Shown here in pieces: positions 1 to 64,000 of a stretch of 64,000 nucleotides of DNA. The translations under genes were made by a program, and so were the position numbers. Every line of letters starts with the position of its first letter. Position 1 is the first letter of the stretch. Origin of the DNA: Rothia sp. SD9660Na. Lineage in GTDB: Bacteria; Actinomycetota; Actinomycetes; Actinomycetales; Micrococcaceae. The notes beneath the pieces are model-generated. The model was not told the origin of the DNA. It did not search any database and saw only the letters and a program-made list of their open reading frames with translations. The stretch spans positions 1,674,001-1,738,000 of the forward strand of contig NZ_CP125946.1 of NCBI RefSeq assembly GCF_030064065.1, given 5' to 3'.

Positions 1-338
1 TCCTGGTCTCTGATTGTTAGCGAACCATTCACCACGGGGTGGTGTGGTTCGAGCTGACGAATCTGAAACCATATGATTATCAAATTCTGTGAGAAACCAA
101 AGGGGTTTCTCACATCTTGTATAAATATTTGGTATCAGTTCAATTTCCGCACTACCAGTGTGTTCATGTGTGAACACTAGTGTGTAGTGTGGACGATAAG
201 AATGTTATTTATAACATTGGTACGCTATTGAGTTTTCAAGCAACAAACCGCATTCTCAACCCTAGCCAGTTGAACCTGGCCGGTGTTTCGTATCGGTCAT
301 TCTCAAGTTTTGTGTCACCCCGTTTGGGCAACTCGTTT
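1..338 (-). other. probable rRNA operon leader (16S lies outside the window)
   Basis: No protein gene is supported here. Read on the minus strand, the stretch downstream of the three promoters holds a boxA-like element at about 224-244 (TGCTTGAAAACTCAATAG), of the type found in actinobacterial rRNA leaders and spacers. It also holds several hairpins: 22-50 (GAACCA/TGGTTC plus CACCAC/GTGGTG), 88-114 (perfect 11-bp stem, loop AAAGG), 201-218 (8-bp stem) and an imperfect stem around 150-186. These look like processing or antitermination structures. The 16S 5' end itself is not seen, so the rRNA identity is inferred from the motif, the promoter array and the tyrS neighbour. Confidence 0.6.
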
Positions 339-367
339 AGTCTATAATGCTTTCTCCATCATCGCAA
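339..367 (-). promoter_or_regulatory. rRNA promoter, most downstream of three
   Basis: On the minus strand TTGCGA (367-362) is followed after exactly 17 bp by TAGACT (344-339). TAGACT is a common -10 form in actinobacterial rRNA promoters. Transcription would run left into the leader. Confidence 0.6.
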
Positions 368-448
368 CTCGCTAGAGCGTAATAATGGCCACAAGCTCTT
401 TTCTTTACTTCAAAGCCTTAGCTTCAAACCCGAAAACCAGTTCAATCA

Positions 449-477
449 ACTTTACCTGGGAGTCTTTATCGACTCAA
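449..477 (-). promoter_or_regulatory. rRNA promoter, middle of three
   Basis: Minus strand TTGAGT (477-472), 17-bp spacer, TAAAGT (454-449). It lies 110 bp upstream of the downstream promoter and 95 bp from the upstream one. Confidence 0.6.
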
Positions 478-543
478 CTTGTGGTGCACTATTCGATTAT
501 TTTTCGCTTTGGGCCGGTTCCCCGTGCCTCAGCGACTCGTTAT

Positions 544-572
544 ACTTTACGCAGGTTTTTTGGAGCACGCAA
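544..572 (-). promoter_or_regulatory. rRNA promoter, most upstream of three
   Basis: Minus strand TTGCGT (572-567), 17-bp spacer, TAAAGT (549-544). Its -10 is identical to that of the middle promoter, which supports duplication of a promoter unit. Confidence 0.55.
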
Positions 573-751
573 CCCGATTGGGGCTCTTTTTCCCTCAAAA
601 CACCACCGAAACCCACACAATCAAAGGTGTTTCCCCTAGTAAACAGCGTGTTAAATTTTCTCAAAAATATTTTGAAAAACTTTTCTAGCCTCGCAGAACC
701 CTGCCCAGGCCCAACTCCGTTTTTGTCCGCTTTTACCGCCCTGGCAAGCGC

Positions 752-807
752 AAATAACAAAACCCGCCCCACTCCCTCCCTGTGTAAGGATGAGAGGTGG
801 GGCGGGT
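752..807 (-). terminator. tyrS terminator
   Basis: An 11-bp perfect GC-rich stem (762-772 with 797-807) with a 24-nt loop. On the minus strand it is followed by TTTTGTTATTT. It lies 22 bp past the tyrS stop and separates tyrS from the rRNA promoters. Confidence 0.75.
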
Positions 808-828
808 GTCCTCGCTCAAGAGAAGAAC

Positions 829-2136
829 TTACTGGGCAACCTCAACAACTGCCATGTTCTTCTTGCCGCGGCGAACCACCGCGTACTTGCCTAGAAGCAG
901 GTCGGACTCGGTGAGGGCGGCGTCCTCGCCCTGTACCTTGACGTTGTTGATGGCAGCGCCGCCTTCCTTGAGGGTGCGGCGGGCCTCGGACTTAGAAGCA
1001 GAAAGGCCGGTCTCGGTCAGCACCGTCACCATGCCCAGCTGGTTAGCTGAAAGCACAGCGTGGGGCAGCTCGGCGGTAGCGGCCTTGAGGGTGGCCTCGT
1101 CCAGGGCAGCGAAATCGCCCTTGCCGAAGAGAGCCTCAGAAGCAGCGATCACCTTTTCGGTTGCTTCAACACCGTGTACCAGAGAGGTCACCTCGTAGGC
1201 CAGGGTCTTCTGGGCTAGGCGCTTGAAGGGCTCTTCTTCAACAGACTTCTGCAGGGCAGCAATTTCGTCGCGGGTCTTGAAGGTGAAGACCTTGAGACGG
1301 TCAGCTACGTCAGCATCGGCAGTGTTGAGCCAGAACTGGTAGAAGGCGTAGGGTGAGCACATCTCGGGGTCCAACCAGATAGCGTTACCCTCAGACTTAC
1401 CGAACTTGGTGCCATCAGAGTTAGTAATCAGCGGAGTACCCAGGGCGTGGACAGACTTACCGGTGACCTTGCGTACCAGCTCGGTACCGCTGGTCAGGTT
1501 GCCCCACTGATCGGAGCCACCGCACTGCAGAGTCACGCCGTGGCGGCGGTTGAGTTCAAGGAAGTCATTGCCCTGCAGAATCTGGTAGGAGAACTCGGTG
1601 TAGGAGATGCCCTCTTCAGAGTTCAGGCGCTTAGACACGATTTCCTTTTTAATCATGGTGCCCACGCGGAAGTTCTTACCGATTTCGCGCAGGAAATCGA
1701 TGGCAGACAGTTCGCTGGTCCAGTCCAGGTTATTGACCATCTGGGCCCCGTTCTCACCCTCAAAGGACAAGAAACGCTCAATCTGGCCGCGCAGACGGCT
1801 TACCCATCCTTCAACTACATCGCGGGAGTTGAGCACGCGCTCAGAGGTCTGGCGGGGGTCACCAATCAGGCCGGTAGCGCCGCCGACCAGGCCGAAGGGG
1901 CGGTGGCCAGCCAGCTGTAGGCGACGCATGAGCAACAGCTGGACCAGGTGCCCCAGGTGCAGGGAAGCTGCGGTGGGGTCGTAACCGATATAGAAGTTCA
2001 CGGTCTCTTCAGCCAGCGCCTTCTCAAGGGCTTCTTCATCGGTGCTGACGTGCACAAAGCCACGCCACTTCAATTCCTGCCAGATATTCTCGAAGGAATC
2101 ATCGTTGTGCTGAGCTGCAAGAGTCTCTTCAGACAC
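829..2136 (-). CDS. tyrS: tyrosyl-tRNA synthetase
   Basis: Charges tRNA-Tyr with tyrosine using ATP in the cytoplasm. The class I synthetase signatures are present: the HIGH-type motif HLGH at about residues 60-63 and the KMSKS-type motif KFGKS at about 242-246. A C-terminal S4-like RNA-binding part (SKSEARRTLKEGG) follows. About 435 residues is normal for bacterial TyrRS. I start at the GTG at 2136 because GGAG lies 5 bases upstream; the ATG at 2163 in the same frame has no ribosome-binding site. It is isolated between two terminators, downstream of helD. In Micrococcaceae tyrS commonly precedes an rRNA operon, which fits the promoters that follow. Confidence 0.95.
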   Translation of the reverse strand: MSEETLAAQHNDDSFENIWQELKWRGFVHVSTDEEALEKALAEETVNFYIGYDPTAASLHLGHLVQLLLMRRLQLAGHRPFGLVGGATGLIGDPRQTSERVLNSRDVVEGWVSRLRGQIERFLSFEGENGAQMVNNLDWTSELSAIDFLREIGKNFRVGTMIKKEIVSKRLNSEEGISYTEFSYQILQGNDFLELNRRHGVTLQCGGSDQWGNLTSGTELVRKVTGKSVHALGTPLITNSDGTKFGKSEGNAIWLDPEMCSPYAFYQFWLNTADADVADRLKVFTFKTRDEIAALQKSVEEEPFKRLAQKTLAYEVTSLVHGVEATEKVIAASEALFGKGDFAALDEATLKAATAELPHAVLSANQLGMVTVLTETGLSASKSEARRTLKEGGAAINNVKVQGEDAALTESDLLLGKYAVVRRGKKNMAVVEVAQ

Positions 2137-2257
2137 GGTTACTCCATGGTTAGTAATGAACAAAAAGCAGTGACAAAGCCACCTCTACAAAGGTACCAGT
2201 TCACCGCGGGGGACGGGCAGCGGGCACTTCCGGTGTTCTCTGATTGAAAGAAAGAGA

Positions 2258-2317
2258 AAGGACGCCCCCCTCCCCCGCTTCCCTGCCGCGGGCAGGAAAG
2301 GGGGTGGGAGCGTCCTT
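2258..2317. terminator. palindromic GGACGC element A (bidirectional terminator)
   Basis: AAGGACGC at 2258-2265 pairs with GCGTCCTT at 2310-2317. Inside are a C-rich/G-rich stem and a core CCTGCC/GGCAGG hairpin. On the minus strand the element ends helD and is followed by a pyrimidine tract. The element at 39387-39443 has the same plan and much the same sequence, so this is a dispersed repeat acting as a terminator. Confidence 0.7.
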
Positions 2318-2338
2318 GCGCTACGGAATCTCGTGCAG

Positions 2339-4654
2339 CTACTCGGTAGGAGCGATACCCGTGGGCAGTTCACGAGAAGCGAGCAGGTGCAGGCGCTGGG
2401 TGGGGCGGGTCATGGAGACATACAGGTCACCCACCGAACCGTTAGCTGCACGCACCAGGTCGGCAGGCTCAACGATGATTACGGTGTCGAACTCCAGGCC
2501 CTTGGCTTCCCAGGGAGTCAGAATCAGCACCTGGTGTTCCAGGGCAGAGGCCGAGGTGCCTAGCTTACCCTTGTGCTCGGCAGCAATCGCCAGGGCGGTC
2601 TCGCGGTAGCGTTCCTCGCTGACAATCACGCCGATGAGGCCGCCGGCGCCCTGCTCCAGCTCATCGCTGACGGTGCTCACCACAGCCGGGTAGAGGGCCT
2701 CCTCACCCACGATATGGGCGGATGGCGCCCAGTTACCCTCGCGCACAGCGCGGGGGGCTGAAATCTCCAGGCCGGCAGCGCGGGCAACCGCAACAGCGGC
2801 GTCCGAAATCTGGGCGGGGGTGCGGTAGTTGACGGTCAGCTCATCCAGGGTGAAGCGCTCCCCCACAAAAGGCTCAAGAGCCTGCGCCCAGGACTGTGAC
2901 GCTGCTGCCGAAGACGCCTGCGCGATATCGCCAACAATCGTGAAGGACTTCATGGGGCAGCGGCGCATGAGCAGGCGCCACTGCATGGGGGAAAGCTCCT
3001 GAGCCTCGTCAACCACCACATGCCCGTAAGCCCAGGTGCGGTCGGCCTGCGCGGCGCGGGCGGCGGTCATTCGCTCGCCACGTTCCTCGTTCAGCTCGGC
3101 AATTTGCTCGGCGGTGACCACGCCGTCCACGCCCATATCGGCAAGCTGCTGGTCCACGTTCTCCAGGGCCTTACGGGCGTTTTCGAGATTGGCCTGGTGG
3201 GCAGCCTCGGCGCGGGCAGCGGCTCCGGCACCGGCGACCTTGGAAAAATCACCGAGAAGCTCCGCTGCCTCATCAAGCAGGGGCACATCGGACTCGGTAA
3301 AAGGCAGGTTCGCTGCGCGCGCCAGGACGTCACGCTCAGCGTCGGTGAGGACGCCCGCGGTTGCGCTCTGCAGGTACTCCGGCTTTGAAAACAGCGAGCG
3401 CACCATGGTCTCGGGTGACAGGGGCATCCAGGCGAGGTTGATGGCTCGGCGGACGTCCAGGGACCCGCGGACATCATCTTCAAGGTAGGGGCGGTCAACC
3501 GCGTGACCGGCGGCGGCGTCCAGCTTTTCGTTGAGCTGGACGGTAAGCTCTTTCAGGAGCACCTTCACAAAGGTCTCGCGGGCCTCGTTGTGGGGCTTGC
3601 CGGTGGAGCGGGCGGTGGCGCGGGCGTGCTTGACCATGCCGGGGGTCATCTCGATGGCGGTGGAATCCACGTACATCTTCACGGGCTTGGCCGGCACTTT
3701 CTGACGGTCGGCTACAGCATTTTTGATGACCTCGGCCATGCGCAGGTCGCCCTTGATCTGGGCAACTGTGGGATCGGTTTCGGGTACAGCCTTAATACCG
3801 GGGTACAGGGTAGCTAGGGACGACATCACCACGCCGGTCTCGCCCAGGGAGGGCAGCACGCGCTCGATGTACCACATAAAGGAGGCGGAGGGGCCAACGA
3901 CCAGAACACCAGCGTTGTTGAGACGCTCGCGGAAGGTGTAAAGCAGGTAGGCGGCACGGTGCAGGGCAACGGCGGTTTTACCGGTACCGGGGCCGCCCTG
4001 CACAACGCGGACACCCGCCAGGTCGGCGCGGATGATAGCGTCCTGCTCTGCCTGGATGGTCGCCACGATATCGCCCATGCGGCCGGTGCGCTTGCGGTTC
4101 AGGGCCGCCAGCAGGGCGCCCTCGCCGTGCAGGTTCTCATCGCCGTCTTCGAGCAGGGTTGAGTCGAGCACGTCGTCTTCGAAGCCGGTTACTTCCCGGC
4201 GCTCTAGCATCAGGTGGCGGCGGCGGCGCACACCCTGCCGGTTGAAAGCGGTAGCCTGGTAGAAGGTGCCCGCTTCGGGGGCGCGCCAGTCAATGAGCAG
4301 GCGCTCGTGGTCTTCGGTTGCCAGGCCGATACGGCCGATATAGCGGATAGCCTCGTCGTCGAGGTCAAGGCGGCCAAAAGCCAGGCGGTGATCAACCGCG
4401 TTGTACTGGGCCAGGCGGTCTTCATAATGCTGGGCGTAGGCGTCACGCTCTGAACGGTTCTGGTGGCTACCAACGGCCTGGTTCTTGCGGGTACTCTTGA
4501 GCTTTTTCTCGTTAATCTCTCGAAGCTCATCAAGGCGGGCGTACAGCCTGCCCACGTAGGCTCGTTCACCTGCCAGCTGAGCCTCGTAGGCTTTTTCAGC
4601 GGCAGTCTGCTCACCGGTTGCGGTTGTGTTCTCGGTCAAGAGGGAACCCTTCAT
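2339..4654 (-). CDS. HelD-like UvrD-family motor protein
   Basis: Superfamily 1 ATPase of the HelD type. Characterised homologues bind RNA polymerase and release stalled or hibernating polymerase from DNA. Seen: an N-terminal coiled-coil arm (about residues 15-80, charged, Glu/Lys/Arg-rich), Walker A GGPGTGKT at about 221, motif II DEAQE at about 548, a QSWAQ-containing region, and a late motif TPWEAKGLEFD typical of UvrD-like helicases. The 771-residue length fits actinobacterial HelD. The start is uncertain: the ATG at 4654 has GGAGGG rather far upstream, and an in-frame TTG five codons later has AAGGG before it. It is downstream of the TA module but separated from it by a terminator-like hairpin. 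Confidence 0.85.
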   Translation of the reverse strand: MKGSLLTENTTATGEQTAAEKAYEAQLAGERAYVGRLYARLDELREINEKKLKSTRKNQAVGSHQNRSERDAYAQHYEDRLAQYNAVDHRLAFGRLDLDDEAIRYIGRIGLATEDHERLLIDWRAPEAGTFYQATAFNRQGVRRRRHLMLERREVTGFEDDVLDSTLLEDGDENLHGEGALLAALNRKRTGRMGDIVATIQAEQDAIIRADLAGVRVVQGGPGTGKTAVALHRAAYLLYTFRERLNNAGVLVVGPSASFMWYIERVLPSLGETGVVMSSLATLYPGIKAVPETDPTVAQIKGDLRMAEVIKNAVADRQKVPAKPVKMYVDSTAIEMTPGMVKHARATARSTGKPHNEARETFVKVLLKELTVQLNEKLDAAAGHAVDRPYLEDDVRGSLDVRRAINLAWMPLSPETMVRSLFSKPEYLQSATAGVLTDAERDVLARAANLPFTESDVPLLDEAAELLGDFSKVAGAGAAARAEAAHQANLENARKALENVDQQLADMGVDGVVTAEQIAELNEERGERMTAARAAQADRTWAYGHVVVDEAQELSPMQWRLLMRRCPMKSFTIVGDIAQASSAAASQSWAQALEPFVGERFTLDELTVNYRTPAQISDAAVAVARAAGLEISAPRAVREGNWAPSAHIVGEEALYPAVVSTVSDELEQGAGGLIGVIVSEERYRETALAIAAEHKGKLGTSASALEHQVLILTPWEAKGLEFDTVIIVEPADLVRAANGSVGDLYVSMTRPTQRLHLLASRELPTGIAPTE

Positions 4655-4695
4655 CGCGGAAAATTCAAGCCCTCCATTCTACCCGTACACCCGAG

Positions 4696-4731
4696 CAAAA
4701 AGAAAGGACGCCCGCGGCAGCTCGGCGGGGC
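4696..4731 (-). terminator. terminator after the YefM/YoeB module
   Basis: Minus strand: GCCCCGC pairs with GCGGGC (one bulge), followed by GTCC and a T-rich run to 4696. It contains one copy of the GCGTCC half-motif also seen in the other terminators. Confidence 0.5.
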
Positions 4732-4760
4732 AGGGTACCCAGACTTTCAATCGCTGCCTA

Positions 4761-5015
4761 TCAGTAGTGGTATCTGCAGGCGGCAATCAAGATTGACGTA
4801 TCTGTTATCGCATAAATAAGTCTGTGTTCGTCTGTAATCCGCCGCGACCAGAACCCTGACCAGTCGTGTTTAAGGGCCTCGGGTTTGCCGATACCCTCGT
4901 GCCCGTTGCGGGCAATATCTTTAATCAGAGTGTTAATGCGTTTAAGGACTTTGCGGTCCTGCTGCTGCCACCAGAGGTAGTCTTCCCAGGCGTTTTCATC
5001 CCACACAATTTTCAT
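4761..5015 (-). CDS. yoeB: YoeB-family toxin (ribosome-dependent mRNA interferase)
   Basis: Predicted type II toxin that cleaves mRNA in the ribosomal A site. The 84-residue size and the features KIVWDENAWEDY at the N-terminus, central Glu, the SRRI region and the C-terminal HY pair match YoeB (family catalytic residues Glu, Arg, His, Tyr). It starts three bases after the antitoxin stop, so translation is probably coupled. The partner just upstream is a YefM-type antitoxin. All key residues seem to be in place, so it should be active if expressed. Confidence 0.92.
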   Translation of the reverse strand: MKIVWDENAWEDYLWWQQQDRKVLKRINTLIKDIARNGHEGIGKPEALKHDWSGFWSRRITDEHRLIYAITDTSILIAACRYHY

Positions 5016-5018
5016 GGC

Positions 5019-5273
5019 TTACTCTTCAATCAGCTGATGCTCTTCCCCCAGACCAGCTTTCAGCCGCGCGATGGAGTCAGAGATTCGACGAGCGTTCCGG
5101 GGAGAGCGCATGAGGTAGGCGGCTTCTTTGAGGGACTCGTAGTCTTCAAGCGATAGCATGACGACGGGGTCGTGCCCCACTCTAGTGATGACGACTTCTT
5201 CGCGGTCGTTGATAACAGAATCCATGACCTCTGCATACCGAGCCCGAGATTCTGAATAGGTCATTGTTTTCAT
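5019..5273 (-). CDS. yefM: YefM/Phd-family antitoxin
   Basis: Antitoxin that should bind and neutralise YoeB and repress its own operon. The N-terminal DNA-binding part is typical (MTYSESRARYAEVMDSV), followed by the conserved block EEVVITRVGHDPVVMLSLEDYESL and a flexible acidic C-terminus for toxin binding. I start at the ATG at 5273 because AAGAAAGG lies 9 bases upstream; the longer frame to 5300 would run through the operator. An alternative ATG lies three codons later. A palindrome with GTAC half-sites immediately upstream is the likely autoregulatory site. Confidence 0.9.
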   Translation of the reverse strand: MKTMTYSESRARYAEVMDSVINDREEVVITRVGHDPVVMLSLEDYESLKEAAYLMRSPRNARRISDSIARLKAGLGEEHQLIEE

Positions 5274-5290
5274 ACCACACAGCCTTTCTT

Positions 5291-5306
5291 GTACAACCAA
5301 TTGTAC
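5291..5306. promoter_or_regulatory. operator of the YefM/YoeB module
   Basis: Perfect palindrome GTACAA-CCAA-TTGTAC, 18 bp upstream of the chosen yefM start. YefM proteins are known to recognise TGTACA-type palindromes, so this is the expected position and sequence for autorepression. Confidence 0.7.
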
Positions 5307-5346
5307 GTCCAGCAGTTTCTCCCAGGAAGCCTAACCGAAACAAAAG

Positions 5347-5407
5347 ACCCCGGTTTTCGTGCATTCACCCCAGGTAAAAACCGTGGTAGATGCACAAAAA
5401 CCGGGGT
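5347..5407. terminator. long bidirectional terminator between apt and yefM
   Basis: An 18-bp stem (5347-5364 with 5390-5407) broken by only one mismatch. Both arms contain A/T runs next to CCCCGG. On the minus strand it ends the argG-argH-apt transcript. Confidence 0.7.
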
Positions 5408-5426
5408 ACTACGCGCAGGGCAGTCT

Positions 5427-5978
5427 CTACTCGGCAACCAGCGACAGAGCCTCCAGGCGGTGGCCAGCCAGGATCTCGCGTCCGCCCAGGCCCTCAAGCT
5501 CCAGGAGCACGCCAATGCCAGCGACCTTCAGGTCAGCCATCTCCATCAGGTGGGTAGCTGCCTCAAGGGTGCCGCCGGTGGCCAGAAGGTCATCCACAAT
5601 CAGCACACGGGAACCTGCCGGGATATCGTCCTTGTGAATCTCAATCGCAGCCTGACCGTACTCCAGAGAGTATTCCTTCATGTAGGTATCGCGCGGCAGC
5701 TTACCGGCCTTACGCACGGTCATGACGCCGGTACCGGCAATGTAGGCGATAGCCGAAGCCATCAGGAAGCCACGCGCCTCAACACCAGCGACGATATCGA
5801 ACTGTCCCTCGAACCTGCGGACGAGCTCCTCCATGGACGCACGGAACACCTGCGGGTTAGCGAACAGGGTGGTCACGTCGTAGAAGAGGATGCCCTCTTT
5901 GGGGTAGTCCTGAATCTGTGCGCAGGCAGCAGGAATCTGCTTCTCAAGGGGTAGGGAAGAATCAACGGGCTTAATCAT
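5427..5978 (-). CDS. apt: adenine phosphoribosyltransferase
   Basis: Salvages adenine with PRPP to give AMP in the cytoplasm. The PRPP-binding signature VLIVDDLLATGGT lies near residues 124-136, and the type I phosphoribosyltransferase core is complete (GVEARGF, RKAGKLP). The 183-residue length fits Apt. It begins only 9 bp after the argH stop, so it is probably co-transcribed with argGH. In many actinobacteria apt sits near relA and secDF instead, so this arrangement is somewhat unusual. Confidence 0.93.
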   Translation of the reverse strand: MIKPVDSSLPLEKQIPAACAQIQDYPKEGILFYDVTTLFANPQVFRASMEELVRRFEGQFDIVAGVEARGFLMASAIAYIAGTGVMTVRKAGKLPRDTYMKEYSLEYGQAAIEIHKDDIPAGSRVLIVDDLLATGGTLEAATHLMEMADLKVAGIGVLLELEGLGGREILAGHRLEALSLVAE

Positions 5979-5987
5979 GCTTTTAGC

Positions 5988-7550
<1,563 letters not shown>

Positions 7551-8753
7551 TTAGAGGCCCAGGCGCTGGTCGCGGGCTGAAGCGACCTTGGAGGACAAAC
7601 CGAACAGCTCAATGAAGCCGCGGGCCATGGACTGGTCGAAGGTGTCGCCCTCATCGTAGGTGGCCAGGTTGAAGTCGTAGAGGGAGGTCTCTGACTTACG
7701 GCCGGTAACAACGGCGCGGCCACCGTGCAGGTCCATGCGGATATCGCCGTTGACCATCTTCTGGGTGTCGTTGATGAAGGCGTCCAGGGACTTCTTCAGC
7801 GGGGAGAACCACTGGCCGTCGTAGACCAGTTCGGTCCAACGCTGGCCAACAATCTTCTTGAAGCGGGCTTGCTCGCGCTCGATGGTGACGTTTTCGAGTT
7901 CCTTGTGGGCAGCCATGAGGGCCATAGCGCCGGGGGCCTCGTAGATTTCGCGGGACTTGATGCCGACCAGACGGTCTTCAACGATGTCGATACGGCCGAT
8001 GCCCTGGGCACCTGCACGGCGGTTCATAATCTCGATAGCTTCAAGCGGGGTGACAGCCTGGCCGTCGATGGCAACGGGGATGCCTTCCTTGAAGGAGATG
8101 ACGACGGTATCGGGGGTGGGGGCGAAGGTGGGGTCGTCGGTGTAGTCGTAGACGTCCTTGGTGGGACCGTTCCAGATGTCTTCGAGGAAGCCGGTTTCAA
8201 CCGCGCGGCCCCAGACGTTCTGGTCGATGGAGAAGGGGTTCTTCTTGGTGGTGACAATCGGCAGGTTGTTCTTTTCTGCGTAGTCGATGGCCTTCTCACG
8301 GGTCAGGGCCAGGTCACGTACGGGGGCGATGCACTTGAGTTCGGGGCCCAGGGTCTGGATGCCAACCTCAAAGCGGACCTGGTCGTTACCCTTGCCGGTG
8401 CAGCCGTGGGCAACGGTGGTGGCACCGAACTGCTTGGCGGCGGCCACCAGGTGCTTGGTAATGACGGGGCGGGAAACAGCCGATACCAGGGGGTAGGCGT
8501 CCATGTAGAGGGCGTTGGCCTTGAGGGCGGGCATGCAGTACTCGTTGGCAAATTCATCGCGGGCATCTGCCACGTAGGCTTCTACAGCACCGCAGTCGAG
8601 AGCACGCTGGCGGATGGTCTCAAGATCCTCGCCGCCCTGCCCTACGTCAACGGCAACGGCAATAACTTCTGCGCCGGTAGCTTCGCCGATCCAGCCGATG
8701 GCAACTGAGGTGTCGAGACCGCCTGAGTAGGCCAGGACGATGCGCTCTTTCAT
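7551..8753 (-). CDS. argG: argininosuccinate synthase
   Basis: Joins citrulline and aspartate with ATP to make argininosuccinate. The N-terminal PP-loop YSGGLDTS lies at residues 9-16, followed by the conserved blocks [13 protein letters not shown] and [12 protein letters not shown]. 400 residues is the family length. AAGGAG precedes the ATG. The promoter upstream overlaps two ARG boxes, so ArgR with arginine should repress it. Together with argF and argH this gives a complete ornithine-to-arginine route. Confidence 0.96.
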
Positions 8754-8807
8754 GGTGCTCCTTGAGATTTTACGTTCAGGGACGGGAGGTCCCCGCAGGT
8801 TCTATAA

Positions 8808-8838
8808 ATAATTATGCACACTCAGACATAATTATGCA
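8808..8838. promoter_or_regulatory. double ARG box upstream of argG
   Basis: Two identical 11-mers ATAATTATGCA start at 8808 and 8828, exactly 20 bp apart, about two helical turns. This is the usual arrangement for hexameric ArgR. The same spacing recurs upstream of argF and argC. Confidence 0.82.
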
Positions 8839-8853
8839 AAACGTATCGGTCAA
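8825..8853 (-). promoter_or_regulatory. argG promoter
   Basis: Minus strand TTGACC (8853-8848), 17-bp spacer, TATGTC (8830-8825). One ARG box lies in the spacer and the -10, and the other just downstream, so ArgR would block RNA polymerase directly. Confidence 0.65.
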
Positions 8854-8975
8854 TGATACGCGCTACTATCATCGCGCGCTACCCCAGAACCGGCAAGAGA
8901 AACGCGCACCCGAAAATGAAAAAACCTTAATGGAATACTCACAGAACCTTTAAAGACAACTGCCACACTAGAAAC

Positions 8976-9374
8976 ATGCTCAAGAAATACATGTTCGGAA
9001 TCCTGCTTCTAGCAGCTGTTGGAATGGTTGCCGCTCTCGCTCTACTCATAAGCTTTCGAGGCCAGCTCGGCTATGAGGTAGACCCCATCGTCCTTGACCG
9101 CACCACCTCCCCCAGCTCGTCAGCGCCCGCCTCTGCTAGCTCATCGCCGTCGGCGACAAGCGAGAGCCCCAGCCCTGAGCCCACTACGAAGCAGGCAGCT
9201 GACCAGGCCACCCCGGCTGAAGAAGCCCCCGCGGTCGTGGAACAGGCACCGGCACCTGTGGTTGTCGAGCCAGCCCCCGCCCCCGTCGTCGTGGAGCAGG
9301 CACCCGCGCCAGCCCCGGCACCGGAGGACGATGACGACGACTACGAGGTCGATGACGATGGCCACCATGACTAA
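8976..9374 (+). CDS. membrane-anchored protein with Ser/Pro/Ala linker and Asp-rich tail
   Basis: I do not recognise a family. The 132 residues comprise an N-terminal membrane segment (about 7-27), a Ser/Thr/Pro-rich stretch, an Ala-Pro-Val repeat region (copies of the type PAPVVVEQ/E) and a C-terminus dominated by Asp, ending in Gly-His-His-Asp. It is probably anchored in the membrane with a long extended outer arm. The acidic, His-containing tip could bind cations, which is inference. It is the first gene of the operon that continues into a sensor kinase, with the ends overlapping. No clear ribosome-binding site precedes the ATG. Confidence 0.7.
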   Translation: MLKKYMFGILLLAAVGMVAALALLISFRGQLGYEVDPIVLDRTTSPSSSAPASASSSPSATSESPSPEPTTKQAADQATPAEEAPAVVEQAPAPVVVEPAPAPVVVEQAPAPAPAPEDDDDDYEVDDDGHHD

Positions 9375-10950
9375 CCCCCTCAAAAAGCTCCGGTCCAAGC
9401 ATCACTCACAGGAGCAGACCAGTGTGCAGAACCAGCGCACCGGGTCAGTGCGCCTGCGCATCGTAGCCTGGATGGTTCTGGTCACGGCTTTCATCATCAC
9501 CGGCCTGATCTTCACAGTGCGGGAGATTCTCATCAGTGAGGTAGGCACCAACGCCGTAGCAAGCACCGAAAGCGAAATTTCAGAGTTCCGCACCTTCGCT
9601 GAACTCGGAGTAGACCCCACCACCGCTGCCCCCTTCGAAGACCTAGACCAGATGCTCACAGCCTTTGTCTCCCGCCAGTTCACCGGCTATTCAGAACAGC
9701 TCATCGGTGTAACCAGCAACCAAGTCATTTTCATCGAAGAGCAGCAAGACTACGCCGAAGAAACCGGCTACAGGCTCCACCAGGACCAGAATCTACTGGC
9801 GCTCATCACAGGCTACGAGCGGACGTCGGGGATTGAGCAGACCCCGGCCGGCCCGGTTCACTGGGGCAAGATGGAGGTCACCCTCAACACCGATACCGGA
9901 ACCCAAACCGGGCACCTCATTGTTGTGGGATACATCCAGCCTGAGCTCGATGCAGTGCAACACACCATCGTCACCATGATTTGGGTAGGGCTCGGTGGGC
10001 TGGTAGCTACCGTGCTCATCGCCTGGCTGGTTGCAGGCAGAATCACCAAACCGATTCGCAGCCTACGCACCGTAGCCCAAGCCATTAACGATAAAAACTT
10101 TTCAGGTCGAGTCGCCGTCAAGGGCGATGACGACGTGGCCGCAATGGGCCACACCTTTAACCAGATGCTTGACAGATTGGAGGAGTCAGCCATGATTGAA
10201 CGCCAGTTTATGGACGATGTCAGCCACGAGCTGCGCACCCCCATCACCATCGTGCGCGGTCACCTTGAGCTCATGGACCGCACCGAGGAACAGGACCAGA
10301 CCCTGCAGCTGGTTGACGACGAACTAGAACGCATGGGGCGTATCGTCGCTGACCTGCTCACCCTGGCCAAGTCGGAGCGTCCGGACTTTGTCTCTCCCCA
10401 CCCGGTCGACGTAGCAGATTTGATGATCACCCTCGATTCAAAGGTGCAGGCCTTCACCGACCACCGCTGGATGATTTCAGATATTGCCGAAGGTGAGGTT
10501 GATCTTGATGAACAACGCATCACCCAGGCTATGGTGCAGCTCTGCGCCAACGCTGCCCAGTACTCCCCCGAGGGAACCACCATTTCTATCGGCTCAGCTT
10601 TCGAGGGAACAGGCCCACAGCGTGAACTCAAGCTCTGGGTACGTGACCAGGGCCCCGGCGTCAGTGCAGAAGACGCTGCCACCCTCTTCGAACGCTTCAA
10701 ACGCAACAACGCGAAGAACCCCGCCACCGCCAAAAAGCACTCGGTGGGAGCAGGTCTGGGGCTGGCCATCGTCCGCTCCATTGCAGAAGCCCACGAGGGT
10801 TCCGTATGGATTGCCCAGCCCGACGACGGAATCGGGGCAATCTTTGGTATCACCCTGCCGGTCAACGCCCCCGCAGAGAGCGGCAAGGACGACACCGACG
10901 CCCTAGCAGACAACGTCTCCAGCGTTCGCTACCCCAGCTGGACCAAATAA
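9358..10950 (+). CDS. membrane sensor histidine kinase
   Basis: Two-component sensor of the HAMP-containing class. Membrane segments lie at about 34-54 and 203-225, enclosing an outer domain of about 150 residues. Then come HAMP, a HisKA domain with the phosphorylated His in DDVSHELRTP (about residue 290), an ATP-binding N box (NAAQYS, about 398) and G boxes DQGPGVS and GAGLGLA. The open frame extends upstream to 9094, but there it only shadows the preceding gene; I choose the ATG at 9358, with GAGG nine bases upstream, and the ATG at 9367 is an alternative. It overlaps the previous gene and is followed by its regulator and a carboxylate transporter, so the signal may be that transporter's substrate. 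Confidence 0.9.
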   Translation: MATMTNPLKKLRSKHHSQEQTSVQNQRTGSVRLRIVAWMVLVTAFIITGLIFTVREILISEVGTNAVASTESEISEFRTFAELGVDPTTAAPFEDLDQMLTAFVSRQFTGYSEQLIGVTSNQVIFIEEQQDYAEETGYRLHQDQNLLALITGYERTSGIEQTPAGPVHWGKMEVTLNTDTGTQTGHLIVVGYIQPELDAVQHTIVTMIWVGLGGLVATVLIAWLVAGRITKPIRSLRTVAQAINDKNFSGRVAVKGDDDVAAMGHTFNQMLDRLEESAMIERQFMDDVSHELRTPITIVRGHLELMDRTEEQDQTLQLVDDELERMGRIVADLLTLAKSERPDFVSPHPVDVADLMITLDSKVQAFTDHRWMISDIAEGEVDLDEQRITQAMVQLCANAAQYSPEGTTISIGSAFEGTGPQRELKLWVRDQGPGVSAEDAATLFERFKRNNAKNPATAKKHSVGAGLGLAIVRSIAEAHEGSVWIAQPDDGIGAIFGITLPVNAPAESGKDDTDALADNVSSVRYPSWTK

Positions 10951-10991
10951 AACTCTTAGACCCGACCGCACCATCAGAAAGAAGCCCCGCC

Positions 10992-11654
10992 ATGAGCCAT
11001 ATCCTGATCGTTGAAGATGACCCGCGCATCTCGTCCTTTATCGTCAAGGGCCTGAAATCAGCCGGCTACACCTCAACCCTGATTGACGAAGGCCGCTCCG
11101 CCTACGCCCTGGCCAAGGTCAGCGACTTCGACCTCATCATCCTCGATGTGGGTCTTCCCGGTATGGACGGATTTACCATCATGAAGTCCCTGCGGGCTGA
11201 GGGCATCACCACCCCCATCATCATGCTCACCGCCCGTGACTCCGTTTCAGACACCCTCGAAGGTCTTGAAAACGGCGCCAACGACTACATGACCAAGCCC
11301 TTCCAGTTCGCTGAGCTGCTCGCCCGCATCCGACTGCGCCTGCTCGACACCAACCGCGAAGAAACCAACGCCTCGACCCTGGCCCACCGTAACCTTGAGC
11401 TTAACGTGCTGACCCGCCAGGTCACCGTCAACGGCACTATCGCTGAACTCACCAGCCGTGAATTCGCCCTGCTAGAGACCTTCATGAGGCACAAGAACCA
11501 GGTGCTCTCCCGAGAGCAGCTCCTGGGGCAGGTCTGGGGCATGGATTTCGACCCCAATTCAAACATCGTTGACGTCTACATTCGCGCACTCCGCAAAAAA
11601 ATTGGTGATGACTACATCGCCACCGTTCGAGGGGCAGGCTACCGATTCGTATGA
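10992..11654 (+). CDS. OmpR/PhoB-type response regulator
   Basis: Partner of the upstream kinase. The receiver domain carries acidic residues D9/D10, the phosphorylated Asp at 52 (LDVGLPGMDG) and a conserved Lys near 102 (TKPF). A winged-helix DNA-binding domain follows, ending in VRGAGYRFV. 220 residues is standard. The start is the ATG at 10992 after AGAAAG; the frame is open further upstream only as a shadow of the kinase gene. The stop overlaps the next start in ATGA, so the transporter is translationally coupled and is a likely target. Confidence 0.93.
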   Translation: MSHILIVEDDPRISSFIVKGLKSAGYTSTLIDEGRSAYALAKVSDFDLIILDVGLPGMDGFTIMKSLRAEGITTPIIMLTARDSVSDTLEGLENGANDYMTKPFQFAELLARIRLRLLDTNREETNASTLAHRNLELNVLTRQVTVNGTIAELTSREFALLETFMRHKNQVLSREQLLGQVWGMDFDPNSNIVDVYIRALRKKIGDDYIATVRGAGYRFV

Positions 11655-13168
11655 AACTTCTCTACTCATCCACCAATGCGCCGGCGCAGGAACCTGCCGT
11701 CATCACTGCTCCCCTCGCCATCGTCAAACCCAGCTTCATCACCGGCAAGCTACTGGTCTCCTTCTTTGTTGCTGTACTCCTCATCGGCGCTACTTCTATC
11801 ACCGGACTGACCTCCACCGAGCTTTCACTTGAAGGCGCGCTGACCCTAGCTATCTTTATTCTTGCTATCTGGGCCTGGGTTTTTAGCCCTCTCTCAGATA
11901 CCTACGTCTCGCTGGCAGCAGCTGTAGCCCTGGTTCTAACCGGCATTATCAGCACCGATCAATTCACAGCCTCGCTGGGCACCTCAGCCGTCTGGCTGCT
12001 GGTGGCAGCTGTGGTAATGGCTCAGGCTCTGACCGCGTCCGGTCTGACCCGCCGTCTCACCGCCCGGCTCGTCGCCCTAGCCCGCACCCCGCGTCAGCTG
12101 GCCCACCTCTACAACCTGGCGCTCTTTCTGACCGTCTACTTGGTGCCCTCCCCCTCAGGGCGTGCCGCACTTGCTCTGCCGATCTACCTGGCTATGGCTG
12201 AGGCTATGCCCGACCGTCCCAAGCTGGTCAAGGCTCTGGGTATTCTGGCTCCCTCAACGATCCTGGTTTCTGCCGTAGCCAGCTTTATCGGAGCGGGTGC
12301 CCACCTGGTCACCGCCGAAATCCTGGTGGCCTACGGACTAGAAACCATCGGCTTCTTAGAGTGGATGGTTCTGGGCTCAGGGCTGGGTCTGTTCGCCTCG
12401 CTCCTGGTCACCGAGCTGGTCTTCATCCTCTTCCCCACCCGAGACGACGCCCCGGCAAAACTACATATCGACCTTACAGACTTTGAAACCGAAGGCGGCA
12501 CTCCCGTACGAGGCTCTCTCACCCAGGCAGAGAAAAACATCGCGTTGGTACTCGGCCTTGCAATCCTGCTCTGGTGCACAGAGTCCTTCCACGGGGTAGA
12601 CCCGGTGATTGTGGCCGTGCTCGGTGCCCTGGCTGCCAGCGCTCCCCGTTTCGGTTCGGTCAAGCTCGCTGCCGCTCTCAAAAAGGCTCCCTGGCCCATG
12701 CTCATCTTCATGGCCACGACCCTGGCCATTGGTACCGCGCTCTCAGAATCGGGGGCCGCAACCTGGCTGGCAGAGTCAATCTTCTCCCCGGTTTCAGGGC
12801 TAGGACGCAGCGGCGCGGCAGCCTTCGTGCTTCTGGTCATTGCCCTCTCGACGGTGGCCCACCTGGTGATTCAGTCCCGCTCAGCCCGTTCGGCTGTGCT
12901 CGTCCCCCTGATTATCACCGCCGCGATTCCTCTGGGCGTCAACCCGGTAGCAGCCGCCTTCATCTCAACCGCAGCCGCCGGCTTCTGCCACACGCTGACC
13001 TCCAGCGCAAAGCCGGTAGCCCTCTTTGCCACCATTGACGGCCGCCCCACCTACACCCCATCCGACCTTCTCAAGCTTTCAGCCTGGCTGGCCCCACTCC
13101 ACGCAGCACTCATTGCCGGCTTCGCCTTCTTCATCTGGCCGGCCCTGGGCCTGCCCCTCTACCTCTAA
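11651..13168 (+). CDS. DASS/SLC13-family anion transporter
   Basis: Probable sodium- or proton-coupled importer of a di- or tricarboxylate or a similar anion, in the cytoplasmic membrane. It has at least ten hydrophobic segments over 505 residues and the paired SPSxR-type re-entrant motifs of the family (PSPSGRAALALP and a second site around VIQSRSARSAVLVPL). It is coupled to the response regulator upstream (overlap ATGA) and followed 29 bp later by a glycerate kinase. The substrate could therefore be glycerate or a compound converted to it, such as tartrate or glucarate; this is inference from context. Confidence 0.85.
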   Translation: MKLLYSSTNAPAQEPAVITAPLAIVKPSFITGKLLVSFFVAVLLIGATSITGLTSTELSLEGALTLAIFILAIWAWVFSPLSDTYVSLAAAVALVLTGIISTDQFTASLGTSAVWLLVAAVVMAQALTASGLTRRLTARLVALARTPRQLAHLYNLALFLTVYLVPSPSGRAALALPIYLAMAEAMPDRPKLVKALGILAPSTILVSAVASFIGAGAHLVTAEILVAYGLETIGFLEWMVLGSGLGLFASLLVTELVFILFPTRDDAPAKLHIDLTDFETEGGTPVRGSLTQAEKNIALVLGLAILLWCTESFHGVDPVIVAVLGALAASAPRFGSVKLAAALKKAPWPMLIFMATTLAIGTALSESGAATWLAESIFSPVSGLGRSGAAAFVLLVIALSTVAHLVIQSRSARSAVLVPLIITAAIPLGVNPVAAAFISTAAAGFCHTLTSSAKPVALFATIDGRPTYTPSDLLKLSAWLAPLHAALIAGFAFFIWPALGLPLYL

Positions 13169-13197
13169 ATCACCACACCTTTACAAGGAGAAACACC

Positions 13198-14439
13198 ATG
13201 ACTATGTCCATTCCCCAGCGTATTCTGATCGCCCCTTCCGGTTTCAAGGGCTCCCTCGAAGCTGATGTTGTAGCGGACGCCATTGCTTCCGGTATCCGCC
13301 GCGTGATTCCCGGTGTCAACACCGTGACCATGCCGATTCCAGACGGCGGTGAAGGTACCGCCAAGATGCTGGCTGGTTCCACCGGCGGCAAGCTCGTGCA
13401 CACCAAGGTCACCGGCCCCGTAGGCCAGCAGGTTCGTTCCCACTACGCCCTGCTCGGCGGGGCCCAGGACGGCGTCGCGGTCGTTGAAATGGCAGCGGCA
13501 GCAGGGCTCTCCCTGGTACCTAAGGACCTGCGTAACCCCGCTGAAACCACCACCTACGGGGTGGGGCAGCTCATTGCTGCGGCACTCGATAACGACGATG
13601 TACACACCGTGCTGGTAGGCTGCGGCGACTCAGGCACCTCAGACGGCGGTGCCGGTGCCCTCTCAGCTTTGGGTGCCCGCATCCTCAACGAGGCCGGTGA
13701 AGAAATCCCCCTCGGCGGCGCTCACCTGACCGAGGCAGCGTCCATCGACTACTCCGGCCTGCACCCCCGCCTGGCCCAGGTGCGCATCGTCCTGGCTCTC
13801 AACCAACACAACATCCTGACCGGCCCCAAGGGCGTTGCCCGCGTCTTTGGTCCCCAGAAGGGTGCCACCCCCGAACAGGTTGAACAGCTGGATGCGGCCC
13901 TGACCCACTGGGCTAACCTGCTGGAGGAAACCTACGAGGACATGACCGACGGCAAGCTGCAGATGAACTTCCACACCGGGGCGGGCACCGGCGCATCCGG
14001 CGGTCTAGGGGCAGGACTGGCCTTTATCGGTGCCGAACTCACCCCCCGCTTTGAAGCGCTCATCGACTCCGGTCTGGCCGGCATCAATCTCGACGAAGAA
14101 ATCCGCCACGCTGACCTTATTGTCACCGCAGAAGGCGCTATCGACTTCCAGACCCCCAAGGGCAAGGTTCCTGCAGAAATCGCCGCCCGCGCCCAGGGCT
14201 CTGGTGCTCCTGTGCTGGCCCTGGCTGGCTCTATCGGTAAGAAAGCCTACCGCGTACACGATGCCGGCATCGATGCCTTTGCCTCGATCATCCCCCTGCC
14301 CATGGATCTCGAAGATGCCCTAATCAACGGTGAAGAGCTGCTGACCGACTCGGCAGAGCGCACCTTCCGCATGATTCTGCTGGGTGCTTCCCTCTCAGCC
14401 TCCATGCAGTCCCGTCGGGCGCAGCTGGCTGCCGCCTAA
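13198..14439 (+). CDS. glycerate kinase (GarK/GlxK family)
   Basis: Phosphorylates D-glycerate with ATP, feeding glycerate into glycolysis. The family blocks are clear: APSGFKGSLEADVVADAIASG near the N-terminus, PIPDGGEGTAKML, the GCGDSGTSDGGAGAL region and a conserved TGAGTGASGGLGAGL stretch. 413 residues is slightly longer than usual (about 380). GGAG lies seven bases before the ATG. As last gene of the two-component/transporter operon it suggests regulated use of an outside carboxylate. Confidence 0.92.
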   Translation: MTMSIPQRILIAPSGFKGSLEADVVADAIASGIRRVIPGVNTVTMPIPDGGEGTAKMLAGSTGGKLVHTKVTGPVGQQVRSHYALLGGAQDGVAVVEMAAAAGLSLVPKDLRNPAETTTYGVGQLIAAALDNDDVHTVLVGCGDSGTSDGGAGALSALGARILNEAGEEIPLGGAHLTEAASIDYSGLHPRLAQVRIVLALNQHNILTGPKGVARVFGPQKGATPEQVEQLDAALTHWANLLEETYEDMTDGKLQMNFHTGAGTGASGGLGAGLAFIGAELTPRFEALIDSGLAGINLDEEIRHADLIVTAEGAIDFQTPKGKVPAEIAARAQGSGAPVLALAGSIGKKAYRVHDAGIDAFASIIPLPMDLEDALINGEELLTDSAERTFRMILLGASLSASMQSRRAQLAAA

Positions 14440-14468
14440 GGTAACCGGCGAATGGTAGAAGCTCTCCC

Positions 14469-16043
14469 CTAGGCTTCCTGGGTGAGAGCCTCTGCCAGTA
14501 CCCGCTTCAAGATTTTGCCGGTGGGCCCCAGTGGTAGCTCCTCTTTGAAGACATAGCGACGCGGGTACTTGTAGGCGGCAAGTTCAGCGCGGGCTAGGTT
14601 ATCGAGAGCAGCTTCAAGGTCGCTAGTCTGCTCAGGGGTCAGTTCTTCTCTGGGGACAATAACGGCTACTACCTCTTCTCCCACCGTTTCTGAGGGCTGG
14701 CCGACAACCGCCGCTAAACGCACCTGCGGGTGGATGTAAAGAACGTCCTCAATTTCCCGCGGGTAAACACTGTTACCGTTACGCAAGATCATGTCTTTGA
14801 GGCGATCAACGATAAAGATATTGCCCTGCTCATCAAGGTAGGCAACGTCTCCGGTGGCAAACCAGCGCCCCGACATCACTGCCTCTGTAGCCTGGGCGTT
14901 ATTCCAGTAACCGGCCATCACGTTGGGGCCAGCCACCCACAGTTCACCCGGCTCACCGGCAGCAAGCTCCTGCCCTTGACGGTCAACGACCTTCACATCA
15001 ACCCCTGGTAAAGCCCGCCCTACCGACCCCATCACCAGGCCGTATTCTGCCCGGTTGAAGGAAACGACCGGGGCTGTTTCGCTCAGCCCGTAGCCCTCGT
15101 AGATGGGGAAGGACGCTAGCTGCTCGATCTCCGCGTGCACCGAGGCGGGCAGGGCGGCACCCCCTGAAATACCAAAGCGGACGCGCCCCTGCAGGCGGTG
15201 CGCAAGGGCCGGGTCGGTGCCCAGGTAGCTTGCCAGGGCACTATACATGGTGGGAACGGCGGCGAAGACGGTGACGCCCGCAGCTGCACAGAGCTGGGCT
15301 GCGCCACCCGGGGTAAAGCGCGGGAGTAGGGCTATAGCGGCACCGGCAGCCAGAACGGCGTTCATCGAAACGGTCTGGCCGAAAGCGTGGAAAAGAGGCA
15401 GTCCACCGAAAATCACGTCATCCGCTGTAAAACCAAAAACATCTACACAGGTCAGGGCGTTAGACAGCATATTGGCGTGGGTGAGGGTTGCGCCCTTGGG
15501 GGCCCCGGTGGTTCCCGAGGTGTAGAGAATAACGGCAGGCTTGTCGGTGGCAACCGATTGGGGTTCCCAGGCCTGCGGTGTAGGAGCGTCCGCGCCAAAC
15601 ATGGTCTCGGGTGAAAGCACCTCAAGCGCTACCTGCCCTCCTACCTCATCACGAATCTGGTCCAGCTCCTGGCCCACCCGAGTACCGGCGGCTGCAACAA
15701 GGAGCCGAGCACCGGCGTCCTGCACCTGATAAGCAGCTTCGCGGGCTGAGAGCAGCGGATGCATGGGTACTACCACAGCCCCCAGGGACAGGGCACCGTA
15801 GTAGAGGCCCACCATCGCAGGCACATTGGGTAGCGCCAAGGCCACCCGGTCATCGGCTACCACTCCGCGCTCACGCAACCAGCTACGCAAGCTGCCCGTA
15901 TATTGCGCTAGCTGTCGATAGCTCATGGCCCCACCGGCCCAGGTCAGGGCAGTGCGGTCTTCGGCCGCGCGGGCCTGCAGCAGGGCCGCAATATTGTTCT
16001 GGGGTGAGGAATCGGGTGTCTGCTGAGCGTCTTTGGTATTCAC
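14469..16043 (-). CDS. acyl-CoA synthetase-like AMP-forming ligase
   Basis: Member of the class I adenylate-forming enzymes, probably a fatty acyl-CoA ligase. The AMP-binding motif YTSGTTGAPKGATLTH is intact, as are GYGLSET, the ATGD hinge motif (WFATGDVAYLDEQG) and the catalytic Lys near the C-terminus (PTGKILKR). I start at the GTG at 16043, which has AAGGAAAGG six bases upstream, rather than at 16091. It stands alone, opposite to its neighbours. The acyl substrate cannot be read from the sequence. Confidence 0.88.
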   Translation of the reverse strand: MNTKDAQQTPDSSPQNNIAALLQARAAEDRTALTWAGGAMSYRQLAQYTGSLRSWLRERGVVADDRVALALPNVPAMVGLYYGALSLGAVVVPMHPLLSAREAAYQVQDAGARLLVAAAGTRVGQELDQIRDEVGGQVALEVLSPETMFGADAPTPQAWEPQSVATDKPAVILYTSGTTGAPKGATLTHANMLSNALTCVDVFGFTADDVIFGGLPLFHAFGQTVSMNAVLAAGAAIALLPRFTPGGAAQLCAAAGVTVFAAVPTMYSALASYLGTDPALAHRLQGRVRFGISGGAALPASVHAEIEQLASFPIYEGYGLSETAPVVSFNRAEYGLVMGSVGRALPGVDVKVVDRQGQELAAGEPGELWVAGPNVMAGYWNNAQATEAVMSGRWFATGDVAYLDEQGNIFIVDRLKDMILRNGNSVYPREIEDVLYIHPQVRLAAVVGQPSETVGEEVVAVIVPREELTPEQTSDLEAALDNLARAELAAYKYPRRYVFKEELPLGPTGKILKRVLAEALTQEA

Positions 16044-16201
16044 AGGGAGCCTTTCCTTAGGGGGCCTAACCGGCCTCGCCCATTCTTTCATACAAGCCTG
16101 TCTAAAGCTTCTGAACGAAAGTTCTAAATAAGGTTGGCATGAGCTGTAGGGTGGTCTAGACAGGGTTGCTAAAGGGGCTTGCTTTCTGAGAAAGTGAAAG
16201 T

Positions 16202-16600
16202 ATGACAGACGCGAATCATAGCCTGACCGAGCAGGATATCGACTTCCTCAACTCGGTTTTCGACCTGGCCCGGGACAACAAGCCGGTAGCCCTCAAATCT
16301 CTGTTTGACCAGGGCGTCCCCGCTGACCTGACCAATGCCAAGGGCGACACCCTGCTCATCCTAGCTGCCTACCACGAACACGCTGAGCTGGTTCAGCTGC
16401 TCATCAATGAGGGTGCCGATCTTGACCGCCTGAACGAGCGGGGCCAGACCGCCCTGGTATGCGCTACCTTCCGTAACAATCTGCCCATCGCCCGCATGCT
16501 GCTCGATGCCGGTGCCGATGAGACCCTTGGATCGCAGACTCCCGCCGACGTTGCAAAGTTCTTCGAGTTTGACGAGATGAAGAAGCTTTTCGAGGGGTAA
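16202..16600 (+). CDS. ankyrin repeat protein
   Basis: Small cytoplasmic protein built almost entirely of ankyrin repeats. Two to three clear units are seen, with GDTLLILAAYHEHAELVQLL and GQTALVCATFRNNLPIARMLL, each followed by the AGAD-type turn. No enzymatic domain and no membrane segment. In actinobacteria such proteins occur near catalase or as stand-alone genes; no partner is apparent here. GAAAG precedes the ATG. The function is unknown beyond probable protein binding. Confidence 0.85.
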   Translation: MTDANHSLTEQDIDFLNSVFDLARDNKPVALKSLFDQGVPADLTNAKGDTLLILAAYHEHAELVQLLINEGADLDRLNERGQTALVCATFRNNLPIARMLLDAGADETLGSQTPADVAKFFEFDEMKKLFEG

Positions 16601-16647
16601 TGGGTTAGACCGGCAGCACCGCCGGGTCCCACCTGCCCCTGTTGTTC

Positions 16648-16679
16648 AGCCCCGGTCTTCGACGATGAAGACCGGGGCT
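16648..16679. terminator. bidirectional terminator between ankyrin gene and argR
   Basis: A perfect 13-bp stem (AGCCCCGGTCTTC with GAAGACCGGGGCT) and a 6-nt loop, between convergent genes. T runs are short on both sides. Confidence 0.7.
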
Positions 16680-16709
16680 TATTCACGCTGTCTGGCTGTG
16701 GATAACGAC

Positions 16710-17189
16710 TTAGGCCGCCCACTCTAGGAAGAGGCCAGCAACCTTTTCACCGCCATTGGGGTCGCGGGTGATGACCATGACGGTGTCGTCGCCCGCGATG
16801 GATCCCAGCAAGGGCTCAAGACCTGCCTGGTCAATCGCTGAGGCCAGGAACTGGGCTGCACCTGGCGGGGTACGCAAGATGACCAGGTTGGCTGAGGCCT
16901 CCGCGGTTACCAGCAGTTCTTTGAAGAGGGAAACGAGGCGGGCGTCGGGCCCTTCCTGACTGCTTCGACGGACGGGGTGGTTGGGCACGGCGTAGATGAG
17001 CCCGGATTTTTCATCGCGCACCCGCTCTGCGCCAATTTCCACCAGGTCGCGGGAGAGGGTTGCCTGGGTGACTTTGAGCCCGTCGTTGGTGAGGATCTGG
17101 GCCAGTTCTGCCTGTGAGCGCACACGGTGGGTTTGGAGTACCTCGATGATGCGGGCTTGCCGCGCGGTTTTGGTGGAGGGAATCGCCAT
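16710..17189 (-). CDS. argR: arginine repressor
   Basis: Arginine-responsive repressor (hexamer) that binds ARG boxes. It has an N-terminal winged helix with the family sequence TQATLSRDLVEIGAERV and a C-terminal arginine-binding/oligomerisation domain containing GSIAGDDTVMVI. 159 residues is typical. It lies 25 bp after argF and is probably co-transcribed with it. Its targets in this window should be the double boxes upstream of argG, argF and argC. It remains intact although much of its regulon is broken. Confidence 0.95.
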   Translation of the reverse strand: MAIPSTKTARQARIIEVLQTHRVRSQAELAQILTNDGLKVTQATLSRDLVEIGAERVRDEKSGLIYAVPNHPVRRSSQEGPDARLVSLFKELLVTAEASANLVILRTPPGAAQFLASAIDQAGLEPLLGSIAGDDTVMVITRDPNGGEKVAGLFLEWAA

Positions 17190-17214
17190 TGTTTCTTCTC
17201 TTTTTCTAGTCGGT

Positions 17215-18171
17215 TTAGCTAAGGGCTGTGCGGACGTCGGTGGCTAGCTTGGACTCGGCGAGCAGGAAGGCCATGAGGGCTTTTTGGGCGTGCAGACGGT
17301 TTTCTGCTTCGTCGAAGACCACGGAGGCGGGCCCGTCAATGACTTCGGCTGTGACTTCGTAGCCGCGGTAGGCGGGTAGGCAGTGCAGGAAGATGGCACC
17401 GTCGGCGGCCTTGTTCATGGCTTCGCTGGTGACGGTGTAGGGCTTGAAGACCTGAGCGCGGGCTTCTTTTTCGTCCTCTTGACCCATGGAGACCCAAGTG
17501 TCGGTGATCACGACGTCGGCGCCGACCAGGGCCTGGTCGGGATCGGTGGTGACCAGGATTGAGCCACCGGTTTCGGTTGCCCGTTGCTGGGCTTCTGCGA
17601 TGACGGAGTCAGCAGGGAGGTAGCCGTCGGGGCCGGCGATACGTACGTGCATACCGGCGGTGGCGCCACCGAGTAGGTAGGAGTTGGCCATGTTGTTGGC
17701 GGCATCGCCCAGGTAAACCATGGTGAGGCCGGCCAGCTGGCCCTTGTGCTCGCGGATAGTGAGCAGGTCGGCGAGGATCTGGCAGGGGTGGTAGTCGTCG
17801 GAGAGAGCGTTGATGACGGGCACGCGCGAGTGCTGGGCCATTTCTTCGAGCCCTGCTTGGGCGTAGGTGCGCCAGATAATGGTGGAGACCATGCGGGAGA
17901 TCACCTTGGCGGTATCTGAAATGGTTTCCTTATGCCCAAGCTGGGCCTCCCCGGGGTTAACGATCAGGGGGTTGCCGCCGAGTTCTGCGATACCGGCGTG
18001 GAAGGAGAAGCGGGTACGGGTAGAGGTCTTGTCAAAAATGACGGCGGCGGTTTGGGGCCCTGCCAGGGGCTTGTAGCCGTAGCGATCCGCCTTCATGGAG
18101 GCAGCCAAATCGAGCACCTGTGCCTGCTCGGCGGGGGTGAGGTCGGTGTCTTTGAGGAAGTGGCGTACCAC
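17215..18171 (-). CDS. argF: ornithine carbamoyltransferase
   Basis: Makes citrulline from ornithine and carbamoyl phosphate. The carbamoyl-phosphate site STRTR lies at residues 50-54; HPCQ, the DTWVSMG loop and the HCLPAYRG motif are all present, so the enzyme should be active. 318 residues is normal. Its own double ARG box and presumably promoter lie just upstream, so it can be expressed without the broken argC-J-D transcript. With argG and argH it turns imported ornithine or citrulline into arginine. Confidence 0.96.
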   Translation of the reverse strand: MVRHFLKDTDLTPAEQAQVLDLAASMKADRYGYKPLAGPQTAAVIFDKTSTRTRFSFHAGIAELGGNPLIVNPGEAQLGHKETISDTAKVISRMVSTIIWRTYAQAGLEEMAQHSRVPVINALSDDYHPCQILADLLTIREHKGQLAGLTMVYLGDAANNMANSYLLGGATAGMHVRIAGPDGYLPADSVIAEAQQRATETGGSILVTTDPDQALVGADVVITDTWVSMGQEDEKEARAQVFKPYTVTSEAMNKAADGAIFLHCLPAYRGYEVTAEVIDGPASVVFDEAENRLHAQKALMAFLLAESKLATDVRTALS

Positions 18172-18213
18172 GGTTTTCTCCTAGGGTTAGGGGCAGCGTT
18201 TCAGCTGACCTTC

Positions 18214-18244
18214 CATTATATGCACAGTTACTGATAATTATGCA
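18214..18244. promoter_or_regulatory. double ARG box upstream of argF
   Basis: Box copies end in TATGCA at 18224 and 18244, exactly 20 bp apart; the second contains the full ATAATTATGCA found at argG. It lies between argF and the argD remnant, which suggests that argF has its own regulated promoter. Confidence 0.78.
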
Positions 18245-18298
18245 GTATGTGAATAGACGAATAGAAGTACACGTCGCGGACGCCCTGCACATCTGCAT

Positions 18299-18980
18299 TT
18301 ACTGCTGTCGTGCCTCAGCCAGAATCGCTGGGAAGGCAGCGGTGAACTCCGCTAGTTCGGCGTCGGTGATGGTCAGGGCCGGGGCGATGCGGACGGTTCG
18401 GGCGTCCGGGGCGTTGACGATGAATCTTGCTGCCCAGGCCCTTGGCCAGAGTGATGGCGTCTGGCAGGTTCTCGCCGGTGGGTTCACGGGCACGGGTGAG
18501 GTAACTTGCGAGCAGAGGCAGGATGCCGTCCTCCCTCTGGATGGGTTCGACGATGAGGGCAGCGACGTCGTCGGTCAGATTTTCTTCGAGGGCTTCGAGG
18601 GTAGCGGGTATATGTTTGATGCCGGTGGGAAGCGGTTCGAAGGGCTCACGGTAGGCGGGCTTCCAGGTGAGGGAAAGAGCCCCGATAGTTCGCCCGTGGA
18701 AGCCGTGGTCAAGGGCGAGGATGGTGCCTTTGCTGTGGAGGTTACCGTGGCGGCGGGCAAGTTTATAGGCAGCTTCGTTGGCTTCAGTGCCGGGGTTGCA
18801 GAAAAAGACTTTGCCATCATCGGCGCCCAGGTAACCCAGCAGGCGGTGGGCCAGAGAGATTTGTTGGGGGCTGGTGAAGAAGTTCGAGACGTGGGCTAGG
18901 GTTGCAGCCTGCCCACTCACGGCTTTCACCCAGGCGGGGTGGGCGTGGCCAAGGGCGTTGACGGCTATGCCGCCGAGCAG
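18299..18980 (-). pseudogene. argD: acetylornithine aminotransferase remnant
   Basis: Recognisable ArgD pieces: LLGGIAVNALGHAHPAWVKAVS, the HVSNFF block, FFCNPGTEANEAAYKLAR, HGFHGRTIGALS and LAKGLG. The first 35 to 45 residues are missing, and the reading frame runs straight on from an argJ fragment. After SYLTRARE the segment that should carry the DEVQTG motif is gone. After LAKGLG a further deletion and frame change lead to the C-terminus (ARFIVNAPDARTVRIAPAL). The PLP-enzyme core is destroyed, so no activity is expected. Confidence 0.92.
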
Positions 18981-19336
18981 GTCGGCAACGAGTTCAGCGG
19001 ACGCGTGCGTGTCTTGGAAGCCGGGGCACCGGTGCAGGCGTTAGCGCCGCCGGAGTTGAGCAGGATGGCGTCAGCCCGCCCGCCGCTGATGACCTGCTGG
19101 CTCCACAGGACGGGGGTAGCGGCAAAGCGGTTGCTGGTGAAGACGGCGGCAGCGTGTTTGACGGGCCCGTCATTGACGACCAGGGCGACGTCCTTTTTAC
19201 CCTCGACGGCGCTGATTCCGGCGCGGACGCCCGCGGCGCGGAAGCCCGCGGCGCGGAAGCCCGCGGCGCGGAAGCCCCGGGGGAAGATGACTCCCTGGGT
19301 GGTGATGCCTTCGATCTGGTGGATAGTGTCGGTCAC
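18981..19336 (-). pseudogene. argJ: glutamate N-acetyltransferase remnant
   Basis: Only the first quarter of ArgJ is left. It starts with GTG overlapping the argC stop (GTGA). The family blocks ITTQGVIFPRGFRAAG, DVALVVND, AAVFTSNRFAA and GGANACTGAP are readable. After the last block one G is missing (frame change), then PGFQDTHASAELVAD continues and joins argD at its LLGGIAVN block. The catalytic Thr region, the rest of argJ, all of argB and the start of argD are absent, which implies a deletion of roughly 1.9 kb. A 15-bp repeat has also expanded near the N-terminus. Confidence 0.92.
19229..19273. repeat. three tandem 15-bp repeats in the argJ remnant
   Basis: Unit GCCCGCGGCGCGGAA three times in a row. 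In the argJ frame it gives a repeated Gly-Phe-Arg-Ala-Ala. Intact ArgJ proteins have one such unit, so the array is an in-frame expansion. Confidence 0.85.
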
Positions 19337-20377
19337 GGTGCGAGTCCTTCCTGGAGCAGACCTGCGTTTTCGGGGAGCCCGAGGGCAATGTTCATGGATT
19401 GGATGGCACCTCCGGCGGTGCCCTTGGCTAGGTTGTCGATGACGCTGGTGACAATCACGCGCCCGGCGTGGGCGTCGAAGGCCAGCTGCATTTCGGCGTG
19501 GTTGGAGCCCTGCACGCTCTTGGTGGTGGGCCACTGCCCTTCGGGGAGCAGAAGCACGAACTGCTCGCTGACGTAGGCAGCCTGCCAGGCTTCACGCAGC
19601 TGGGCCTCGGTCACGCCGGGGCGCACGCGCGCGGTGGCGGTGGCCAGAATGCCGCGGGGCATGGGAGCCAGGGTGGGCGTAAAGGAAATCTGCACCTGCT
19701 CCCCCGCTATGGTGGAAAGTTTTTCTTCAATCTCGGGAGTGTGCCGGTGGGAGCCGCCAACCCCATAGGGGCTCATGCCGCCCATGACCTCTGCTGAGAG
19801 CAGGTGGGGCTTGAGGCTCTTCCCTGCCCCCGAAGGTTCCCGAGGCGGCAACGATGACAACATCGGTGGGTTCCAGCAGGCCTGCGGCAAAACCAGGAGC
19901 CAGGGCCAGGATGGACGCTGTGGGGTAGCAGCCGGGCACAGCAACTCGCTTGCTCCCCACCAGGTTCTCACGCTGTTTGCCGCTGAGGGTGGGCAGCTCG
20001 GGCAGGCCGTAGGGCCAGGTGCCGGAGTGGCCTGAACCGTAGAACTTGACCCAGGCGTCGGCGTTCTCTAGGCGGTGGTCTGCCCCGGCGTCAATCACCA
20101 GGGTGTTCTCGGGTAGCTGGGCTGCGATCTCGGCACTGGCCCCGTGGGGCAGAGCCATGAAGACTACGTCGTGCCCGCTCAGGGCTTCAGCGGTAGTATC
20201 GGCAACGACCAGGTCGGCATAGGCGCGAAGGTGGGGGGCGAGGTCGCCCAGGCGGGAGCCAGCGGACGAGTGCGCGGCCACGGTTTTATCCTCAACGTGG
20301 GGGTGGGTAGCCAGCAGGCGCAGAATCTCACCACCGGCATACCCGGTGGCTCCTGTGACAGCTACGGTGATAGTCAT
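19333..20377 (-). pseudogene. argC: N-acetyl-gamma-glutamyl-phosphate reductase, frameshifted
   Basis: ArgC should reduce N-acetylglutamyl phosphate. Both halves are well conserved: the N-terminal NAD(P) motif [14 protein letters not shown], the active-site region [11 protein letters not shown], then [24 protein letters not shown] and the C-terminal catalytic half. The frame breaks at about 19832-19835, where an extra T (ACCTTCGGGG for an expected ACCTCGGGG) interrupts the ASGTSGAGK block. The frames are open on both sides. It could be recent decay or a single sequencing error, but the ruin of argJ/argD next door favours decay. Confidence 0.88.
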
Positions 20378-20391
20378 AGCACCATCTTTGC

Positions 20392-20422
20392 ATGTTTTTG
20401 CACAGTAGTAAATATTTATGCA
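20392..20422. promoter_or_regulatory. double ARG box upstream of argC
   Basis: Box ends TTTTTGCA at 20402 and TTTATGCA at 20422, again exactly 20 bp apart, 15 bp upstream of the argC start. It is retained although the operon behind it is broken. Confidence 0.75.
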
Positions 20423-20516
20423 CTATGTTTCGCAATGTGAACCGGCAGGCACCAAGCCACCCACGCGCGTCCGCCCCCATCCCCCCCTCCACCTCTCACA
20501 AGGGGACCTGAAAACC

Positions 20517-20549
20517 AAAAAGGGACCGCATAATTTGCGGTCCCTTTTT
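20517..20549. terminator. terminator upstream of argC
   Basis: A perfect 14-bp stem, AAAAAGGGACCGCA with its complement, loop TAATT. The arm ends give T5 on either strand, so it works both ways. On the minus strand it ends the gene at 20601-21269. Confidence 0.85.
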
Positions 20550-20600
20550 GAAAATGTGGTCCTCTTGGTGTTGCGGGTGAGGGGTGGTGAACAGCTCAAC

Positions 20601-21269
20601 CTAGTCGAGCACCTCGGTGCTCTTGCGCTTGCGAATCATCATGAAGGTACCGGCAATACCGGCGCCAAAAACCAGAATCGCACCGGCAAGACGCATCATG
20701 GCGCTACGCTTCTGCGATGCAACGGTATCTTCGGTCACTGGAACCAGGCTGCCCTCTTCGCCGGTACGGGCCACAGTCAGATGGCTATCGTCAGTCTGCA
20801 CTAGCAGGGCATCAACGGTCTCGGGGAAGTCAGCGCTCACGGTACCGGTCTGGGAGCCGCGGAACTCCACGGTAGACCCCGGGTTAACCTGTGCCGGGTC
20901 GGCAATGTCAGAGATGAAAGTTTTACCGGTCATAGCGGTGTTATCGGGCAGATTGCCGGTGTAGATGGCAACGTTGTTATCACCCAGCAGGTCGCTGGTG
21001 ACCTTTTCGAAGGTACCGGTCATCACCCAGGAGCGCCCCTCGTAGCCCTCGTTAGCGCGGGCCTCGTTGAAGGTGCGAACACCGCCAATCAGCAGGATAA
21101 TGGCAAAGATGGAGGCCAGAATCATGATGCCCGCCGCAGCCAGCTTGGGGCCGAGCGGCCCGCGGGGTTCCTCGTAGCCATCTTCCTCTTCCGCGAAGGT
21201 GAAGAAGTCGTCGGTGCGGTCATCTTCGTCGAAGTTATCGCGGTCTTCGAGGTAGCGCTGATCGCTCAC
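20601..21269 (-). CDS. membrane protein of unknown function, two membrane segments
   Basis: No family recognised. The 222 residues comprise a very acidic cytoplasmic N-terminus (many Asp/Glu, residues 1-40), membrane segment 1 at about 44-64, an outer domain of roughly 120 residues, membrane segment 2 at about 190-210, and a basic tail. The N-out/C-out loop has no Cys pair and no lipobox. The start is the GTG at 21269 with GGAG seven bases upstream. It stands alone between pheT and argC, with terminators on both sides. A role in the cell envelope is a guess from topology only. Confidence 0.75.
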   Translation of the reverse strand: MSDQRYLEDRDNFDEDDRTDDFFTFAEEEDGYEEPRGPLGPKLAAAGIMILASIFAIILLIGGVRTFNEARANEGYEGRSWVMTGTFEKVTSDLLGDNNVAIYTGNLPDNTAMTGKTFISDIADPAQVNPGSTVEFRGSQTGTVSADFPETVDALLVQTDDSHLTVARTGEEGSLVPVTEDTVASQKRSAMMRLAGAILVFGAGIAGTFMMIRKRKSTEVLD

Positions 21270-21434
21270 GGTGCATCTCCAGAGGTTGTGGGTGATTGCC
21301 TAGATAAAGGCGGAAGTCCATTCTACCGCGTCAGCCGCTAAAAGGCTTATCGGTCTCACAGAAGGGTCAGCTTTTTCAGCGGTGCCTCCCAGGTACTACC
21401 CTGAGCCTCCCCGCAATCCACCCATTGCAGCCAA

Positions 21435-21466
21435 AGAGCCCGGCGGGCGCGCGTCCGCCGGGCTCT
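21435..21466 (-). terminator. pheST terminator
   Basis: A perfect 12-bp stem (AGAGCCCGGCGG with CCGCCGGGCTCT), loop of 8. On the minus strand TTTGG follows. It includes a GCGTCCGC copy across the loop. Confidence 0.75.
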
Positions 21467-21490
21467 ACCCGATTCTAGAGTCTGTAGTGC

Positions 21491-24043
21491 TTAGGCTCGC
21501 TGAATCGCGCCAAAGCGTTCAGCAGCCAGGGCCACACCGGCTTCACGGGCCTCGGAGGCCTCGTCGGCGGTTAGGGTGCGGTCGGTGGCGCGGAAGCGCA
21601 GGGCGAAGGCCAGGGACTTCTTGCCCTCTTCGATACCGGTGCCGCGGTAGTCGTCGAAAACGCGGACGTCCTCGAGCAGCTCCCCTGCGCCTTCGGCCAG
21701 GGCGGCGGCAACGTCAGCGGCAGGAACTGCGGCATCGACGACCAGGGCGACATCCTGGTTGGCGGCCGGGTAGCCGGAGATACCGGTAGCCTGCACTGCC
21801 TCGCCCGCCTCAGCGATCAGGGCGGTGAAGTTGAGCTCGAAGGCGCTGGTGCGCTCAGGCAGGTTGAGCTTAGCCAGCAACTTGGGGTGCAGTTCACCGG
21901 CGTAGGCGATGACCTCACCGGCTGCATTCTTGAGCACGGCGGTGCGGCCGGGGTGGAAGGCCTGGTGCTCGCCGTTTTGGGCGGTGAGCTTCACGCCCGC
22001 CGCATCGGCTACCAGCAGCACAGAGTCCAGGGCATCGCGCCAGTCAAAGGCACGGGCGGTGATTCCCGGGGTTTCCTCGTGCTCAGCACCGGCGAAAAGA
22101 CCGGCGATATGGCGGGGCTGGTCGGGAATACCGGCGTTCAAATCTGCCAGGACCTCATCGGCAGGCTTGACGCCCAAACCGGGGATGGAGGCTGACCCCA
22201 GCTGGGTGCCGGGAATGAAGACGGAGCCGGTCTCGTAGATGGCCAGGTTCTTGAAGCCGCGGGAGAGGTTGCGGGAGAGCACCTCGGTCAGACCGGGCAG
22301 CAGGGAGCGGCGCATCCAGCCCTGGGCGGACGAGATGGGGTTAGCCAGGCGGATAGAATCCACCTTTTCACCGGCGACAGGGGTTGCCCAGAGGTTGTTA
22401 TCTTCATCGGAGACGAAGGGGTAGGCAAAGACCTCGGTCAGGCCCGATGCTGCCAGGGCGTTGAGTGCCCGGCGGCACAGGGTCTGCTCGACGGTATAAC
22501 CGCGACCGGGAGGGGCCACGGGCAGGGTCGAGGGAATCTTATCGTAGCCCACCAGGCGGGCAACTTCCTCGGTCAAATCTTCCTTGGCGCCCAGGTCGGT
22601 GCGCCATGAGGGCACGGTGACCTCATAGGAACCCTCGGCTACCTCAACGCTGGCGCCAATCTGCTCCAGAGAGCCAACAATCTGCTCTTCGGTGTAGTCG
22701 ATGCCAATGCGGCCTGCGGTGTAATCGGCGGGCAGGGAGATGACGGTGGGCTTGAAGTTGCCACCGGCGTCCGTCACGCCCTCATCAACGGTTGCACCTG
22801 CCAGCTCAACCAGCAGGTCAACGGCACGCTGGGCGGCAGCGGCCTGAATCTGGGGGTCAACGCCGCGTTCAAAACGCTTGGATGCCTCAGATGAAAGCTT
22901 GTGACGGCGGGCGGTGCGGGCGATGGAGACCTCGTCGAAACGGGCTGCCTCAATGACGATGCGGGTGGTGGAGTCGCTGACCTCAGTGGAGGCCCCGCCC
23001 ATCACGCCTGCCAGGCCGATGGGGCCGGACTCGTCGGTAATTAGCAGGTCTTCGACGTTGAGCTCGCGCTCCTTCTCGTCCAGGGTGGTGAGCTTCTCGC
23101 CAGCTTCGGCGCGGCGCACGGTGATGCCACCTGCCAGCTTGTCTGCATCGTAGAAGTGTAGGGGCTGGCCGGTTTCGAGCATGACGTAGTTGGAGATATC
23201 AACCGGCAGGGAGACAGAGCGGACGCCCGCCAGGCGCAGGCGGGAGGACATCCAGGTGGGCACGGGGGCGGTTGCGTCCACACCGCTGACCGAGCGGGCA
23301 ACGAAGCGGGTGGCGCCGTCCTTGCCGTGAATGGGTGCTGAGTCGGTCAGGGTGACGGGCAGGCCCGCACCGTTGGCAGCGGGTGCCTTGGCGGCCAGGT
23401 CGAGCACGAAGTCATCGAAGACATTACCGGTGGCGTGGCAGTATTCGCGGGCGATACCGCGAATGGAGAAGCCGTAGCCGCGGTCGGGGGTGACGTTCAC
23501 TTCAGCGGCTTCGTCGTAGAGGCCCAGCAGCTCCATGGCGTCGGTGCCAACCTCGGGGTCAAGCCCCAGGGTGGAGAGCACCAGAATACCGCCGTGGTCC
23601 TCGCCGATGCCGAGCTCCTTGACGGAGGCGATCATGCCAGCTGACTTGTGGCCGTAGGTCTTGCGGGCGGTAATAGCGAAGCCGCCGGGCAGTACAGCGC
23701 CGGGCAGGGTGACAACGACCTTGTCACCGGGCTTGAAGTTGTGGGCGCCACAGATAATGCCCTGCACACCAGACTCTTCGATGCCCTTACCGGTCAGGGT
23801 CTGCTTCTGCCCCTCAGGCACAACGCGCACCTGGCACCAGTTAACGGTCTTACCGTTGGAGTGGGTTTCGGGCTCCATCGAGAGTACCTGACCCACCACG
23901 ATGGGGCCGGTCAACTCATCGGTCGGGCGGTGAACGTCTTCTTCTTCAAGGCCAACCTTAACCAGGGTAGCCATAACGTCTTCGGCATTTGCGTCGGCCG
24001 GAACGGGTGCGTATTCACGCAGCCAGGAAAGGGGTACGCGCAT
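21491..24043 (-). CDS. pheT: phenylalanyl-tRNA synthetase beta subunit
   Basis: Large subunit of the heterotetrameric enzyme that charges tRNA-Phe. The N-terminal tRNA-binding domain (IVVGQVLSMEPETHSNGKTVNWCQV; GICGAHNF-type block), B3/B4 editing region, B5 domain and C-terminal ferredoxin-like anticodon-binding domain (FPAANQDVALVVD, RVFDDYRG) can be followed over 850 residues. It starts 3 bp after pheS with GGAG upstream and is translated with it. Confidence 0.96.
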   Translation of the reverse strand: MRVPLSWLREYAPVPADANAEDVMATLVKVGLEEEDVHRPTDELTGPIVVGQVLSMEPETHSNGKTVNWCQVRVVPEGQKQTLTGKGIEESGVQGIICGAHNFKPGDKVVVTLPGAVLPGGFAITARKTYGHKSAGMIASVKELGIGEDHGGILVLSTLGLDPEVGTDAMELLGLYDEAAEVNVTPDRGYGFSIRGIAREYCHATGNVFDDFVLDLAAKAPAANGAGLPVTLTDSAPIHGKDGATRFVARSVSGVDATAPVPTWMSSRLRLAGVRSVSLPVDISNYVMLETGQPLHFYDADKLAGGITVRRAEAGEKLTTLDEKERELNVEDLLITDESGPIGLAGVMGGASTEVSDSTTRIVIEAARFDEVSIARTARRHKLSSEASKRFERGVDPQIQAAAAQRAVDLLVELAGATVDEGVTDAGGNFKPTVISLPADYTAGRIGIDYTEEQIVGSLEQIGASVEVAEGSYEVTVPSWRTDLGAKEDLTEEVARLVGYDKIPSTLPVAPPGRGYTVEQTLCRRALNALAASGLTEVFAYPFVSDEDNNLWATPVAGEKVDSIRLANPISSAQGWMRRSLLPGLTEVLSRNLSRGFKNLAIYETGSVFIPGTQLGSASIPGLGVKPADEVLADLNAGIPDQPRHIAGLFAGAEHEETPGITARAFDWRDALDSVLLVADAAGVKLTAQNGEHQAFHPGRTAVLKNAAGEVIAYAGELHPKLLAKLNLPERTSAFELNFTALIAEAGEAVQATGISGYPAANQDVALVVDAAVPAADVAAALAEGAGELLEDVRVFDDYRGTGIEEGKKSLAFALRFRATDRTLTADEASEAREAGVALAAERFGAIQRA

Positions 24044-24046
24044 GGG

Positions 24047-25174
24047 TTAGATCTCCATCTTGAACTGCTGTGAGAAACGGACGTCGCCTTCAATCATGTC
24101 GCGCATATCCTGCACGCCATTGCGGAACATGAGGGTACGTTCGATGCCCATACCGAAAGCGAAACCTGAGTAAACCTCGGGGTCAACGCCGGCTGCTCGC
24201 AGCACGTTGGGGTTGACCATGCCGCAGCCGCCCCACTCGATCCAGCGGGGGCCGCCCTTGGCGTCCGGGTGCCAGACGTCCAGCTCGGCCGAAGGCTCAG
24301 TGAAGGGGAAGTAGTTGGGGCGCAGACGAATCTTTGCTTCTTCGCCGAACATGGCGCGGGCCATGTGCTCCAGGGTGCCCTTGAGGTCTGCCATGGTCAG
24401 GCCCTTATCGACGGCCAGGCCCTCAATCTGGTGGAAGACCGGGGTGTGAGTGGCATCGAGCTCATCGGTGCGGTAGACCTGGCCGGGGCAGACCACGTAC
24501 AAGGGCAGGTCACGAGACAGCAGGGAACGCATCTGCACCGGTGAAGTGTGGGTACGCAGCATCAGGTGGGCACTGGTGGGCTCCACGAAGAAGGTGTCCT
24601 GCAGCTCACGCGCCGGGTGGTCAGGCTTAAAGTTCAGCGAATCAAAGTTGTACCACTCTGATTCAAGTTCGGGGCCGTCGGCAATCTCCCAGCCCATGCC
24701 CACGAAGATATCGCACATCTGCTCCTGCAGGACGCTGATGGGGTGGCGGCCGCCGATACGGCGGCGGGGAGTGTGGGCAGTGACGTCCACAGCTTCTTCA
24801 ACCAGGATGCGAGCGTCGCGCTCTTCTTCCAGCTCAGCGTTACGGGCCTCAAGAGCCTTAGTCAGGCGTCCGCGCGCCTGGCCCATGAGCTTACCCACCT
24901 CAGCCTTGTGCTCCTTACGCAGATCACGCATCTGCTTATTAGCCAGGGTGAAGCCAGCCTTATCGCCGGTGAAATCCAGGCGCACGCGCTTAAGTTCTTC
25001 GAAGTCAGCGGTTTTTTCAGCGATTTCCTTCTGCGCACGCTCAAACTCGGCGGTGAAGGCTTCGCGGACGGTCGCCAGACCGTTCTCGGGGTCTTTTTCT
25101 AGAATGGCGCGAATGTTAGCCAGCACCTGGAAGGGTGTGGGGTTCTCAGGCACCTCGGGCAAAGAATCAGTCAT
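24047..25174 (-). CDS. pheS: phenylalanyl-tRNA synthetase alpha subunit
   Basis: Catalytic class II synthetase subunit. It has an N-terminal coiled-coil (residues about 30-110), class II motif 2 ([30 protein letters not shown]) and motif 3 ([13 protein letters not shown]). I start at the ATG at 25174; a GTG two codons upstream is possible. About 375 residues is slightly longer than most. In related genomes pheS directly follows the rRNA methyltransferase gene after rplT; here two small membrane protein genes and a Nudix gene lie between. Confidence 0.95.
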
Positions 25175-25323
25175 CTGCACTTCTCTTCACATTGTGGGCG
25201 AAACGGGCGCTTACCGCGCCCAGGGCATCAAGACAATAGTTTAGTGCAAAAAGGTGAAGCAGGTTCGCGCTCGATGGGAACAGAGCGGACGCTGCCCGCA
25301 GGTAGATCACCGCTAGCAAGCAG

Positions 25324-25764
25324 TTAGGGCGCTGGAATAACATCAACCCGTTCAAAGAAGGCACGGGCAACAGGGGTGAAGGTTAGGCCAAGCCAAGTGA
25401 GGTTGGCTAGAGACCACGTCAAGAAGCAGGCCATAATTCCCGGATTTATACCAGAGGGCATAGTCCAGATGAGAGAAATGAGCGAGACAGTACTGACAAC
25501 CGTGCAGACAAACCCGAGTAGGTTAGCGGCGCCTGCTTTTTGCCAGGTACCGGTGCGGCGGATAACCCAGATGTAGAGCAAGGAGATGAGGGCAATTGAA
25601 ATAACAGCACTCACGATTCCTCGTGTACCACTGACATCAAGGGAAGTGACCGTCAACGTTAGGTAGGCGATGCCCGACAGCACTAAAATGCCCTGCATTA
25701 CCCGGATAACCGTGGGCACCTCTCCCCTGCTAAAGGCCAGTTGCTGTTTCTCTTTTTCTTTCAT
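25324..25764 (-). CDS. small membrane protein of unknown function, four membrane segments
   Basis: About 146 residues with four hydrophobic helices and a short charged N-terminus (KEKEKQQ). No catalytic motif and no family recognised. AGGAG lies upstream; either the TTG at 25767 or the ATG at 25764 may be used. It lies next to another four-helix protein (25888-26415) with a terminator between, so they are separate transcripts. Confidence 0.65.
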   Translation of the reverse strand: MKEKEKQQLAFSRGEVPTVIRVMQGILVLSGIAYLTLTVTSLDVSGTRGIVSAVISIALISLLYIWVIRRTGTWQKAGAANLLGFVCTVVSTVSLISLIWTMPSGINPGIMACFLTWSLANLTWLGLTFTPVARAFFERVDVIPAP

Positions 25765-25838
25765 CAATCATCAGTCTCCTTTCTTTTAGCGTAACGACCA
25801 CCCGGTCACGATTCAAGATTATGAAGCGCGCACAGAAA

Positions 25839-25867
25839 TGGGCCCTCCGGTTCAACCGGAGGGCCCA
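25839..25867. terminator. terminator
   Basis: A 12-bp perfect stem TGGGCCCTCCGG with its complement, loop TTCAA. On the minus strand TTTCTGT follows. It ends the gene at 25888-26415. Confidence 0.8.
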
Positions 25868-25887
25868 GCACAGCTAGAGCTTGAAAC

Positions 25888-26415
25888 CTAGCGCAGGATA
25901 GTTGAGACTGACTTGTTAGCAGCGACAATAATCCACGCGATAGCAAGCCCGATGGAAATCACCAGCAGAGCCATAATCGCAATCTCGGTGAAGTACATGG
26001 TAAGACTGAAAAGATTCGATGCAATTCCAATACCCGCAAAGATGAAGCCAAGAATACGCCCCACCTTCTTACGCTTAGCCATGAGCAAATACACCAAGAG
26101 ATAGAGAGCAACACCGATAACGGTTGAGATAAGCGTGCTCGTTACCCCTAGACCCCCCAGACCCAGCTCAGCAAACTCCGGGTCAGATGCGAAAGCATCC
26201 ATCATCGGCTTCGTAATCAGCAGATAGGTAGCTACAGCTATGATCACATAGACAGCCAGGTTCCCCAGCAGAATCATCTGCGAGAGCTTAAGCTTTTGCT
26301 CAGCATCGGGGGCAACCTGAGGCTCAGGGCTGAAACCGGGCTGGTCTCCCATATACATGGCCTGGGTATCGTTCGGTGCGGAGTAATCATTAGTTCCGTA
26401 GGGTGTCTGCGACAT
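25888..26415 (-). CDS. membrane protein with Tyr/Pro-rich N-terminus, four membrane segments
   Basis: 175 residues. The first 40 are hydrophilic, rich in Gln, Asp, Tyr and Pro, typical of actinobacterial cytoplasmic tails. Four hydrophobic helices follow (about 45-68, 88-110, 118-138, 142-164), with the basic loop AKRKKVGR after the second. No family recognised. GGAGG seven bases before the ATG shows a well-defined start. Lone gene. Confidence 0.75.
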   Translation of the reverse strand: MSQTPYGTNDYSAPNDTQAMYMGDQPGFSPEPQVAPDAEQKLKLSQMILLGNLAVYVIIAVATYLLITKPMMDAFASDPEFAELGLGGLGVTSTLISTVIGVALYLLVYLLMAKRKKVGRILGFIFAGIGIASNLFSLTMYFTEIAIMALLVISIGLAIAWIIVAANKSVSTILR

Positions 26416-26526
26416 GTCTAAACCTCCATGTAAAAGATGTGTTGCGTACTACACATCATACCGGAGATAAAAGTCAGACACCTTATTTTTCTGCTGGAGG
26501 CGAGTTCTATGACGCTTCGCTACAGC

Positions 26527-26970
26527 TTAAGCGGCGCGGACGCCCGCCAGCAGCTCCTCAACAATGGGAAAGTCAGCGGGGATCCAGGGCAGCTCCAGCA
26601 TCGTGGCATCGAGCAGAACCCAGCGCAACTCGGCGTGGTCTTGCAAGGCGGTGGCGCGTCCGTCCGTAATTTCTGCGAACCAGACCCGCATAGCGGCCTT
26701 CTCGTTCAGCACCCAGCCCTGGGGGTGGGGGCCGGTGATTTCGGTGCCGAGCCGGGCGGTGATGCCCAGCTCTTCGCCCAGTTCACGGAGCAGGGCATCC
26801 TCGCAGGCCTCGTCGGGCTCAACCTTGCCGCCGGGGAACTCCCACAGGCCCGCGAGCGCTGGCGGGGCTGAGCGCTGGCCGACCAGCAGGTGGGTGGGGG
26901 TAGCCAGGGAGTCGACAATAGCGGCCCCGACCACCTGCACCGGGTAGACGACAGTAGGATGCTCTCCCAC
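26527..26970 (-). CDS. Nudix hydrolase, MutT-like
   Basis: Likely cleans oxidised nucleotides (8-oxo-dGTP type). The complete Nudix box GGKVEPDEACEDALLREL-GEELGI is present, with Gly, Arg-Glu and paired Glu residues in place, in 147 residues. It starts at the GTG at 26970, overlapping the stop of the upstream methyltransferase gene (TAGTG) and preceded by AAGGG. The open frame to 27138 is only the shadow of that gene. The start overlap means translational coupling. Confidence 0.9.
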   Translation of the reverse strand: MGEHPTVVYPVQVVGAAIVDSLATPTHLLVGQRSAPPALAGLWEFPGGKVEPDEACEDALLRELGEELGITARLGTEITGPHPQGWVLNEKAAMRVWFAEITDGRATALQDHAELRWVLLDATMLELPWIPADFPIVEELLAGVRAA

Positions 26971-27905
26971 TAGTCGCCCTTGCGGTTCTGGGCCAGGGAC
27001 GAGGCGAAGAGGCAGACGCCAGCTGCCATACCGACGTTCAGAGATTCGGCTGCCCCGCGTAGGGGCACGGCCACGCGCAGGGAGGCGGCGGCTTTTTCTT
27101 CGTCGCTCAGGCCAGCGGCCTCGTTGCCGAAGAGCCACATGGTGGGCTTGGCCAGGTCGTACTTAACCTTCTTGCGCGGTTCGACGCCGTTGCGCAGGGC
27201 GAAAGCAGCGTCCTGCAGGTCGTCGAGGGAGACCCTGCCGTAGCCGTCCGCTGCAAGGACGCCGATGCCCTGGGCCTTGGCGTCTTCGGCGAAGTCTTCG
27301 AGGTCGATGCCCTGGATAACGGGCACGTGGAAGAGGGAACCTGCGGTGGAGCGCACTGCCTTGGGATTGTAGAGGTCAACTGCACCCTTGGTGGTGACGA
27401 TGAGGTCAGCCCCGGCGGCATCGGCGGCGCGCAGGATAGTGCCGGCGTTGCCGGGGTCTTGCACGCGGGCCAGGACGGCGATGAGCTTGGGGTTGATGGC
27501 CCCTTCGCCCCAGATGTCGGAGGGGGCGATATCGTCTTGGAAGGCAACGGCGATAATGCCCTGGGGGCTGACGGACTCGGCCATGGCGGCGAGGACGGGC
27601 TCGGTCACCATGCGCATGAAGACCTTGCGGCCGGGCTCGGGGGTGGGGGTGCCGTGCACTTCTTCGAGCAGGTCGACGATGTCGGGGTGACGGTCGAAGG
27701 CGCGTTCGGTGATGTAGACGGCGTCGAGCAGGGGCTTGACCTGGTGGGCTTTGAGGGCTTCGCGGACTGCCTGCGGCCCCTCGACCAGGAAGTGCCCGGT
27801 CTTGGTGCGGGCTGCCCGGGTGGCAAGCTTGGCGATGTCTTTGACGCGGTCTGCCTGGGGGTTTTCCATGACGACGGGGGTGCTAAGGCGTTCTTTGAAG
27901 TCCAT
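26970..27905 (-). CDS. SpoU/TrmH-family RNA 2'-O-methyltransferase (TsnR-like)
   Basis: Methylates a ribose in rRNA or tRNA using SAM. The three SPOUT motifs are present: VQDPGNAGTILRAADAAGAD (motif 1), MWLFGNEAAGLS (motif 2) and the knot VPLRGAAESLNVGMAAGVCLF (motif 3). The N-terminal part is a substrate-binding domain (FLVEGPQAVREAL). In actinobacteria this gene normally follows rplT; here it is separated from it by the 11.5-kb insertion that begins just upstream. No good ribosome-binding site precedes the ATG. Confidence 0.93.
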   Translation of the reverse strand: MDFKERLSTPVVMENPQADRVKDIAKLATRAARTKTGHFLVEGPQAVREALKAHQVKPLLDAVYITERAFDRHPDIVDLLEEVHGTPTPEPGRKVFMRMVTEPVLAAMAESVSPQGIIAVAFQDDIAPSDIWGEGAINPKLIAVLARVQDPGNAGTILRAADAAGADLIVTTKGAVDLYNPKAVRSTAGSLFHVPVIQGIDLEDFAEDAKAQGIGVLAADGYGRVSLDDLQDAAFALRNGVEPRKKVKYDLAKPTMWLFGNEAAGLSDEEKAAASLRVAVPLRGAAESLNVGMAAGVCLFASSLAQNRKGD

Positions 27906-28044
27906 AGGGTCTATTGTCTCACGGCTAGTTTGCTGGCCAGTCAGATTGTGGGGAAGGACGCGATGGGGTGGGTAGCCTCCGAGGCCCTACGGGTCCCGCT
28001 TACTCTTACTTGCTATGCGCTTTTCTACGTGCTTATTACAATCT

Positions 28045-28160
28045 GATGATTCATACACCTTTTTTAGGTGGATTTTTTATGTTAGTCTTGTAGCAACCGT
28101 TCAGCCCGCACCACCATTTTTGGTTGGTAGTGGGCTGGATCTCTATCTGACGCCAGGAGC
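28045..28160 (+). ncRNA. candidate structured RNA upstream of the abi gene
   Basis: Between the divergent tsnR-like and abi genes. There are two stem-loops: CACCT/AGGTG with a T6 loop at about 28056-28071, followed by T6, and a strong 28102-28137 hairpin (CAGCCCGC-ACCA-CCA paired with TGG-TGGT-GTGGGCTG, two single-base bulges, loop TTTT). The abi ribosome-binding site begins 18 bases after it. Structured RNAs have been reported upstream of Abi_2/AbiF genes as a class, so this may be the RNA partner. That assignment is inference; a simple leader hairpin is the alternative. Confidence 0.45.
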
Positions 28161-28166
28161 TTGAAC

Positions 28167-29123
28167 TTGCCCAAGTCACTCAAACCGGCCACCTCCCCTG
28201 AACAACAGATCGAGACCCTGCGTAGCCGTGGAATGCAGCTTGATGATTCTCTTGCCTATCAGTGGCTAGAGAATGTTAGTTATTACCGCCTTTCTGCTTA
28301 TTGGTACCCAGCTCGTGTGTTTGGAGCAGATGGAAAACGTGCAGATGTCGTACAGGAGGGGACCTGTTTCAGCGATGTTGTGGCTCTTTACGAGGCTGAC
28401 CGTAAATTGCGCACTCTTGTTCATGACGGCATTGAACGCATCGAAATAATGCTACGCACGCGGATTGGTGAACAGCTTGTTGCTAGCGGGCCGCTTTCCT
28501 ATAAAGATCCCCGTTATTTCCGCCCAGCTTTCGATCACGCTGGCTGGGTTAGCACCGCAAATAAAAGAGTAAAACGTGCGGCTCGCAGCAATGAACCTAT
28601 TAAGCACTACAAGACCGCGTACGGTGGTCAGTACCCCTTCTGGGTCTTAGCTGAGGTTCTAGATTTTTCTGATGTTTCTCGTTTGTTCGAGGGAATGCTC
28701 GCGCATGACCAACGAGCAATCGCAGAAGATTTGGGTATCGTGCCTGACTTATCTCTTTTGTCTAAGGAGCAGCAGCGCAAATTGAAGAAGCAATCGCCCT
28801 TAGCGCGTTGGCTTGAGCAACTTACCATTGTTCGGAATATATGTGCACACCACAGTAGGCTGTGGAACAAGTCTTTTACACCAGTCCCTACATCTGCGAT
28901 GCGCACACAAACAGAGTTTTCACTTTTACCCGAGTTCCAGAGCGAAGACCTCTTTGGTGCGTTACTAGTCATGGCCCATCTACTGCGTATCGCCTCACCA
29001 GGAACAACATGGCCTCAAAAAGTTGCTGACCTTATCAGGAGTGAGTTTCTACCTAACCCCTTAGTAACCCATAAAGCTATAGGGTTGCCTGAAAATTGGG
29101 AATTAGCTTTTGTTTCACCCTAA
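28167..29123 (+). CDS. Abi_2 (AbiD/AbiF) family HEPN abortive-infection protein
   Basis: Predicted HEPN RNase-type phage defence protein. About 318 residues match the Abi_2 plan: N-terminal QIETLRSRGMQLDD and YYRLSAYWYP blocks, a central RTRIGEQL region, FWVLAEVLDFSDVSRLFEGM, and the HEPN active-site motif R-x4-H as RNICAH (about 223-228) followed by HHSRLWN. I choose the TTG at 28167 with AGGAG seven bases before it; another TTG lies two codons upstream. The weak start codon fits tight control of a toxic protein. Transcribed away from the type I system; its codons are more AT-rich than those of the flanking genes. Confidence 0.88.
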   Translation: MPKSLKPATSPEQQIETLRSRGMQLDDSLAYQWLENVSYYRLSAYWYPARVFGADGKRADVVQEGTCFSDVVALYEADRKLRTLVHDGIERIEIMLRTRIGEQLVASGPLSYKDPRYFRPAFDHAGWVSTANKRVKRAARSNEPIKHYKTAYGGQYPFWVLAEVLDFSDVSRLFEGMLAHDQRAIAEDLGIVPDLSLLSKEQQRKLKKQSPLARWLEQLTIVRNICAHHSRLWNKSFTPVPTSAMRTQTEFSLLPEFQSEDLFGALLVMAHLLRIASPGTTWPQKVADLIRSEFLPNPLVTHKAIGLPENWELAFVSP

Positions 29124-29170
29124 TTTCTGTCGTATGCAGTTCTAACTGCCCAGAGTCTGTGTCAAGTCCA

Positions 29171-29200
29171 CCCGTCCCTCGCCTATGGATGAGGGACGGG
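29171..29200. terminator. terminator between abi and hsdR
   Basis: A perfect 10-bp stem CCCGTCCCTC with GAGGGACGGG, loop of 10, between convergent genes. Confidence 0.65.
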
Positions 29201-29219
29201 TATTCTATGTGTTACTTCC

Positions 29220-32200
29220 TTAGCTGATGATTTCGCTGAATCGCTCGTAGAACCGCTGTAAACGGTTGATAAGACGTTCCTTACGTGCAGCACGACTTTC
29301 GCCCGTTTGCGGGGCGAGCAAAACGGGAGCCGGTGGCCTTCATCAGCCGACCAATGCGTTCCCCATGGGTAGGTACTCCCCCGGCCAACCATGCATCAGC
29401 TATCAGCGCTCGTGTAGGTTCAGGGTTCAGCTTTTCCTCTTCAATAATCTTGTTGAGTTCGGCTGAAGACTGCTCCTGAACGTGCTTCTTCCATTCGCCC
29501 TGCACGTCGTCCTCGTCGAAGGAGACCTTGTCGAGGAAGTCTTCGATGAGGTCCTTTTTGTTGTGCAGGGTGGGGCTTGAATCAACGGCACGTGTAATCT
29601 GCGAGCGCACTTCCTCATCGGTTCCGTTACTTCGCCGGTACTGTTCGACCAGCATGAGAATATGGTCAACACCGACCGAAACCTGTTTGATGAGTTCGAT
29701 TTCGAAGACAAGATCTTCGGTAATATCTACAGGGTTGTTCTCGCTGCGTTCCCGCATACTGCGATAGATATCGAGGTAGTGCGATTGGTAGTCTTGCACG
29801 TCGCGTGGAGCAAGAGTGTCGTCAGCTTCAAATTCATCAAAGGCTGACAGGATGTTCCGGAGCTTCAGTACCTCACCGAAGAGCTTGACGAACTCTTTCT
29901 GCGCTTGTTCGCCGAGCCCTCCTGAGCCCAGCACGTCGAGGGAGAAGTCTTTCTGCAGGGCTTCAAGGTTTTCGCGGTAGGTTTCGAGGTACTCTGCGTA
30001 GGGTTTGAGCAGGACGGTGGCACGGGCGTCTTTGTTGCCGAAGAGGGCGAGTGCTTCATCGGTTTCGGTCTCGAGGTTTCGGAAGCAGACGATGTTGCCG
30101 TAGGTTTTGACTGAGTTGAGAATGCGGTTAGTGCGACTAAAGGCCTGAATCAGGCCGTGGGACTTCATGTTTTTATCGACCCAAAGGGTGTTGACGGTCT
30201 TGGAATCGAAGCCGGTGAGGAACATATTGACCACGATAAGCAGGTCTAGTTCTCGGTTCTTCATTTTCTTTGAGACGTCTTTGTAGTACCTGTCGAAGCC
30301 TTCACCAGTAAGGTCGAAGGACCTGTCAAACATCTCGTTGTAGTCAGATACGGCCTCTTGCAGGAACATAAATGAGTCCATATCGAGCTCGCTGGGGTTC
30401 AGCGATTCCTCTGCAAGGAAGTCATCAGAGTCGTCGTTATTTGGTGCGGCAGAGTAGATTACTGCGATCTTGAGGGGTTCTATGCCGTGTTCTTCTAGCC
30501 GCTGCTGTTGAATTTTTTGGAAATTACTGTAGTAGATTCTAGCCGCTTCGATGGAGGCGGTGGCCAGGATTGAGTTGAAGCCTTCAAGGCGCTTGTCTTT
30601 GAGCTGGTAGGTTTCGTTGCGCTTTGTTTTTTGGTCGTAGTGGTCGAGGATGTAGCGCACGATGGGTTTGATGCGTTCGGGTGAGCGCATAGCGGCTTCT
30701 GTTGCAATGCTGTATACCTCTGCGTCGTCAACCTTGTCTGCCAGTTTGACGCTGTTGTGGTATTCGACGCGGAAGGGCAGCACGTTCTTGTCACCGATAG
30801 CGTCGACGATGGTGTAGGTGTGCAGTTTTTCGCCGAAGGCATCCTGGGTGGTACGGAGTTTGACGTTCCCGCCGCTTTTTGCGTTGGCTTCGAAGATGGG
30901 GGTGCCGGTGAACCCGAACATGAAGTATTTTTTGAAGTTGCGAGTGATTGCTGTGTGCATGTCGCCGAACTGGGAGCGGTGGCATTCGTCGAAGATGAGG
31001 ACGACGGGTTCAGCAAAGATGGGGTGGCCGGGGTTCTTCTTGATGAACTGGTCGAGTTTTTGAATAGTGGTGATAATGATTTGGGCCCCGGGGTCTTCAA
31101 GCTGGCCTTTAAGAATCTTTGTTGAGGTATTGGAATTCGCGGCGCCCTTTTGGAAGGCGTCGTATTCCTTCATGGTCTGGTAGTCCAGGTCTTTGCGGTC
31201 GACAACGAAGAGGACCTTGTGTACGGTGTCGAGGTCTTTGGCGAGCTGGGCGGTTTTGAAGCTGGTGAGGGTTTTACCTGACCCTGTGGTGTGCCAGATG
31301 TAGCCGCCTGCGTCGATGGTGCCCTGTTTTTTGTAGTTTGTGGCGATGAGGATTTTTCGCAGGATTTTTTCGGTGGCCACAATTTGGTAGGGCCGCATGA
31401 CCAGGAGGTCTTTGTCGACGGTAAAGACACAGTAGCGGGTGAGGATGTTGAGCAGCGTGTGCCGGGCGAAGAAGGTTTTTGCGAAGGGGATGAGGTCGCT
31501 GATTCGTTTGTTGTTGTCGGTGGCCCACCAGCTGGTGAATTCGAAGGAGTCGGCGCTAGCCTGACGACGGCGACGCTGTGATCGCTGGGAGTCTACGTGT
31601 TTGTAGCGGACGGTGTTGGAGTAGTACTTGGTTCTGGTGCCGTTGGAGATAACGAAGATTTGGATGTAGTCATAGAGGCCGGAATCTGCCCAGAAGGAGT
31701 CTTTCTGGTAGCGGCGAATCTGGTTGAAGGCTTCTTGAATTTCGACCCCGCGGCGTTTGAGTTCTACGTGGACGAGGGGTAGGCCGTTGACAAGGATGGT
31801 CACGTCGTAGCGGTTTGAGGCAGCTCCCCCCATCGGTGACGTACTGGTTGATGACTTGCAGGGTGTTGTTGTGGATGTCGCGGCGGTCGATGAGTTTGAA
31901 GTTTTTGATGGTGCCGTCGTCGAGGGTGCAGGGTTGGATGGGCTCACGTTGGATGATTTGGGTTTTGTCGGTGTGGCTGGCGGTTGGGTTTGCTACGACG
32001 GTGGTGTAGAAGCGTTCCCATTCGGTGTCTGTGAGCTGGTAGTTGTTGAGTTTTTCGAGCTGGGTGCGCAGGTTGTTTTTGAGGTCTTCTGCGGTGTGGA
32101 GGGGGAGGTAGTCGTAGGCCTGACCTTGGAGGGTTGCGATGAGTTGGGCTTCGGTTTGGTAGGTGCGTTCTTGGTCGGCGGTGACGGGGATTTCGCTGGC

Positions 32201-32266
32201 GACGGTGTGCTCTTCGGTGAGCAGGATGGGGGTGATGGTGTGGGCTGGGTTGTGCTTGATGGCCAT
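29220..32266 (-). pseudogene. hsdR: type I restriction subunit HsdR, two frameshifts
   Basis: ATP-driven translocase and nuclease of a type I system. Readable parts: the N-terminal nuclease (VELKRRG core, QIRRYQ), Walker A TGSGKT, DECH box (FDECHRSQFGD), helicase motif TGTPIF, and motif VI-like QAFSRTNR. The N-terminal 147 residues are in one frame and the rest in another: the shift sits in a run of six G (31826-31831) where five would restore DGGAASNRYDVT. A second shift at 29302-29304 (GGG) swaps the normal ending ESRAARKERLINRLQRFYERF for a short false tail. The frame-corrected protein would be about 1,015 residues. It is either inactive, phase-variable at the G tract, or a pair of homopolymer read errors. 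Confidence 0.85.
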
Positions 32267-32374
32267 GGTTGTTCTTTCTTGGCTGATTCAGAGGCGTGTG
32301 GCTGTGTGGTGTGGGCGGTGTCGCCCCGGCTGGCCTTCGGGTGTGGTGTGCCGGGGCGACGGTGTTAGAGGGGG

Positions 32375-33619
32375 TTAGGCGGCTTCTGGTTGGAGTTCTT
32401 TGAAGGTGAGGAGCTGGTCGCGGTAGTACTCGTACTGTTTGCGGCGGGCAGCGATTTCAGCAGGCAGGCCGGAACTAATGTCATTGGCAAGGGCGTCAAA
32501 TTTATCTAATAGAATAACTATTTCTTTCTGCTTTTTCATATCAGGAACAGGTATCTTAACTCTAGAAATAGCGTTAGAATTAAACTGAGGTTGCCCACCA
32601 CGACTGACAAGAATTTCAGCCTGTTTCCAGTAATAGCTTGATTGCATAAAATGCCACAGGTACTTACCATCTAAAACCCCGTTTCGACAGGTAACCTTAA
32701 TCAAAAATGAGGCATAAGAAGCATCTATAGGTTTGTCAAAGTAAAGAGATTTACCAAAGGACGCACCAGTTCGCGCCACAACCACATCTCCAAAACTTAA
32801 CCTTTTCTTTCGAGACTCAGGAGAATCCTCCACATAAGCAAGAGAATCTTTTTTCAGATGTCCATTCTCATCAATATCTGTAATTCGGATAAACCTAACA
32901 GAACCCTCACTTTTAGCTGTTTCTGTCAAGCCATACTCGAAATCACAAACCTCTTTCAGCTCAACCACCTGGGAGGATTCCATTTCTTTTCGGACCAAAA
33001 GAGAATCCCTGAAATGAGCATGTTGCTTTCTCCGCGCCTCCAGCTCAGCCTCCAGCTCAGCCTCCAGCTCAGCCTCCAGCAAGGTGAATCTATCTAATAT
33101 TCTAACAATTTCTTCCTGAATTTTCAGCGGTGGCACAGGGATTTTAATCTTGGAAAAATTCTGTGATGATATTCTTTTAACTTTAGTTCCAGTAATAAAC
33201 TTTTCTTTTTGCTTCTGAAAGTCTGTCGAGTTTAGAAAGTAAGAAACAAATTTTGGATTAAGGTTTTCTGGAGAGTAAATCATAGCGTCACTACTTACAG
33301 CAACTGGAGAATTGCCTAGCCATGCAACAGCTTTCGCCAGGTCCTCATCGTTTTCACTTGTAGTAGCGATTACAACATCACCAGGTTGCGCTAGCTTAGA
33401 TTTACTAGCAACCGCTTTGTCAATAAATATGTAAGTTTCTGAAGCCCACAACCCATATCGAGTAAATATTTGACCGTAATGTATTGCAGGAAACCCTTGT
33501 TCAAGGAAATCTTTCTTTTGAATACCGTTGCCTCGCGTAAAGGTTCCAGTTGCCCCCATCGACAGGTGCACAACCCCATTTGGACATAGCTCTTCGATGA
33601 GTTCAGCAATCCTACTCAT
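32375..33619 (-). CDS. hsdS: type I specificity subunit HsdS
   Basis: Sets the DNA sequence recognised by the HsdM/HsdR complexes. Two target-recognition domains (about residues 10-165 and 205-365) are each followed by a conserved helix (PPLKIQEEIVRILDRF and PDMKKQKEIVILLDKF). The central helix carries a repeated EAEL segment. The 414-residue length fits. The ATG overlaps the stop of the DUF262 gene (TAATG), so expression is tied to it. The gene body is clearly AT-richer than the surrounding chromosome, typical of laterally acquired specificity genes. Confidence 0.93.
   Translation of the reverse strand: MSRIAELIEELCPNGVVHLSMGATGTFTRGNGIQKKDFLEQGFPAIHYGQIFTRYGLWASETYIFIDKAVASKSKLAQPGDVVIATTSENDEDLAKAVAWLGNSPVAVSSDAMIYSPENLNPKFVSYFLNSTDFQKQKEKFITGTKVKRISSQNFSKIKIPVPPLKIQEEIVRILDRFTLLEAELEAELEAELEARRKQHAHFRDSLLVRKEMESSQVVELKEVCDFEYGLTETAKSEGSVRFIRITDIDENGHLKKDSLAYVEDSPESRKKRLSFGDVVVARTGASFGKSLYFDKPIDASYASFLIKVTCRNGVLDGKYLWHFMQSSYYWKQAEILVSRGGQPQFNSNAISRVKIPVPDMKKQKEIVILLDKFDALANDISSGLPAEIAARRKQYEYYRDQLLTFKELQPEAA
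33037..33080. repeat. 12-bp tandem repeats in the central helix of hsdS
   Basis: CCTCCAGCTCAG repeated three times plus an 8-base partial copy, encoding Glu-Ala-Glu-Leu units between the two half-subunits. In EcoR124-type HsdS proteins the number of such four-residue units sets the spacing between the two half-sites. Confidence 0.9.
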
Positions 33620-35679
33620 TACAGCTCCCCTTCATCAAGCAAGGCCAGTAGTTCTGCGGAGTTAAGTCGTTGGTGGGCATCCGCAACCCCCTCATCAAGC
33701 CTAATCCCGTCCTCAGCTAGAACCTCAATGACCTTTCGAGTATCCTTTTCATCCGTCCAGCGGAAACCCTCAGCCACCCGACCATCCCAGGTCAAGACTC
33801 GGTAAGCATTAACACAGGCAGAGTGGTTCGTTAGATGGTAGGCCATGGCCTGCGCTCCTGTTCCAACAGCTTCTGCCAGCTCCTGATAGTTAGTCCATTT
33901 ACCATAAGGTAAAGCCTCAAGAATCGCATGAGCAGTTGACCAGTCAAAAGATGTTTCGCCGCCCCCCGCATACTGGGCAACAACATCTTCAGGAACCTCA
34001 GGGTAGGCCCACAATTGAACAGCCTTAGCAGATAATTCACTAGCCCTAGCCTCAATCTCAGCCTGCCCCCAAGAGGCCTGCTCCCGCAAAGAAAGATTCA
34101 GCCGAAGAGGGCTCATAGCAAAACCACCCTCCATATCACGCTTCTGCTCAAAGGAACGATTCGAATACTCAGGGTTATAACCTGTTAGAGTCAAGTTCCC
34201 TAGGGTATGCACAAAGTAACGGTGTACCTCTTCCCAGTTATCCCCCAGCTCAGCCTTCCACTCTGCAGTAATGGTCTGGGGCATGATGTGCTCCACCGTG
34301 TACTGGGCAGTCGGCACAACCTCCTTACTACCAAAGTTCTCCAGCTTATGCAGCAGGTAGTTCTTCTTTTGGCTAAAGTAGAGGTCTTCGTTCTCCAACT
34401 TCTCAATAAATTCCAGATTAGTGGGAAAACGGCGATAATCCGTCAAAGCCAGTAAATAACCAAGTACAGAGTTTACGTAATCCTCAGTATTTACTCGATT
34501 CACCAGAGTATTAAAAGTCTTATTCAGGCTGTTGGTTGGAATACTACAGACGTTTCTACGGAAAAGGTAAGAAATCAGAGCATCCAATACTTTTAGAAAT
34601 TCCTGGTGACTTAGAATCTTCCTTTCGTAGTCAGCATATAACCGCAACTGAAAGGGGTAAGCAACCGTTGCCAATTGTTCCATCTCAGCAAAACGTTGGG
34701 TCAACTGCTGGTCCTTCTCCAATCCAAAGGCCATATTCGAAAAATATGTAGCAAAAGAATAAAGATCAGAAACTAAATCCTGCTTCCAGCTATCGCTATC
34801 TGCCCCCTGGCTGAAGGCAAACTCCTTATAGGCCTCATAGACATCCGAAATGCGGGGGATCCTCTTTGTCTTCATTGTCAGATAGTGGCGAACAAACTCA
34901 TCAAAACGGCGTTCATTATGGTCAGCAAAAATTTTCTCCATGGGGAACCAGTAGTCCTGGTAGAGCTGAACCTGTATCCCTTGTGGAAGGTCCATCAACA
35001 CAAAGTTACGAATCAGGTCAGCCTGAGAAAGCTTCTTACCAGTGGCGTTCATTGATTCAAAGACCAGTTGAGGGTCATCCTGCCCGCGCGTCAGCTTAAC
35101 ATCAACTACTACTAGTTTGCTCAGCCCCTGACAGAGCTGCTGTAGCTCCTCTTTGTCAAGATCAGCGATATTATCTACAAAGTACCTGAAATTAGCTGTA
35201 ACCCGGGAGCTCTCGTCAGTGAGGTCAAGACCTCTAATAACCCGTTGCAGGGCCTCCTTATCCCTGTTCGTCAAGGTCAGTTTGAAGAAGTCATCACCTT
35301 CTTCGTACTCATTCGTCAGGAACTTTCCACGAATCTTCTGGGGTGAAAAACCAGCTATAGGTTCCCCTTCCTCCACCGGTAGGGTTTCCAAATAGGCTGC
35401 CAGTGCAGCAAGAATAAGAGTAACCGTAGTAACACGCTGCTGGCCGTCAATCAGCAGGTCAGGCTCCTTGGCCGTATTTGAGCTCTGTCCCTTCTCAATA
35501 TAAACAATTGACCCCGTAAAGTGACTAGCTAAGCTCGCCCTTGAGCCCGCCCTCATAAGGTCCTTCCAGAGCTGGGCGCACTCATCAACTCCCCATGAGT
35601 AAACCCGCTGGTAGATTGGGACTACAAATCGTTCACTTTTCTTCAAGAGATCTAGCAGGTTAGAATCAACAGCCTTCAT
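33619..35679 (-). CDS. DUF262/DUF1524 (GmrSD-like) protein with alkyltransferase-like C-terminus
   Basis: Probable modification-dependent restriction enzyme. The DUF262 (GmrS-like) domain has IYQRVYSW near residue 22 and the nucleotide-binding DGQQR at 78-82. The DUF1524/GmrD-like HNH nuclease region has VEHIMPQ (about 463) and HTLGNLTLTGYN. The last 100 residues carry LPYGKWTNYQELAEAVGT and NAYRVLTWDGRVAEGF, which resemble the DNA-binding fold of O6-alkylguanine transferase-like (ATL) proteins, without the reactive PCHR cysteine. 686 residues. It starts 3 bp after hsdM and overlaps hsdS, so it is part of the type I operon. The substrate is unknown; GmrSD enzymes cut modified phage DNA. Confidence 0.88.
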   Translation of the reverse strand: MKAVDSNLLDLLKKSERFVVPIYQRVYSWGVDECAQLWKDLMRAGSRASLASHFTGSIVYIEKGQSSNTAKEPDLLIDGQQRVTTVTLILAALAAYLETLPVEEGEPIAGFSPQKIRGKFLTNEYEEGDDFFKLTLTNRDKEALQRVIRGLDLTDESSRVTANFRYFVDNIADLDKEELQQLCQGLSKLVVVDVKLTRGQDDPQLVFESMNATGKKLSQADLIRNFVLMDLPQGIQVQLYQDYWFPMEKIFADHNERRFDEFVRHYLTMKTKRIPRISDVYEAYKEFAFSQGADSDSWKQDLVSDLYSFATYFSNMAFGLEKDQQLTQRFAEMEQLATVAYPFQLRLYADYERKILSHQEFLKVLDALISYLFRRNVCSIPTNSLNKTFNTLVNRVNTEDYVNSVLGYLLALTDYRRFPTNLEFIEKLENEDLYFSQKKNYLLHKLENFGSKEVVPTAQYTVEHIMPQTITAEWKAELGDNWEEVHRYFVHTLGNLTLTGYNPEYSNRSFEQKRDMEGGFAMSPLRLNLSLREQASWGQAEIEARASELSAKAVQLWAYPEVPEDVVAQYAGGGETSFDWSTAHAILEALPYGKWTNYQELAEAVGTGAQAMAYHLTNHSACVNAYRVLTWDGRVAEGFRWTDEKDTRKVIEVLAEDGIRLDEGVADAHQRLNSAELLALLDEGEL

Positions 35680-35681
35680 CC

Positions 35682-37250
35682 CTATTTACCTTCCTCGAGT
35701 TCCGCCACAATGGCGTCAATTTCAATACGCAGCTGAGACTGGCGGGCAACGATTTGCTCAATCTCAGCATTCAGAGCAACTATATCGATGACCTCACGGG
35801 TGTCCTCAGCTTCAACGTAGGAGGACACTGAAAGGTTATAGTCGTTCTCAGCAATAGCGCTGTTATCAACTAGCCGGGCGAAATAGTCAATGTCTTGGCG
35901 CTCGGCGAGTGCGTCAAGAATCTGCTGGCGGTGGGCCTCAGTCAGAGTATTCTTATTACCTGAACGCTCAAAGAGGGCCGAGGCGTCTACAAAGAGAGTC
36001 TTGTTGTCCTTCTTCGATTTCTTGAGCACAATAATGCAGGTACCAATGGTGGTACCAAAGAAGAGGTCCGGCGGAAGCTGAATCACGGCGTCCACATAGT
36101 TACCATCAATCAGGTACTTACGGATCTTGCCCTCTGCTCCCCCGCGGTACAGCACACCGGGGAACTCAACAATGGCAGCCGTCCCGTTCTCTGCCAGCCA
36201 GTGCAGAATATGCATGGTAAAAGCCAGGTCAGCCTTCGACTTAGGAGCCAGCACACCAGCCGGGGCAAAACGCTCATCGTTAATAAGCAGGGGGTTAGCG
36301 TCGCCCTCCCACTTCACAGAATACGGCGGGTTGGACACAATCGCCTCAAAAGGCTCAATATCGCGGTGAGCCGGATCAAGCAAGGTATCCCCATGGGCGA
36401 TATCAAAGTTCGCATAGTTGAGGTCATGCAGGAACATATTAATCACGGCCAGGTTACGGGTGGTCAGGTTAATCTCCTGGCCAAAGAAACCTTCCTTGAC
36501 GTTTTCCTTACCCAAAACCTTGGCAAACTTCAGGAGTAGACCACCTGAGCCACAGGCCGGGTCATAGACCTTGTTGACCTTCTCCTTACCAGCCACAGCA
36601 ATATGCGCCAGCAGCTCAGACACAGCCTGCGGGGTATAGTACTCACCGCCCGACTTACCCGCACTTGAAGCATACATACCCATCAGGTACTCATAAGCGT
36701 CGCCAAAGGTATCGTTATGGGAATCCGCGAAGCTACTCAGCTTGAAGTTACCCACCTCGTTGAGCAACTTCCGCAACAGGTTATTCCGCTTAGGAATAGA
36801 AGACCCCAGCTTATTACTGTTAACATCCAGGTCATCGAAGAGACCACGGATCTTGTTATCTTCTTCGCTCAGAATCCCGCTAGCCGAGGATTCAATTCGC
36901 TTGAAAATTTCCTGTAATTCTTCGTTCAGGTTGTCATTGTTATGGTTAGCGCGCTGACGAACATTCTCGAAAAGGTCCTCAGGGAAGATAAAGAAGCCCT
37001 TTTCCTCAACTGTATCTTCGATAGCCTCCGGGTTCTCAGCAATCTCGACATTGGTCAGGGTTGCATAGCTGGGGTCGCCCTCATCTAACTCGCTATCAAG
37101 GTAGACCGTGAGGTTTTCCGAGATAAAGCGGTAGAACATGAACCCCAAAACGTATTGTTTGAAGTCCCATCCGTCAACGCTACCGCGCAGGTCATTCGCA
37201 ATTTTCCATAGGGCGCGGTGCAACTCTGCCCGCTCAAGTTCCTGACTCAT
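35682..37250 (-). CDS. hsdM: type I DNA adenine methyltransferase HsdM
   Basis: Methylates adenine at the site chosen by HsdS, protecting host DNA. It has an N-terminal HsdM helical domain, SAM motif I YDPACGSGGLLLKFA, catalytic motif IV NPPY, and the typical C-terminal coiled-coil (about residues 480-522). 522 residues is full length and no break is seen, so modification should work even if HsdR is lost. It is the first gene of the operon hsdM, DUF262, hsdS, hsdR. Confidence 0.95.
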   Translation of the reverse strand: MSQELERAELHRALWKIANDLRGSVDGWDFKQYVLGFMFYRFISENLTVYLDSELDEGDPSYATLTNVEIAENPEAIEDTVEEKGFFIFPEDLFENVRQRANHNNDNLNEELQEIFKRIESSASGILSEEDNKIRGLFDDLDVNSNKLGSSIPKRNNLLRKLLNEVGNFKLSSFADSHNDTFGDAYEYLMGMYASSAGKSGGEYYTPQAVSELLAHIAVAGKEKVNKVYDPACGSGGLLLKFAKVLGKENVKEGFFGQEINLTTRNLAVINMFLHDLNYANFDIAHGDTLLDPAHRDIEPFEAIVSNPPYSVKWEGDANPLLINDERFAPAGVLAPKSKADLAFTMHILHWLAENGTAAIVEFPGVLYRGGAEGKIRKYLIDGNYVDAVIQLPPDLFFGTTIGTCIIVLKKSKKDNKTLFVDASALFERSGNKNTLTEAHRQQILDALAERQDIDYFARLVDNSAIAENDYNLSVSSYVEAEDTREVIDIVALNAEIEQIVARQSQLRIEIDAIVAELEEGK

Positions 37251-37431
37251 TTAGTCTTTCTTTCCGGTGTGCATGGCTGAACTAGCCATATCCACCTATT
37301 CCGGTTTCTACTCAAATTCTAGTAGGTGACTCCCTATGTATTTTTCATTGCTATCAACCCGCTCCGGAATAAACTTAATGCCCCAGGTGTTGAGCAGTAG
37401 GCACTATAAACCAAACCGCAAGGAATGCCCC

Positions 37432-38097
37432 GTGCAGAACCAAGACATCAAGCAGCTCGTCCTCGACGCCGCCCACCGCCGCCGCGCCATCAAGTTCTTC
37501 GATCCCGAGAAGAAAATCAGCGACGACGACATCAACTACATCCTCGAAATCGCCCGCCTCTCCCCTAGCTCCGTCGGCGCTCAAGGTTGGCGTTTCGTCG
37601 TCCTTCAGAACCCCGAGATCCGTGAAGTCCTCAAGCCCTTCAGCTGGGGTGCAGCCCGCCAGCTCGGCGGCGCAAGCCACTTCATCCTGCTCCTAGCCAA
37701 CCGCAACATGCAGCACGACGGCCCCCATATGCAGGCATCGCTCACCTCCCGCAACCTCTCCCCCGAAGACCACGCTAAGGCCCTCGAAACCTACAAGAGC
37801 TTCCAGGTCAACGACATGGGGCTCACCACCGACCGCGCCCTTTTCGACTGGTCAGCCAAGCAAACCTACATTGCCCTGGGCAACATGATGACCGCAGCCG
37901 CTCTCATCGGCGTTGACTCCTGCCCCATCGAAGGCTTCAACGCAGACAAGGCCAACACCCTCCTGGCTGAACACGGCATCATCGACCCCGCGACCGAAGG
38001 CATTGTCTCTATGCTCGCTCTCGGCTACCGCACCGAAGACCTCCCCTGGCCCCAGACCCGCAAACCCGCAGAAGAGGTCATTACCTGGGTCAACTAA
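37432..38097 (+). CDS. nitroreductase family flavoprotein
   Basis: FMN-dependent NAD(P)H reductase of the NfsB/nitroreductase fold. Features: RRRAIKFFDPEKKISDDD at the N-terminus with the FMN phosphate contact residues, LSPSSVGAQGWRFVV, and the C-terminal SMLALGYRTED block. 221 residues. The GTG at 37432 has AAGGA eight bases before it; the open frame runs up to 37336 without a site. It may act on quinones or nitro compounds. GC content and codon use are like the chromosome, unlike the neighbouring hsd genes. Confidence 0.88.
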   Translation: MQNQDIKQLVLDAAHRRRAIKFFDPEKKISDDDINYILEIARLSPSSVGAQGWRFVVLQNPEIREVLKPFSWGAARQLGGASHFILLLANRNMQHDGPHMQASLTSRNLSPEDHAKALETYKSFQVNDMGLTTDRALFDWSAKQTYIALGNMMTAAALIGVDSCPIEGFNADKANTLLAEHGIIDPATEGIVSMLALGYRTEDLPWPQTRKPAEEVITWVN

Positions 38098-38135
38098 CAA
38101 GACCCAACCCCACCGCACACTCCAGGTATCGCAGA

Positions 38136-38186
38136 AGCCTACCCCGCCGCCGTCCGCCCACGGACAAAAGCGGGGTGGGCTTTTTT
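38136..38186 (+). terminator. terminator of the nitroreductase gene
   Basis: AGCCTACCCCGC pairs with GCGGGGTGGGCT with an inner GTCCG/CGGAC stem, then six T on the plus strand. Confidence 0.8.
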
Positions 38187-38216
38187 ACATAGAAATAACT
38201 ACCTCTTGAAACCATT

Positions 38217-38232
38217 TTGTACAAGATGTACT
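38217..38232. promoter_or_regulatory. candidate operator of the second TA module
   Basis: TTGTACAAGATGTACT, containing a TGTACA core and a second TGTAC, 9 bp before the antitoxin start. The half-site is the same as in the YefM/YoeB operator at 5291-5306. Confidence 0.55.
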
Positions 38233-38240
38233 TTTAAGTC

Positions 38241-38486
38241 ATGACTACAGCAACCCTCTCAGAGTTCCGTGCAAATCAAAGCGATTACATTGCGGCAGCA
38301 CAAAAAGCACCCGTAGAGCTCACTTCACGCGGGGCAAAACGCCGGGCAGTTGTGGTATCTCCTGATTTTTTTGACCGCGCCATCAAAGCCCTTGAAGACC
38401 AGGCAGATATCGCAGACGCCACAAAAGCACGCTCAGAGAATGAAAGAATCAGTCACGAAGATCTGCTTAAGGAACTCGGCTTGTAA
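38241..38486 (+). CDS. Phd/YefM-family antitoxin
   Basis: 81-residue antitoxin. N-terminal DNA-binding segment TLSEFRANQSDYIAAAQKAPVELTSRG, the conserved VVVSPDFFDRAIKALED block, then a polar, probably unfolded tail (ENERISHEDLLKELGL) that would wrap the toxin. It is followed 9 bp later by a RelE-family toxin. It differs clearly from the yefM of this window, so the modules are not simple duplicates. Confidence 0.87.
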   Translation: MTTATLSEFRANQSDYIAAAQKAPVELTSRGAKRRAVVVSPDFFDRAIKALEDQADIADATKARSENERISHEDLLKELGL

Positions 38487-38495
38487 CTGACGTCC

Positions 38496-38753
38496 ATGCC
38501 CTACACCATCACCTATACCCCTACCGCAGCCAGAACACTCAAGAAGCTGGATCGGCAGATAGCCCGACAAATTATCACAGCAATAGAAGCCCTGCAGAGC
38601 AACCCCTACCCTCAGGGAGCAATTCAGCTCAAGGGTGGTGCCGGTGAGCTCCGAATCCGCACAGGAAATTACAGAATCATCTACGAAGTAGAACACGGGG
38701 AACTGGTTATATTAGTGCTCAAACTAGGGCATAGACGAGAAGTCTACAGATAA
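38496..38753 (+). CDS. RelE-family toxin
   Basis: 85-residue RelE/ParE superfamily protein, probable mRNA interferase. Typical blocks: YTPTAARTLKKLDRQIARQI, NPYPQGAIQLKGGAGELRIRTGNYRIIYEV and the C-terminal VLKLGHRREVYR. The G-x-YRIIYEV and terminal HRxxVYR residues mark the RelE rather than the YoeB group. Partner is the antitoxin upstream. No terminator was found before the GNAT gene. Confidence 0.9.
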   Translation: MPYTITYTPTAARTLKKLDRQIARQIITAIEALQSNPYPQGAIQLKGGAGELRIRTGNYRIIYEVEHGELVILVLKLGHRREVYR

Positions 38754-38843
38754 GATACCAGTATTCCCTTTCCAGCCAAGAAAAAGTAATTGCTCTAAGA
38801 CCCCATGCACAAGGTCTAGCTCTAAATATCTACCCTTGAAATC

Positions 38844-39329
38844 ATGCTAACCTACACTTATCGCGCGCTCAGCGCAGAAGATACTCCTCTGCTCGAACAA
38901 GCGACTCTGGGAACCATGAACTGGTGTGGGCCGCGTTTCACGCTCACGGACGTCCGCACCCGTCCTGAATTTTCCCACTACACCCGTTGTAAACCAGCAC
39001 GCGGCGATTTTGGTATCGCCGCATACCACGATGAAGAACCAGCTGGGGTAGTCTGGGCCCTCTACTTGTCAGCGGACGACCCCGGTTACGGTTACATCGA
39101 CGAAACAACCCCCGAAGTCAGCCTCTGGGTATCAGAAGAGCACCGCGGCCGCGGTCTTGGCCGTGTGCTTCTACATGCCATCATTTCAGAAGCTGCCACC
39201 AGAAACTTGAACCAGATGAGCCTCTCTGTAGAAGCCGATAACTTCGCCCGCAACCTCTACCTAGCTGAGGGCTTCGCACCTGTAGTAGGCCGTGAAAAGG
39301 ACGGGGTGATGCTGCGAATACTGTCATAA
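38844..39329 (+). CDS. GNAT-family N-acetyltransferase
   Basis: Acetyl-CoA-dependent transferase of unknown substrate. The acetyl-CoA loop is EEHRGRGLGRVLL, with the C-terminal AEGFAPVVGREKDG block typical of the family. 161 residues. It lies convergent to the rplT operon and follows the toxin-antitoxin pair by about 90 bp; GC content resembles the chromosome. No motif tells whether it acts on an antibiotic, a protein or a metabolite. Confidence 0.85.
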   Translation: MLTYTYRALSAEDTPLLEQATLGTMNWCGPRFTLTDVRTRPEFSHYTRCKPARGDFGIAAYHDEEPAGVVWALYLSADDPGYGYIDETTPEVSLWVSEEHRGRGLGRVLLHAIISEAATRNLNQMSLSVEADNFARNLYLAEGFAPVVGREKDGVMLRILS

Positions 39330-39386
39330 AGACAGCAACCTTGTGCCGCTGCCGACACGCCAGCCCCAACATTTACCGCAAAATAC

Positions 39387-39443
39387 AAGGACGCCGCCCC
39401 CTTGCTCCCCTGCCCAGCGGCAGGAAAGCGGGAGGCGGCGTCC
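39387..39443. terminator. palindromic GGACGC element B (bidirectional terminator)
   Basis: AAGGACGCCGCC pairs with GGCGGCGTCC, around a CCTGCC/GGCAGG core hairpin. Nearly the same order and sequence as element A at 2258-2317. It lies between convergent GNAT and rplT. A further short hairpin CCCCACCT/AGGTGGGG follows at about 39447-39466. Confidence 0.7.
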
Positions 39444-39485
39444 GCACCCCACCTGCTAGGTGGGGAAAGACAAACCTAAAAAGAT

Positions 39486-39869
39486 TTAGGCAGCCTTGGG
39501 AGCTGAAGTGTCCTCAGGCAGGTTGTTCTTAGCGATTTCAACCAGAGCTGAGAAAGCAGCAGGCTCGTTAACAGCCAGCTCAGCCAGCATACGACGGTCA
39601 ACCTCAACCTCAGCAGCCTTCAGGCCCTGGATGAAGCGGTTGTAGGTCAGGCCCTCAGCGCGTGCAGCTGCGTTGATACGCTGGATCCAGAGACGACGGA
39701 AGTCGCCCTTCTTCTTACGACGGTGGTCGTAGCTGTATACCAGTGAGTGAGTGACCTGTTCCTTAGCCTTACGGTAAAGGCGTGAACGCTGGCCACGGTA
39801 GCCTGATGCACGATCAAGGATTACTCGGCGCTTCTTGTGCGCGTTAACCGCGCGCTTCACACGTGCCAC
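39486..39869 (-). CDS. rplT: ribosomal protein L20
   Basis: Large-subunit assembly protein. The very basic N-terminal arm ([15 protein letters not shown]) and the conserved globular part ([25 protein letters not shown]) are complete in 127 residues. The start is a GTG with AGGAG seven bases upstream. Last gene of infC-rpmI-rplT. In relatives the rRNA methyltransferase and pheST follow; here the terminator element and the defence island follow instead. Confidence 0.97.
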
Positions 39870-39983
39870 GTGTGTCTCCTAACGTCTTGTGTCCTACCCA
39901 GCTAAAAATCTAGCGCTGGTGCAGGAGAGAAAATATCTACTTTTGGTGCGCCCTTGCGGGGCGAAGCTTCAAAAAGAAGGAGG

Positions 39984-40178
39984 TTACTTGCCCAGCATCT
40001 TCTTGATGACCTTAGCCTGGCCGCCGGTTACGATCTGGTCAGATGCCAGACGACGGGTCAGACGGGATGACTTGTGCTCGAGGTAGTGGCGGCGGTTGGC
40101 CTGCTGGCGCTTAACCTTGCCAGTACCGGTGAGCTTGAAGCGCTTCTTAGCACCAGAGTGGGTCTTCTGCTTCGGCAT
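39984..40178 (-). CDS. rpmI: ribosomal protein L35
   Basis: 64-residue basic protein with the L35 signature [15 protein letters not shown] and [17 protein letters not shown] use the ATG at 40178 with AAGGAG nine bases before it; the open frame up to 40241 is not supported. Middle gene of the IF3 operon. Confidence 0.96.
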
Positions 40179-40202
40179 GAGCCGATTCTCCTTACGTTCT
40201 AC

Positions 40203-40290
40203 CCTCGCCCCGGTTACGGGGTGAGGAACTGAAAAACTCAACGTCCCCGGCGGGCGGGGAAGTTTTAAGGGTGTTCTGCCCGCCCACCGG
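40203..40290 (-). other. two hairpins between infC and rpmI
   Basis: 40203-40226: CCTCGCCCCG/CGGGGTGAGG around GTTA. 40247-40290: CCGG-GGGCGGG/CCCGCCC-CCGG with one mismatch and a 20-nt loop. L20 represses its own operon through structured RNA in several bacteria, so this could be such a site; no terminator T run follows. Confidence 0.45.
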
Positions 40291-40381
40291 TGCCTTTATT
40301 TCTCAATAAAAACGGCGGTAAGCGGACGACGACCAAGCACGAAACCCTACACGAGCTTGCACCTGGTTGTCTAAACAGCTC

Positions 40382-41032
40382 CTATTCGGCTGACGCCTGT
40401 GCCTTGAGCTCCTCAGGCATTGCATCTGCCAGGGAGTTAGTTACAGGGGTTGCCTCGGTGGTGTTGACGCGTTCGCGACCCTTGCGGCCACCTGACTTCT
40501 GGCTCTCACGGCGGGCTTCCTGCTTGCCGCGAAGCGGGGCAAGAACCATCACCATGTTGCGACCGTCAACGCGAGGGTTGGACTCTACGGTGCCAACCTC
40601 GGTCAGGTCGTTCGCCATGCGTTCAAGCAGTCGCACACCCATCTCGGGGCGCTGCTGTTCACGACCACGGAACTGAATCATAGCCTTGACCTTGTCACCG
40701 CCAGCTAGGAAACGACGTGCGTGCCCGACCTTGGTTTCGTAGTCATGGGTATCAATCTTGAGGCGGAAACGGATTTCCTTCAAAGAAGCATTGACCTGCT
40801 TCTTACGAGATTCACGTGCCTTGACTGCGGCTTCGTACTTGTACTTGCCGAAGTCCATAAGCTTGCACACAGGCGGCTTAGCGTTGGGAGCAACCTCAAC
40901 CAGGTCAAGGTCAGACTCCTGAGCAAGACGCAGTGCATCTTCTACGCGGACAATACCGACCTGTTCACCGCCGGGGCCGACGAGTCGAACTTCCGGAACG
41001 CGAATGCGGTCGTTGATGCGTGGATCGCTAAT
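40382..41032 (-). CDS. infC: translation initiation factor IF-3
   Basis: Binds the 30S subunit and checks start codon pairing. The protein reads [19 protein letters not shown] at the N-terminus, then the linker [15 protein letters not shown] and the C-terminal domain, 216 residues. The start codon is ATT at 41032, with AGGAG seven bases upstream. No ATG, GTG or TTG fits, and ATT is the known unusual start of infC, used for self-control because IF-3 rejects it. A C-terminal extension of about 30 Glu/Ala/Thr-rich residues follows the domain. Confidence 0.95.
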
Positions 41033-41088
41033 GACAAAGCTCCTGTTGCTTGTGGTGGGGGTGTCCCCCGTGAATTTCTGTGGGAGCG

Positions 41089-41123
41089 AAAAAGCCCCCG
41101 GTTGCGGCTAGCAAGCGGAGGCT
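41089..41123 (-). terminator. attenuator in the infC leader
   Basis: Minus strand: AGCCTCCGCTTGC pairs with GCAACCGGGGGCT over 13 positions with one mismatch and one G-T pair, followed by TTTTT. It lies between the promoter and infC, with no gene upstream on this strand to end, so it must act as a leader terminator. A GGGGG/CCCCC hairpin (about 41057-41069) follows near the ribosome-binding site. Confidence 0.65.
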
Positions 41124-41274
41124 CCAGTTACCTACCCGCACTTGAGGGAGCGGACGCCGGCAGGCGGCGCTGCTACCATTTTTGCTTCCCAGAGGGAGGC
41201 TGCGGGTGCTGACCCGGTCGCCAGAGTTGGCGGCAGCGGGTGGGAACCTGGGTTCCACTTGCAAACAGCTCTTA

Positions 41275-41303
41275 ACATTACTGGGTTAGGGGCGGTTTTT
41301 CAA
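41275..41303 (-). promoter_or_regulatory. promoter of infC-rpmI-rplT
   Basis: Minus strand TTGAAA (41303-41298), 17-bp spacer, TAATGT (41280-41275). It gives a leader of about 235 nt before the ATT start. The rest of 41033-41400 holds no gene. Confidence 0.6.
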
Positions 41304-41400
41304 GGGTTTTGGCTGTTTTTCTTGGGGCGGACGTCGGTGGTCGGGTTGAGTGTGACGGGCGATTCACGCTCGGCGGGGTTGGTGTGAGATTCTAGTAACC

Positions 41401-41820
41401 ATGAGCAACGAAACTAGCTACCGTTTTGAAGAGTCCTCTGAGCAGGGCGAGGCACTGCCTGAAGGCCTGACTGCCGAGCAGGTTGAAGAAGTTAACGCCC
41501 AGATGCGCGATATCGCTGAGGTGCCCGCTGTTGAGGTGATCACCACCTCTGCTGTTCACCTGATGAGCGCTGCTGCCGTCAAGTGCGGCCTGGCTGCTGA
41601 AGAGAACGCCGAAGACCTCAAAGATCTTGATGAGGCTCGCAAGCTGATTACCGCCCTGGCAGGTTTCGTTACCGCTGCGGCGCCCGAGATTGGTTCACAG
41701 CACGCCGCTCCCCTGCGTGACGGCCTGCGTTCCCTACAGTTGGCCTTCCGCGAGGCGTCTCCCTACCCAGATGCCCCCGGCAAGGGCCCCGGCGAAAAGT
41801 TCACCGGGCCGGTCTTCTAA
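41401..41820 (+). CDS. DUF1844 family protein
   Basis: 139-residue cytoplasmic protein. The central helical block AVEVITTSAVHLMSAAAVKCGL and the following DLDEARKLITALAGFV match DUF1844, a family that in actinobacteria sits next to infC, as here (divergent). It has an acidic N-terminus and no membrane segment. Function unknown. There is no Shine-Dalgarno sequence directly before the ATG, so the message may be leaderless. Confidence 0.85.
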   Translation: MSNETSYRFEESSEQGEALPEGLTAEQVEEVNAQMRDIAEVPAVEVITTSAVHLMSAAAVKCGLAAEENAEDLKDLDEARKLITALAGFVTAAAPEIGSQHAAPLRDGLRSLQLAFREASPYPDAPGKGPGEKFTGPVF

Positions 41821-42737
41821 GCCGACGCCAGGGCAATCTGTACAGAGTCAGCCTGCTCGGCGATGACCCGGTTCAGGGCGAGCCCCTGCTGGAAGGTCTG
41901 CACGATCTGGTTGACCTGCTCCTGGGTAAGGCCGGGCCGGAGCTTGAGCATAATCTTGAGTTCTGGCCCGTGCCCGCCGCCTGCGAGCACGCGTCCGCTC
42001 GCGGTCTGCGAGTACACGCCGGTGCCGGGGCCTGCCTCAACCGCGACAACAGCTGACAGGGGCGCAGCAATGTTGCTGAGTTCCTGGGCAACCTGCTGGT
42101 TACGGTAGGAGGGCACCCATTCTTCGCCCTTGGCAATGGCCCAGAAGGCGGGGCGGCGGAGCACGAAGGTGAGGTCAGCGCCCGGGTCTACCACGATGAG
42201 CTGGTTGTCATCTTCTACGGCTGACAGGGCGGTTTTGCGCATGTCAGCGGCAACCGGGCGAGCTAGGTCGTGCCAGGCGGTGAGCGCGTCCACGTTAGTG
42301 AAGACCGGTAGGGCACGGCGTCCGTCCGGAGCCTGAATACTGACCAGGGCCATATCCGATTCTTTGTCTGAGACTAGCCCCTGCTCGGTAATTTCTGCCT
42401 GTGATAGTTGAGCCACCACGGGTGCGAAAATGCGCACTGAGCGTAGGGCGTCAACCACGGCAACCTCATCGACCTTACCGGCTTTGAAAGCTTCAAGAAC
42501 CTTGAGCAGGGCGGGGTCAGTTTTTCCGTCGTCGCCGGGGAACTGGTGGGTGTGGCTGGTTCCCTCCCCCAGGTTGCGCCCTTCCCAGGGCTGCCCGCCG
42601 GTATCGGTTTTTTGACCGGCGGACGCCAGCTGGGCAGCGATATGTGCAGGTAACTCCCGGCGGGGTGCGCTGGGGTCTCCGGGGTTGCCGTGCCCGTGGG
42701 TGTGGGCGCGGTGCACGCGATCTGAAAAGTCTGTCAC
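41817..42737 (-). CDS. SseB family protein
   Basis: 306 residues, with SseB N-terminal-like domain features (SDMALVSIQAPDGRRALPVFTNVDALTAWHD, then LIVVDPGADLTFVLRRPAFWAIAKG). The first 70 residues are His/Gly/Pro-rich and probably disordered. It starts with GTG overlapping the stop of the HisA gene and ends with a four-base overlap against the convergent DUF1844 gene. In actinobacteria it commonly follows hisA, but its task is not known. Confidence 0.82.
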   Translation of the reverse strand: MTDFSDRVHRAHTHGHGNPGDPSAPRRELPAHIAAQLASAGQKTDTGGQPWEGRNLGEGTSHTHQFPGDDGKTDPALLKVLEAFKAGKVDEVAVVDALRSVRIFAPVVAQLSQAEITEQGLVSDKESDMALVSIQAPDGRRALPVFTNVDALTAWHDLARPVAADMRKTALSAVEDDNQLIVVDPGADLTFVLRRPAFWAIAKGEEWVPSYRNQQVAQELSNIAAPLSAVVAVEAGPGTGVYSQTASGRVLAGGGHGPELKIMLKLRPGLTQEQVNQIVQTFQQGLALNRVIAEQADSVQIALASA

Positions 42738-43468
42738 TAGGGGCGACCTGCGACGTCGAGTGCCTGGGCCAGGGTGAATTTGCCGGCGTAGAGGGCCTTG
42801 CCGGTGATAGCGCCCTCAACTCCGTGGGGCACCATGGTGCGCAGGGCTGCGATGTCGTCCAGAGTTGCGATACCGCCGGAGGCGACCACCGGCTTATCGG
42901 TGCGCTCAGCAACCTTGCGCAGAAGTTCCAGGTTGGGGCCCTGCAGGGTGCCGTCCTTGGTGACGTCGGTGACGACGTAGCGGGCACAGCCGTCGTCATT
43001 CAGGCGGTCGAGAACCTCCCAGAGGTTGCCGCCTTCTTTGGTCCAGCCGCGGGCAGCCAGTACGTCCCCGCGGACATCCAGCCCAACAGCGATAACATCG
43101 CCGTGCTCGGTGATGACCTTGCGGGTCCACTCGGGGTTTTCGAGGGCAGCGGTGCCGAGGTTAATGCGGGCGGGGTTAAGCGACAGGGCTCGTTCCAGGG
43201 ATTCGTCGTCGCGGATACCGCCCGACATCTCAATCTTGATGGAAAGTTCCTGAGCTACCTCAGTCAGAATCTCGATGTTGTCGCCGCGGCCAAAGGCAGC
43301 GTCGAGATCGACCAGGTGCAGCCACTCAGCACCGGCATTCTGCCACTCTAGGGCAGCTTCAACGGGGGAACCGTAGTTGGTTTCCGATCCGGCTTCGCCC
43401 TGCACCAGGCGCACGGCCTGGCCGTTGGCTACATCGACCGCGGGCAACAGTTCGAGACGATCAGTCAT
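42737..43468 (-). CDS. priA: phosphoribosyl isomerase PriA/HisA
   Basis: ProFAR isomerase of histidine synthesis. Actinobacterial PriA enzymes also act as TrpF in tryptophan synthesis. Features: [19 protein letters not shown], the conserved Asp of [32 protein letters not shown] and [12 protein letters not shown], 243 residues. The match to the bifunctional group is by overall resemblance; TrpF activity cannot be proved here. AAGGAG precedes the ATG. Confidence 0.92.
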
Positions 43469-43522
43469 TGTTCTCTCCTTGGGAGTAGGTCGGTAAAAAT
43501 CTAGGTCTAGGGGGGCGGCGGG

Positions 43523-43693
43523 CTAGCTGTAGTTCATCACGACGTACAGGCCGTACCCGGCAAAGGCTAGGCCCACCAGCAGCAGCACCAGCTGAGCTAC
43601 CCAGGTAATTTTTTGCTTGTAGAAGGAGTAGGCTCCGCCGATGAACATCATGCCTACGGTCATGAGCAGTAGCCCGGACGTTGTAGCTGACAT
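43523..43693 (-). CDS. small membrane protein between hisH and priA
   Basis: A 56-residue frame with two hydrophobic helices (about residues 6-24 and 31-52) joined by a short YKQK loop. It begins right after the hisH stop (3-bp gap), so it is placed like an operon member. Similar short two-helix proteins often lie beside hisA/hisH in Micrococcaceae; I do not know a function. The ribosome-binding site is weak, so translation may be coupled. Confidence 0.7.
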   Translation of the reverse strand: MSATTSGLLLMTVGMMFIGGAYSFYKQKITWVAQLVLLLVGLAFAGYGLYVVMNYS

Positions 43694-43696
43694 ACC

Positions 43697-44377
43697 CTAC
43701 TTCGCCCCGTCTAAACGCCCGGTTACAGGCAGGGAATTGATCCAGTTCTTGAGCAGGCGGATGCCAGCCTCACCCGACTTTTCGGGGTGGAACTGGGTGG
43801 CAGCTAGGGGCCCGTTTTCGACCGCCGCGATAAAGTCACCGCCGTGGTGAGCCCAGGTAACCTGCGGCGGCAGCATGGCTTCGTTGTTCTGGTCGAAGGT
43901 CCATTCTTGCACCCCGTAGGAGTGCACAAAGTAGAAGCGTTCGTTCTCAATACCGGCAAAGAGCCTAGACCCTTCAGGTGCACGGACGGTATTCCACCCC
44001 ATATGGGGCACAACCTCGGCTTTGAGCTTCTCAACGGTGCCAGGCCACTCGCCCAGGCCATGGGCTTCAACTCCGTGCTCAACGCCCTTGTCGAACATGA
44101 CCTGCAGGCCTACGCAGATACCGAGCACGGGGCGTCCGCCCGCAACGCGCCTGCCAATCATGCGGATAGCATCTGCTTCTTTCAGGCCGTCCATGACGGC
44201 CTTGAAAGCGCCAACGCCAGGTACGACCAAGCCGTCTGCACCCAGCACGTCTGTCTCCTTGCGGGACAGCACCACGTGGGCGCCGGCTTCTTCAAGGGCG
44301 CGGACGGCTGAGCGCACGTTCCCTGCCCCGTAGTCAAGGACGGTGACGGTGGGCTTCTGCTGTAAAGTCTCGCTCAT
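43697..44377 (-). CDS. hisH: imidazole glycerol phosphate synthase, glutaminase subunit
   Basis: Supplies ammonia to HisF in histidine synthesis. Class I glutaminase triad: nucleophile Cys88 in GICVGLQ, the His in QFHPEKSG and its Glu neighbour near residue 205. [10 protein letters not shown] is the usual N-terminus. 226 residues. It overlaps the hisB stop by one base. hisF is not in this window. Confidence 0.95.
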
Positions 44378-45009
44378 TAGAGGGCCCCCTTGGTGGAGGG
44401 GATGCCGGCGTGGCGGGGGTCGGGCTCTACTGCCTGACGCAGGGCGCGGGCGAGAGCCTTGAACTGGGCTTCAGCGATATGGTGGGGGTCGCGCCCGCCC
44501 AACAGGGTGATGTGCAGGCAGATACCGGCGTGATAGGCAAAAGCCTCAAAGACGTGGCGCACCATAGACCCGGTGAAGTGCCCACCAATGAGGTGGTATT
44601 CGAAGCCTTCGGGCTCGCCAGTGTGGACCAGGTAAGGGCGGCCAGAAATATCGACCACGGCAGAGGCAAGAGCTTCATCAAGGGGCACGGTGGCAGTACC
44701 GAAGCGGCGGATGCCTGCCTTATCGCCCAGGGCCTGACGGAGAACCTCACCGAGCACAATGCCGGTGTCTTCAACGGTGTGGTGCACATCGATGTGGGTA
44801 TCGCCGGAGCATTTGATGGTCATATCAATCAGGGAGTGCTTAGACAGGGCGGTGAGCATGTGGTCATAGAAGGGAACGCCAGTGTCGATGTCTGAGACGC
44901 CGGTGCCGTCCAGGTTAATTTCGACGCTGACGGAGGACTCGCTGGTGGTGCGCTCCATCTGTGCGATGCGGGGGCCGATGCCAGTGGATGATTCGGTGGG
45001 AACTACCAT
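44377..45009 (-). CDS. hisB: imidazoleglycerol-phosphate dehydratase
   Basis: Dehydrates imidazole glycerol phosphate with manganese. Duplicated metal motifs HDxHH-type are present ([12 protein letters not shown] and [11 protein letters not shown]). 210 residues; the single-function form without phosphatase, as expected in actinobacteria. Start at the ATG at 45009. Confidence 0.95.
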
Positions 45010-45062
45010 GTCTGTCTCTTTTTCTGAAGGTTCTTGCCGGGGTGAGGATGGGTGCGGGGCGC

Positions 45063-46172
45063 TTACCGTTCGAAGGTCTGCACGTAGTCGGTGAGGTGGT
45101 CTAAGAAGGCGCTGGTCTCTGCTTCAGTACCGGCGGTAACGCGCAGGTAGCCGGGGATTCCGTTATCGCGCACCAGAACGCCGTGCTCCAGCAGGTAGGC
45201 CCAGGCGGCTTTTTCGTCTTTGAGACCGCCGAAGAATACAAAGTTGGAGTCTGAGACAGCGGGCTCTAGCCCTAAACCGGTCAGGTGCTCTACGATACGG
45301 TCGCGCTGGGCGCGGATGTCGTCGACGTTGGCCAGCAGCTGGGTGCGGTGGCGCAGGGCTGCAATAGCGGTTGCCTGGGTGACAGCTGAGAGGTGGTAGG
45401 GCAGGCGGACCAGGCGGACGGCATCCGCCACAGCAGGGGCAGCTGCAAAGTAGCCCAGGCGGGCACCAGCCAGAGCGAAAGCCTTGCTCATGGTGCGGCT
45501 CACCACCAGGTTAGGGCGACCGTGCAGCAGGGTGAGGGCGTTTTGGGTGCGGTGCTGAGCGAACTCGGCATAGGCCTCGTCGACCACGACGATACCGTTA
45601 TAGGCGACAACGGCATCGTAGACAGCCTCAATGACATCTAGGCCCAGACCTGTGCCTGTGGGGTTGTTGGGTGAACAGAGGATGACAATCGAGGGCTTGT
45701 GTTGCTCAATTTGCTCAACCGCCGATGCTGCAGTCAGTGAGTAGTCGGCTGCGCGGGTACCGGCAATAAAGGCTGTGTTGGTGCCATCTGCCAGCAGGGG
45801 GTACATGGAGTAGGTGGGCACAAAGCTCATGACCGAACGGCCAGGCCCGCCGAAGACCTGCATAAGCTGCTGAAGAATCTCATTGGAGCCGTTGGCTGCC
45901 CAGATGTTCTCGGGAGTCAGACCGTGCCCCAGGTAGTCTGCTAGCTCCGCCCTGAGGGTATCGAACTCGCGGTCGGGGTAGCGGTTGAGGGTTGCGGCAG
46001 CCTCGGCCACATCGCGCTTAATGGCCTCGATGACTTCTTGCGGCATGGGGTGGGTGTTCTCGTTAACGTTGAGGGTTACCGGAACATCAATCATAGGTGC
46101 GCCGTACGGTGAACGGCCCCGCAAATCTTCGCGCAGGGGCAGGGTTTCGAGTGCTGTGGTAGTTTCGGTCAC
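45063..46172 (-). CDS. hisC: histidinol-phosphate aminotransferase
   Basis: PLP-dependent aminotransferase of histidine synthesis. Features: VNENTHPMP near the N-terminus, [15 protein letters not shown], the PLP Lys in [18 protein letters not shown] and the C-terminal Arg (GYLRVT). I start at the GTG at 46172: homologues begin near here, and a -10-like TACACT lies six bases before it with no Shine-Dalgarno space, suggesting a leaderless message. The frame is open up to 46229. First gene of the his cluster. Confidence 0.92.
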
Positions 46173-46247
46173 TCCCCTAGTGTAGCGACCTAGCCCCGTA
46201 CGCTGCATTCTTGTTTCGCAGTCTGGCATAGGGCACCGCTCTTTTTC

Positions 46248-46850
46248 TTATTGTGACCGAGTGTAGACAGGTACCTCAAGAACCTGACCGGGAACCAGCT
46301 GTGCGCTGGTGAGGTCGTTAATCTGCATGATGCGATTGATGACGTCTCGATTGTCTTCACCGGGTGCCACATCTGCTGCGATGGTCCAGAGAGTATCGCC
46401 GTGCACAACGGTGACCGTTTGGCTAACCGGAACAACAGGTTCGACAGTGGCACTCTTAGCTTCGCCGGGTGCAAGGAAAGTCAAAGCACCGAGAACCACA
46501 AGAGCCACGAGAGTGAGTAGAGGCAGGCCCCTAAAAACCAGGCGCCCCCGGCGGGTCAGATGGATTTTCTGGCGCTCCTTCTTCGCACTCTGGGGTGGTT
46601 CTACTACTGCACTAGGTTGCTGCGCCGAGCCAGAAACAGCAGGGCGGGAAGGCAGATTCCGCAAGGAAGCTACAGGTTCAGGGCGAGCAGGCACAGGTGC
46701 CGCAAAACGAATACGGTACTGGGGTTGTCGCAGTGCCCCGGCTGATGCGGGTACCTGCGGGTGCTGGCGGACGGTAAAAGTAGCAGCCTGATCAAGGGGC
46801 TTCTTCAAAGAAGTACGAGCCATAAACTCGGGCAAGGCGATGGTGCTCAT
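46248..46850 (-). CDS. LysM-domain membrane protein next to lexA (YneA-like)
   Basis: 200 residues: a cytoplasmic Pro/Arg-rich N-terminus (about 1-100), a basic HLTRRGRLVFRG stretch, one membrane helix (about 108-128) and a C-terminal LysM domain (VVHGDTLWTIAADV, INDLTSAQLVPGQVLEVP). The plan and the place divergent from lexA match the SOS-induced division inhibitors YneA/DivS/ChiZ group, so it may delay division after DNA damage. AGGAG lies eight bases before the ATG at 46850. Two SOS-like boxes lie between it and lexA. Confidence 0.83.
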   Translation of the reverse strand: MSTIALPEFMARTSLKKPLDQAATFTVRQHPQVPASAGALRQPQYRIRFAAPVPARPEPVASLRNLPSRPAVSGSAQQPSAVVEPPQSAKKERQKIHLTRRGRLVFRGLPLLTLVALVVLGALTFLAPGEAKSATVEPVVPVSQTVTVVHGDTLWTIAADVAPGEDNRDVINRIMQINDLTSAQLVPGQVLEVPVYTRSQ

Positions 46851-46891
46851 AAGTCTTTCTCCTGATTCACGCTCAAACATTCAACCAAAAG

Positions 46892-46907
46892 TCGAATCTT
46901 TGTTCTA
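46892..46907. promoter_or_regulatory. SOS box near the LysM gene
   Basis: TCGAATCTTTGTTCTA, close to the actinobacterial LexA site TCGAAC-N4-GTTCGA, 41 bp from the LysM gene start. Confidence 0.6.
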
Positions 46908-46961
46908 AAATTTCTTCGTATCTATGTTCTATCAGAAAAATCGAACATAGTCGAGAAAAAT

Positions 46962-46977
46962 TAGAACAAATGTTTGA
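46962..46977. promoter_or_regulatory. SOS box upstream of lexA
   Basis: TAGAACAAATGTTTGA, a symmetric variant of the LexA consensus. A further half-site TCGAACATAG lies at 46941-46950, so LexA may cover the whole region. Confidence 0.65.
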
Positions 46978-47068
46978 ATAACCTGTTTGCTTGGCATAGT
47001 CTTAGAAGACCACTTGATAGTGAACACCGGGTGGCTGACATTTTAAGAACCAACAGAGACGAGATACC

Positions 47069-47785
47069 GTGAGCGAACGAACTCCGCAGACTCCGGCAAG
47101 CCCGCCCCACAAGGGCTCTCGCCCCCTCACTGCCCGCCAGAAAAAAATTTTGAGCGCCATTTCAAGCGCTATTGATGAGTACGGCTACCCGCCGTCTATG
47201 CGTGAGATCGGCGACCTTGTAGGTCTCGCTTCACTCTCATCTGTTACCCACCAGCTCTCTCGCCTCGAAGAGATGGGCTATATTAGGCGCGATCCCAAGC
47301 GTCCTCGCGCTATTGAAGTTCTCACCGGCGAGACCTCCCCCGAAGAAGCAAAGCCTGAAACCAGCGTCATCGCCCTGCCGATTGTGCCCACCTTCGCGCA
47401 GACCGACGATAACCTCGCTACCGTTCCCCTGGTGGGCCGTATTGCTGCGGGCTCGCCCATTGCCGCTGAGCAGGCAATTGAAGACGTCATGACGCTCCCC
47501 CGCCAGCTCGTAGGTCAGGGCGACCTCTTTATGCTGCGCGTCAAGGGGGACTCCATGGTCGATGCTGCGATTTGCGATGGCGACTGGGTGGTAGTGCGTG
47601 CCCAGAACACCGCCCAGAACGGTGACATCGTCGCGGCTCTGCTCGACGACGAGGCCACAGTGAAGACCTTCCGCCAGCGCGATGGTCACACCTGGTTGCT
47701 GCCCCAGAACACCCAGTACGAGCCCATTCTGGGCGATAAAGCCACCATCATGGGTAAGGTCGTCTCCGTACTGCGCAGTCTCTAA
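47069..47785 (+). CDS. lexA: LexA repressor
   Basis: SOS repressor with self-cleavage. It has an N-terminal winged helix ([29 protein letters not shown]), the cleavage site Ala127-Gly128, and the catalytic pair Ser162 (GDSM) and Lys199 (TVKTF). 238 residues. GTG start. It should repress itself, the divergent LysM gene and recA in this window. Confidence 0.96.
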
Positions 47786-47799
47786 GACCTAGCCTCTAA

Positions 47800-49836
47800 C
47801 TAGTCGATTGACTGCTTGAGGCGCTCGAGCGCCCCCAGCACGACGTCCTTGCGGGTAGTAGTCCAGAAGGGCGGAAGGGACTTCACCAGGTAGGAGCCGT
47901 AGCGCTGAGTAGCGATGCGGGAGTCAAGGACGGCCACAACTCCCCTATCACCCACAGACCTCACTAGACGCCCTGCCCCCTGAGCCATACGGACCGCTGC
48001 GTGGTAGGCAGACACAGCCATAAAGCCATTGCCCCCGGCAGCTGCTACCGCCCGGGTACGGGCCTGCGACAGCGGATCATCAGGGCGGGGGAAGGGAATA
48101 CGGTCCATCATGACCAGGCGGCAGGAATCCCCGGGTACATCCACGCCCTGCCAGAGGCTCATGGTGCCAAAAAGGCAAGAATCGGTATCGTCGGTGAACT
48201 CTTTAACCAGGGCACGCAAGGAAGACTCCCCCTGCAGAAGAATATTGAGGTCGGTTCGTTCCCGTACATACTCGGCAGCTAGTTCTGCCCCGCGTTTTGA
48301 GGAAAAGAGCCCCAGTGCACCGCCGCCCGAAGCCGTCACCAGTTCCACAATCCGGTCCAGCTGTTCCAACGAGACTCCCCGCCCGGGTTTGGGCAGGTCA
48401 GACGCCAGATAAAGAACTCCCTGCTTGGGGTAGTTGAAGGGTGAGCCCACGTCGATACCGTCCCAGCGCGGAGAGTCCTTACCCATCAGCCCCAGGGCAC
48501 CAGCGGCGGCATCAAAACTTTCTCCCACTGTCAGTGTTGCGGAGGTGAGCACCACGGTACGGTTTTCGAAAAGACCCTCGCGCAGGTAACCAGCGACCGA
48601 GATAGGGGCGATATTCAAGGTGGCAGGGTCGTCATCGGCAGCAGCGACATAGCCCTTGCCAGGTTCCCAGGAACCGGTACGAGACACCCAAATCACCTGA
48701 TACAGAGGGTCAGCGGTCAGCATTTTCTCGGAGGTTTCGTGTACTTCGGTCAGAGCCGCCCGGGCCATCTGACGTCCGGCGTCGCCGTCCTTGTCGCCAC
48801 TCTTCGTATCGGTGAGGGCCTGACGCGCTGCATCACGCACGCGTTCCATGGCAGCGGCAACCCGGTCAGGCAAGCCCTTGGGCATCATCTCGGCGGGCAC
48901 CCCGTTGAGAGAATCGTCAAGAGCGAGCGCTGCCTGTTCTAATGCCTTGTGGTCGGCGTCCGTATGCCGTTTGAGACTGCGGGCGACCTTGGTAATAGCG
49001 GCCGGCGAGAGTGCCCCGGTGACAGCGCCGGTGACGCGATCAGCCAGTTCGTGGGCCTCGTCGATGATGGCGATGTCGTGGTCGGGCAGCACCGCAGCGC
49101 CCTCAAAGGCATTAATCGCCAGCAAGGCGTGGTTGGTAATGACGATATCTGATTCAGTAGCCCTGGTTCGAGCCATCTCGCTGAAACACTCTTCAACCAG
49201 GGGGCATTTTTTGCCCAGGCATTCTGAGGCGGTGACGGCTACCTGCCGCCATGCCTTATCGCTCACGCCTGGCAGCAACTCGTCGCGGTCGCCGGTGTCG
49301 GTGGTCTGCGCCCATTCGCGAAGGCGCACAACCTCCTCCCCCAGTTTTCCGGCGGGGCCGGTGGAACCGGTAGCGGCATCCATATCGAAAAGGGCATCGC
49401 CGTCGTCCTCGGGGTAGCCGCCTTCGAGCTTATGCAGGCAGACGTAGTTGTTGCGGCCCTTGAGAATAGCGACGTCGGTTTCATGCTCGGGTTCATCGCC
49501 CAGGGATTCCAGCAGGCGCGGAATATCGCGGTTGACAATCTGCGATTGCAGGGCCAGCGTTGCGGTAGCTACCACGATAGGTTTTTCTGCTGTTTGGGCA
49601 GCATGAATGGCGGGTACTAAGTAGCCCAGGGACTTACCGGTACCGGTGCCAGCCTGCACCAGCAGGTGTTTTTCGGTGTCGAGAGCGCGGGCTACGTGGG
49701 CTGCCATGGTCCGCTGGCCGTCGCGCTTCTGGCCGCCGGAGCGCTCCACGACGGTGTCGAGGAGCTGTAGGACGGGCTTGGCTCCGGGCAGGGTCTCTAG
49801 CTCCTGCCCGGTGGGTGCGGTGACGTGTTCGTTCAT
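47800..49836 (-). CDS. DinG/XPD-type ATP-dependent DNA helicase
   Basis: 5'-3' helicase of the Fe-S group. Walker A AGTGTGKS near residue 62, DEAH box (IIDEAHELADRV), and four Cys for an iron-sulfur cluster: one in NNYVCLHK and three in ECLGKKCPLVEECF. The C-terminal helicase lobe ends with GAGRLVRS-type motif VI. 678 residues. Its start overlaps hflX by four bases. Convergent to lexA with only 14 bp between the stops. Confidence 0.92.
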   Translation of the reverse strand: MNEHVTAPTGQELETLPGAKPVLQLLDTVVERSGGQKRDGQRTMAAHVARALDTEKHLLVQAGTGTGKSLGYLVPAIHAAQTAEKPIVVATATLALQSQIVNRDIPRLLESLGDEPEHETDVAILKGRNNYVCLHKLEGGYPEDDGDALFDMDAATGSTGPAGKLGEEVVRLREWAQTTDTGDRDELLPGVSDKAWRQVAVTASECLGKKCPLVEECFSEMARTRATESDIVITNHALLAINAFEGAAVLPDHDIAIIDEAHELADRVTGAVTGALSPAAITKVARSLKRHTDADHKALEQAALALDDSLNGVPAEMMPKGLPDRVAAAMERVRDAARQALTDTKSGDKDGDAGRQMARAALTEVHETSEKMLTADPLYQVIWVSRTGSWEPGKGYVAAADDDPATLNIAPISVAGYLREGLFENRTVVLTSATLTVGESFDAAAGALGLMGKDSPRWDGIDVGSPFNYPKQGVLYLASDLPKPGRGVSLEQLDRIVELVTASGGGALGLFSSKRGAELAAEYVRERTDLNILLQGESSLRALVKEFTDDTDSCLFGTMSLWQGVDVPGDSCRLVMMDRIPFPRPDDPLSQARTRAVAAAGGNGFMAVSAYHAAVRMAQGAGRLVRSVGDRGVVAVLDSRIATQRYGSYLVKSLPPFWTTTRKDVVLGALERLKQSID

Positions 49837-51437
49837 GCGCGCTGAGTTTCAACCGCCCCTGAGGCGATAGCTTCGTCGATTTCAGGTTGCAGTACTTCAA
49901 GAAGGTCTTCTTCGAGCACGTACTCAGTAAGGTCAGAGGCAACTTCTTCGCGCACTAGTGCCTGAACGTAGGTGCCGTCTTGCACAAAGGCAGTGCGCAG
50001 AATCTCGGCGTCCCACTCGTGCAGACGGGATACCACGCCACCTGCTGAGAAGGGTACCAGCAGGTTGAGTTCAATGGAGGGGCGGGGAATGGTGTCCGCA
50101 ATCTTCTGCTGTAGCTCCTCAATTCCCTCACCGGTACGGGCTGAGACCACAACGTGGTTGGGTTCTTTCTGCCGCAGGCGCTCAATGACGAAGGGGTCAG
50201 CCGCATCTGCCTTGTTGAGCACGATGATTTCAGGGATGTTCTGGGCATCAACCTCGGTGATCACCTGGCGGACAGAATGGACCTGCCCCTCGGGGTCGGG
50301 GTGGGAGACATCCACAACGTGAACGATCACATCAGCGTCGGCAACTTCCTCAAGGGTGGAGCGGAAGGCCTCCACCAGCTGGGTGGGCAGGGCGCGCACA
50401 AAGCCGACGGTGTCAGAGAGGGTGTAGCCCACGCCGTCCGGAGTCTGGGCCTTACGCACGGTGGGGTCCAGGGTCGCGAAGAGGGCGTTTTCAACCAGCA
50501 CGCCGGCGTCGGTGAGGCGGTTGAGCAGGGAGGACTTACCGGCGTTGGTATAACCGGCAATCGCAACGGACGGCACCCGGTTACGCTTGCGGTTCAGACG
50601 CTTGGTCTCGCGTGCAGGAGCCATGGCCGCAATCTCTCGCTTGAGCTTGGCCATGCGGGCGCGCAGACGGCGGCGGTCCATTTCAATCTTGGTTTCACCG
50701 GGGCCGCGGGAACCGATGCCTTCACCACCGGCGGCACGGCCACCGGCCTGACGGGACAGGGAGGCACCCCAACCGCGCAGACGCGGCAGCATGTATTCGA
50801 GCTGGGCCAGCTCAACCTGGGCCTTACCTTCACGCGACTTAGCGTGCTGGGCGAAGATATCAAGAATCAGGGCGGTGCGGTCAATGACCTTGACCTTGAC
50901 GATATCTTCAATAGCACGGCGCTGGGAGGGGGCCAGTTCAGCATCCACAATCACGGTATCGGCGCCGGACGCCTCAACGATATCTTTGAGTTCCAGCACC
51001 TTGCCGGAGCCCAGGTAGGTGCCCGGGTCTGGCTTCAGACGACGCTGCACCAGACCGTCCAGAACCTCTGAACCGGCAGTCTCAGCCAGTGCCGCCAGCT
51101 CACGCAGGGAATTCTCAGCTTCTTCCAGAGTGCCCTCTGACCAGACGCCTGCCAGTACAACGCGCTCTAGGCGCAGCTGGCGGTATTCGACCTCGGTAAC
51201 GTCATCAAGCTCGGTGGAGAGGCCCGCTACACGGCGCAGCGCTCGACGCTCTTCAAGATCTACCTGGTCGCCGTCGTATTCAGAGTGTTCACGCTGGTTA
51301 TCTGAGAGTTCGCGGGCCCTTTCATCGAGCACACTACCGTTGCCCGCTGCCCGCCCCAGCACGCGGTCTACCGTGAGTCTCAGCTGTTCATCTGAGGGAA
51401 GTTTAGGGTCATTGCTGGGGTTTGAAGTCTCGGTCAT
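49833..51437 (-). CDS. hflX: GTPase HflX
   Basis: Ribosome-associated GTPase that splits stalled or stressed ribosomes. It has an N-terminal HflX domain with glycine-rich linker (GGRAAGGEGIGSRGPGETKIE), G1 GYTNAGKSSLLN, G3 DTVGF and G4 NKAD. 534 residues; the first 60 are an acidic extension not usual in E. coli HflX. miaA and miaB, frequent partners of hflX, lie downstream in this window. Confidence 0.94.
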   Translation of the reverse strand: MTETSNPSNDPKLPSDEQLRLTVDRVLGRAAGNGSVLDERARELSDNQREHSEYDGDQVDLEERRALRRVAGLSTELDDVTEVEYRQLRLERVVLAGVWSEGTLEEAENSLRELAALAETAGSEVLDGLVQRRLKPDPGTYLGSGKVLELKDIVEASGADTVIVDAELAPSQRRAIEDIVKVKVIDRTALILDIFAQHAKSREGKAQVELAQLEYMLPRLRGWGASLSRQAGGRAAGGEGIGSRGPGETKIEMDRRRLRARMAKLKREIAAMAPARETKRLNRKRNRVPSVAIAGYTNAGKSSLLNRLTDAGVLVENALFATLDPTVRKAQTPDGVGYTLSDTVGFVRALPTQLVEAFRSTLEEVADADVIVHVVDVSHPDPEGQVHSVRQVITEVDAQNIPEIIVLNKADAADPFVIERLRQKEPNHVVVSARTGEGIEELQQKIADTIPRPSIELNLLVPFSAGGVVSRLHEWDAEILRTAFVQDGTYVQALVREEVASDLTEYVLEEDLLEVLQPEIDEAIASGAVETQRA

Positions 51438-51524
51438 AGTACCTTTCGAGGTGGTTTGAGGCGTCCTTCTATTCTAGCTTTTCCGGGGCGGTAAGGGCAG
51501 GGGCTTAGCGTAGAATGAACGTCT

Positions 51525-52130
51525 ATGAGTAGCGCGCACTATTTTTCTGAAAACCCCACCGGAGATTTCTCACCCCAGCCCGTAACTGTTGAGCTGGGCG
51601 GACGCCGGGTGCAGGTTCTGACCGCTTCCGGCATCTTTAGCCCGGGTGGGGTTGATAAGGGAACCCGTATTCTCCTGGATGAGGCCCCCGCTCCGCAGGG
51701 GGTGCGCATGCTCGATATCGGGTGCGGTTGGGGCCCAATTACCCTGACCCTGGCTATGGCAGCGCCTGATGCTGAGGTCTACGGGGTCGAGGTGAACTCC
51801 CGCTCTGCCAAGCTTACCGAAATGAACGCTGAACGCCTGGGCCTGACCAACGTGACGGTCTCAGCCCCCGATGCACTCGATGAGTCGCTGACCTTTGACA
51901 CCATCTGGTCTAACCCGCCCATTCGCGTAGGTAAGGACGTGCTACACGGTATCATGCACACCTGGCTGCCCCGTCTTACTCCCGGCGGTACCGCCTACCT
52001 GGTCGTTCAGAAAAACCTGGGCTCAGACTCTCTACAGAAGTGGTTGGCCGCTGAGTTCCCCGAGCTGGAGGTAGCCCGCTACGCTACCTCGAAGGGTTTC
52101 CGAATTCTTGAGGTGCACCGCCCGGCGTAG
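51525..52130 (+). CDS. RsmC-like 16S rRNA guanine methyltransferase
   Basis: SAM-dependent methyltransferase of the RsmC/RlmG type, single-domain form of 201 residues. SAM motif MLDIGCGWGPITLTLA, acidic contact VYGVEVN and the catalytic NPPIRVGK motif (N2-guanine enzymes have NPP). A -10-like TAGAAT lies eight bases before the ATG with no Shine-Dalgarno sequence, so it is probably leaderless. Its last 99 bases overlap the convergent methyltransferase gene. Confidence 0.87.
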   Translation: MSSAHYFSENPTGDFSPQPVTVELGGRRVQVLTASGIFSPGGVDKGTRILLDEAPAPQGVRMLDIGCGWGPITLTLAMAAPDAEVYGVEVNSRSAKLTEMNAERLGLTNVTVSAPDALDESLTFDTIWSNPPIRVGKDVLHGIMHTWLPRLTPGGTAYLVVQKNLGSDSLQKWLAAEFPELEVARYATSKGFRILEVHRPA

Positions 52131-52748
52131 CACCATCACCGCATCGGGTATGGTTGCGGGTTCGCCCTCGGGTGAGGTGATATCCCGAGCCCACTCTTCA
52201 GCCAGCACAATCTCAATATCGTCGCGGCTGTGGGTGAGGGCTCGTGCCTCTTCGGCAGCCTTCACCATTCGAGCCCTGTGCTTGCGGGCGTCCTCGGGGT
52301 CTGCAAAGGAGGGCGCACCTGCGTGCGCCACCGAGATAAGCTCTCCACCGGGTTTCAGCAGGTCCAGGGCCGCTGCAAGCAGGGGCAGGCGGTCAAAGTC
52401 AGCGTAGGACTGCAAGAAGCTAGTGACAATCAGGTCAAAACGCTGGTCGGTAGACCAGTCGGTGAGATCAGCGTCGATAAAGCTGGCCTCCAACCCCTCG
52501 GCTGCCGCGCGGGCGCGAGCGCGCCCTACCGCGACGTCCGAAATATCGATGCCGGTAGCCTGCCAGCCTCGGGCTGCTAGCCAGAGCACATCCCCGCCTT
52601 CGCCGCAACCAAGGTCAAGGACGGTGCCGGGGGCGCGGTCGCCGATGAGGGTAACGAGTGAGGCGTTGGGCTTGCCCGACCACATCTGTTCCCGCTCTGA
52701 GTAAATCTCGTTCCAGAGTTCCCGGTTGTTTTCTACGTTGTCAGCCAT
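52032..52748 (-). CDS. class I SAM-dependent methyltransferase
   Basis: 238 residues. SAM-binding motif I VLDLGCGEGGDVLWLA, motif II TGIDIS, and motif post-I SFIDADL; the N-terminal NRELWNEIYSEREQMWSGKPN is shared with small-molecule and tellurite-resistance-type (TehB-like) methyltransferases. The substrate cannot be told. It starts directly after the dapF stop and its 3' end runs 99 bases into the convergent RsmC-like gene. Confidence 0.83.
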   Translation of the reverse strand: MADNVENNRELWNEIYSEREQMWSGKPNASLVTLIGDRAPGTVLDLGCGEGGDVLWLAARGWQATGIDISDVAVGRARARAAAEGLEASFIDADLTDWSTDQRFDLIVTSFLQSYADFDRLPLLAAALDLLKPGGELISVAHAGAPSFADPEDARKHRARMVKAAEEARALTHSRDDIEIVLAEEWARDITSPEGEPATIPDAVMVLRRAVHLKNSETLRGSVAGYLQLGELSGQPLL

Positions 52749-53705
52749 TTAGCCCAGCAGAACCTTACCGGTCATGGCGGCCGGCCCTGCCAGGACGACG
52801 TGTTCAAGGTTGTCGGGGCCCAGTACGAAGGTGACGGCGAGGGTTCCACCGGGTACGCGAACCAACCACTCGTCGGGGGCGTCCTCGCCACCCCAGAAAC
52901 GGGTAGCGGCAGCGGCGGCGCAAGCGCCGGTACCGCAGGAGAGGGTTTCGCCGACGCCGCGTTCGTGCACGCGCATGCGAATTGAACCGATGTTTTCGGT
53001 GGCGGGGTCGCCGTCCTCTGCTGAGATTTCTTCCGGGACGACGAACTCTACGTTGGTGCCTTCAGGTGGGTTGGGGGAAACCTTGGGGGCTTCGTGCAGG
53101 TTGAGGCCGTCGAGCTTGCCGTCGGTGCCCAGCATGACGACGGTATGGGGGTTGCCCATGGTGATGGACAGGGCCCCGCGGGGAGTGCGCAGGCCCTTGG
53201 CGGTCACCTGAGCGTCGGTGCCGTTATCGCGGGCCATGTCACCATTGATGAAGCCCCAGGGGCCCATGTCGATGGCGTAGCCGTCTTCGGTACGGCCCAC
53301 GGCCTTGATACCGGCGCGGGTGGCGATGAGCAGGCGTCCGCCCTCTTCGAGCTCAACCAGTTTTTCGGTCAACAGGTAGTCCACAAAAGCGCGCACGCCA
53401 TTGCCGCACATCTCGGCGATCGAGCCGTCGCCGTTGCGGTAGTCCATGAACCAGATAGCTTCGGGGGTCTCTTCCAGCAGGTGGGAGGCAAAATCCAGGT
53501 GCTCGGTCTTGACCGCGCGGATAAAGCCGTCGGCGCCGATGCCGAAGTGGCGGTCGGTCACCTTGGCAATGAGCTCAGCCGGCAGGTCAAGCTTAGCTTC
53601 GGGGTCGGTGACGAAGATGAAGTCGTTGCCGGTTGCCTGGCCCTTGGTGAGGGTCTTGCCGCTCAAATCGCCCCAGACGGGGGTTTCTACGGTGTGGGTT
53701 GCCAC
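52749..53705 (-). CDS. dapF: diaminopimelate epimerase
   Basis: Converts LL- to meso-diaminopimelate for lysine and cell wall. Both catalytic Cys are present: in the EMCGNGVRAF block and in LSCGTGACA. 318 residues. Downstream of miaA in the usual actinobacterial order. In species with lysine-type peptidoglycan the enzyme still serves lysine synthesis. Confidence 0.95.
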   Translation of the reverse strand: MATHTVETPVWGDLSGKTLTKGQATGNDFIFVTDPEAKLDLPAELIAKVTDRHFGIGADGFIRAVKTEHLDFASHLLEETPEAIWFMDYRNGDGSIAEMCGNGVRAFVDYLLTEKLVELEEGGRLLIATRAGIKAVGRTEDGYAIDMGPWGFINGDMARDNGTDAQVTAKGLRTPRGALSITMGNPHTVVMLGTDGKLDGLNLHEAPKVSPNPPEGTNVEFVVPEEISAEDGDPATENIGSIRMRVHERGVGETLSCGTGACAAAAATRFWGGEDAPDEWLVRVPGGTLAVTFVLGPDNLEHVVLAGPAAMTGKVLLG

Positions 53706-53741
53706 GGGTTTTGCCTTTCCGTTGTGGGGCGCTTTTTCTTC

Positions 53742-54704
53742 TTAGTCTAGTGCCTGGTTGCCGTTGACGAGGGCCAGGGCTTCTTCAAGCAGGATGGGGC
53801 TGGACCAGTCAAGCCAGTGCACCCGCTTATCTGCCCTGAACCAGGTGAGCTGGCGGCGGGCGAACTGGCGGGTGGCGGTGACGGTATCGTCAACTGCCTG
53901 GGCGACAGAATATTCCTCACCAGCAGGCAGCAAGCCGCGGGCGGCGTCCAGAACCTTGAGAAATTCCCGGTAACCGATAGCGGCCGGAGCTGTCTTGCCC
54001 TGGCGCAGCCCCTGAGCTTCAAGAGCCTCAACCTCAGCCAGCAGACCGGCTTCTTCCATGGCAACCACCCTCTCGTACAGTCGCTGGTGCAGCTGCGCGC
54101 GGTCGCCGTTAAGACCAATTTGCAGGGCAGGCTGGAAGTAGGTGCGGGTGGGCATGAAGGACGAGAAGGGGCGACCAGTCACCTCAAAGACCTCAAGAGC
54201 GCGCACCAGGCGGCGGTCGTCCTTCACCCGCTTTGCTGATTCGGGGTCAACCGCACGTAGGCGCTCAAGCAGGGGGCCGGGGCCGGACGCCGCCAGCTCA
54301 GCTTCCAGCCGGGCCCGCACAGCCGGGTCGGTGTCGGGAAATTCCAGAACGTCCAGGGCAGCGCGCACATACAGGCCGGAGCCACCGACCAGTATCGGGT
54401 AGTTCCCGCGAGCGCGAATCTCATCAAAAATAGCCCTAGCCTGAGCCTGGAAAGTAGCGACCGAGGCTTCTTCGGTAACCTCCAGGGTATCGAGCAGGTG
54501 GTGGGATACCCCGCGCATTTCCTGGGCGGTGACCTTGGCAGTGCCAATGTTCATGCCCCGGTAGAACTGCATGGAATCAGCATTAACGCATTCCCCGCCC
54601 AAAGCCCGTGCCAGCTCAATAGCTAGGGCACTCTTGCCTGAGCCGGTGGGGCCCACCACGGCGATGATGGGCAGGGAGCTGCTGCTGGCGTCCTTCTCAA
54701 TCAC
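53742..54704 (-). CDS. miaA: tRNA dimethylallyltransferase
   Basis: Adds dimethylallyl to A37 of tRNAs. P-loop [15 protein letters not shown] at residues 17-31, [17 protein letters not shown] and the [13 protein letters not shown] block. 320 residues. GTG start just after miaB stop. Substrate supplier for MiaB upstream. Confidence 0.95.
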
Positions 54705-54707
54705 AGC

Positions 54708-56219
54708 TTAGAGAGCAGGCTTGAAGGTGGGGAAGCCCAGGGATACCGGGGTGCCGGGCACCTGGGTGGTGCCGGTGCCGCAGGAGTCAGCCTGGGCACG
54801 ATCCCAGGCATCACCGGCGCGGGAACGACGTACCGAGTACTGCTCTGCGGTGGGGTCGGAAATCAGATGGAAGGAGCCGGCCTCGGTGATGGGCAGGGTG
54901 ACCAGGTCGCCGGGGCGGGGCACCTCGCAGCCTTCGGGCACGGTGAAGTGCACCAGGCGCTGGTCGCGGGCCCGGCCCGATAGGCGGCCGGTCTCCTCGG
55001 CCTTGCGGCCAGATTCTGCGGTCACCATCAGTTCCACGGTCTTACCCAGCTGCTTGCGGTTTTCTTCACCGGCGATGCGGTCCTGCAGGGCAATCAGGCG
55101 CTCGTAGCGCTCCTGCACCACAGCCTTAGGCACCTGGTTGGGCATGGTCGCAGCCGGGGTGCCGGGGCGGATCGAGTACTGGAAAGTAAAAGCGGACGAG
55201 AAACGGGACTCTTCGACCACGCGCAGGGTCTCCTGGAAGTCCTCTTCGGTTTCACCGGGGAAGCCGACGATAATGTCGGTGGTGATGACGGCATCGGGAA
55301 TGCGCGCGCGCACCTTCTCCAGAATGCCTAGGAACTTCTTGGAGCGGTAGGAGCGTTTCATATCTTTGAGCACCTTGTCAGAGCCGGACTGCAGGGGCAT
55401 GTGCAGCACGGGCATGACGTTGGGGGTTTCGGCCATGGCGTCGATGACGTCGTCGGTGAACATAGCCGGGTGGGGGGAGGTAAAGCGGACGCGCTCCAGC
55501 CCCTCGATCTCGCCGCAGGCTCGCAGCAGCTTCGAGAATGCCTGGCGGTCGCCAAAGCCTACGCCGTAGGAGTTGACGTTCTGGCCCAGTAGGGTCACCT
55601 CGATAGCGCCGTCGTCGACCAGGGCCTGCACTTCTGCCAGAATCTCGCCGGGGCGGCGGTCTTCTTCCTTACCGCGCAGGGAGGGCACGATACAGAAGGT
55701 ACAGGTGTTGTTGCAGCCCACAGAGATAGAGACCCAGCCGGAGTAGACGTGGTCACGTTTGGTCGGCAGGGTGGAGGGGAAGACCTCCAGTGCTTCGAGC
55801 AACTCGGCCTGGGCCTCGTTGTTATGACGGGCTCGCTCCAGCAGGGTAGGCAGGGAGCCAATGTTGTGGGTACCGAAAACCACGTCAACCCAGGGGGCCT
55901 TCTTCAAGATGGTGTCCTGATCTTTCTGCGCCAGGCAGCCACCTACAGCAATCTGCATACCCTCGTTCTCACGCTTGACCGGGGCCAGCTGGCCCAGGTT
56001 ACCGTAGAGCTTATTATCGGCGTTTTCACGCACAGCACAGGTGTTGAAGACCACCAGGTCGGGGGTGGTTCCTTCTTCAGCTGGCACGTAACCTGATGCT
56101 TCGAGCAGGCCGCTCATGCGCTCTGAATCATGTACGTTCATCTGGCAGCCAAAGGTGCGCACCTCGTAGGTGCGGGTCTTCTGGTCTGCGGTGGTTTCGG
56201 GGTTCACGTCAATACTCAC
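54708..56219 (-). CDS. miaB: tRNA methylthiotransferase MiaB
   Basis: Radical-SAM enzyme that adds methylthio to i6A37. N-terminal UPF0004 Cys residues ([21 protein letters not shown]), the radical-SAM CxxxCxxC as CNNTCTFC, and a C-terminal TRAM domain. 503 residues with a C-terminal tail after the TRAM. GTG start with -10-like TAGACT six bases upstream, so probably leaderless. Confidence 0.95.
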
Positions 56220-56225
56220 CCATAC

Positions 56226-56246
56226 AGTCTACTAGGTTGCTATTCT
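56226..56246. promoter_or_regulatory. back-to-back -10 elements for miaB and the phosphotransferase-like gene
   Basis: Minus strand TAGACT (56231-56226), six bases before the miaB GTG; plus strand TATTCT (56241-56246), seven bases before the ATG at 56254. The whole gap between the starts is 34 bp, so both messages would be leaderless and the promoters overlap. Confidence 0.6.
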
Positions 56247-56253
56247 GGGCTCT

Positions 56254-57342
56254 ATGCCCTCTTTCCACTCAGGTACTTGGTCTAGCTCACTGCTGGAGCA
56301 CGCCATTGCCGTATACAGCCCTCGCCCCACCGACCAGCCGGTGTCCTCGGCGGCCTTCGGCAGGCTAGCTCAGCACCTGCTTGAGGAGGGGCTGCGGTTA
56401 CTCCCTGCCAGTGGCAGCGGCGGTGAAATTACCGGGGTAGAGATCCTCTCAGCCGGTATGCGCTCTGTGGTGCTGCGCCTTGGGATTCCTGGCTTTGCTG
56501 AGCCCTCTGTGGTGCTCAAATATTTTCGGCGCAAGGATTCAGCGACTAATTCCGGCGGTTTTAGCTATCTGCGCGAAAAGCACGGCCTTGCTGCCCTGAA
56601 TCAGGTTGCACCGGGGCTCTACCCCCGCCTGCTGGCGTCCGATGACACAGCCAGACTCTTGATTCTTGAGGACCTCGTCAGCAGCAACTCCACGGTCAGC
56701 CTGGGCGACATCTTACTCTCTTCCGGAGCGGACGCCGCACCCCACCGGGCCCTGACCGCATGGGTAGATACCTGGGCTAGTATCCTCCGCTCCCCCGCCC
56801 AGGCTGCCGCCCAGGCGTCTTTCTCAGCTGAGCTTGCGAGAGCCGATGCGCGGGCGTCTGCCCCGGGTTCCCTGCCCTCACCCCAGCTAGCCTTTAGGGG
56901 CCTGAACCTGCTAGCTGAAAGGCAAGGAGTTGCGGTAGAGTCGGCTGAATTCGCTCAGATGGAGCAGGCCGTGACAAGCATTATCTACCCGGCACCGAGC
57001 GAGAGGGTGCTGTCGTCCGGAGACTTCTCTCCGGCCAACCTGCTGCACCGAGCCGCTCCTGTACCTGGGGTTCACGGTATCGATGCTGAGGGTACCTGCT
57101 GGCACCACTGGGCACTACCGATAGCCGAGCTTCTGCTAGGCTTCCCATCCTGGCCCGAGGGCCCCCTCCCACCAGTATTAGTTGCCAGCCCGACCTGGCA
57201 GACGAAAACCCAAGACTTCTACCAGCGCATCGCTCCCCGCCCCCAAACAACCCTCAACCGTGACGAGCAGGTAGCAGCAGCAGCCCTCACTATCCAAGCA
57301 ATCTTGGCAGAACAGGCCACCGGGCAAGACCGGTCACAATAG
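56254..57342 (+). CDS. aminoglycoside phosphotransferase-like kinase family protein
   Basis: 362 residues with the outline of the APH/choline kinase fold: an ATP Lys in VVLKYFRRKD (about 86-95), LLILEDL hinge, a catalytic-loop-like SGDFSPANLLHR (about 251) and a metal-loop-like GIDAEGTCWHHW. The catalytic-loop His seen in most members (HGD) is Ser here, and DFE-type Asp is followed by Ala, so activity is uncertain. The substrate is unknown. Divergent from miaB, upstream of an amino acid permease. Confidence 0.7.
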   Translation: MPSFHSGTWSSSLLEHAIAVYSPRPTDQPVSSAAFGRLAQHLLEEGLRLLPASGSGGEITGVEILSAGMRSVVLRLGIPGFAEPSVVLKYFRRKDSATNSGGFSYLREKHGLAALNQVAPGLYPRLLASDDTARLLILEDLVSSNSTVSLGDILLSSGADAAPHRALTAWVDTWASILRSPAQAAAQASFSAELARADARASAPGSLPSPQLAFRGLNLLAERQGVAVESAEFAQMEQAVTSIIYPAPSERVLSSGDFSPANLLHRAAPVPGVHGIDAEGTCWHHWALPIAELLLGFPSWPEGPLPPVLVASPTWQTKTQDFYQRIAPRPQTTLNRDEQVAAAALTIQAILAEQATGQDRSQ

Positions 57343-57423
57343 CCCCTCTGTGCCCTACCGGGAGTACTATCTACTTCAGGACATCACACCGTACACCCCC
57401 TTCCCCTACTCCTAAGGACCCCT

Positions 57424-58647
57424 ATGTCTCAGCCCACCTCTTCAGGGTCAGTCACCTATCAGCGCCCAGCCCCAACCCTCAGCGTTCTTCAAGGTATTGC
57501 GCTCATCTTCGGAACCAACATCGGCGCAGGCATCCTCAGCCTACCCTACGCCGCCCGTCACGGCGGCTTCCTAGCGCTCGCAGTTGCCCTCACCGTCGCG
57601 GGGCTGCTGACCACCTTCTCCATGATGTATATCGCCGAGGTCTCCCAGCGCACCAAAGAACCACTACAGCTCTCGGGTCTTGCTGAAAAGTACCTGGGCC
57701 AGGCTGGCCGATGGGTTATCTTCTTGGCCATCATGGTCAACTCCATCGGCGCCCTCATCGCCTACGCGGCCGGGTCCGGCTCCCTACTGAATAACCTCAC
57801 CGGTCTACCCCAGCTCGCTGGCACCCTGCTCTTCTTCGCGCTTGGTTCCTTCATCATGTTCAAGGGCCTGCACGCCACCGGCCTGGTCGAAGGTCTCATT
57901 ACTACGGGTATGGCAGCAATTATTCTCGCCCTATCCCTCTGGACTATTGTGGGCCCCGGCATCACCCTCTCTAACCTGGTAGAGTTTCGCCCTTTCTTCA
58001 TCGTGCCGATTATGAACCTGGCGGTCTTTACCTTCATGGCCCAGTACGTGGTACCTGAACTGGTACGCGGGCTTGGCGATACCAACCCCAGGGCTATTCC
58101 TACCGCCCTAGTCGGCGGCATGTCAGCCACAGGCTTCACCTTAGCCCTGGTCCCCTTCGTGGCTCTGGGGCTTCTCGGTGATGATGTCTCTGAAGTTGTT
58201 ACCCTCTCCTGGGGTGAGGCCCTGGGGCCGCTGGCCTACTACCTGGCTAATATCTTTGCCCTGCTGGCCATGTTTACCTCTTTTGTAGCTATTGGCTACA
58301 CCGCTATGCGTAACATCCTCGACATCACCCGTTGGGAAGAACACGGTCCGCTTCGTCTTGCTGCTGTTGGCCTCACCGTTCTGCCGCCGCTGGCTATCTC
58401 TATTGCCGGCCTGGGTGGCTTCGTTTCCGCCCTGTCCTATGCCGGTGGTTTTGCCGGTGCAGCCATGTCTATCTTGCCGGTGCTGATGCTCCGAGCTGCA
58501 CGGCAGAAGGGCGAGCTGGAGCCTGTCTGGAAGGTAACCTGGCAGGCTCATCCTCTTGCCCAGGGAATCCTGATTGTGACCTATACGGTTGCCTTTATCT
58601 ATTCGGTTGCCGCCATTTTCGGTCTTCTGCCTAACGGCTGGTCCTAA
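57424..58647 (+). CDS. aromatic/hydroxy amino acid permease (HAAAP/APC superfamily)
   Basis: Membrane importer with eleven or so helices over 407 residues. N-terminal signature IALIFGTNIGAGILSLPYAA is that of the HAAAP family (TyrP, TnaB, Mtr, SdaC), with the unwound GAG helix for substrate binding. The last helix ends near the C-terminus. Substrate (Trp, Tyr, Ser or Thr) not determinable. It could be co-transcribed with the preceding kinase-like gene, 81 bp upstream. Confidence 0.87.
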   Translation: MSQPTSSGSVTYQRPAPTLSVLQGIALIFGTNIGAGILSLPYAARHGGFLALAVALTVAGLLTTFSMMYIAEVSQRTKEPLQLSGLAEKYLGQAGRWVIFLAIMVNSIGALIAYAAGSGSLLNNLTGLPQLAGTLLFFALGSFIMFKGLHATGLVEGLITTGMAAIILALSLWTIVGPGITLSNLVEFRPFFIVPIMNLAVFTFMAQYVVPELVRGLGDTNPRAIPTALVGGMSATGFTLALVPFVALGLLGDDVSEVVTLSWGEALGPLAYYLANIFALLAMFTSFVAIGYTAMRNILDITRWEEHGPLRLAAVGLTVLPPLAISIAGLGGFVSALSYAGGFAGAAMSILPVLMLRAARQKGELEPVWKVTWQAHPLAQGILIVTYTVAFIYSVAAIFGLLPNGWS

Positions 58648-58667
58648 CCGGTTACCGACCAGATAGG

Positions 58668-58711
58668 AGCTGGGGCGCACGATACACACCTGTGTACCGT
58701 GCGCCCCAGCT
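58668..58711. terminator. bidirectional terminator between permease and recX
   Basis: A 14-bp stem AGCTGGGGCGCACG with its complement and an inner TACAC/GTGTA stem; TTTTA follows on the plus strand. Confidence 0.8.
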
Positions 58712-58712
58712 T

Positions 58713-59714
58713 TTAGTCATAGGAGAAATAGCTATCTTCTGAGGCCATGCCCATCTCGCAGGCATAGGCCTCAACTTCTTCGCGCACCACGCTAAAAGCA
58801 AGACCAGCCGGGTAGCCCTTACGGCCCAGCATAGCCACCAGGCGACGCATGACCTTCTCTTTCTCAGCCCTGTCCCCCAGGTTCATGGAGGGGCGCAGTT
58901 TTTTGCGCACCAGCTCGTGGGCGTCAGCGCGCTCGTCCTCCTCGGTGCGCTGTTCTAGAGCTATTTCGGCAAGCTCACCCTCAACCCCCTTGGTTTTCAG
59001 TTCCCGCCGGATAGCCGACCGCGACAGCTTCTTCACGTTCATTCGAGTACGCACATACATGTCGGCGAATTCAGCGTCGTTGATCAGGTTGACCGCCTCA
59101 AACCGGTTTAGGATATCCTCAATAACCTCCGCCGAGATTTCTTTCTCAACCAGCTTTTTCTCCAGCATGGCCCGGGACTTAGGCGACGCAGCAAGCTGAT
59201 TCAGCACAATATTTTTAGCCCGCGTGAACTCACTTTCCGGCTCTTTTCCGCCCCTGCCCCGTTTCTCGGGCATAGGAGTAACCCCCTGCACCAGCATCTC
59301 TTCGTCGGTGACCGGCTCGTTCAGGGCTGAACCTTCACGGAAGAGCGGCTGGGAGCGCTTGCGCTGGGGAGTTTCGTTATCAGGGGCGGACGCCGCCCCG
59401 ATGGCCGGTGCGAAGGGAGAGCGGGCAGCGTATTTGGCGGGCGGTTTGCGGAACCCTTTTTTGAGGTTGGGGTTGCGACGGCTGGTGTATTTGCTCTGAC
59501 GGGCTGGTTCCGCAGCCTCGGCTACTTCCCCATCGTCACGGCTGCTGACCGCTGCGGCTGATGCTTTACCGGTGTAGGGGGTAGCGGTTCGCGTGCTGGC
59601 GTAGGCGCCAGACTCCCCCGGTAGATCCTGGGCCAGGCCCTGTGCCGCCGGGTGCCAGGCCGGGTACTCCTCAGGGGCAAGAAAATCTTCGACTCGTGGG
59701 TTTTCTGCGCTCAC
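58713..59714 (-). CDS. recX: RecX regulator with long N-terminal extension
   Basis: Modulates RecA filaments. The RecX part is the C-terminal half (from about residue 165): LNQLAASPKSRAMLEKKLVEKEI, NDAEFADMYVRTR, RRELKTKGVE and KVMRRLVAMLGRKGYP. The first 160 residues are Pro/Ala/Arg/Ser-rich, without a known domain and probably disordered, making it 333 residues where RecX is often 150-250. GTG start with GGAGGGG upstream. It follows recA after a hairpin, so it may be transcribed by read-through. Confidence 0.88.
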   Translation of the reverse strand: MSAENPRVEDFLAPEEYPAWHPAAQGLAQDLPGESGAYASTRTATPYTGKASAAAVSSRDDGEVAEAAEPARQSKYTSRRNPNLKKGFRKPPAKYAARSPFAPAIGAASAPDNETPQRKRSQPLFREGSALNEPVTDEEMLVQGVTPMPEKRGRGGKEPESEFTRAKNIVLNQLAASPKSRAMLEKKLVEKEISAEVIEDILNRFEAVNLINDAEFADMYVRTRMNVKKLSRSAIRRELKTKGVEGELAEIALEQRTEEDERADAHELVRKKLRPSMNLGDRAEKEKVMRRLVAMLGRKGYPAGLAFSVVREEVEAYACEMGMASEDSYFSYD

Positions 59715-59750
59715 ATTCCCCTCCTACTACCTACATCGTGTCATATCGAA

Positions 59751-59789
59751 AGCCGCCACCACCGGGGGCTTTTCCCGGTAGTGGCGGCT
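59751..59789 (-). terminator. hairpin between recA and recX
   Basis: A 16-bp stem AGCCGCCACCACCGGG against its complement, with one G-T-type mismatch. On the minus strand only TTTCGAT follows, so it is likely a partial terminator reducing recX expression. Confidence 0.65.
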
Positions 59790-59809
59790 ACTAGCTCGCT
59801 GTCATGAGT

Positions 59810-60916
59810 TTAGAAGTTCTCAGAGATATCATCGAGCGGGTCAACAGAGGTGCTGGGCTCTACCTCGTCCAGCTCTTCCTCGTCACCCTCAATGATGCCG
59901 AGCTTGACCATGGTCTTGTACTTGATCTCTTCGGTCAGTTCGGGGTTGTCCTTGAGGAAACGGCGCACGTTTTCCTTACCCTGCCCCAGCTGATCACCCT
60001 CGTAGGTGAACCAGGCGCCGGACTTCTTGACGACGTTGTGCTCAACAGCCAGGTCAAGAATACCGCCTTCAACCGAGATACCCTCACCGTAGAGAATATC
60101 GAATTCAGCCTGCTTGAAGGGCGGAGCCATCTTGTTCTTGACGACCTTAGCGCGAGTACGGTTACCAATGGGGTTAGCGCCATCCTTGAGGGTCTCAATA
60201 CGGCGAATATCGATACGTACCGAGGCGTAGAACTTCAGAGCCTTACCACCGGTGGTGGTTTCAGGTGAGCCGAAGAAAACACCAATCTTTTCGCGCAGCT
60301 GGTTGATGAAGATAGCGGTGGTGTTGGTTGCTGACAGGCGGCCGGTAATCTTACGCAGGGCCTGGGACATCAGACGGGCCTGCAGACCCACGTGGGAGTC
60401 ACCCATTTCGCCTTCAATTTCGGCGCGGGGCACCAGAGCGGCAACGGAGTCAACCACGATGATGTCGATGGAGCCTGAGCCCACCAGCATATCCATGATT
60501 TCCAGGGCCTGTTCACCGGTATCGGGCTGGGAGACCAGCAGGGCGTCGGTGTCTACACCCAGCTTGGCCGCGTAGACCGGATCAAGGGCGTGCTCAGCAT
60601 CAATGAAGGCTGCAATACCGCCGGCCTTCTGCACATTGGCAACAGCATGCAGGGCGACGGTGGTCTTACCGGAAGATTCAGGGCCGTAGATTTCTATCAC
60701 GCGGCCGCGGGGCAGGCCGCCAATGCCGAGGGCGGCGTCCAGGGCCAGAGCGCCGGTTGAAATAGTTTCAACCTTGCTGGCTTCGCGGTCACCCAGACGC
60801 ATGACGGAGCCCTTGCCGTAGTTCTTATCAATTTGGGCAAGGACGGCCTCAAGTGCCTTTTCGCGCCCTTCGGCGGGTACTTGACCTACTGACTGCATGC
60901 GAGCTTTCGCTGCCAT
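59810..60916 (-). CDS. recA: recombinase RecA
   Basis: DNA strand-exchange ATPase and LexA coprotease. Walker [10 protein letters not shown] at 78-86, the ALKFYASVR block, loop L2 [11 protein letters not shown] and the acidic tail ([10 protein letters not shown]). 368 residues. GAGG upstream of the ATG. An SOS-like box lies about 170 bp upstream. Confidence 0.97.
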
Positions 60917-61081
60917 GTATGTTCCTCATTTCTTATCGCGGTACGAGAGTTCTTCTCTGGCTACCACGGTAATACCTAGGGCTGACACTTTAAAGGTTCA
61001 GCACGAAGATTTTGAAAATCTGTGGATAACCCGGTTATGTGTCGCGGACTGCCGGTCGTTTGTTCACAAGCCTACAGGAAT

Positions 61082-61097
61082 TCGAACACATTTTCTA
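61082..61097. promoter_or_regulatory. SOS-like box upstream of recA
   Basis: TCGAACACATTTTCTA, a good left half and a poor right half of TCGAAC-N4-GTTCGA. Position fits LexA control of recA. Confidence 0.5.
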
Positions 61098-61126
61098 TTA
61101 AGTACGAATGATTTTCTAGCCTAGTG

Positions 61127-61342
61127 CTAAGGCTCAATATCAGGCCCCAACTGCCGTTCCACAGGAACGTCCTGCACCCGGCAAATAGCCAGCCATACCT
61201 CGCGCACGTTGGCGCCGGCGTCCAGAGCCTGCTGGGCCGTCAAATCCCCGAAGTCCCCGGGCACCAGATCACGGGCCAGATGGCGGGCATAGACCGAACC
61301 AAACTCATGGTCCATCGCTGCCCAAAATTCACTGAGCTTCAT
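61127..61342 (-). CDS. DUF3046 family protein
   Basis: 71-residue actinobacterial protein (MKLSEFWAAMDHEFGSVYARHLARDLV; DAGANVREVWLAICRVQDVP), with the usual place between clgR and recA. No known activity. AGGA precedes the ATG at 61342; the open frame to 61417 is not needed. Confidence 0.88.
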   Translation of the reverse strand: MKLSEFWAAMDHEFGSVYARHLARDLVPGDFGDLTAQQALDAGANVREVWLAICRVQDVPVERQLGPDIEP

Positions 61343-61387
61343 CTTCTTCCTCCCTCCACAGTACACAGACACCACAGAACACAAAGA

Positions 61388-61414
61388 GAGCCGAGCCCTC
61401 GCGGGGCCCGGCTC
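61388..61414 (-). terminator. clgR terminator
   Basis: GAGCCGAGCCC pairs with GGGCCCGGCTC (one mismatch); minus strand TCTTTGTG follows. Confidence 0.65.
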
Positions 61415-61444
61415 CATCTCTTAGTTACCTAAAGAGCGAATCGT

Positions 61445-61894
61445 CTAACGAGCTGCCAGGGGACGCTCGACGGCGGGAATATCGCGGCTTGAGGTTGCGG
61501 CGATACCGTATTCGCGCTTGAACTGTTCTGAGAACTCAGCGGGCACAGTATCGGGTACCGAGAAGCCTTCTTCAACAGCCATACGGGCTGAGACTTCGGC
61601 CAGCATAGCTGAGAGGGAGATGTTCAGTGCCTGGCAGATGGAAGCCAGCAACTCCGATGAGGCTTCCTTCTGGCCGCGTTCGACCTCGCTGAGGTAGCCC
61701 AGTGATACTCGGGCTGAGTGGGAAACTTCGCGGAGGGTGCGGCCCTGGCGCCGGCGAACATCGCGCAGAACTTCGCCGATAGCGTGGCGGAGCAGGATTA
61801 CTTTACCGGTGTCGTGGGCGGGGGCAGCGTTCTCAGTCTGACCCACATCCTTCCAACGGACGACACCGTTCACGGATACGGGCTGCTTAGTCAT
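61445..61894 (-). CDS. clgR: ClgR-like XRE-family regulator
   Basis: Regulator with a single helix-turn-helix ([48 protein letters not shown]). ClgR controls clp protease genes in actinobacteria, and the position between cinA and DUF3046/recA is the conserved one. 149 residues with a C-terminal Ala/Arg end. A GC-rich inverted repeat AGCGC-N6-GCGCT lies upstream at 61957-61972 but its spacing differs from the described ClgR site. Confidence 0.88.
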
Positions 61895-62098
61895 TTTTAT
61901 ACCAATCTCCTGGTTGTCGTGCTCCCGTTATATCAGGAGCGTGTGTTTTTCAGCCTAGCGCATTGTGGCGCTTTCGTCAGCTGACCTCAAGAATATTTCG
62001 TTTACTTACGACTTCTTTTCCTTACATCTATCTAACCCCACAGGGCTGTGTTTTCATTCCCTGTTAGCTGAAAAATTCATCTGAAAAAGTCTGAGAGT

Positions 62099-62641
62099 TT
62101 ACGCCGCAGTTTCTGCAACAAACTCTGTGAGCAGGTCCAGGGCGTCTTGAGCCGCCTGAACGCGAATCTCTGCCCGGTTGCCCACATAGTTTTTTTCAAG
62201 CACGCGGATGCCCCCGCTGCCCGGGTGCGCCACCGCCAGGTAGACGCGCCCCACCGGTTTTCCATCGCAGGGCTCAGGCCCGGCGGCACCGGTGGTGGCT
62301 ACACCAAAGTCAGCCCCGCACACCCGGGCGGTTCCCTGAGCCATCGCGATCGCGACGTCGGGGTCAACGGCGCCCCGCTCAGCTAACAGGTCAGCAGGTA
62401 CCCCCAGCACAGAGGCTTTGACCTCGGTGGCGTAGGAGATAACTCCACCCCGGTACACCGCAGATGCCCCGGGAACGGTGCAGATGAGCTGGCCCACCAT
62501 ACCCCCGGTCAGGGATTCTGCCGTTGCCAGCTGGGCACCGGCGTCCGCCCCCTTCTGTGCCCCATCAGCTGCGCGAGCTACCGCAACGGCAACCAGGCGG
62601 GCAGCAGCACGCTCAAGCTCCTGGGCCCTTATCTCTACCAT
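62099..62641 (-). CDS. cinA: CinA-family amidohydrolase
   Basis: Nicotinamide-nucleotide amidohydrolase domain only (PncC-like), without the N-terminal MoeA-like part. Signature TAESLTGGMVGQLICTVPGAS, YRGGVISYATEVK and TTGAAGPEPCDGKPVGRVY. 180 residues. Starts 6 bp after pgsA. Confidence 0.93.
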   Translation of the reverse strand: MVEIRAQELERAAARLVAVAVARAADGAQKGADAGAQLATAESLTGGMVGQLICTVPGASAVYRGGVISYATEVKASVLGVPADLLAERGAVDPDVAIAMAQGTARVCGADFGVATTGAAGPEPCDGKPVGRVYLAVAHPGSGGIRVLEKNYVGNRAEIRVQAAQDALDLLTEFVAETAA

Positions 62642-62647
62642 GCCAGG

Positions 62648-63250
62648 CTACTTCCCCTGGGCCGCAAAGTAGTCGCGGCGCAGCTGCATGGCCTTGATGA
62701 CGTAGTCGATACCGGTCACTACGGTTACGACCACCACGGCAGCCATGACCAGGTAGCCGGGCCATAGGGCCCAGGAACCGAGCTGGCCCAGCGGCAGAAT
62801 CATCAGCACCAGAGCCACCGTCTGCAGCACGGTCTTGAGCTTACCGCCCTTAGAGGCAGCCATGACCCCGTACTTGATAATGAACAGGCGCATCACCGTG
62901 ATACCCCACTCGCGCACCAGAATCACGATGGTGACCCACCACCACAGCTCCCCCAGCGTGGACAGCACCACGAAGGCCGCCCCGGTGAGCAGCTTATCGG
63001 CGATGGGGTCAGCGATTTTGCCGAAGCTGGTAATCAGGTTGTTTTTGCGGGCCAGATAGCCATCGAGCCAGTCGGTAATCATGGCCAGCACGAACACGGC
63101 GGCTGCCCACCAGCGTAGGCTCAGGTTGGCCTCGCCGTGGGGCCCGCCGGCCCAGAGGGCCCAGACGAACAGAGGAACCATCACAATGCGCAGGGCGGTC
63201 AGCGCATTCGGGATGTTCCAGTTAGAAGCGGTTGCGGTCTGGTCGGCCAC
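62648..63250 (-). CDS. pgsA: phosphatidylglycerophosphate synthase
   Basis: Makes phosphatidylglycerol phosphate from CDP-diacylglycerol in the membrane. CDP-alcohol phosphotransferase motif DWLDGYLARKNNLITSFGKIADPIADK with all the Asp residues. About five membrane helices, 200 residues. Downstream of ftsK. Confidence 0.93.
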   Translation of the reverse strand: MADQTATASNWNIPNALTALRIVMVPLFVWALWAGGPHGEANLSLRWWAAAVFVLAMITDWLDGYLARKNNLITSFGKIADPIADKLLTGAAFVVLSTLGELWWWVTIVILVREWGITVMRLFIIKYGVMAASKGGKLKTVLQTVALVLMILPLGQLGSWALWPGYLVMAAVVVVTVVTGIDYVIKAMQLRRDYFAAQGK

Positions 63251-63270
63251 GGTGTTCTCCTTAGGGTGGT

Positions 63271-63299
63271 TCCGCCCCGCTCACGATAAGCGGGGCGGA
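63271..63299 (-). terminator. hairpin between ftsK and pgsA
   Basis: A 10-bp perfect stem TCCGCCCCGC with its complement, loop of 9; no T run. A GCGGACGC copy overlaps the right arm (63295-63302). Confidence 0.5.
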
Positions 63300-63331
63300 C
63301 GCCGTCGGTTGGGTCTGGCGGGGGTGGCCGG

Positions 63332-64000
63332 CTAGCGGCCGGTCAGGTTCCAGGCGTCCTCGCTGTCGGGGTCGTCCGCCTCGTCGTAGTAGTCAACGGC
63401 CTGCGGCACCCCGTCGTTCATGTGGGCTACGGGACCCCCGCCGTAGGGGTCGCTGTCTGCAGGGGCCGGGGGCTCTTCACCACGAATCTTAGCGAGAACG
63501 GCGGGCAGGTCATCGGGCTGAACCAGCACATCGCGGGCCTTCGAGCCTTCAGAGGGACCAACAACTTCACGGGATTCGAGCAGGTCCATGAGGCGCCCTG
63601 CCTTAGCAAAGCCCACGCGTAGCTTGCGCTGTAGCATGGAGGTCGAACCGAACTGGGTGTTGACCACCAGTTCGGCTGCCCGCAGCAGGTCGTCCAGGTC
63701 GTCCCCAATGTCGTCGTCAATCTTCTTGGAGGGGGCAGCGGCGATCACATCGTCGCGGTAGACCGCTGGGGCCTGCTTCTTCACATGCTCCACGACCTCG
63801 TGAATCTCAGATTCGCCCACCCAGGCGCCCTGCACACGCATGGGCTTCGACGCACCCATGGGTAGGAAGAGGGCGTCACCCTGGCCGATCAGTTTCTCGG
63901 CACCGGGCTGGTCGAGCACCACGCGGGAGTCGGTGACCGAAGATGTCGCAAAAGCCATGCGGGAGGGCACGTTGGCCTTGATCAGGCCGGTGACCACGTC
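63332..64000 (-). CDS. ftsK: DNA translocase FtsK, C-terminal part (5' end outside window)
   Basis: Only the last 222 codons are present; the frame is open at the window edge. Seen: the end of the RecA-like motor ([33 protein letters not shown]) and the gamma winged-helix ([33 protein letters not shown]) that reads KOPS-type sequences, then an acidic, Pro-rich tail. It pumps chromosome DNA through the division septum. Confidence 0.94.

Follow-up and report, generated by a model that had tools for sequence, protein, structure and literature searches.

In Rothia sp. SD9660Na, the early genes of arginine biosynthesis (argC, argJ, argB and argD) are broken or gone, while argF, argR, argG and argH are intact. 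The gene losses are solid. The enzymes encoded by argC, argJ, argB and argD make ornithine from glutamate, and our results probably reflect a recent, lineage-specific loss of this glutamate-to-ornithine half of the pathway, with the rest kept for salvage of ornithine or citrulline under the control of ArgR; the salvage itself, and its adaptive value in this strain, we infer from sequence. In such a scheme, the cell would import ornithine or citrulline from its neighbours or its host, ArgF, ArgG and ArgH would convert them to arginine, and ArgR would repress the kept genes when arginine is plentiful. A separate ARG-box promoter would have allowed argF and argR to persist once the genes that precede them were lost. 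Host association fits the genus Rothia.

The stretch of DNA that we analysed, referred to here as the window, is 64,000 nucleotides long and comes from a four-contig assembly (G000) that totals 2,387,041 bases and has a completeness rating of 100%; the genome falls in the Rothia nasimurium group. The closest named match to its ArgF is that of R. nasimurium irhom_31 (94% protein identity), and the three longest DNA matches around the arg locus are 92–94% identical to the window, leaving aside one at 81%, with shorter matches ranging from 76 to 94%. Alignment of the argCJBD stretch to eight close relatives revealed a total of six lesions, all in genes on the reverse strand. The argC pseudogene (19333–20377) is split by a one-base insertion near 19834 into two overlapping ORFs (19727–20377 and 19333–19971) that match TIGR01850 at 1–187 and 181–345. 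The argJ remnant (18979–19336) matches residues 8–81 of the 405 in its family and carries both a one-base deletion near 19023 and, in a 15-base tandem array at 19219–19277 (reverse strand), two units more than the eight relatives, an in-frame expansion of 30 bases. A deletion of 2.05 kb, whose junction lies near 18978 (18971–18983) with 3–10 bases of microhomology depending on the relative, removed argB entirely, together with the greater part of argJ and the beginning of argD; its size is 2052 bases relative to four relatives and 2064, 2170, 2193 and 2193 bases relative to the other four. Two internal deletions, of 90 bases near 18488 and 317 bases near 18433, further affect the argD remnant (18299–18978). 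Matches to the family profiles likewise find argB gone and argD left in pieces. Thus, the frameshift in argC, the extent of the large deletion and the two additional argD deletions, all proposed in a first-pass annotation made from the window alone, are borne out by the alignment, which adds the argJ expansion and the one-base argJ deletion. The annotation had also described the argJ fragment as fused in frame to argD. At the junction the frame is indeed preserved, but the read-through is already broken some 45 bases upstream by the one-base deletion, so the argJ fragment is not read into argD, and the ORF carrying the argJ start ends at a stop at 18965.

The four kept genes, all on the reverse strand, score over their family cut-offs, as expected from their earlier description as intact: argF (ornithine carbamoyltransferase, 17215–18171), argR (arginine repressor, 16710–17189), argG (argininosuccinate synthase, 7551–8753) and argH (argininosuccinate lyase, 5988–7475, with an uncertain start codon and a family match at 6033–7394). 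ArgF contains STRTR, HPCQ and HCLP, which we take to be its catalytic motifs. The regulatory sites have been kept as well. Using a double ARG-box pattern of a single fixed spacing that tolerated three mismatches at most, we found sites on the reverse strand before the dead argC (20397–20422, one mismatch, in agreement with the first-pass annotation), before argF (18219–18244, no mismatch) and before argG (8813–8838, no mismatch). There are ten matches to this pattern in the genome, and those with at most one mismatch lie only before argG, argF and argC; with the pattern reversed as a control, three places matched in G000, and in another genome, G006, 15 matched, versus 23 for the true pattern. 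Apart from a site before a candidate importer discussed below, the weaker matches in G000 number five, three of them inside genes, and two overlap the starts of a Na+/H+ antiporter-type gene and an AlbA-type gene. Weak matches at non-arg places also occur in G003 (ten), G006, G013 and G033.

A different explanation, which we consider less likely, is that decay has been caught midway: arginine would be imported, the whole pathway would be dispensable, and argCJBD would have been hit first by chance or on account of their size, making ornithine and citrulline irrelevant. Such decay would look similar to salvage. The retention of the late genes may be a lag, the loss being young, which speaks against salvage, and decay caught midway is favoured by the confinement of the loss to one tip among close relatives: in a pheT tree, G000 clusters with G016 and other close relatives, and all eight relatives compared have argB and argJ over cut-off. 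This tree covers 34 of 35 Rothia genomes, rests on one gene only and is midpoint-rooted; G001 was left out because its pheT match lies in pieces. Two frameshifted genes in other genomes, argD in G016 and argG in G004, each in two frames, point the same way if they represent decay, but they may be draft errors. The argG and argF sites that match the ARG-box pattern without mismatch argue against a pathway in general decay.

Selection on the remnants argues against it as well. We counted private changes, that is, bases unique to one genome, as nonsynonymous or synonymous on the codons that survive in the window, of which argC contributes 347. The argC, argJ and argD remnants carry 19 nonsynonymous to 19 synonymous changes, versus 35:107 for the same codons in seven relatives pooled (one-sided Fisher test, p = 0.0029), whereas argR, argF, argG and argH show no such excess, with 14:53 in the window versus 47:231 in the relatives (p = 0.48). 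Adding the more distant G017 gave 19:16 versus 80:152 for the remnants (p = 0.020) and 11:37 versus 88:319 for the kept genes (p = 0.85). The comparison was made on the same codons because baseline constraint differs between genes: the ratios in G017, a genome where argB and argJ pass the cut-off, are likewise 47:77 versus 48:156. Constraint therefore seems relaxed in the remnants, with no measurable relaxation in the kept genes, on the basis of few counted changes, along a branch that includes time before the loss, in a stretch where identity to single relatives shifts, and with a sample in which argD of G016 is frameshifted and G004 supplied part of argG.

A second genome, that of a distant species, provides a parallel. 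G003 has no argB or argJ; its argC covers residues 1–217 and is closely followed by argD from residue 3, the latter with one stop and one frame change, and its argF, argR, argG and argH are complete. Judged from its sequence, G003 has the same early/late split as the window, produced by a different deletion, and in the pheT tree it stands apart from G000, so that two separate changes are needed. That dead early genes and complete late genes recur together in a separate case is a point against decay caught midway. The constraint on the kept genes of G003 is mixed, however. Since pairwise dN/dS was mostly saturated at synonymous sites, we used private replacements, which do not differ between dead genes (argC and argD, 43/610) and kept genes (argF and argR, 31/465; p = 0.37 against G002 and p = 0.57 against G027), and to this extent argF and argR there are not more constrained than the dead genes, as decay caught midway would have it. 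Relative to G002, G003 has 26 versus 10 private replacements in argF (307 positions), 20 versus 3 in argC and 23 versus 11 in argD. By contrast, argG (4/397) and argH (7/476) have few private replacements and evolve slowly, and retained function is therefore less supported for ArgF than for ArgG and ArgH. Taken with the motifs of ArgF and the lack of relaxation in the window strain, the parallel split lends indirect support to the annotation's suggestion that the strain can turn ornithine or citrulline into arginine.

We consider it very unlikely that an unrecognised internal route supplies ornithine and that the strain is no auxotroph. An argB profile search of its own genome gave only two matches, both below cut-off, which rank first in NCBIfam as glutamate 5-kinase and aspartate kinase, and an argJ profile search gave nothing besides the remnant. 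The argD profile, which should reach ornithine aminotransferases, returned the remnant and only two other genes, named from their matched stretches as 4-aminobutyrate transaminase (gabT) and glutamate-1-semialdehyde aminomutase (hemL). Without argB and argJ, the known glutamate-to-ornithine route is closed whatever the state of argC. The earlier proposal that the strain makes no ornithine from glutamate is thus well supported, the genome having no further copies of argB, argJ or argD. An arginase would consume arginine, not supply it, and the arcA profile found no arginine deiminase in this genome. We also rejected, as having a negligible probability, an error of sequencing or assembly combined with an intact operon at another site: single-base indels can come from assembly, but here the small indels occur together with three larger deletions (about 2052, 90 and 317 bases) and with relaxed constraint on the remnants, and such a set of independent lesions, with argB and argJ nowhere else in a 4-contig genome rated 100% complete, makes sequencing error unlikely.

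Of the 35 Rothia genomes, 23 have argB over cut-off, and exactly these 23 have argJ over cut-off too; argF passes in 27, argG in 25, argH in 26 and arcA in three (G002, G032 and G034); in G032 and G034, argF is over cut-off only beside arcA. In G032 (87% complete; loci L185 on C68 and L186 on C37), argR, argG and argH are present. The usual place of argCJBDF, from a dehydrogenase-type gene to argR, holds no ORF of at least 130 residues and no match to argC, argJ, argB, argD or argF, and elsewhere in this genome arcA adjoins an arcB-like gene. Seven genomes have none of argB, argJ, argF, argG and argH over cut-off, yet all seven have argR, an orphan arginine repressor with 72–75% identity, within their pheT regions (G001 at locus L204, G006 at L187, G013 at L188, G014 at L189, G015 at L211, G028 at L190 and G033 at L191). 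The six of these that the pheT tree covers (all but G001) form one clade at 100/98; our guess is that these may be mouth species. The seven genomes indicate that full loss is tolerated in the genus, which favours decay caught midway. Two further genomes, G024 (72% complete) and G031 (65% complete), were set aside as candidate losses, being too incomplete to place; contig ends of G031 fall within argD and a short way upstream of the gene adjacent to argC.

Some individual loci deserve mention in their own right. In G016 (apparently R. nasimurium irhom_31; L004, L095), argD is in two frames through a one-base insertion in a C run, which may be a draft error or early decay, and the split argG of G004 lies at C32:25152–26317 (L096). 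G034 (L102) has argB, argJ and argD over cut-off and no argF aligned at the usual place; its sole ornithine carbamoyltransferase over cut-off adjoins arcA.

Together, these genomes allow a broader and more tentative model, in which the arginine pathway of Rothia retreats stepwise, starting at the glutamate end and taking this same direction on repeated occasions, with each stage matching whichever intermediate provided by the community lies farthest downstream. The series would run from the full pathway to argF, argR, argG and argH (reached separately in G000 and G003), then to argR, argG and argH with arginine deiminase genes (G032) and finally to argR alone (the seven genomes), and the matching intermediates would be ornithine, citrulline and arginine. 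The separate ARG-box promoter of argF would make the split possible, and ArgR would end as a regulator of uptake.

The distribution of the predicted argF promoter suggests that this promoter may have made split loss possible. Scoring took in 25 of the 35 genomes, 24 of them with an alignable argF (G034 being the exception), and the predicted argF ARG box scored at least 10 in 14 of the 17 that belong to the loss-holding clade and in none of the seven others, a result that is partly circular because the scoring matrix was trained in part on five of those argF sites. Within the loss-holding clade, the scores are low in G002, G027 and G029. As a control, we scored 294 of 397 upstream regions of non-arg genes, from loci that partly overlap; 15 of the 294 reached 10, all apparently from one dehydrogenase-type gene (the family was checked for three), and the rest scored at most 7.9. 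In the three loci examined, this gene adjoins argC (L101 and L182) or argR (L185) and so sits at an arg promoter.

One ABC-type amino acid importer is a candidate uptake route in the window strain. A complete operon encoding a family-3 solute-binding protein, a permease and an ATPase lies at L272:3206–5708 (G000 C4:483705 onwards), divergent from a methyltransferase gene resembling ubiE; its match to a substrate family is below cut-off. The ARG-box-like site before it in G000 is weak (score 13.4, three mismatches, 3/200 shuffles as high). A copy of the binding protein with at least 47% identity is present in 26 of the 35 genomes, and a close copy is absent from the other nine (G003, G010, G011, G012, G023, G025, G026, G032 and G034); its absence from G003 and G032 is a further point against salvage. 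Upstream scores were at least 12.7 in 22 of 24 orthologues, with 11.2 in G033 and 7.2 in G031 (two copies could not be scored), and, in a less striking comparison, shuffles within each sequence scored as high in 0 to 5 of 200 cases for 23 of the 24 and in 13 of 200 for G031, although the best-scoring place and strand vary between orthologues. All seven argR-only genomes have a copy, six with scores of 14.6 to 20.3 (the other being G033), and the argR genes of these genomes are themselves preceded by weak sites (7.0 to 12.6). With an importer and an ARG-box-like site present in all seven, uptake may be the remaining task of ArgR in these genomes.

Split arginine auxotrophy is a known kind of event, found here in a new place, and the parallel, graded losses within one genus are the interesting part. 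Haemophilus influenzae and some gonococcal auxotypes are auxotrophic for arginine but can use citrulline for growth, having kept argF, argG and argH. The window strain resembles them in having lost the ornithine-making genes and kept the late ones. Unlike those gamma- and betaproteobacteria, however, Rothia is an actinobacterium with an acetyl-cycling argCJBD set, and its remnants are still readable. Within the genus, the accessible part of a 2026 report on Antarctic birds describes, in the form of KEGG modules, complete lysine, ornithine, arginine and proline pathways for R. ornithocola and incomplete ones for R. pygoscelis and R. antarctica, and that part gives no gene-level lesions or early/late split (PMC13347742). 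Among titles and abstract openings of the open-licence literature, we found no gene-level account of an early/late arginine split in Rothia. In Sodalis glossinidius, a host-associated bacterium whose pathway was, as here, broken by gene inactivation, argA, argC, argD and argG are described as inactivated and an arginine importer as kept (PMC3091646); with these genes inactivated, citrulline could not be converted to arginine there, the conversion predicted for the window strain. A source of free ornithine has been documented in the mouth community, where ArcD of Streptococcus gordonii cross-feeds ornithine to Fusobacterium nucleatum, the recipient being F. nucleatum and not Rothia (PMC4571851, PMC9426547). 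An infant oral study predicts ornithine exchange in which a Rothia is mostly the donor and Streptococcus the recipient, opposite to the direction that salvage proposes (PMC13004514). Ornithine also appears as a test substrate in the accessible text of PMC11237427.

The preferred reading, loss of the early half with salvage by the late half, leads to distinct nutritional predictions. The window strain should need arginine, replaceable by citrulline or ornithine, whereas the argR-only species should need arginine itself. Scoring at the level of modules, in which both would read as an incomplete arginine pathway, conceals which metabolite a bacterium can use. Amino acid dependence is otherwise often inferred from absent pathways, and here one genus shows intermediate stages, with remnants in the window young enough to put the loss later than the divergence from close relatives.

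Finally, we note two features of the surrounding DNA. The region between argG and argR (9094–14439) encodes a sensor kinase, a response regulator, an anion symporter and a glycerate kinase; it is largely matched in several relatives, and only a short stretch of it is matched in R. nasimurium irhom_31 (L004). Farther along the window, positions 28161–37250 form a defence island with an Abi_2 protein, a type I restriction subunit R, a GmrSD-type restriction gene and a type I methylase.
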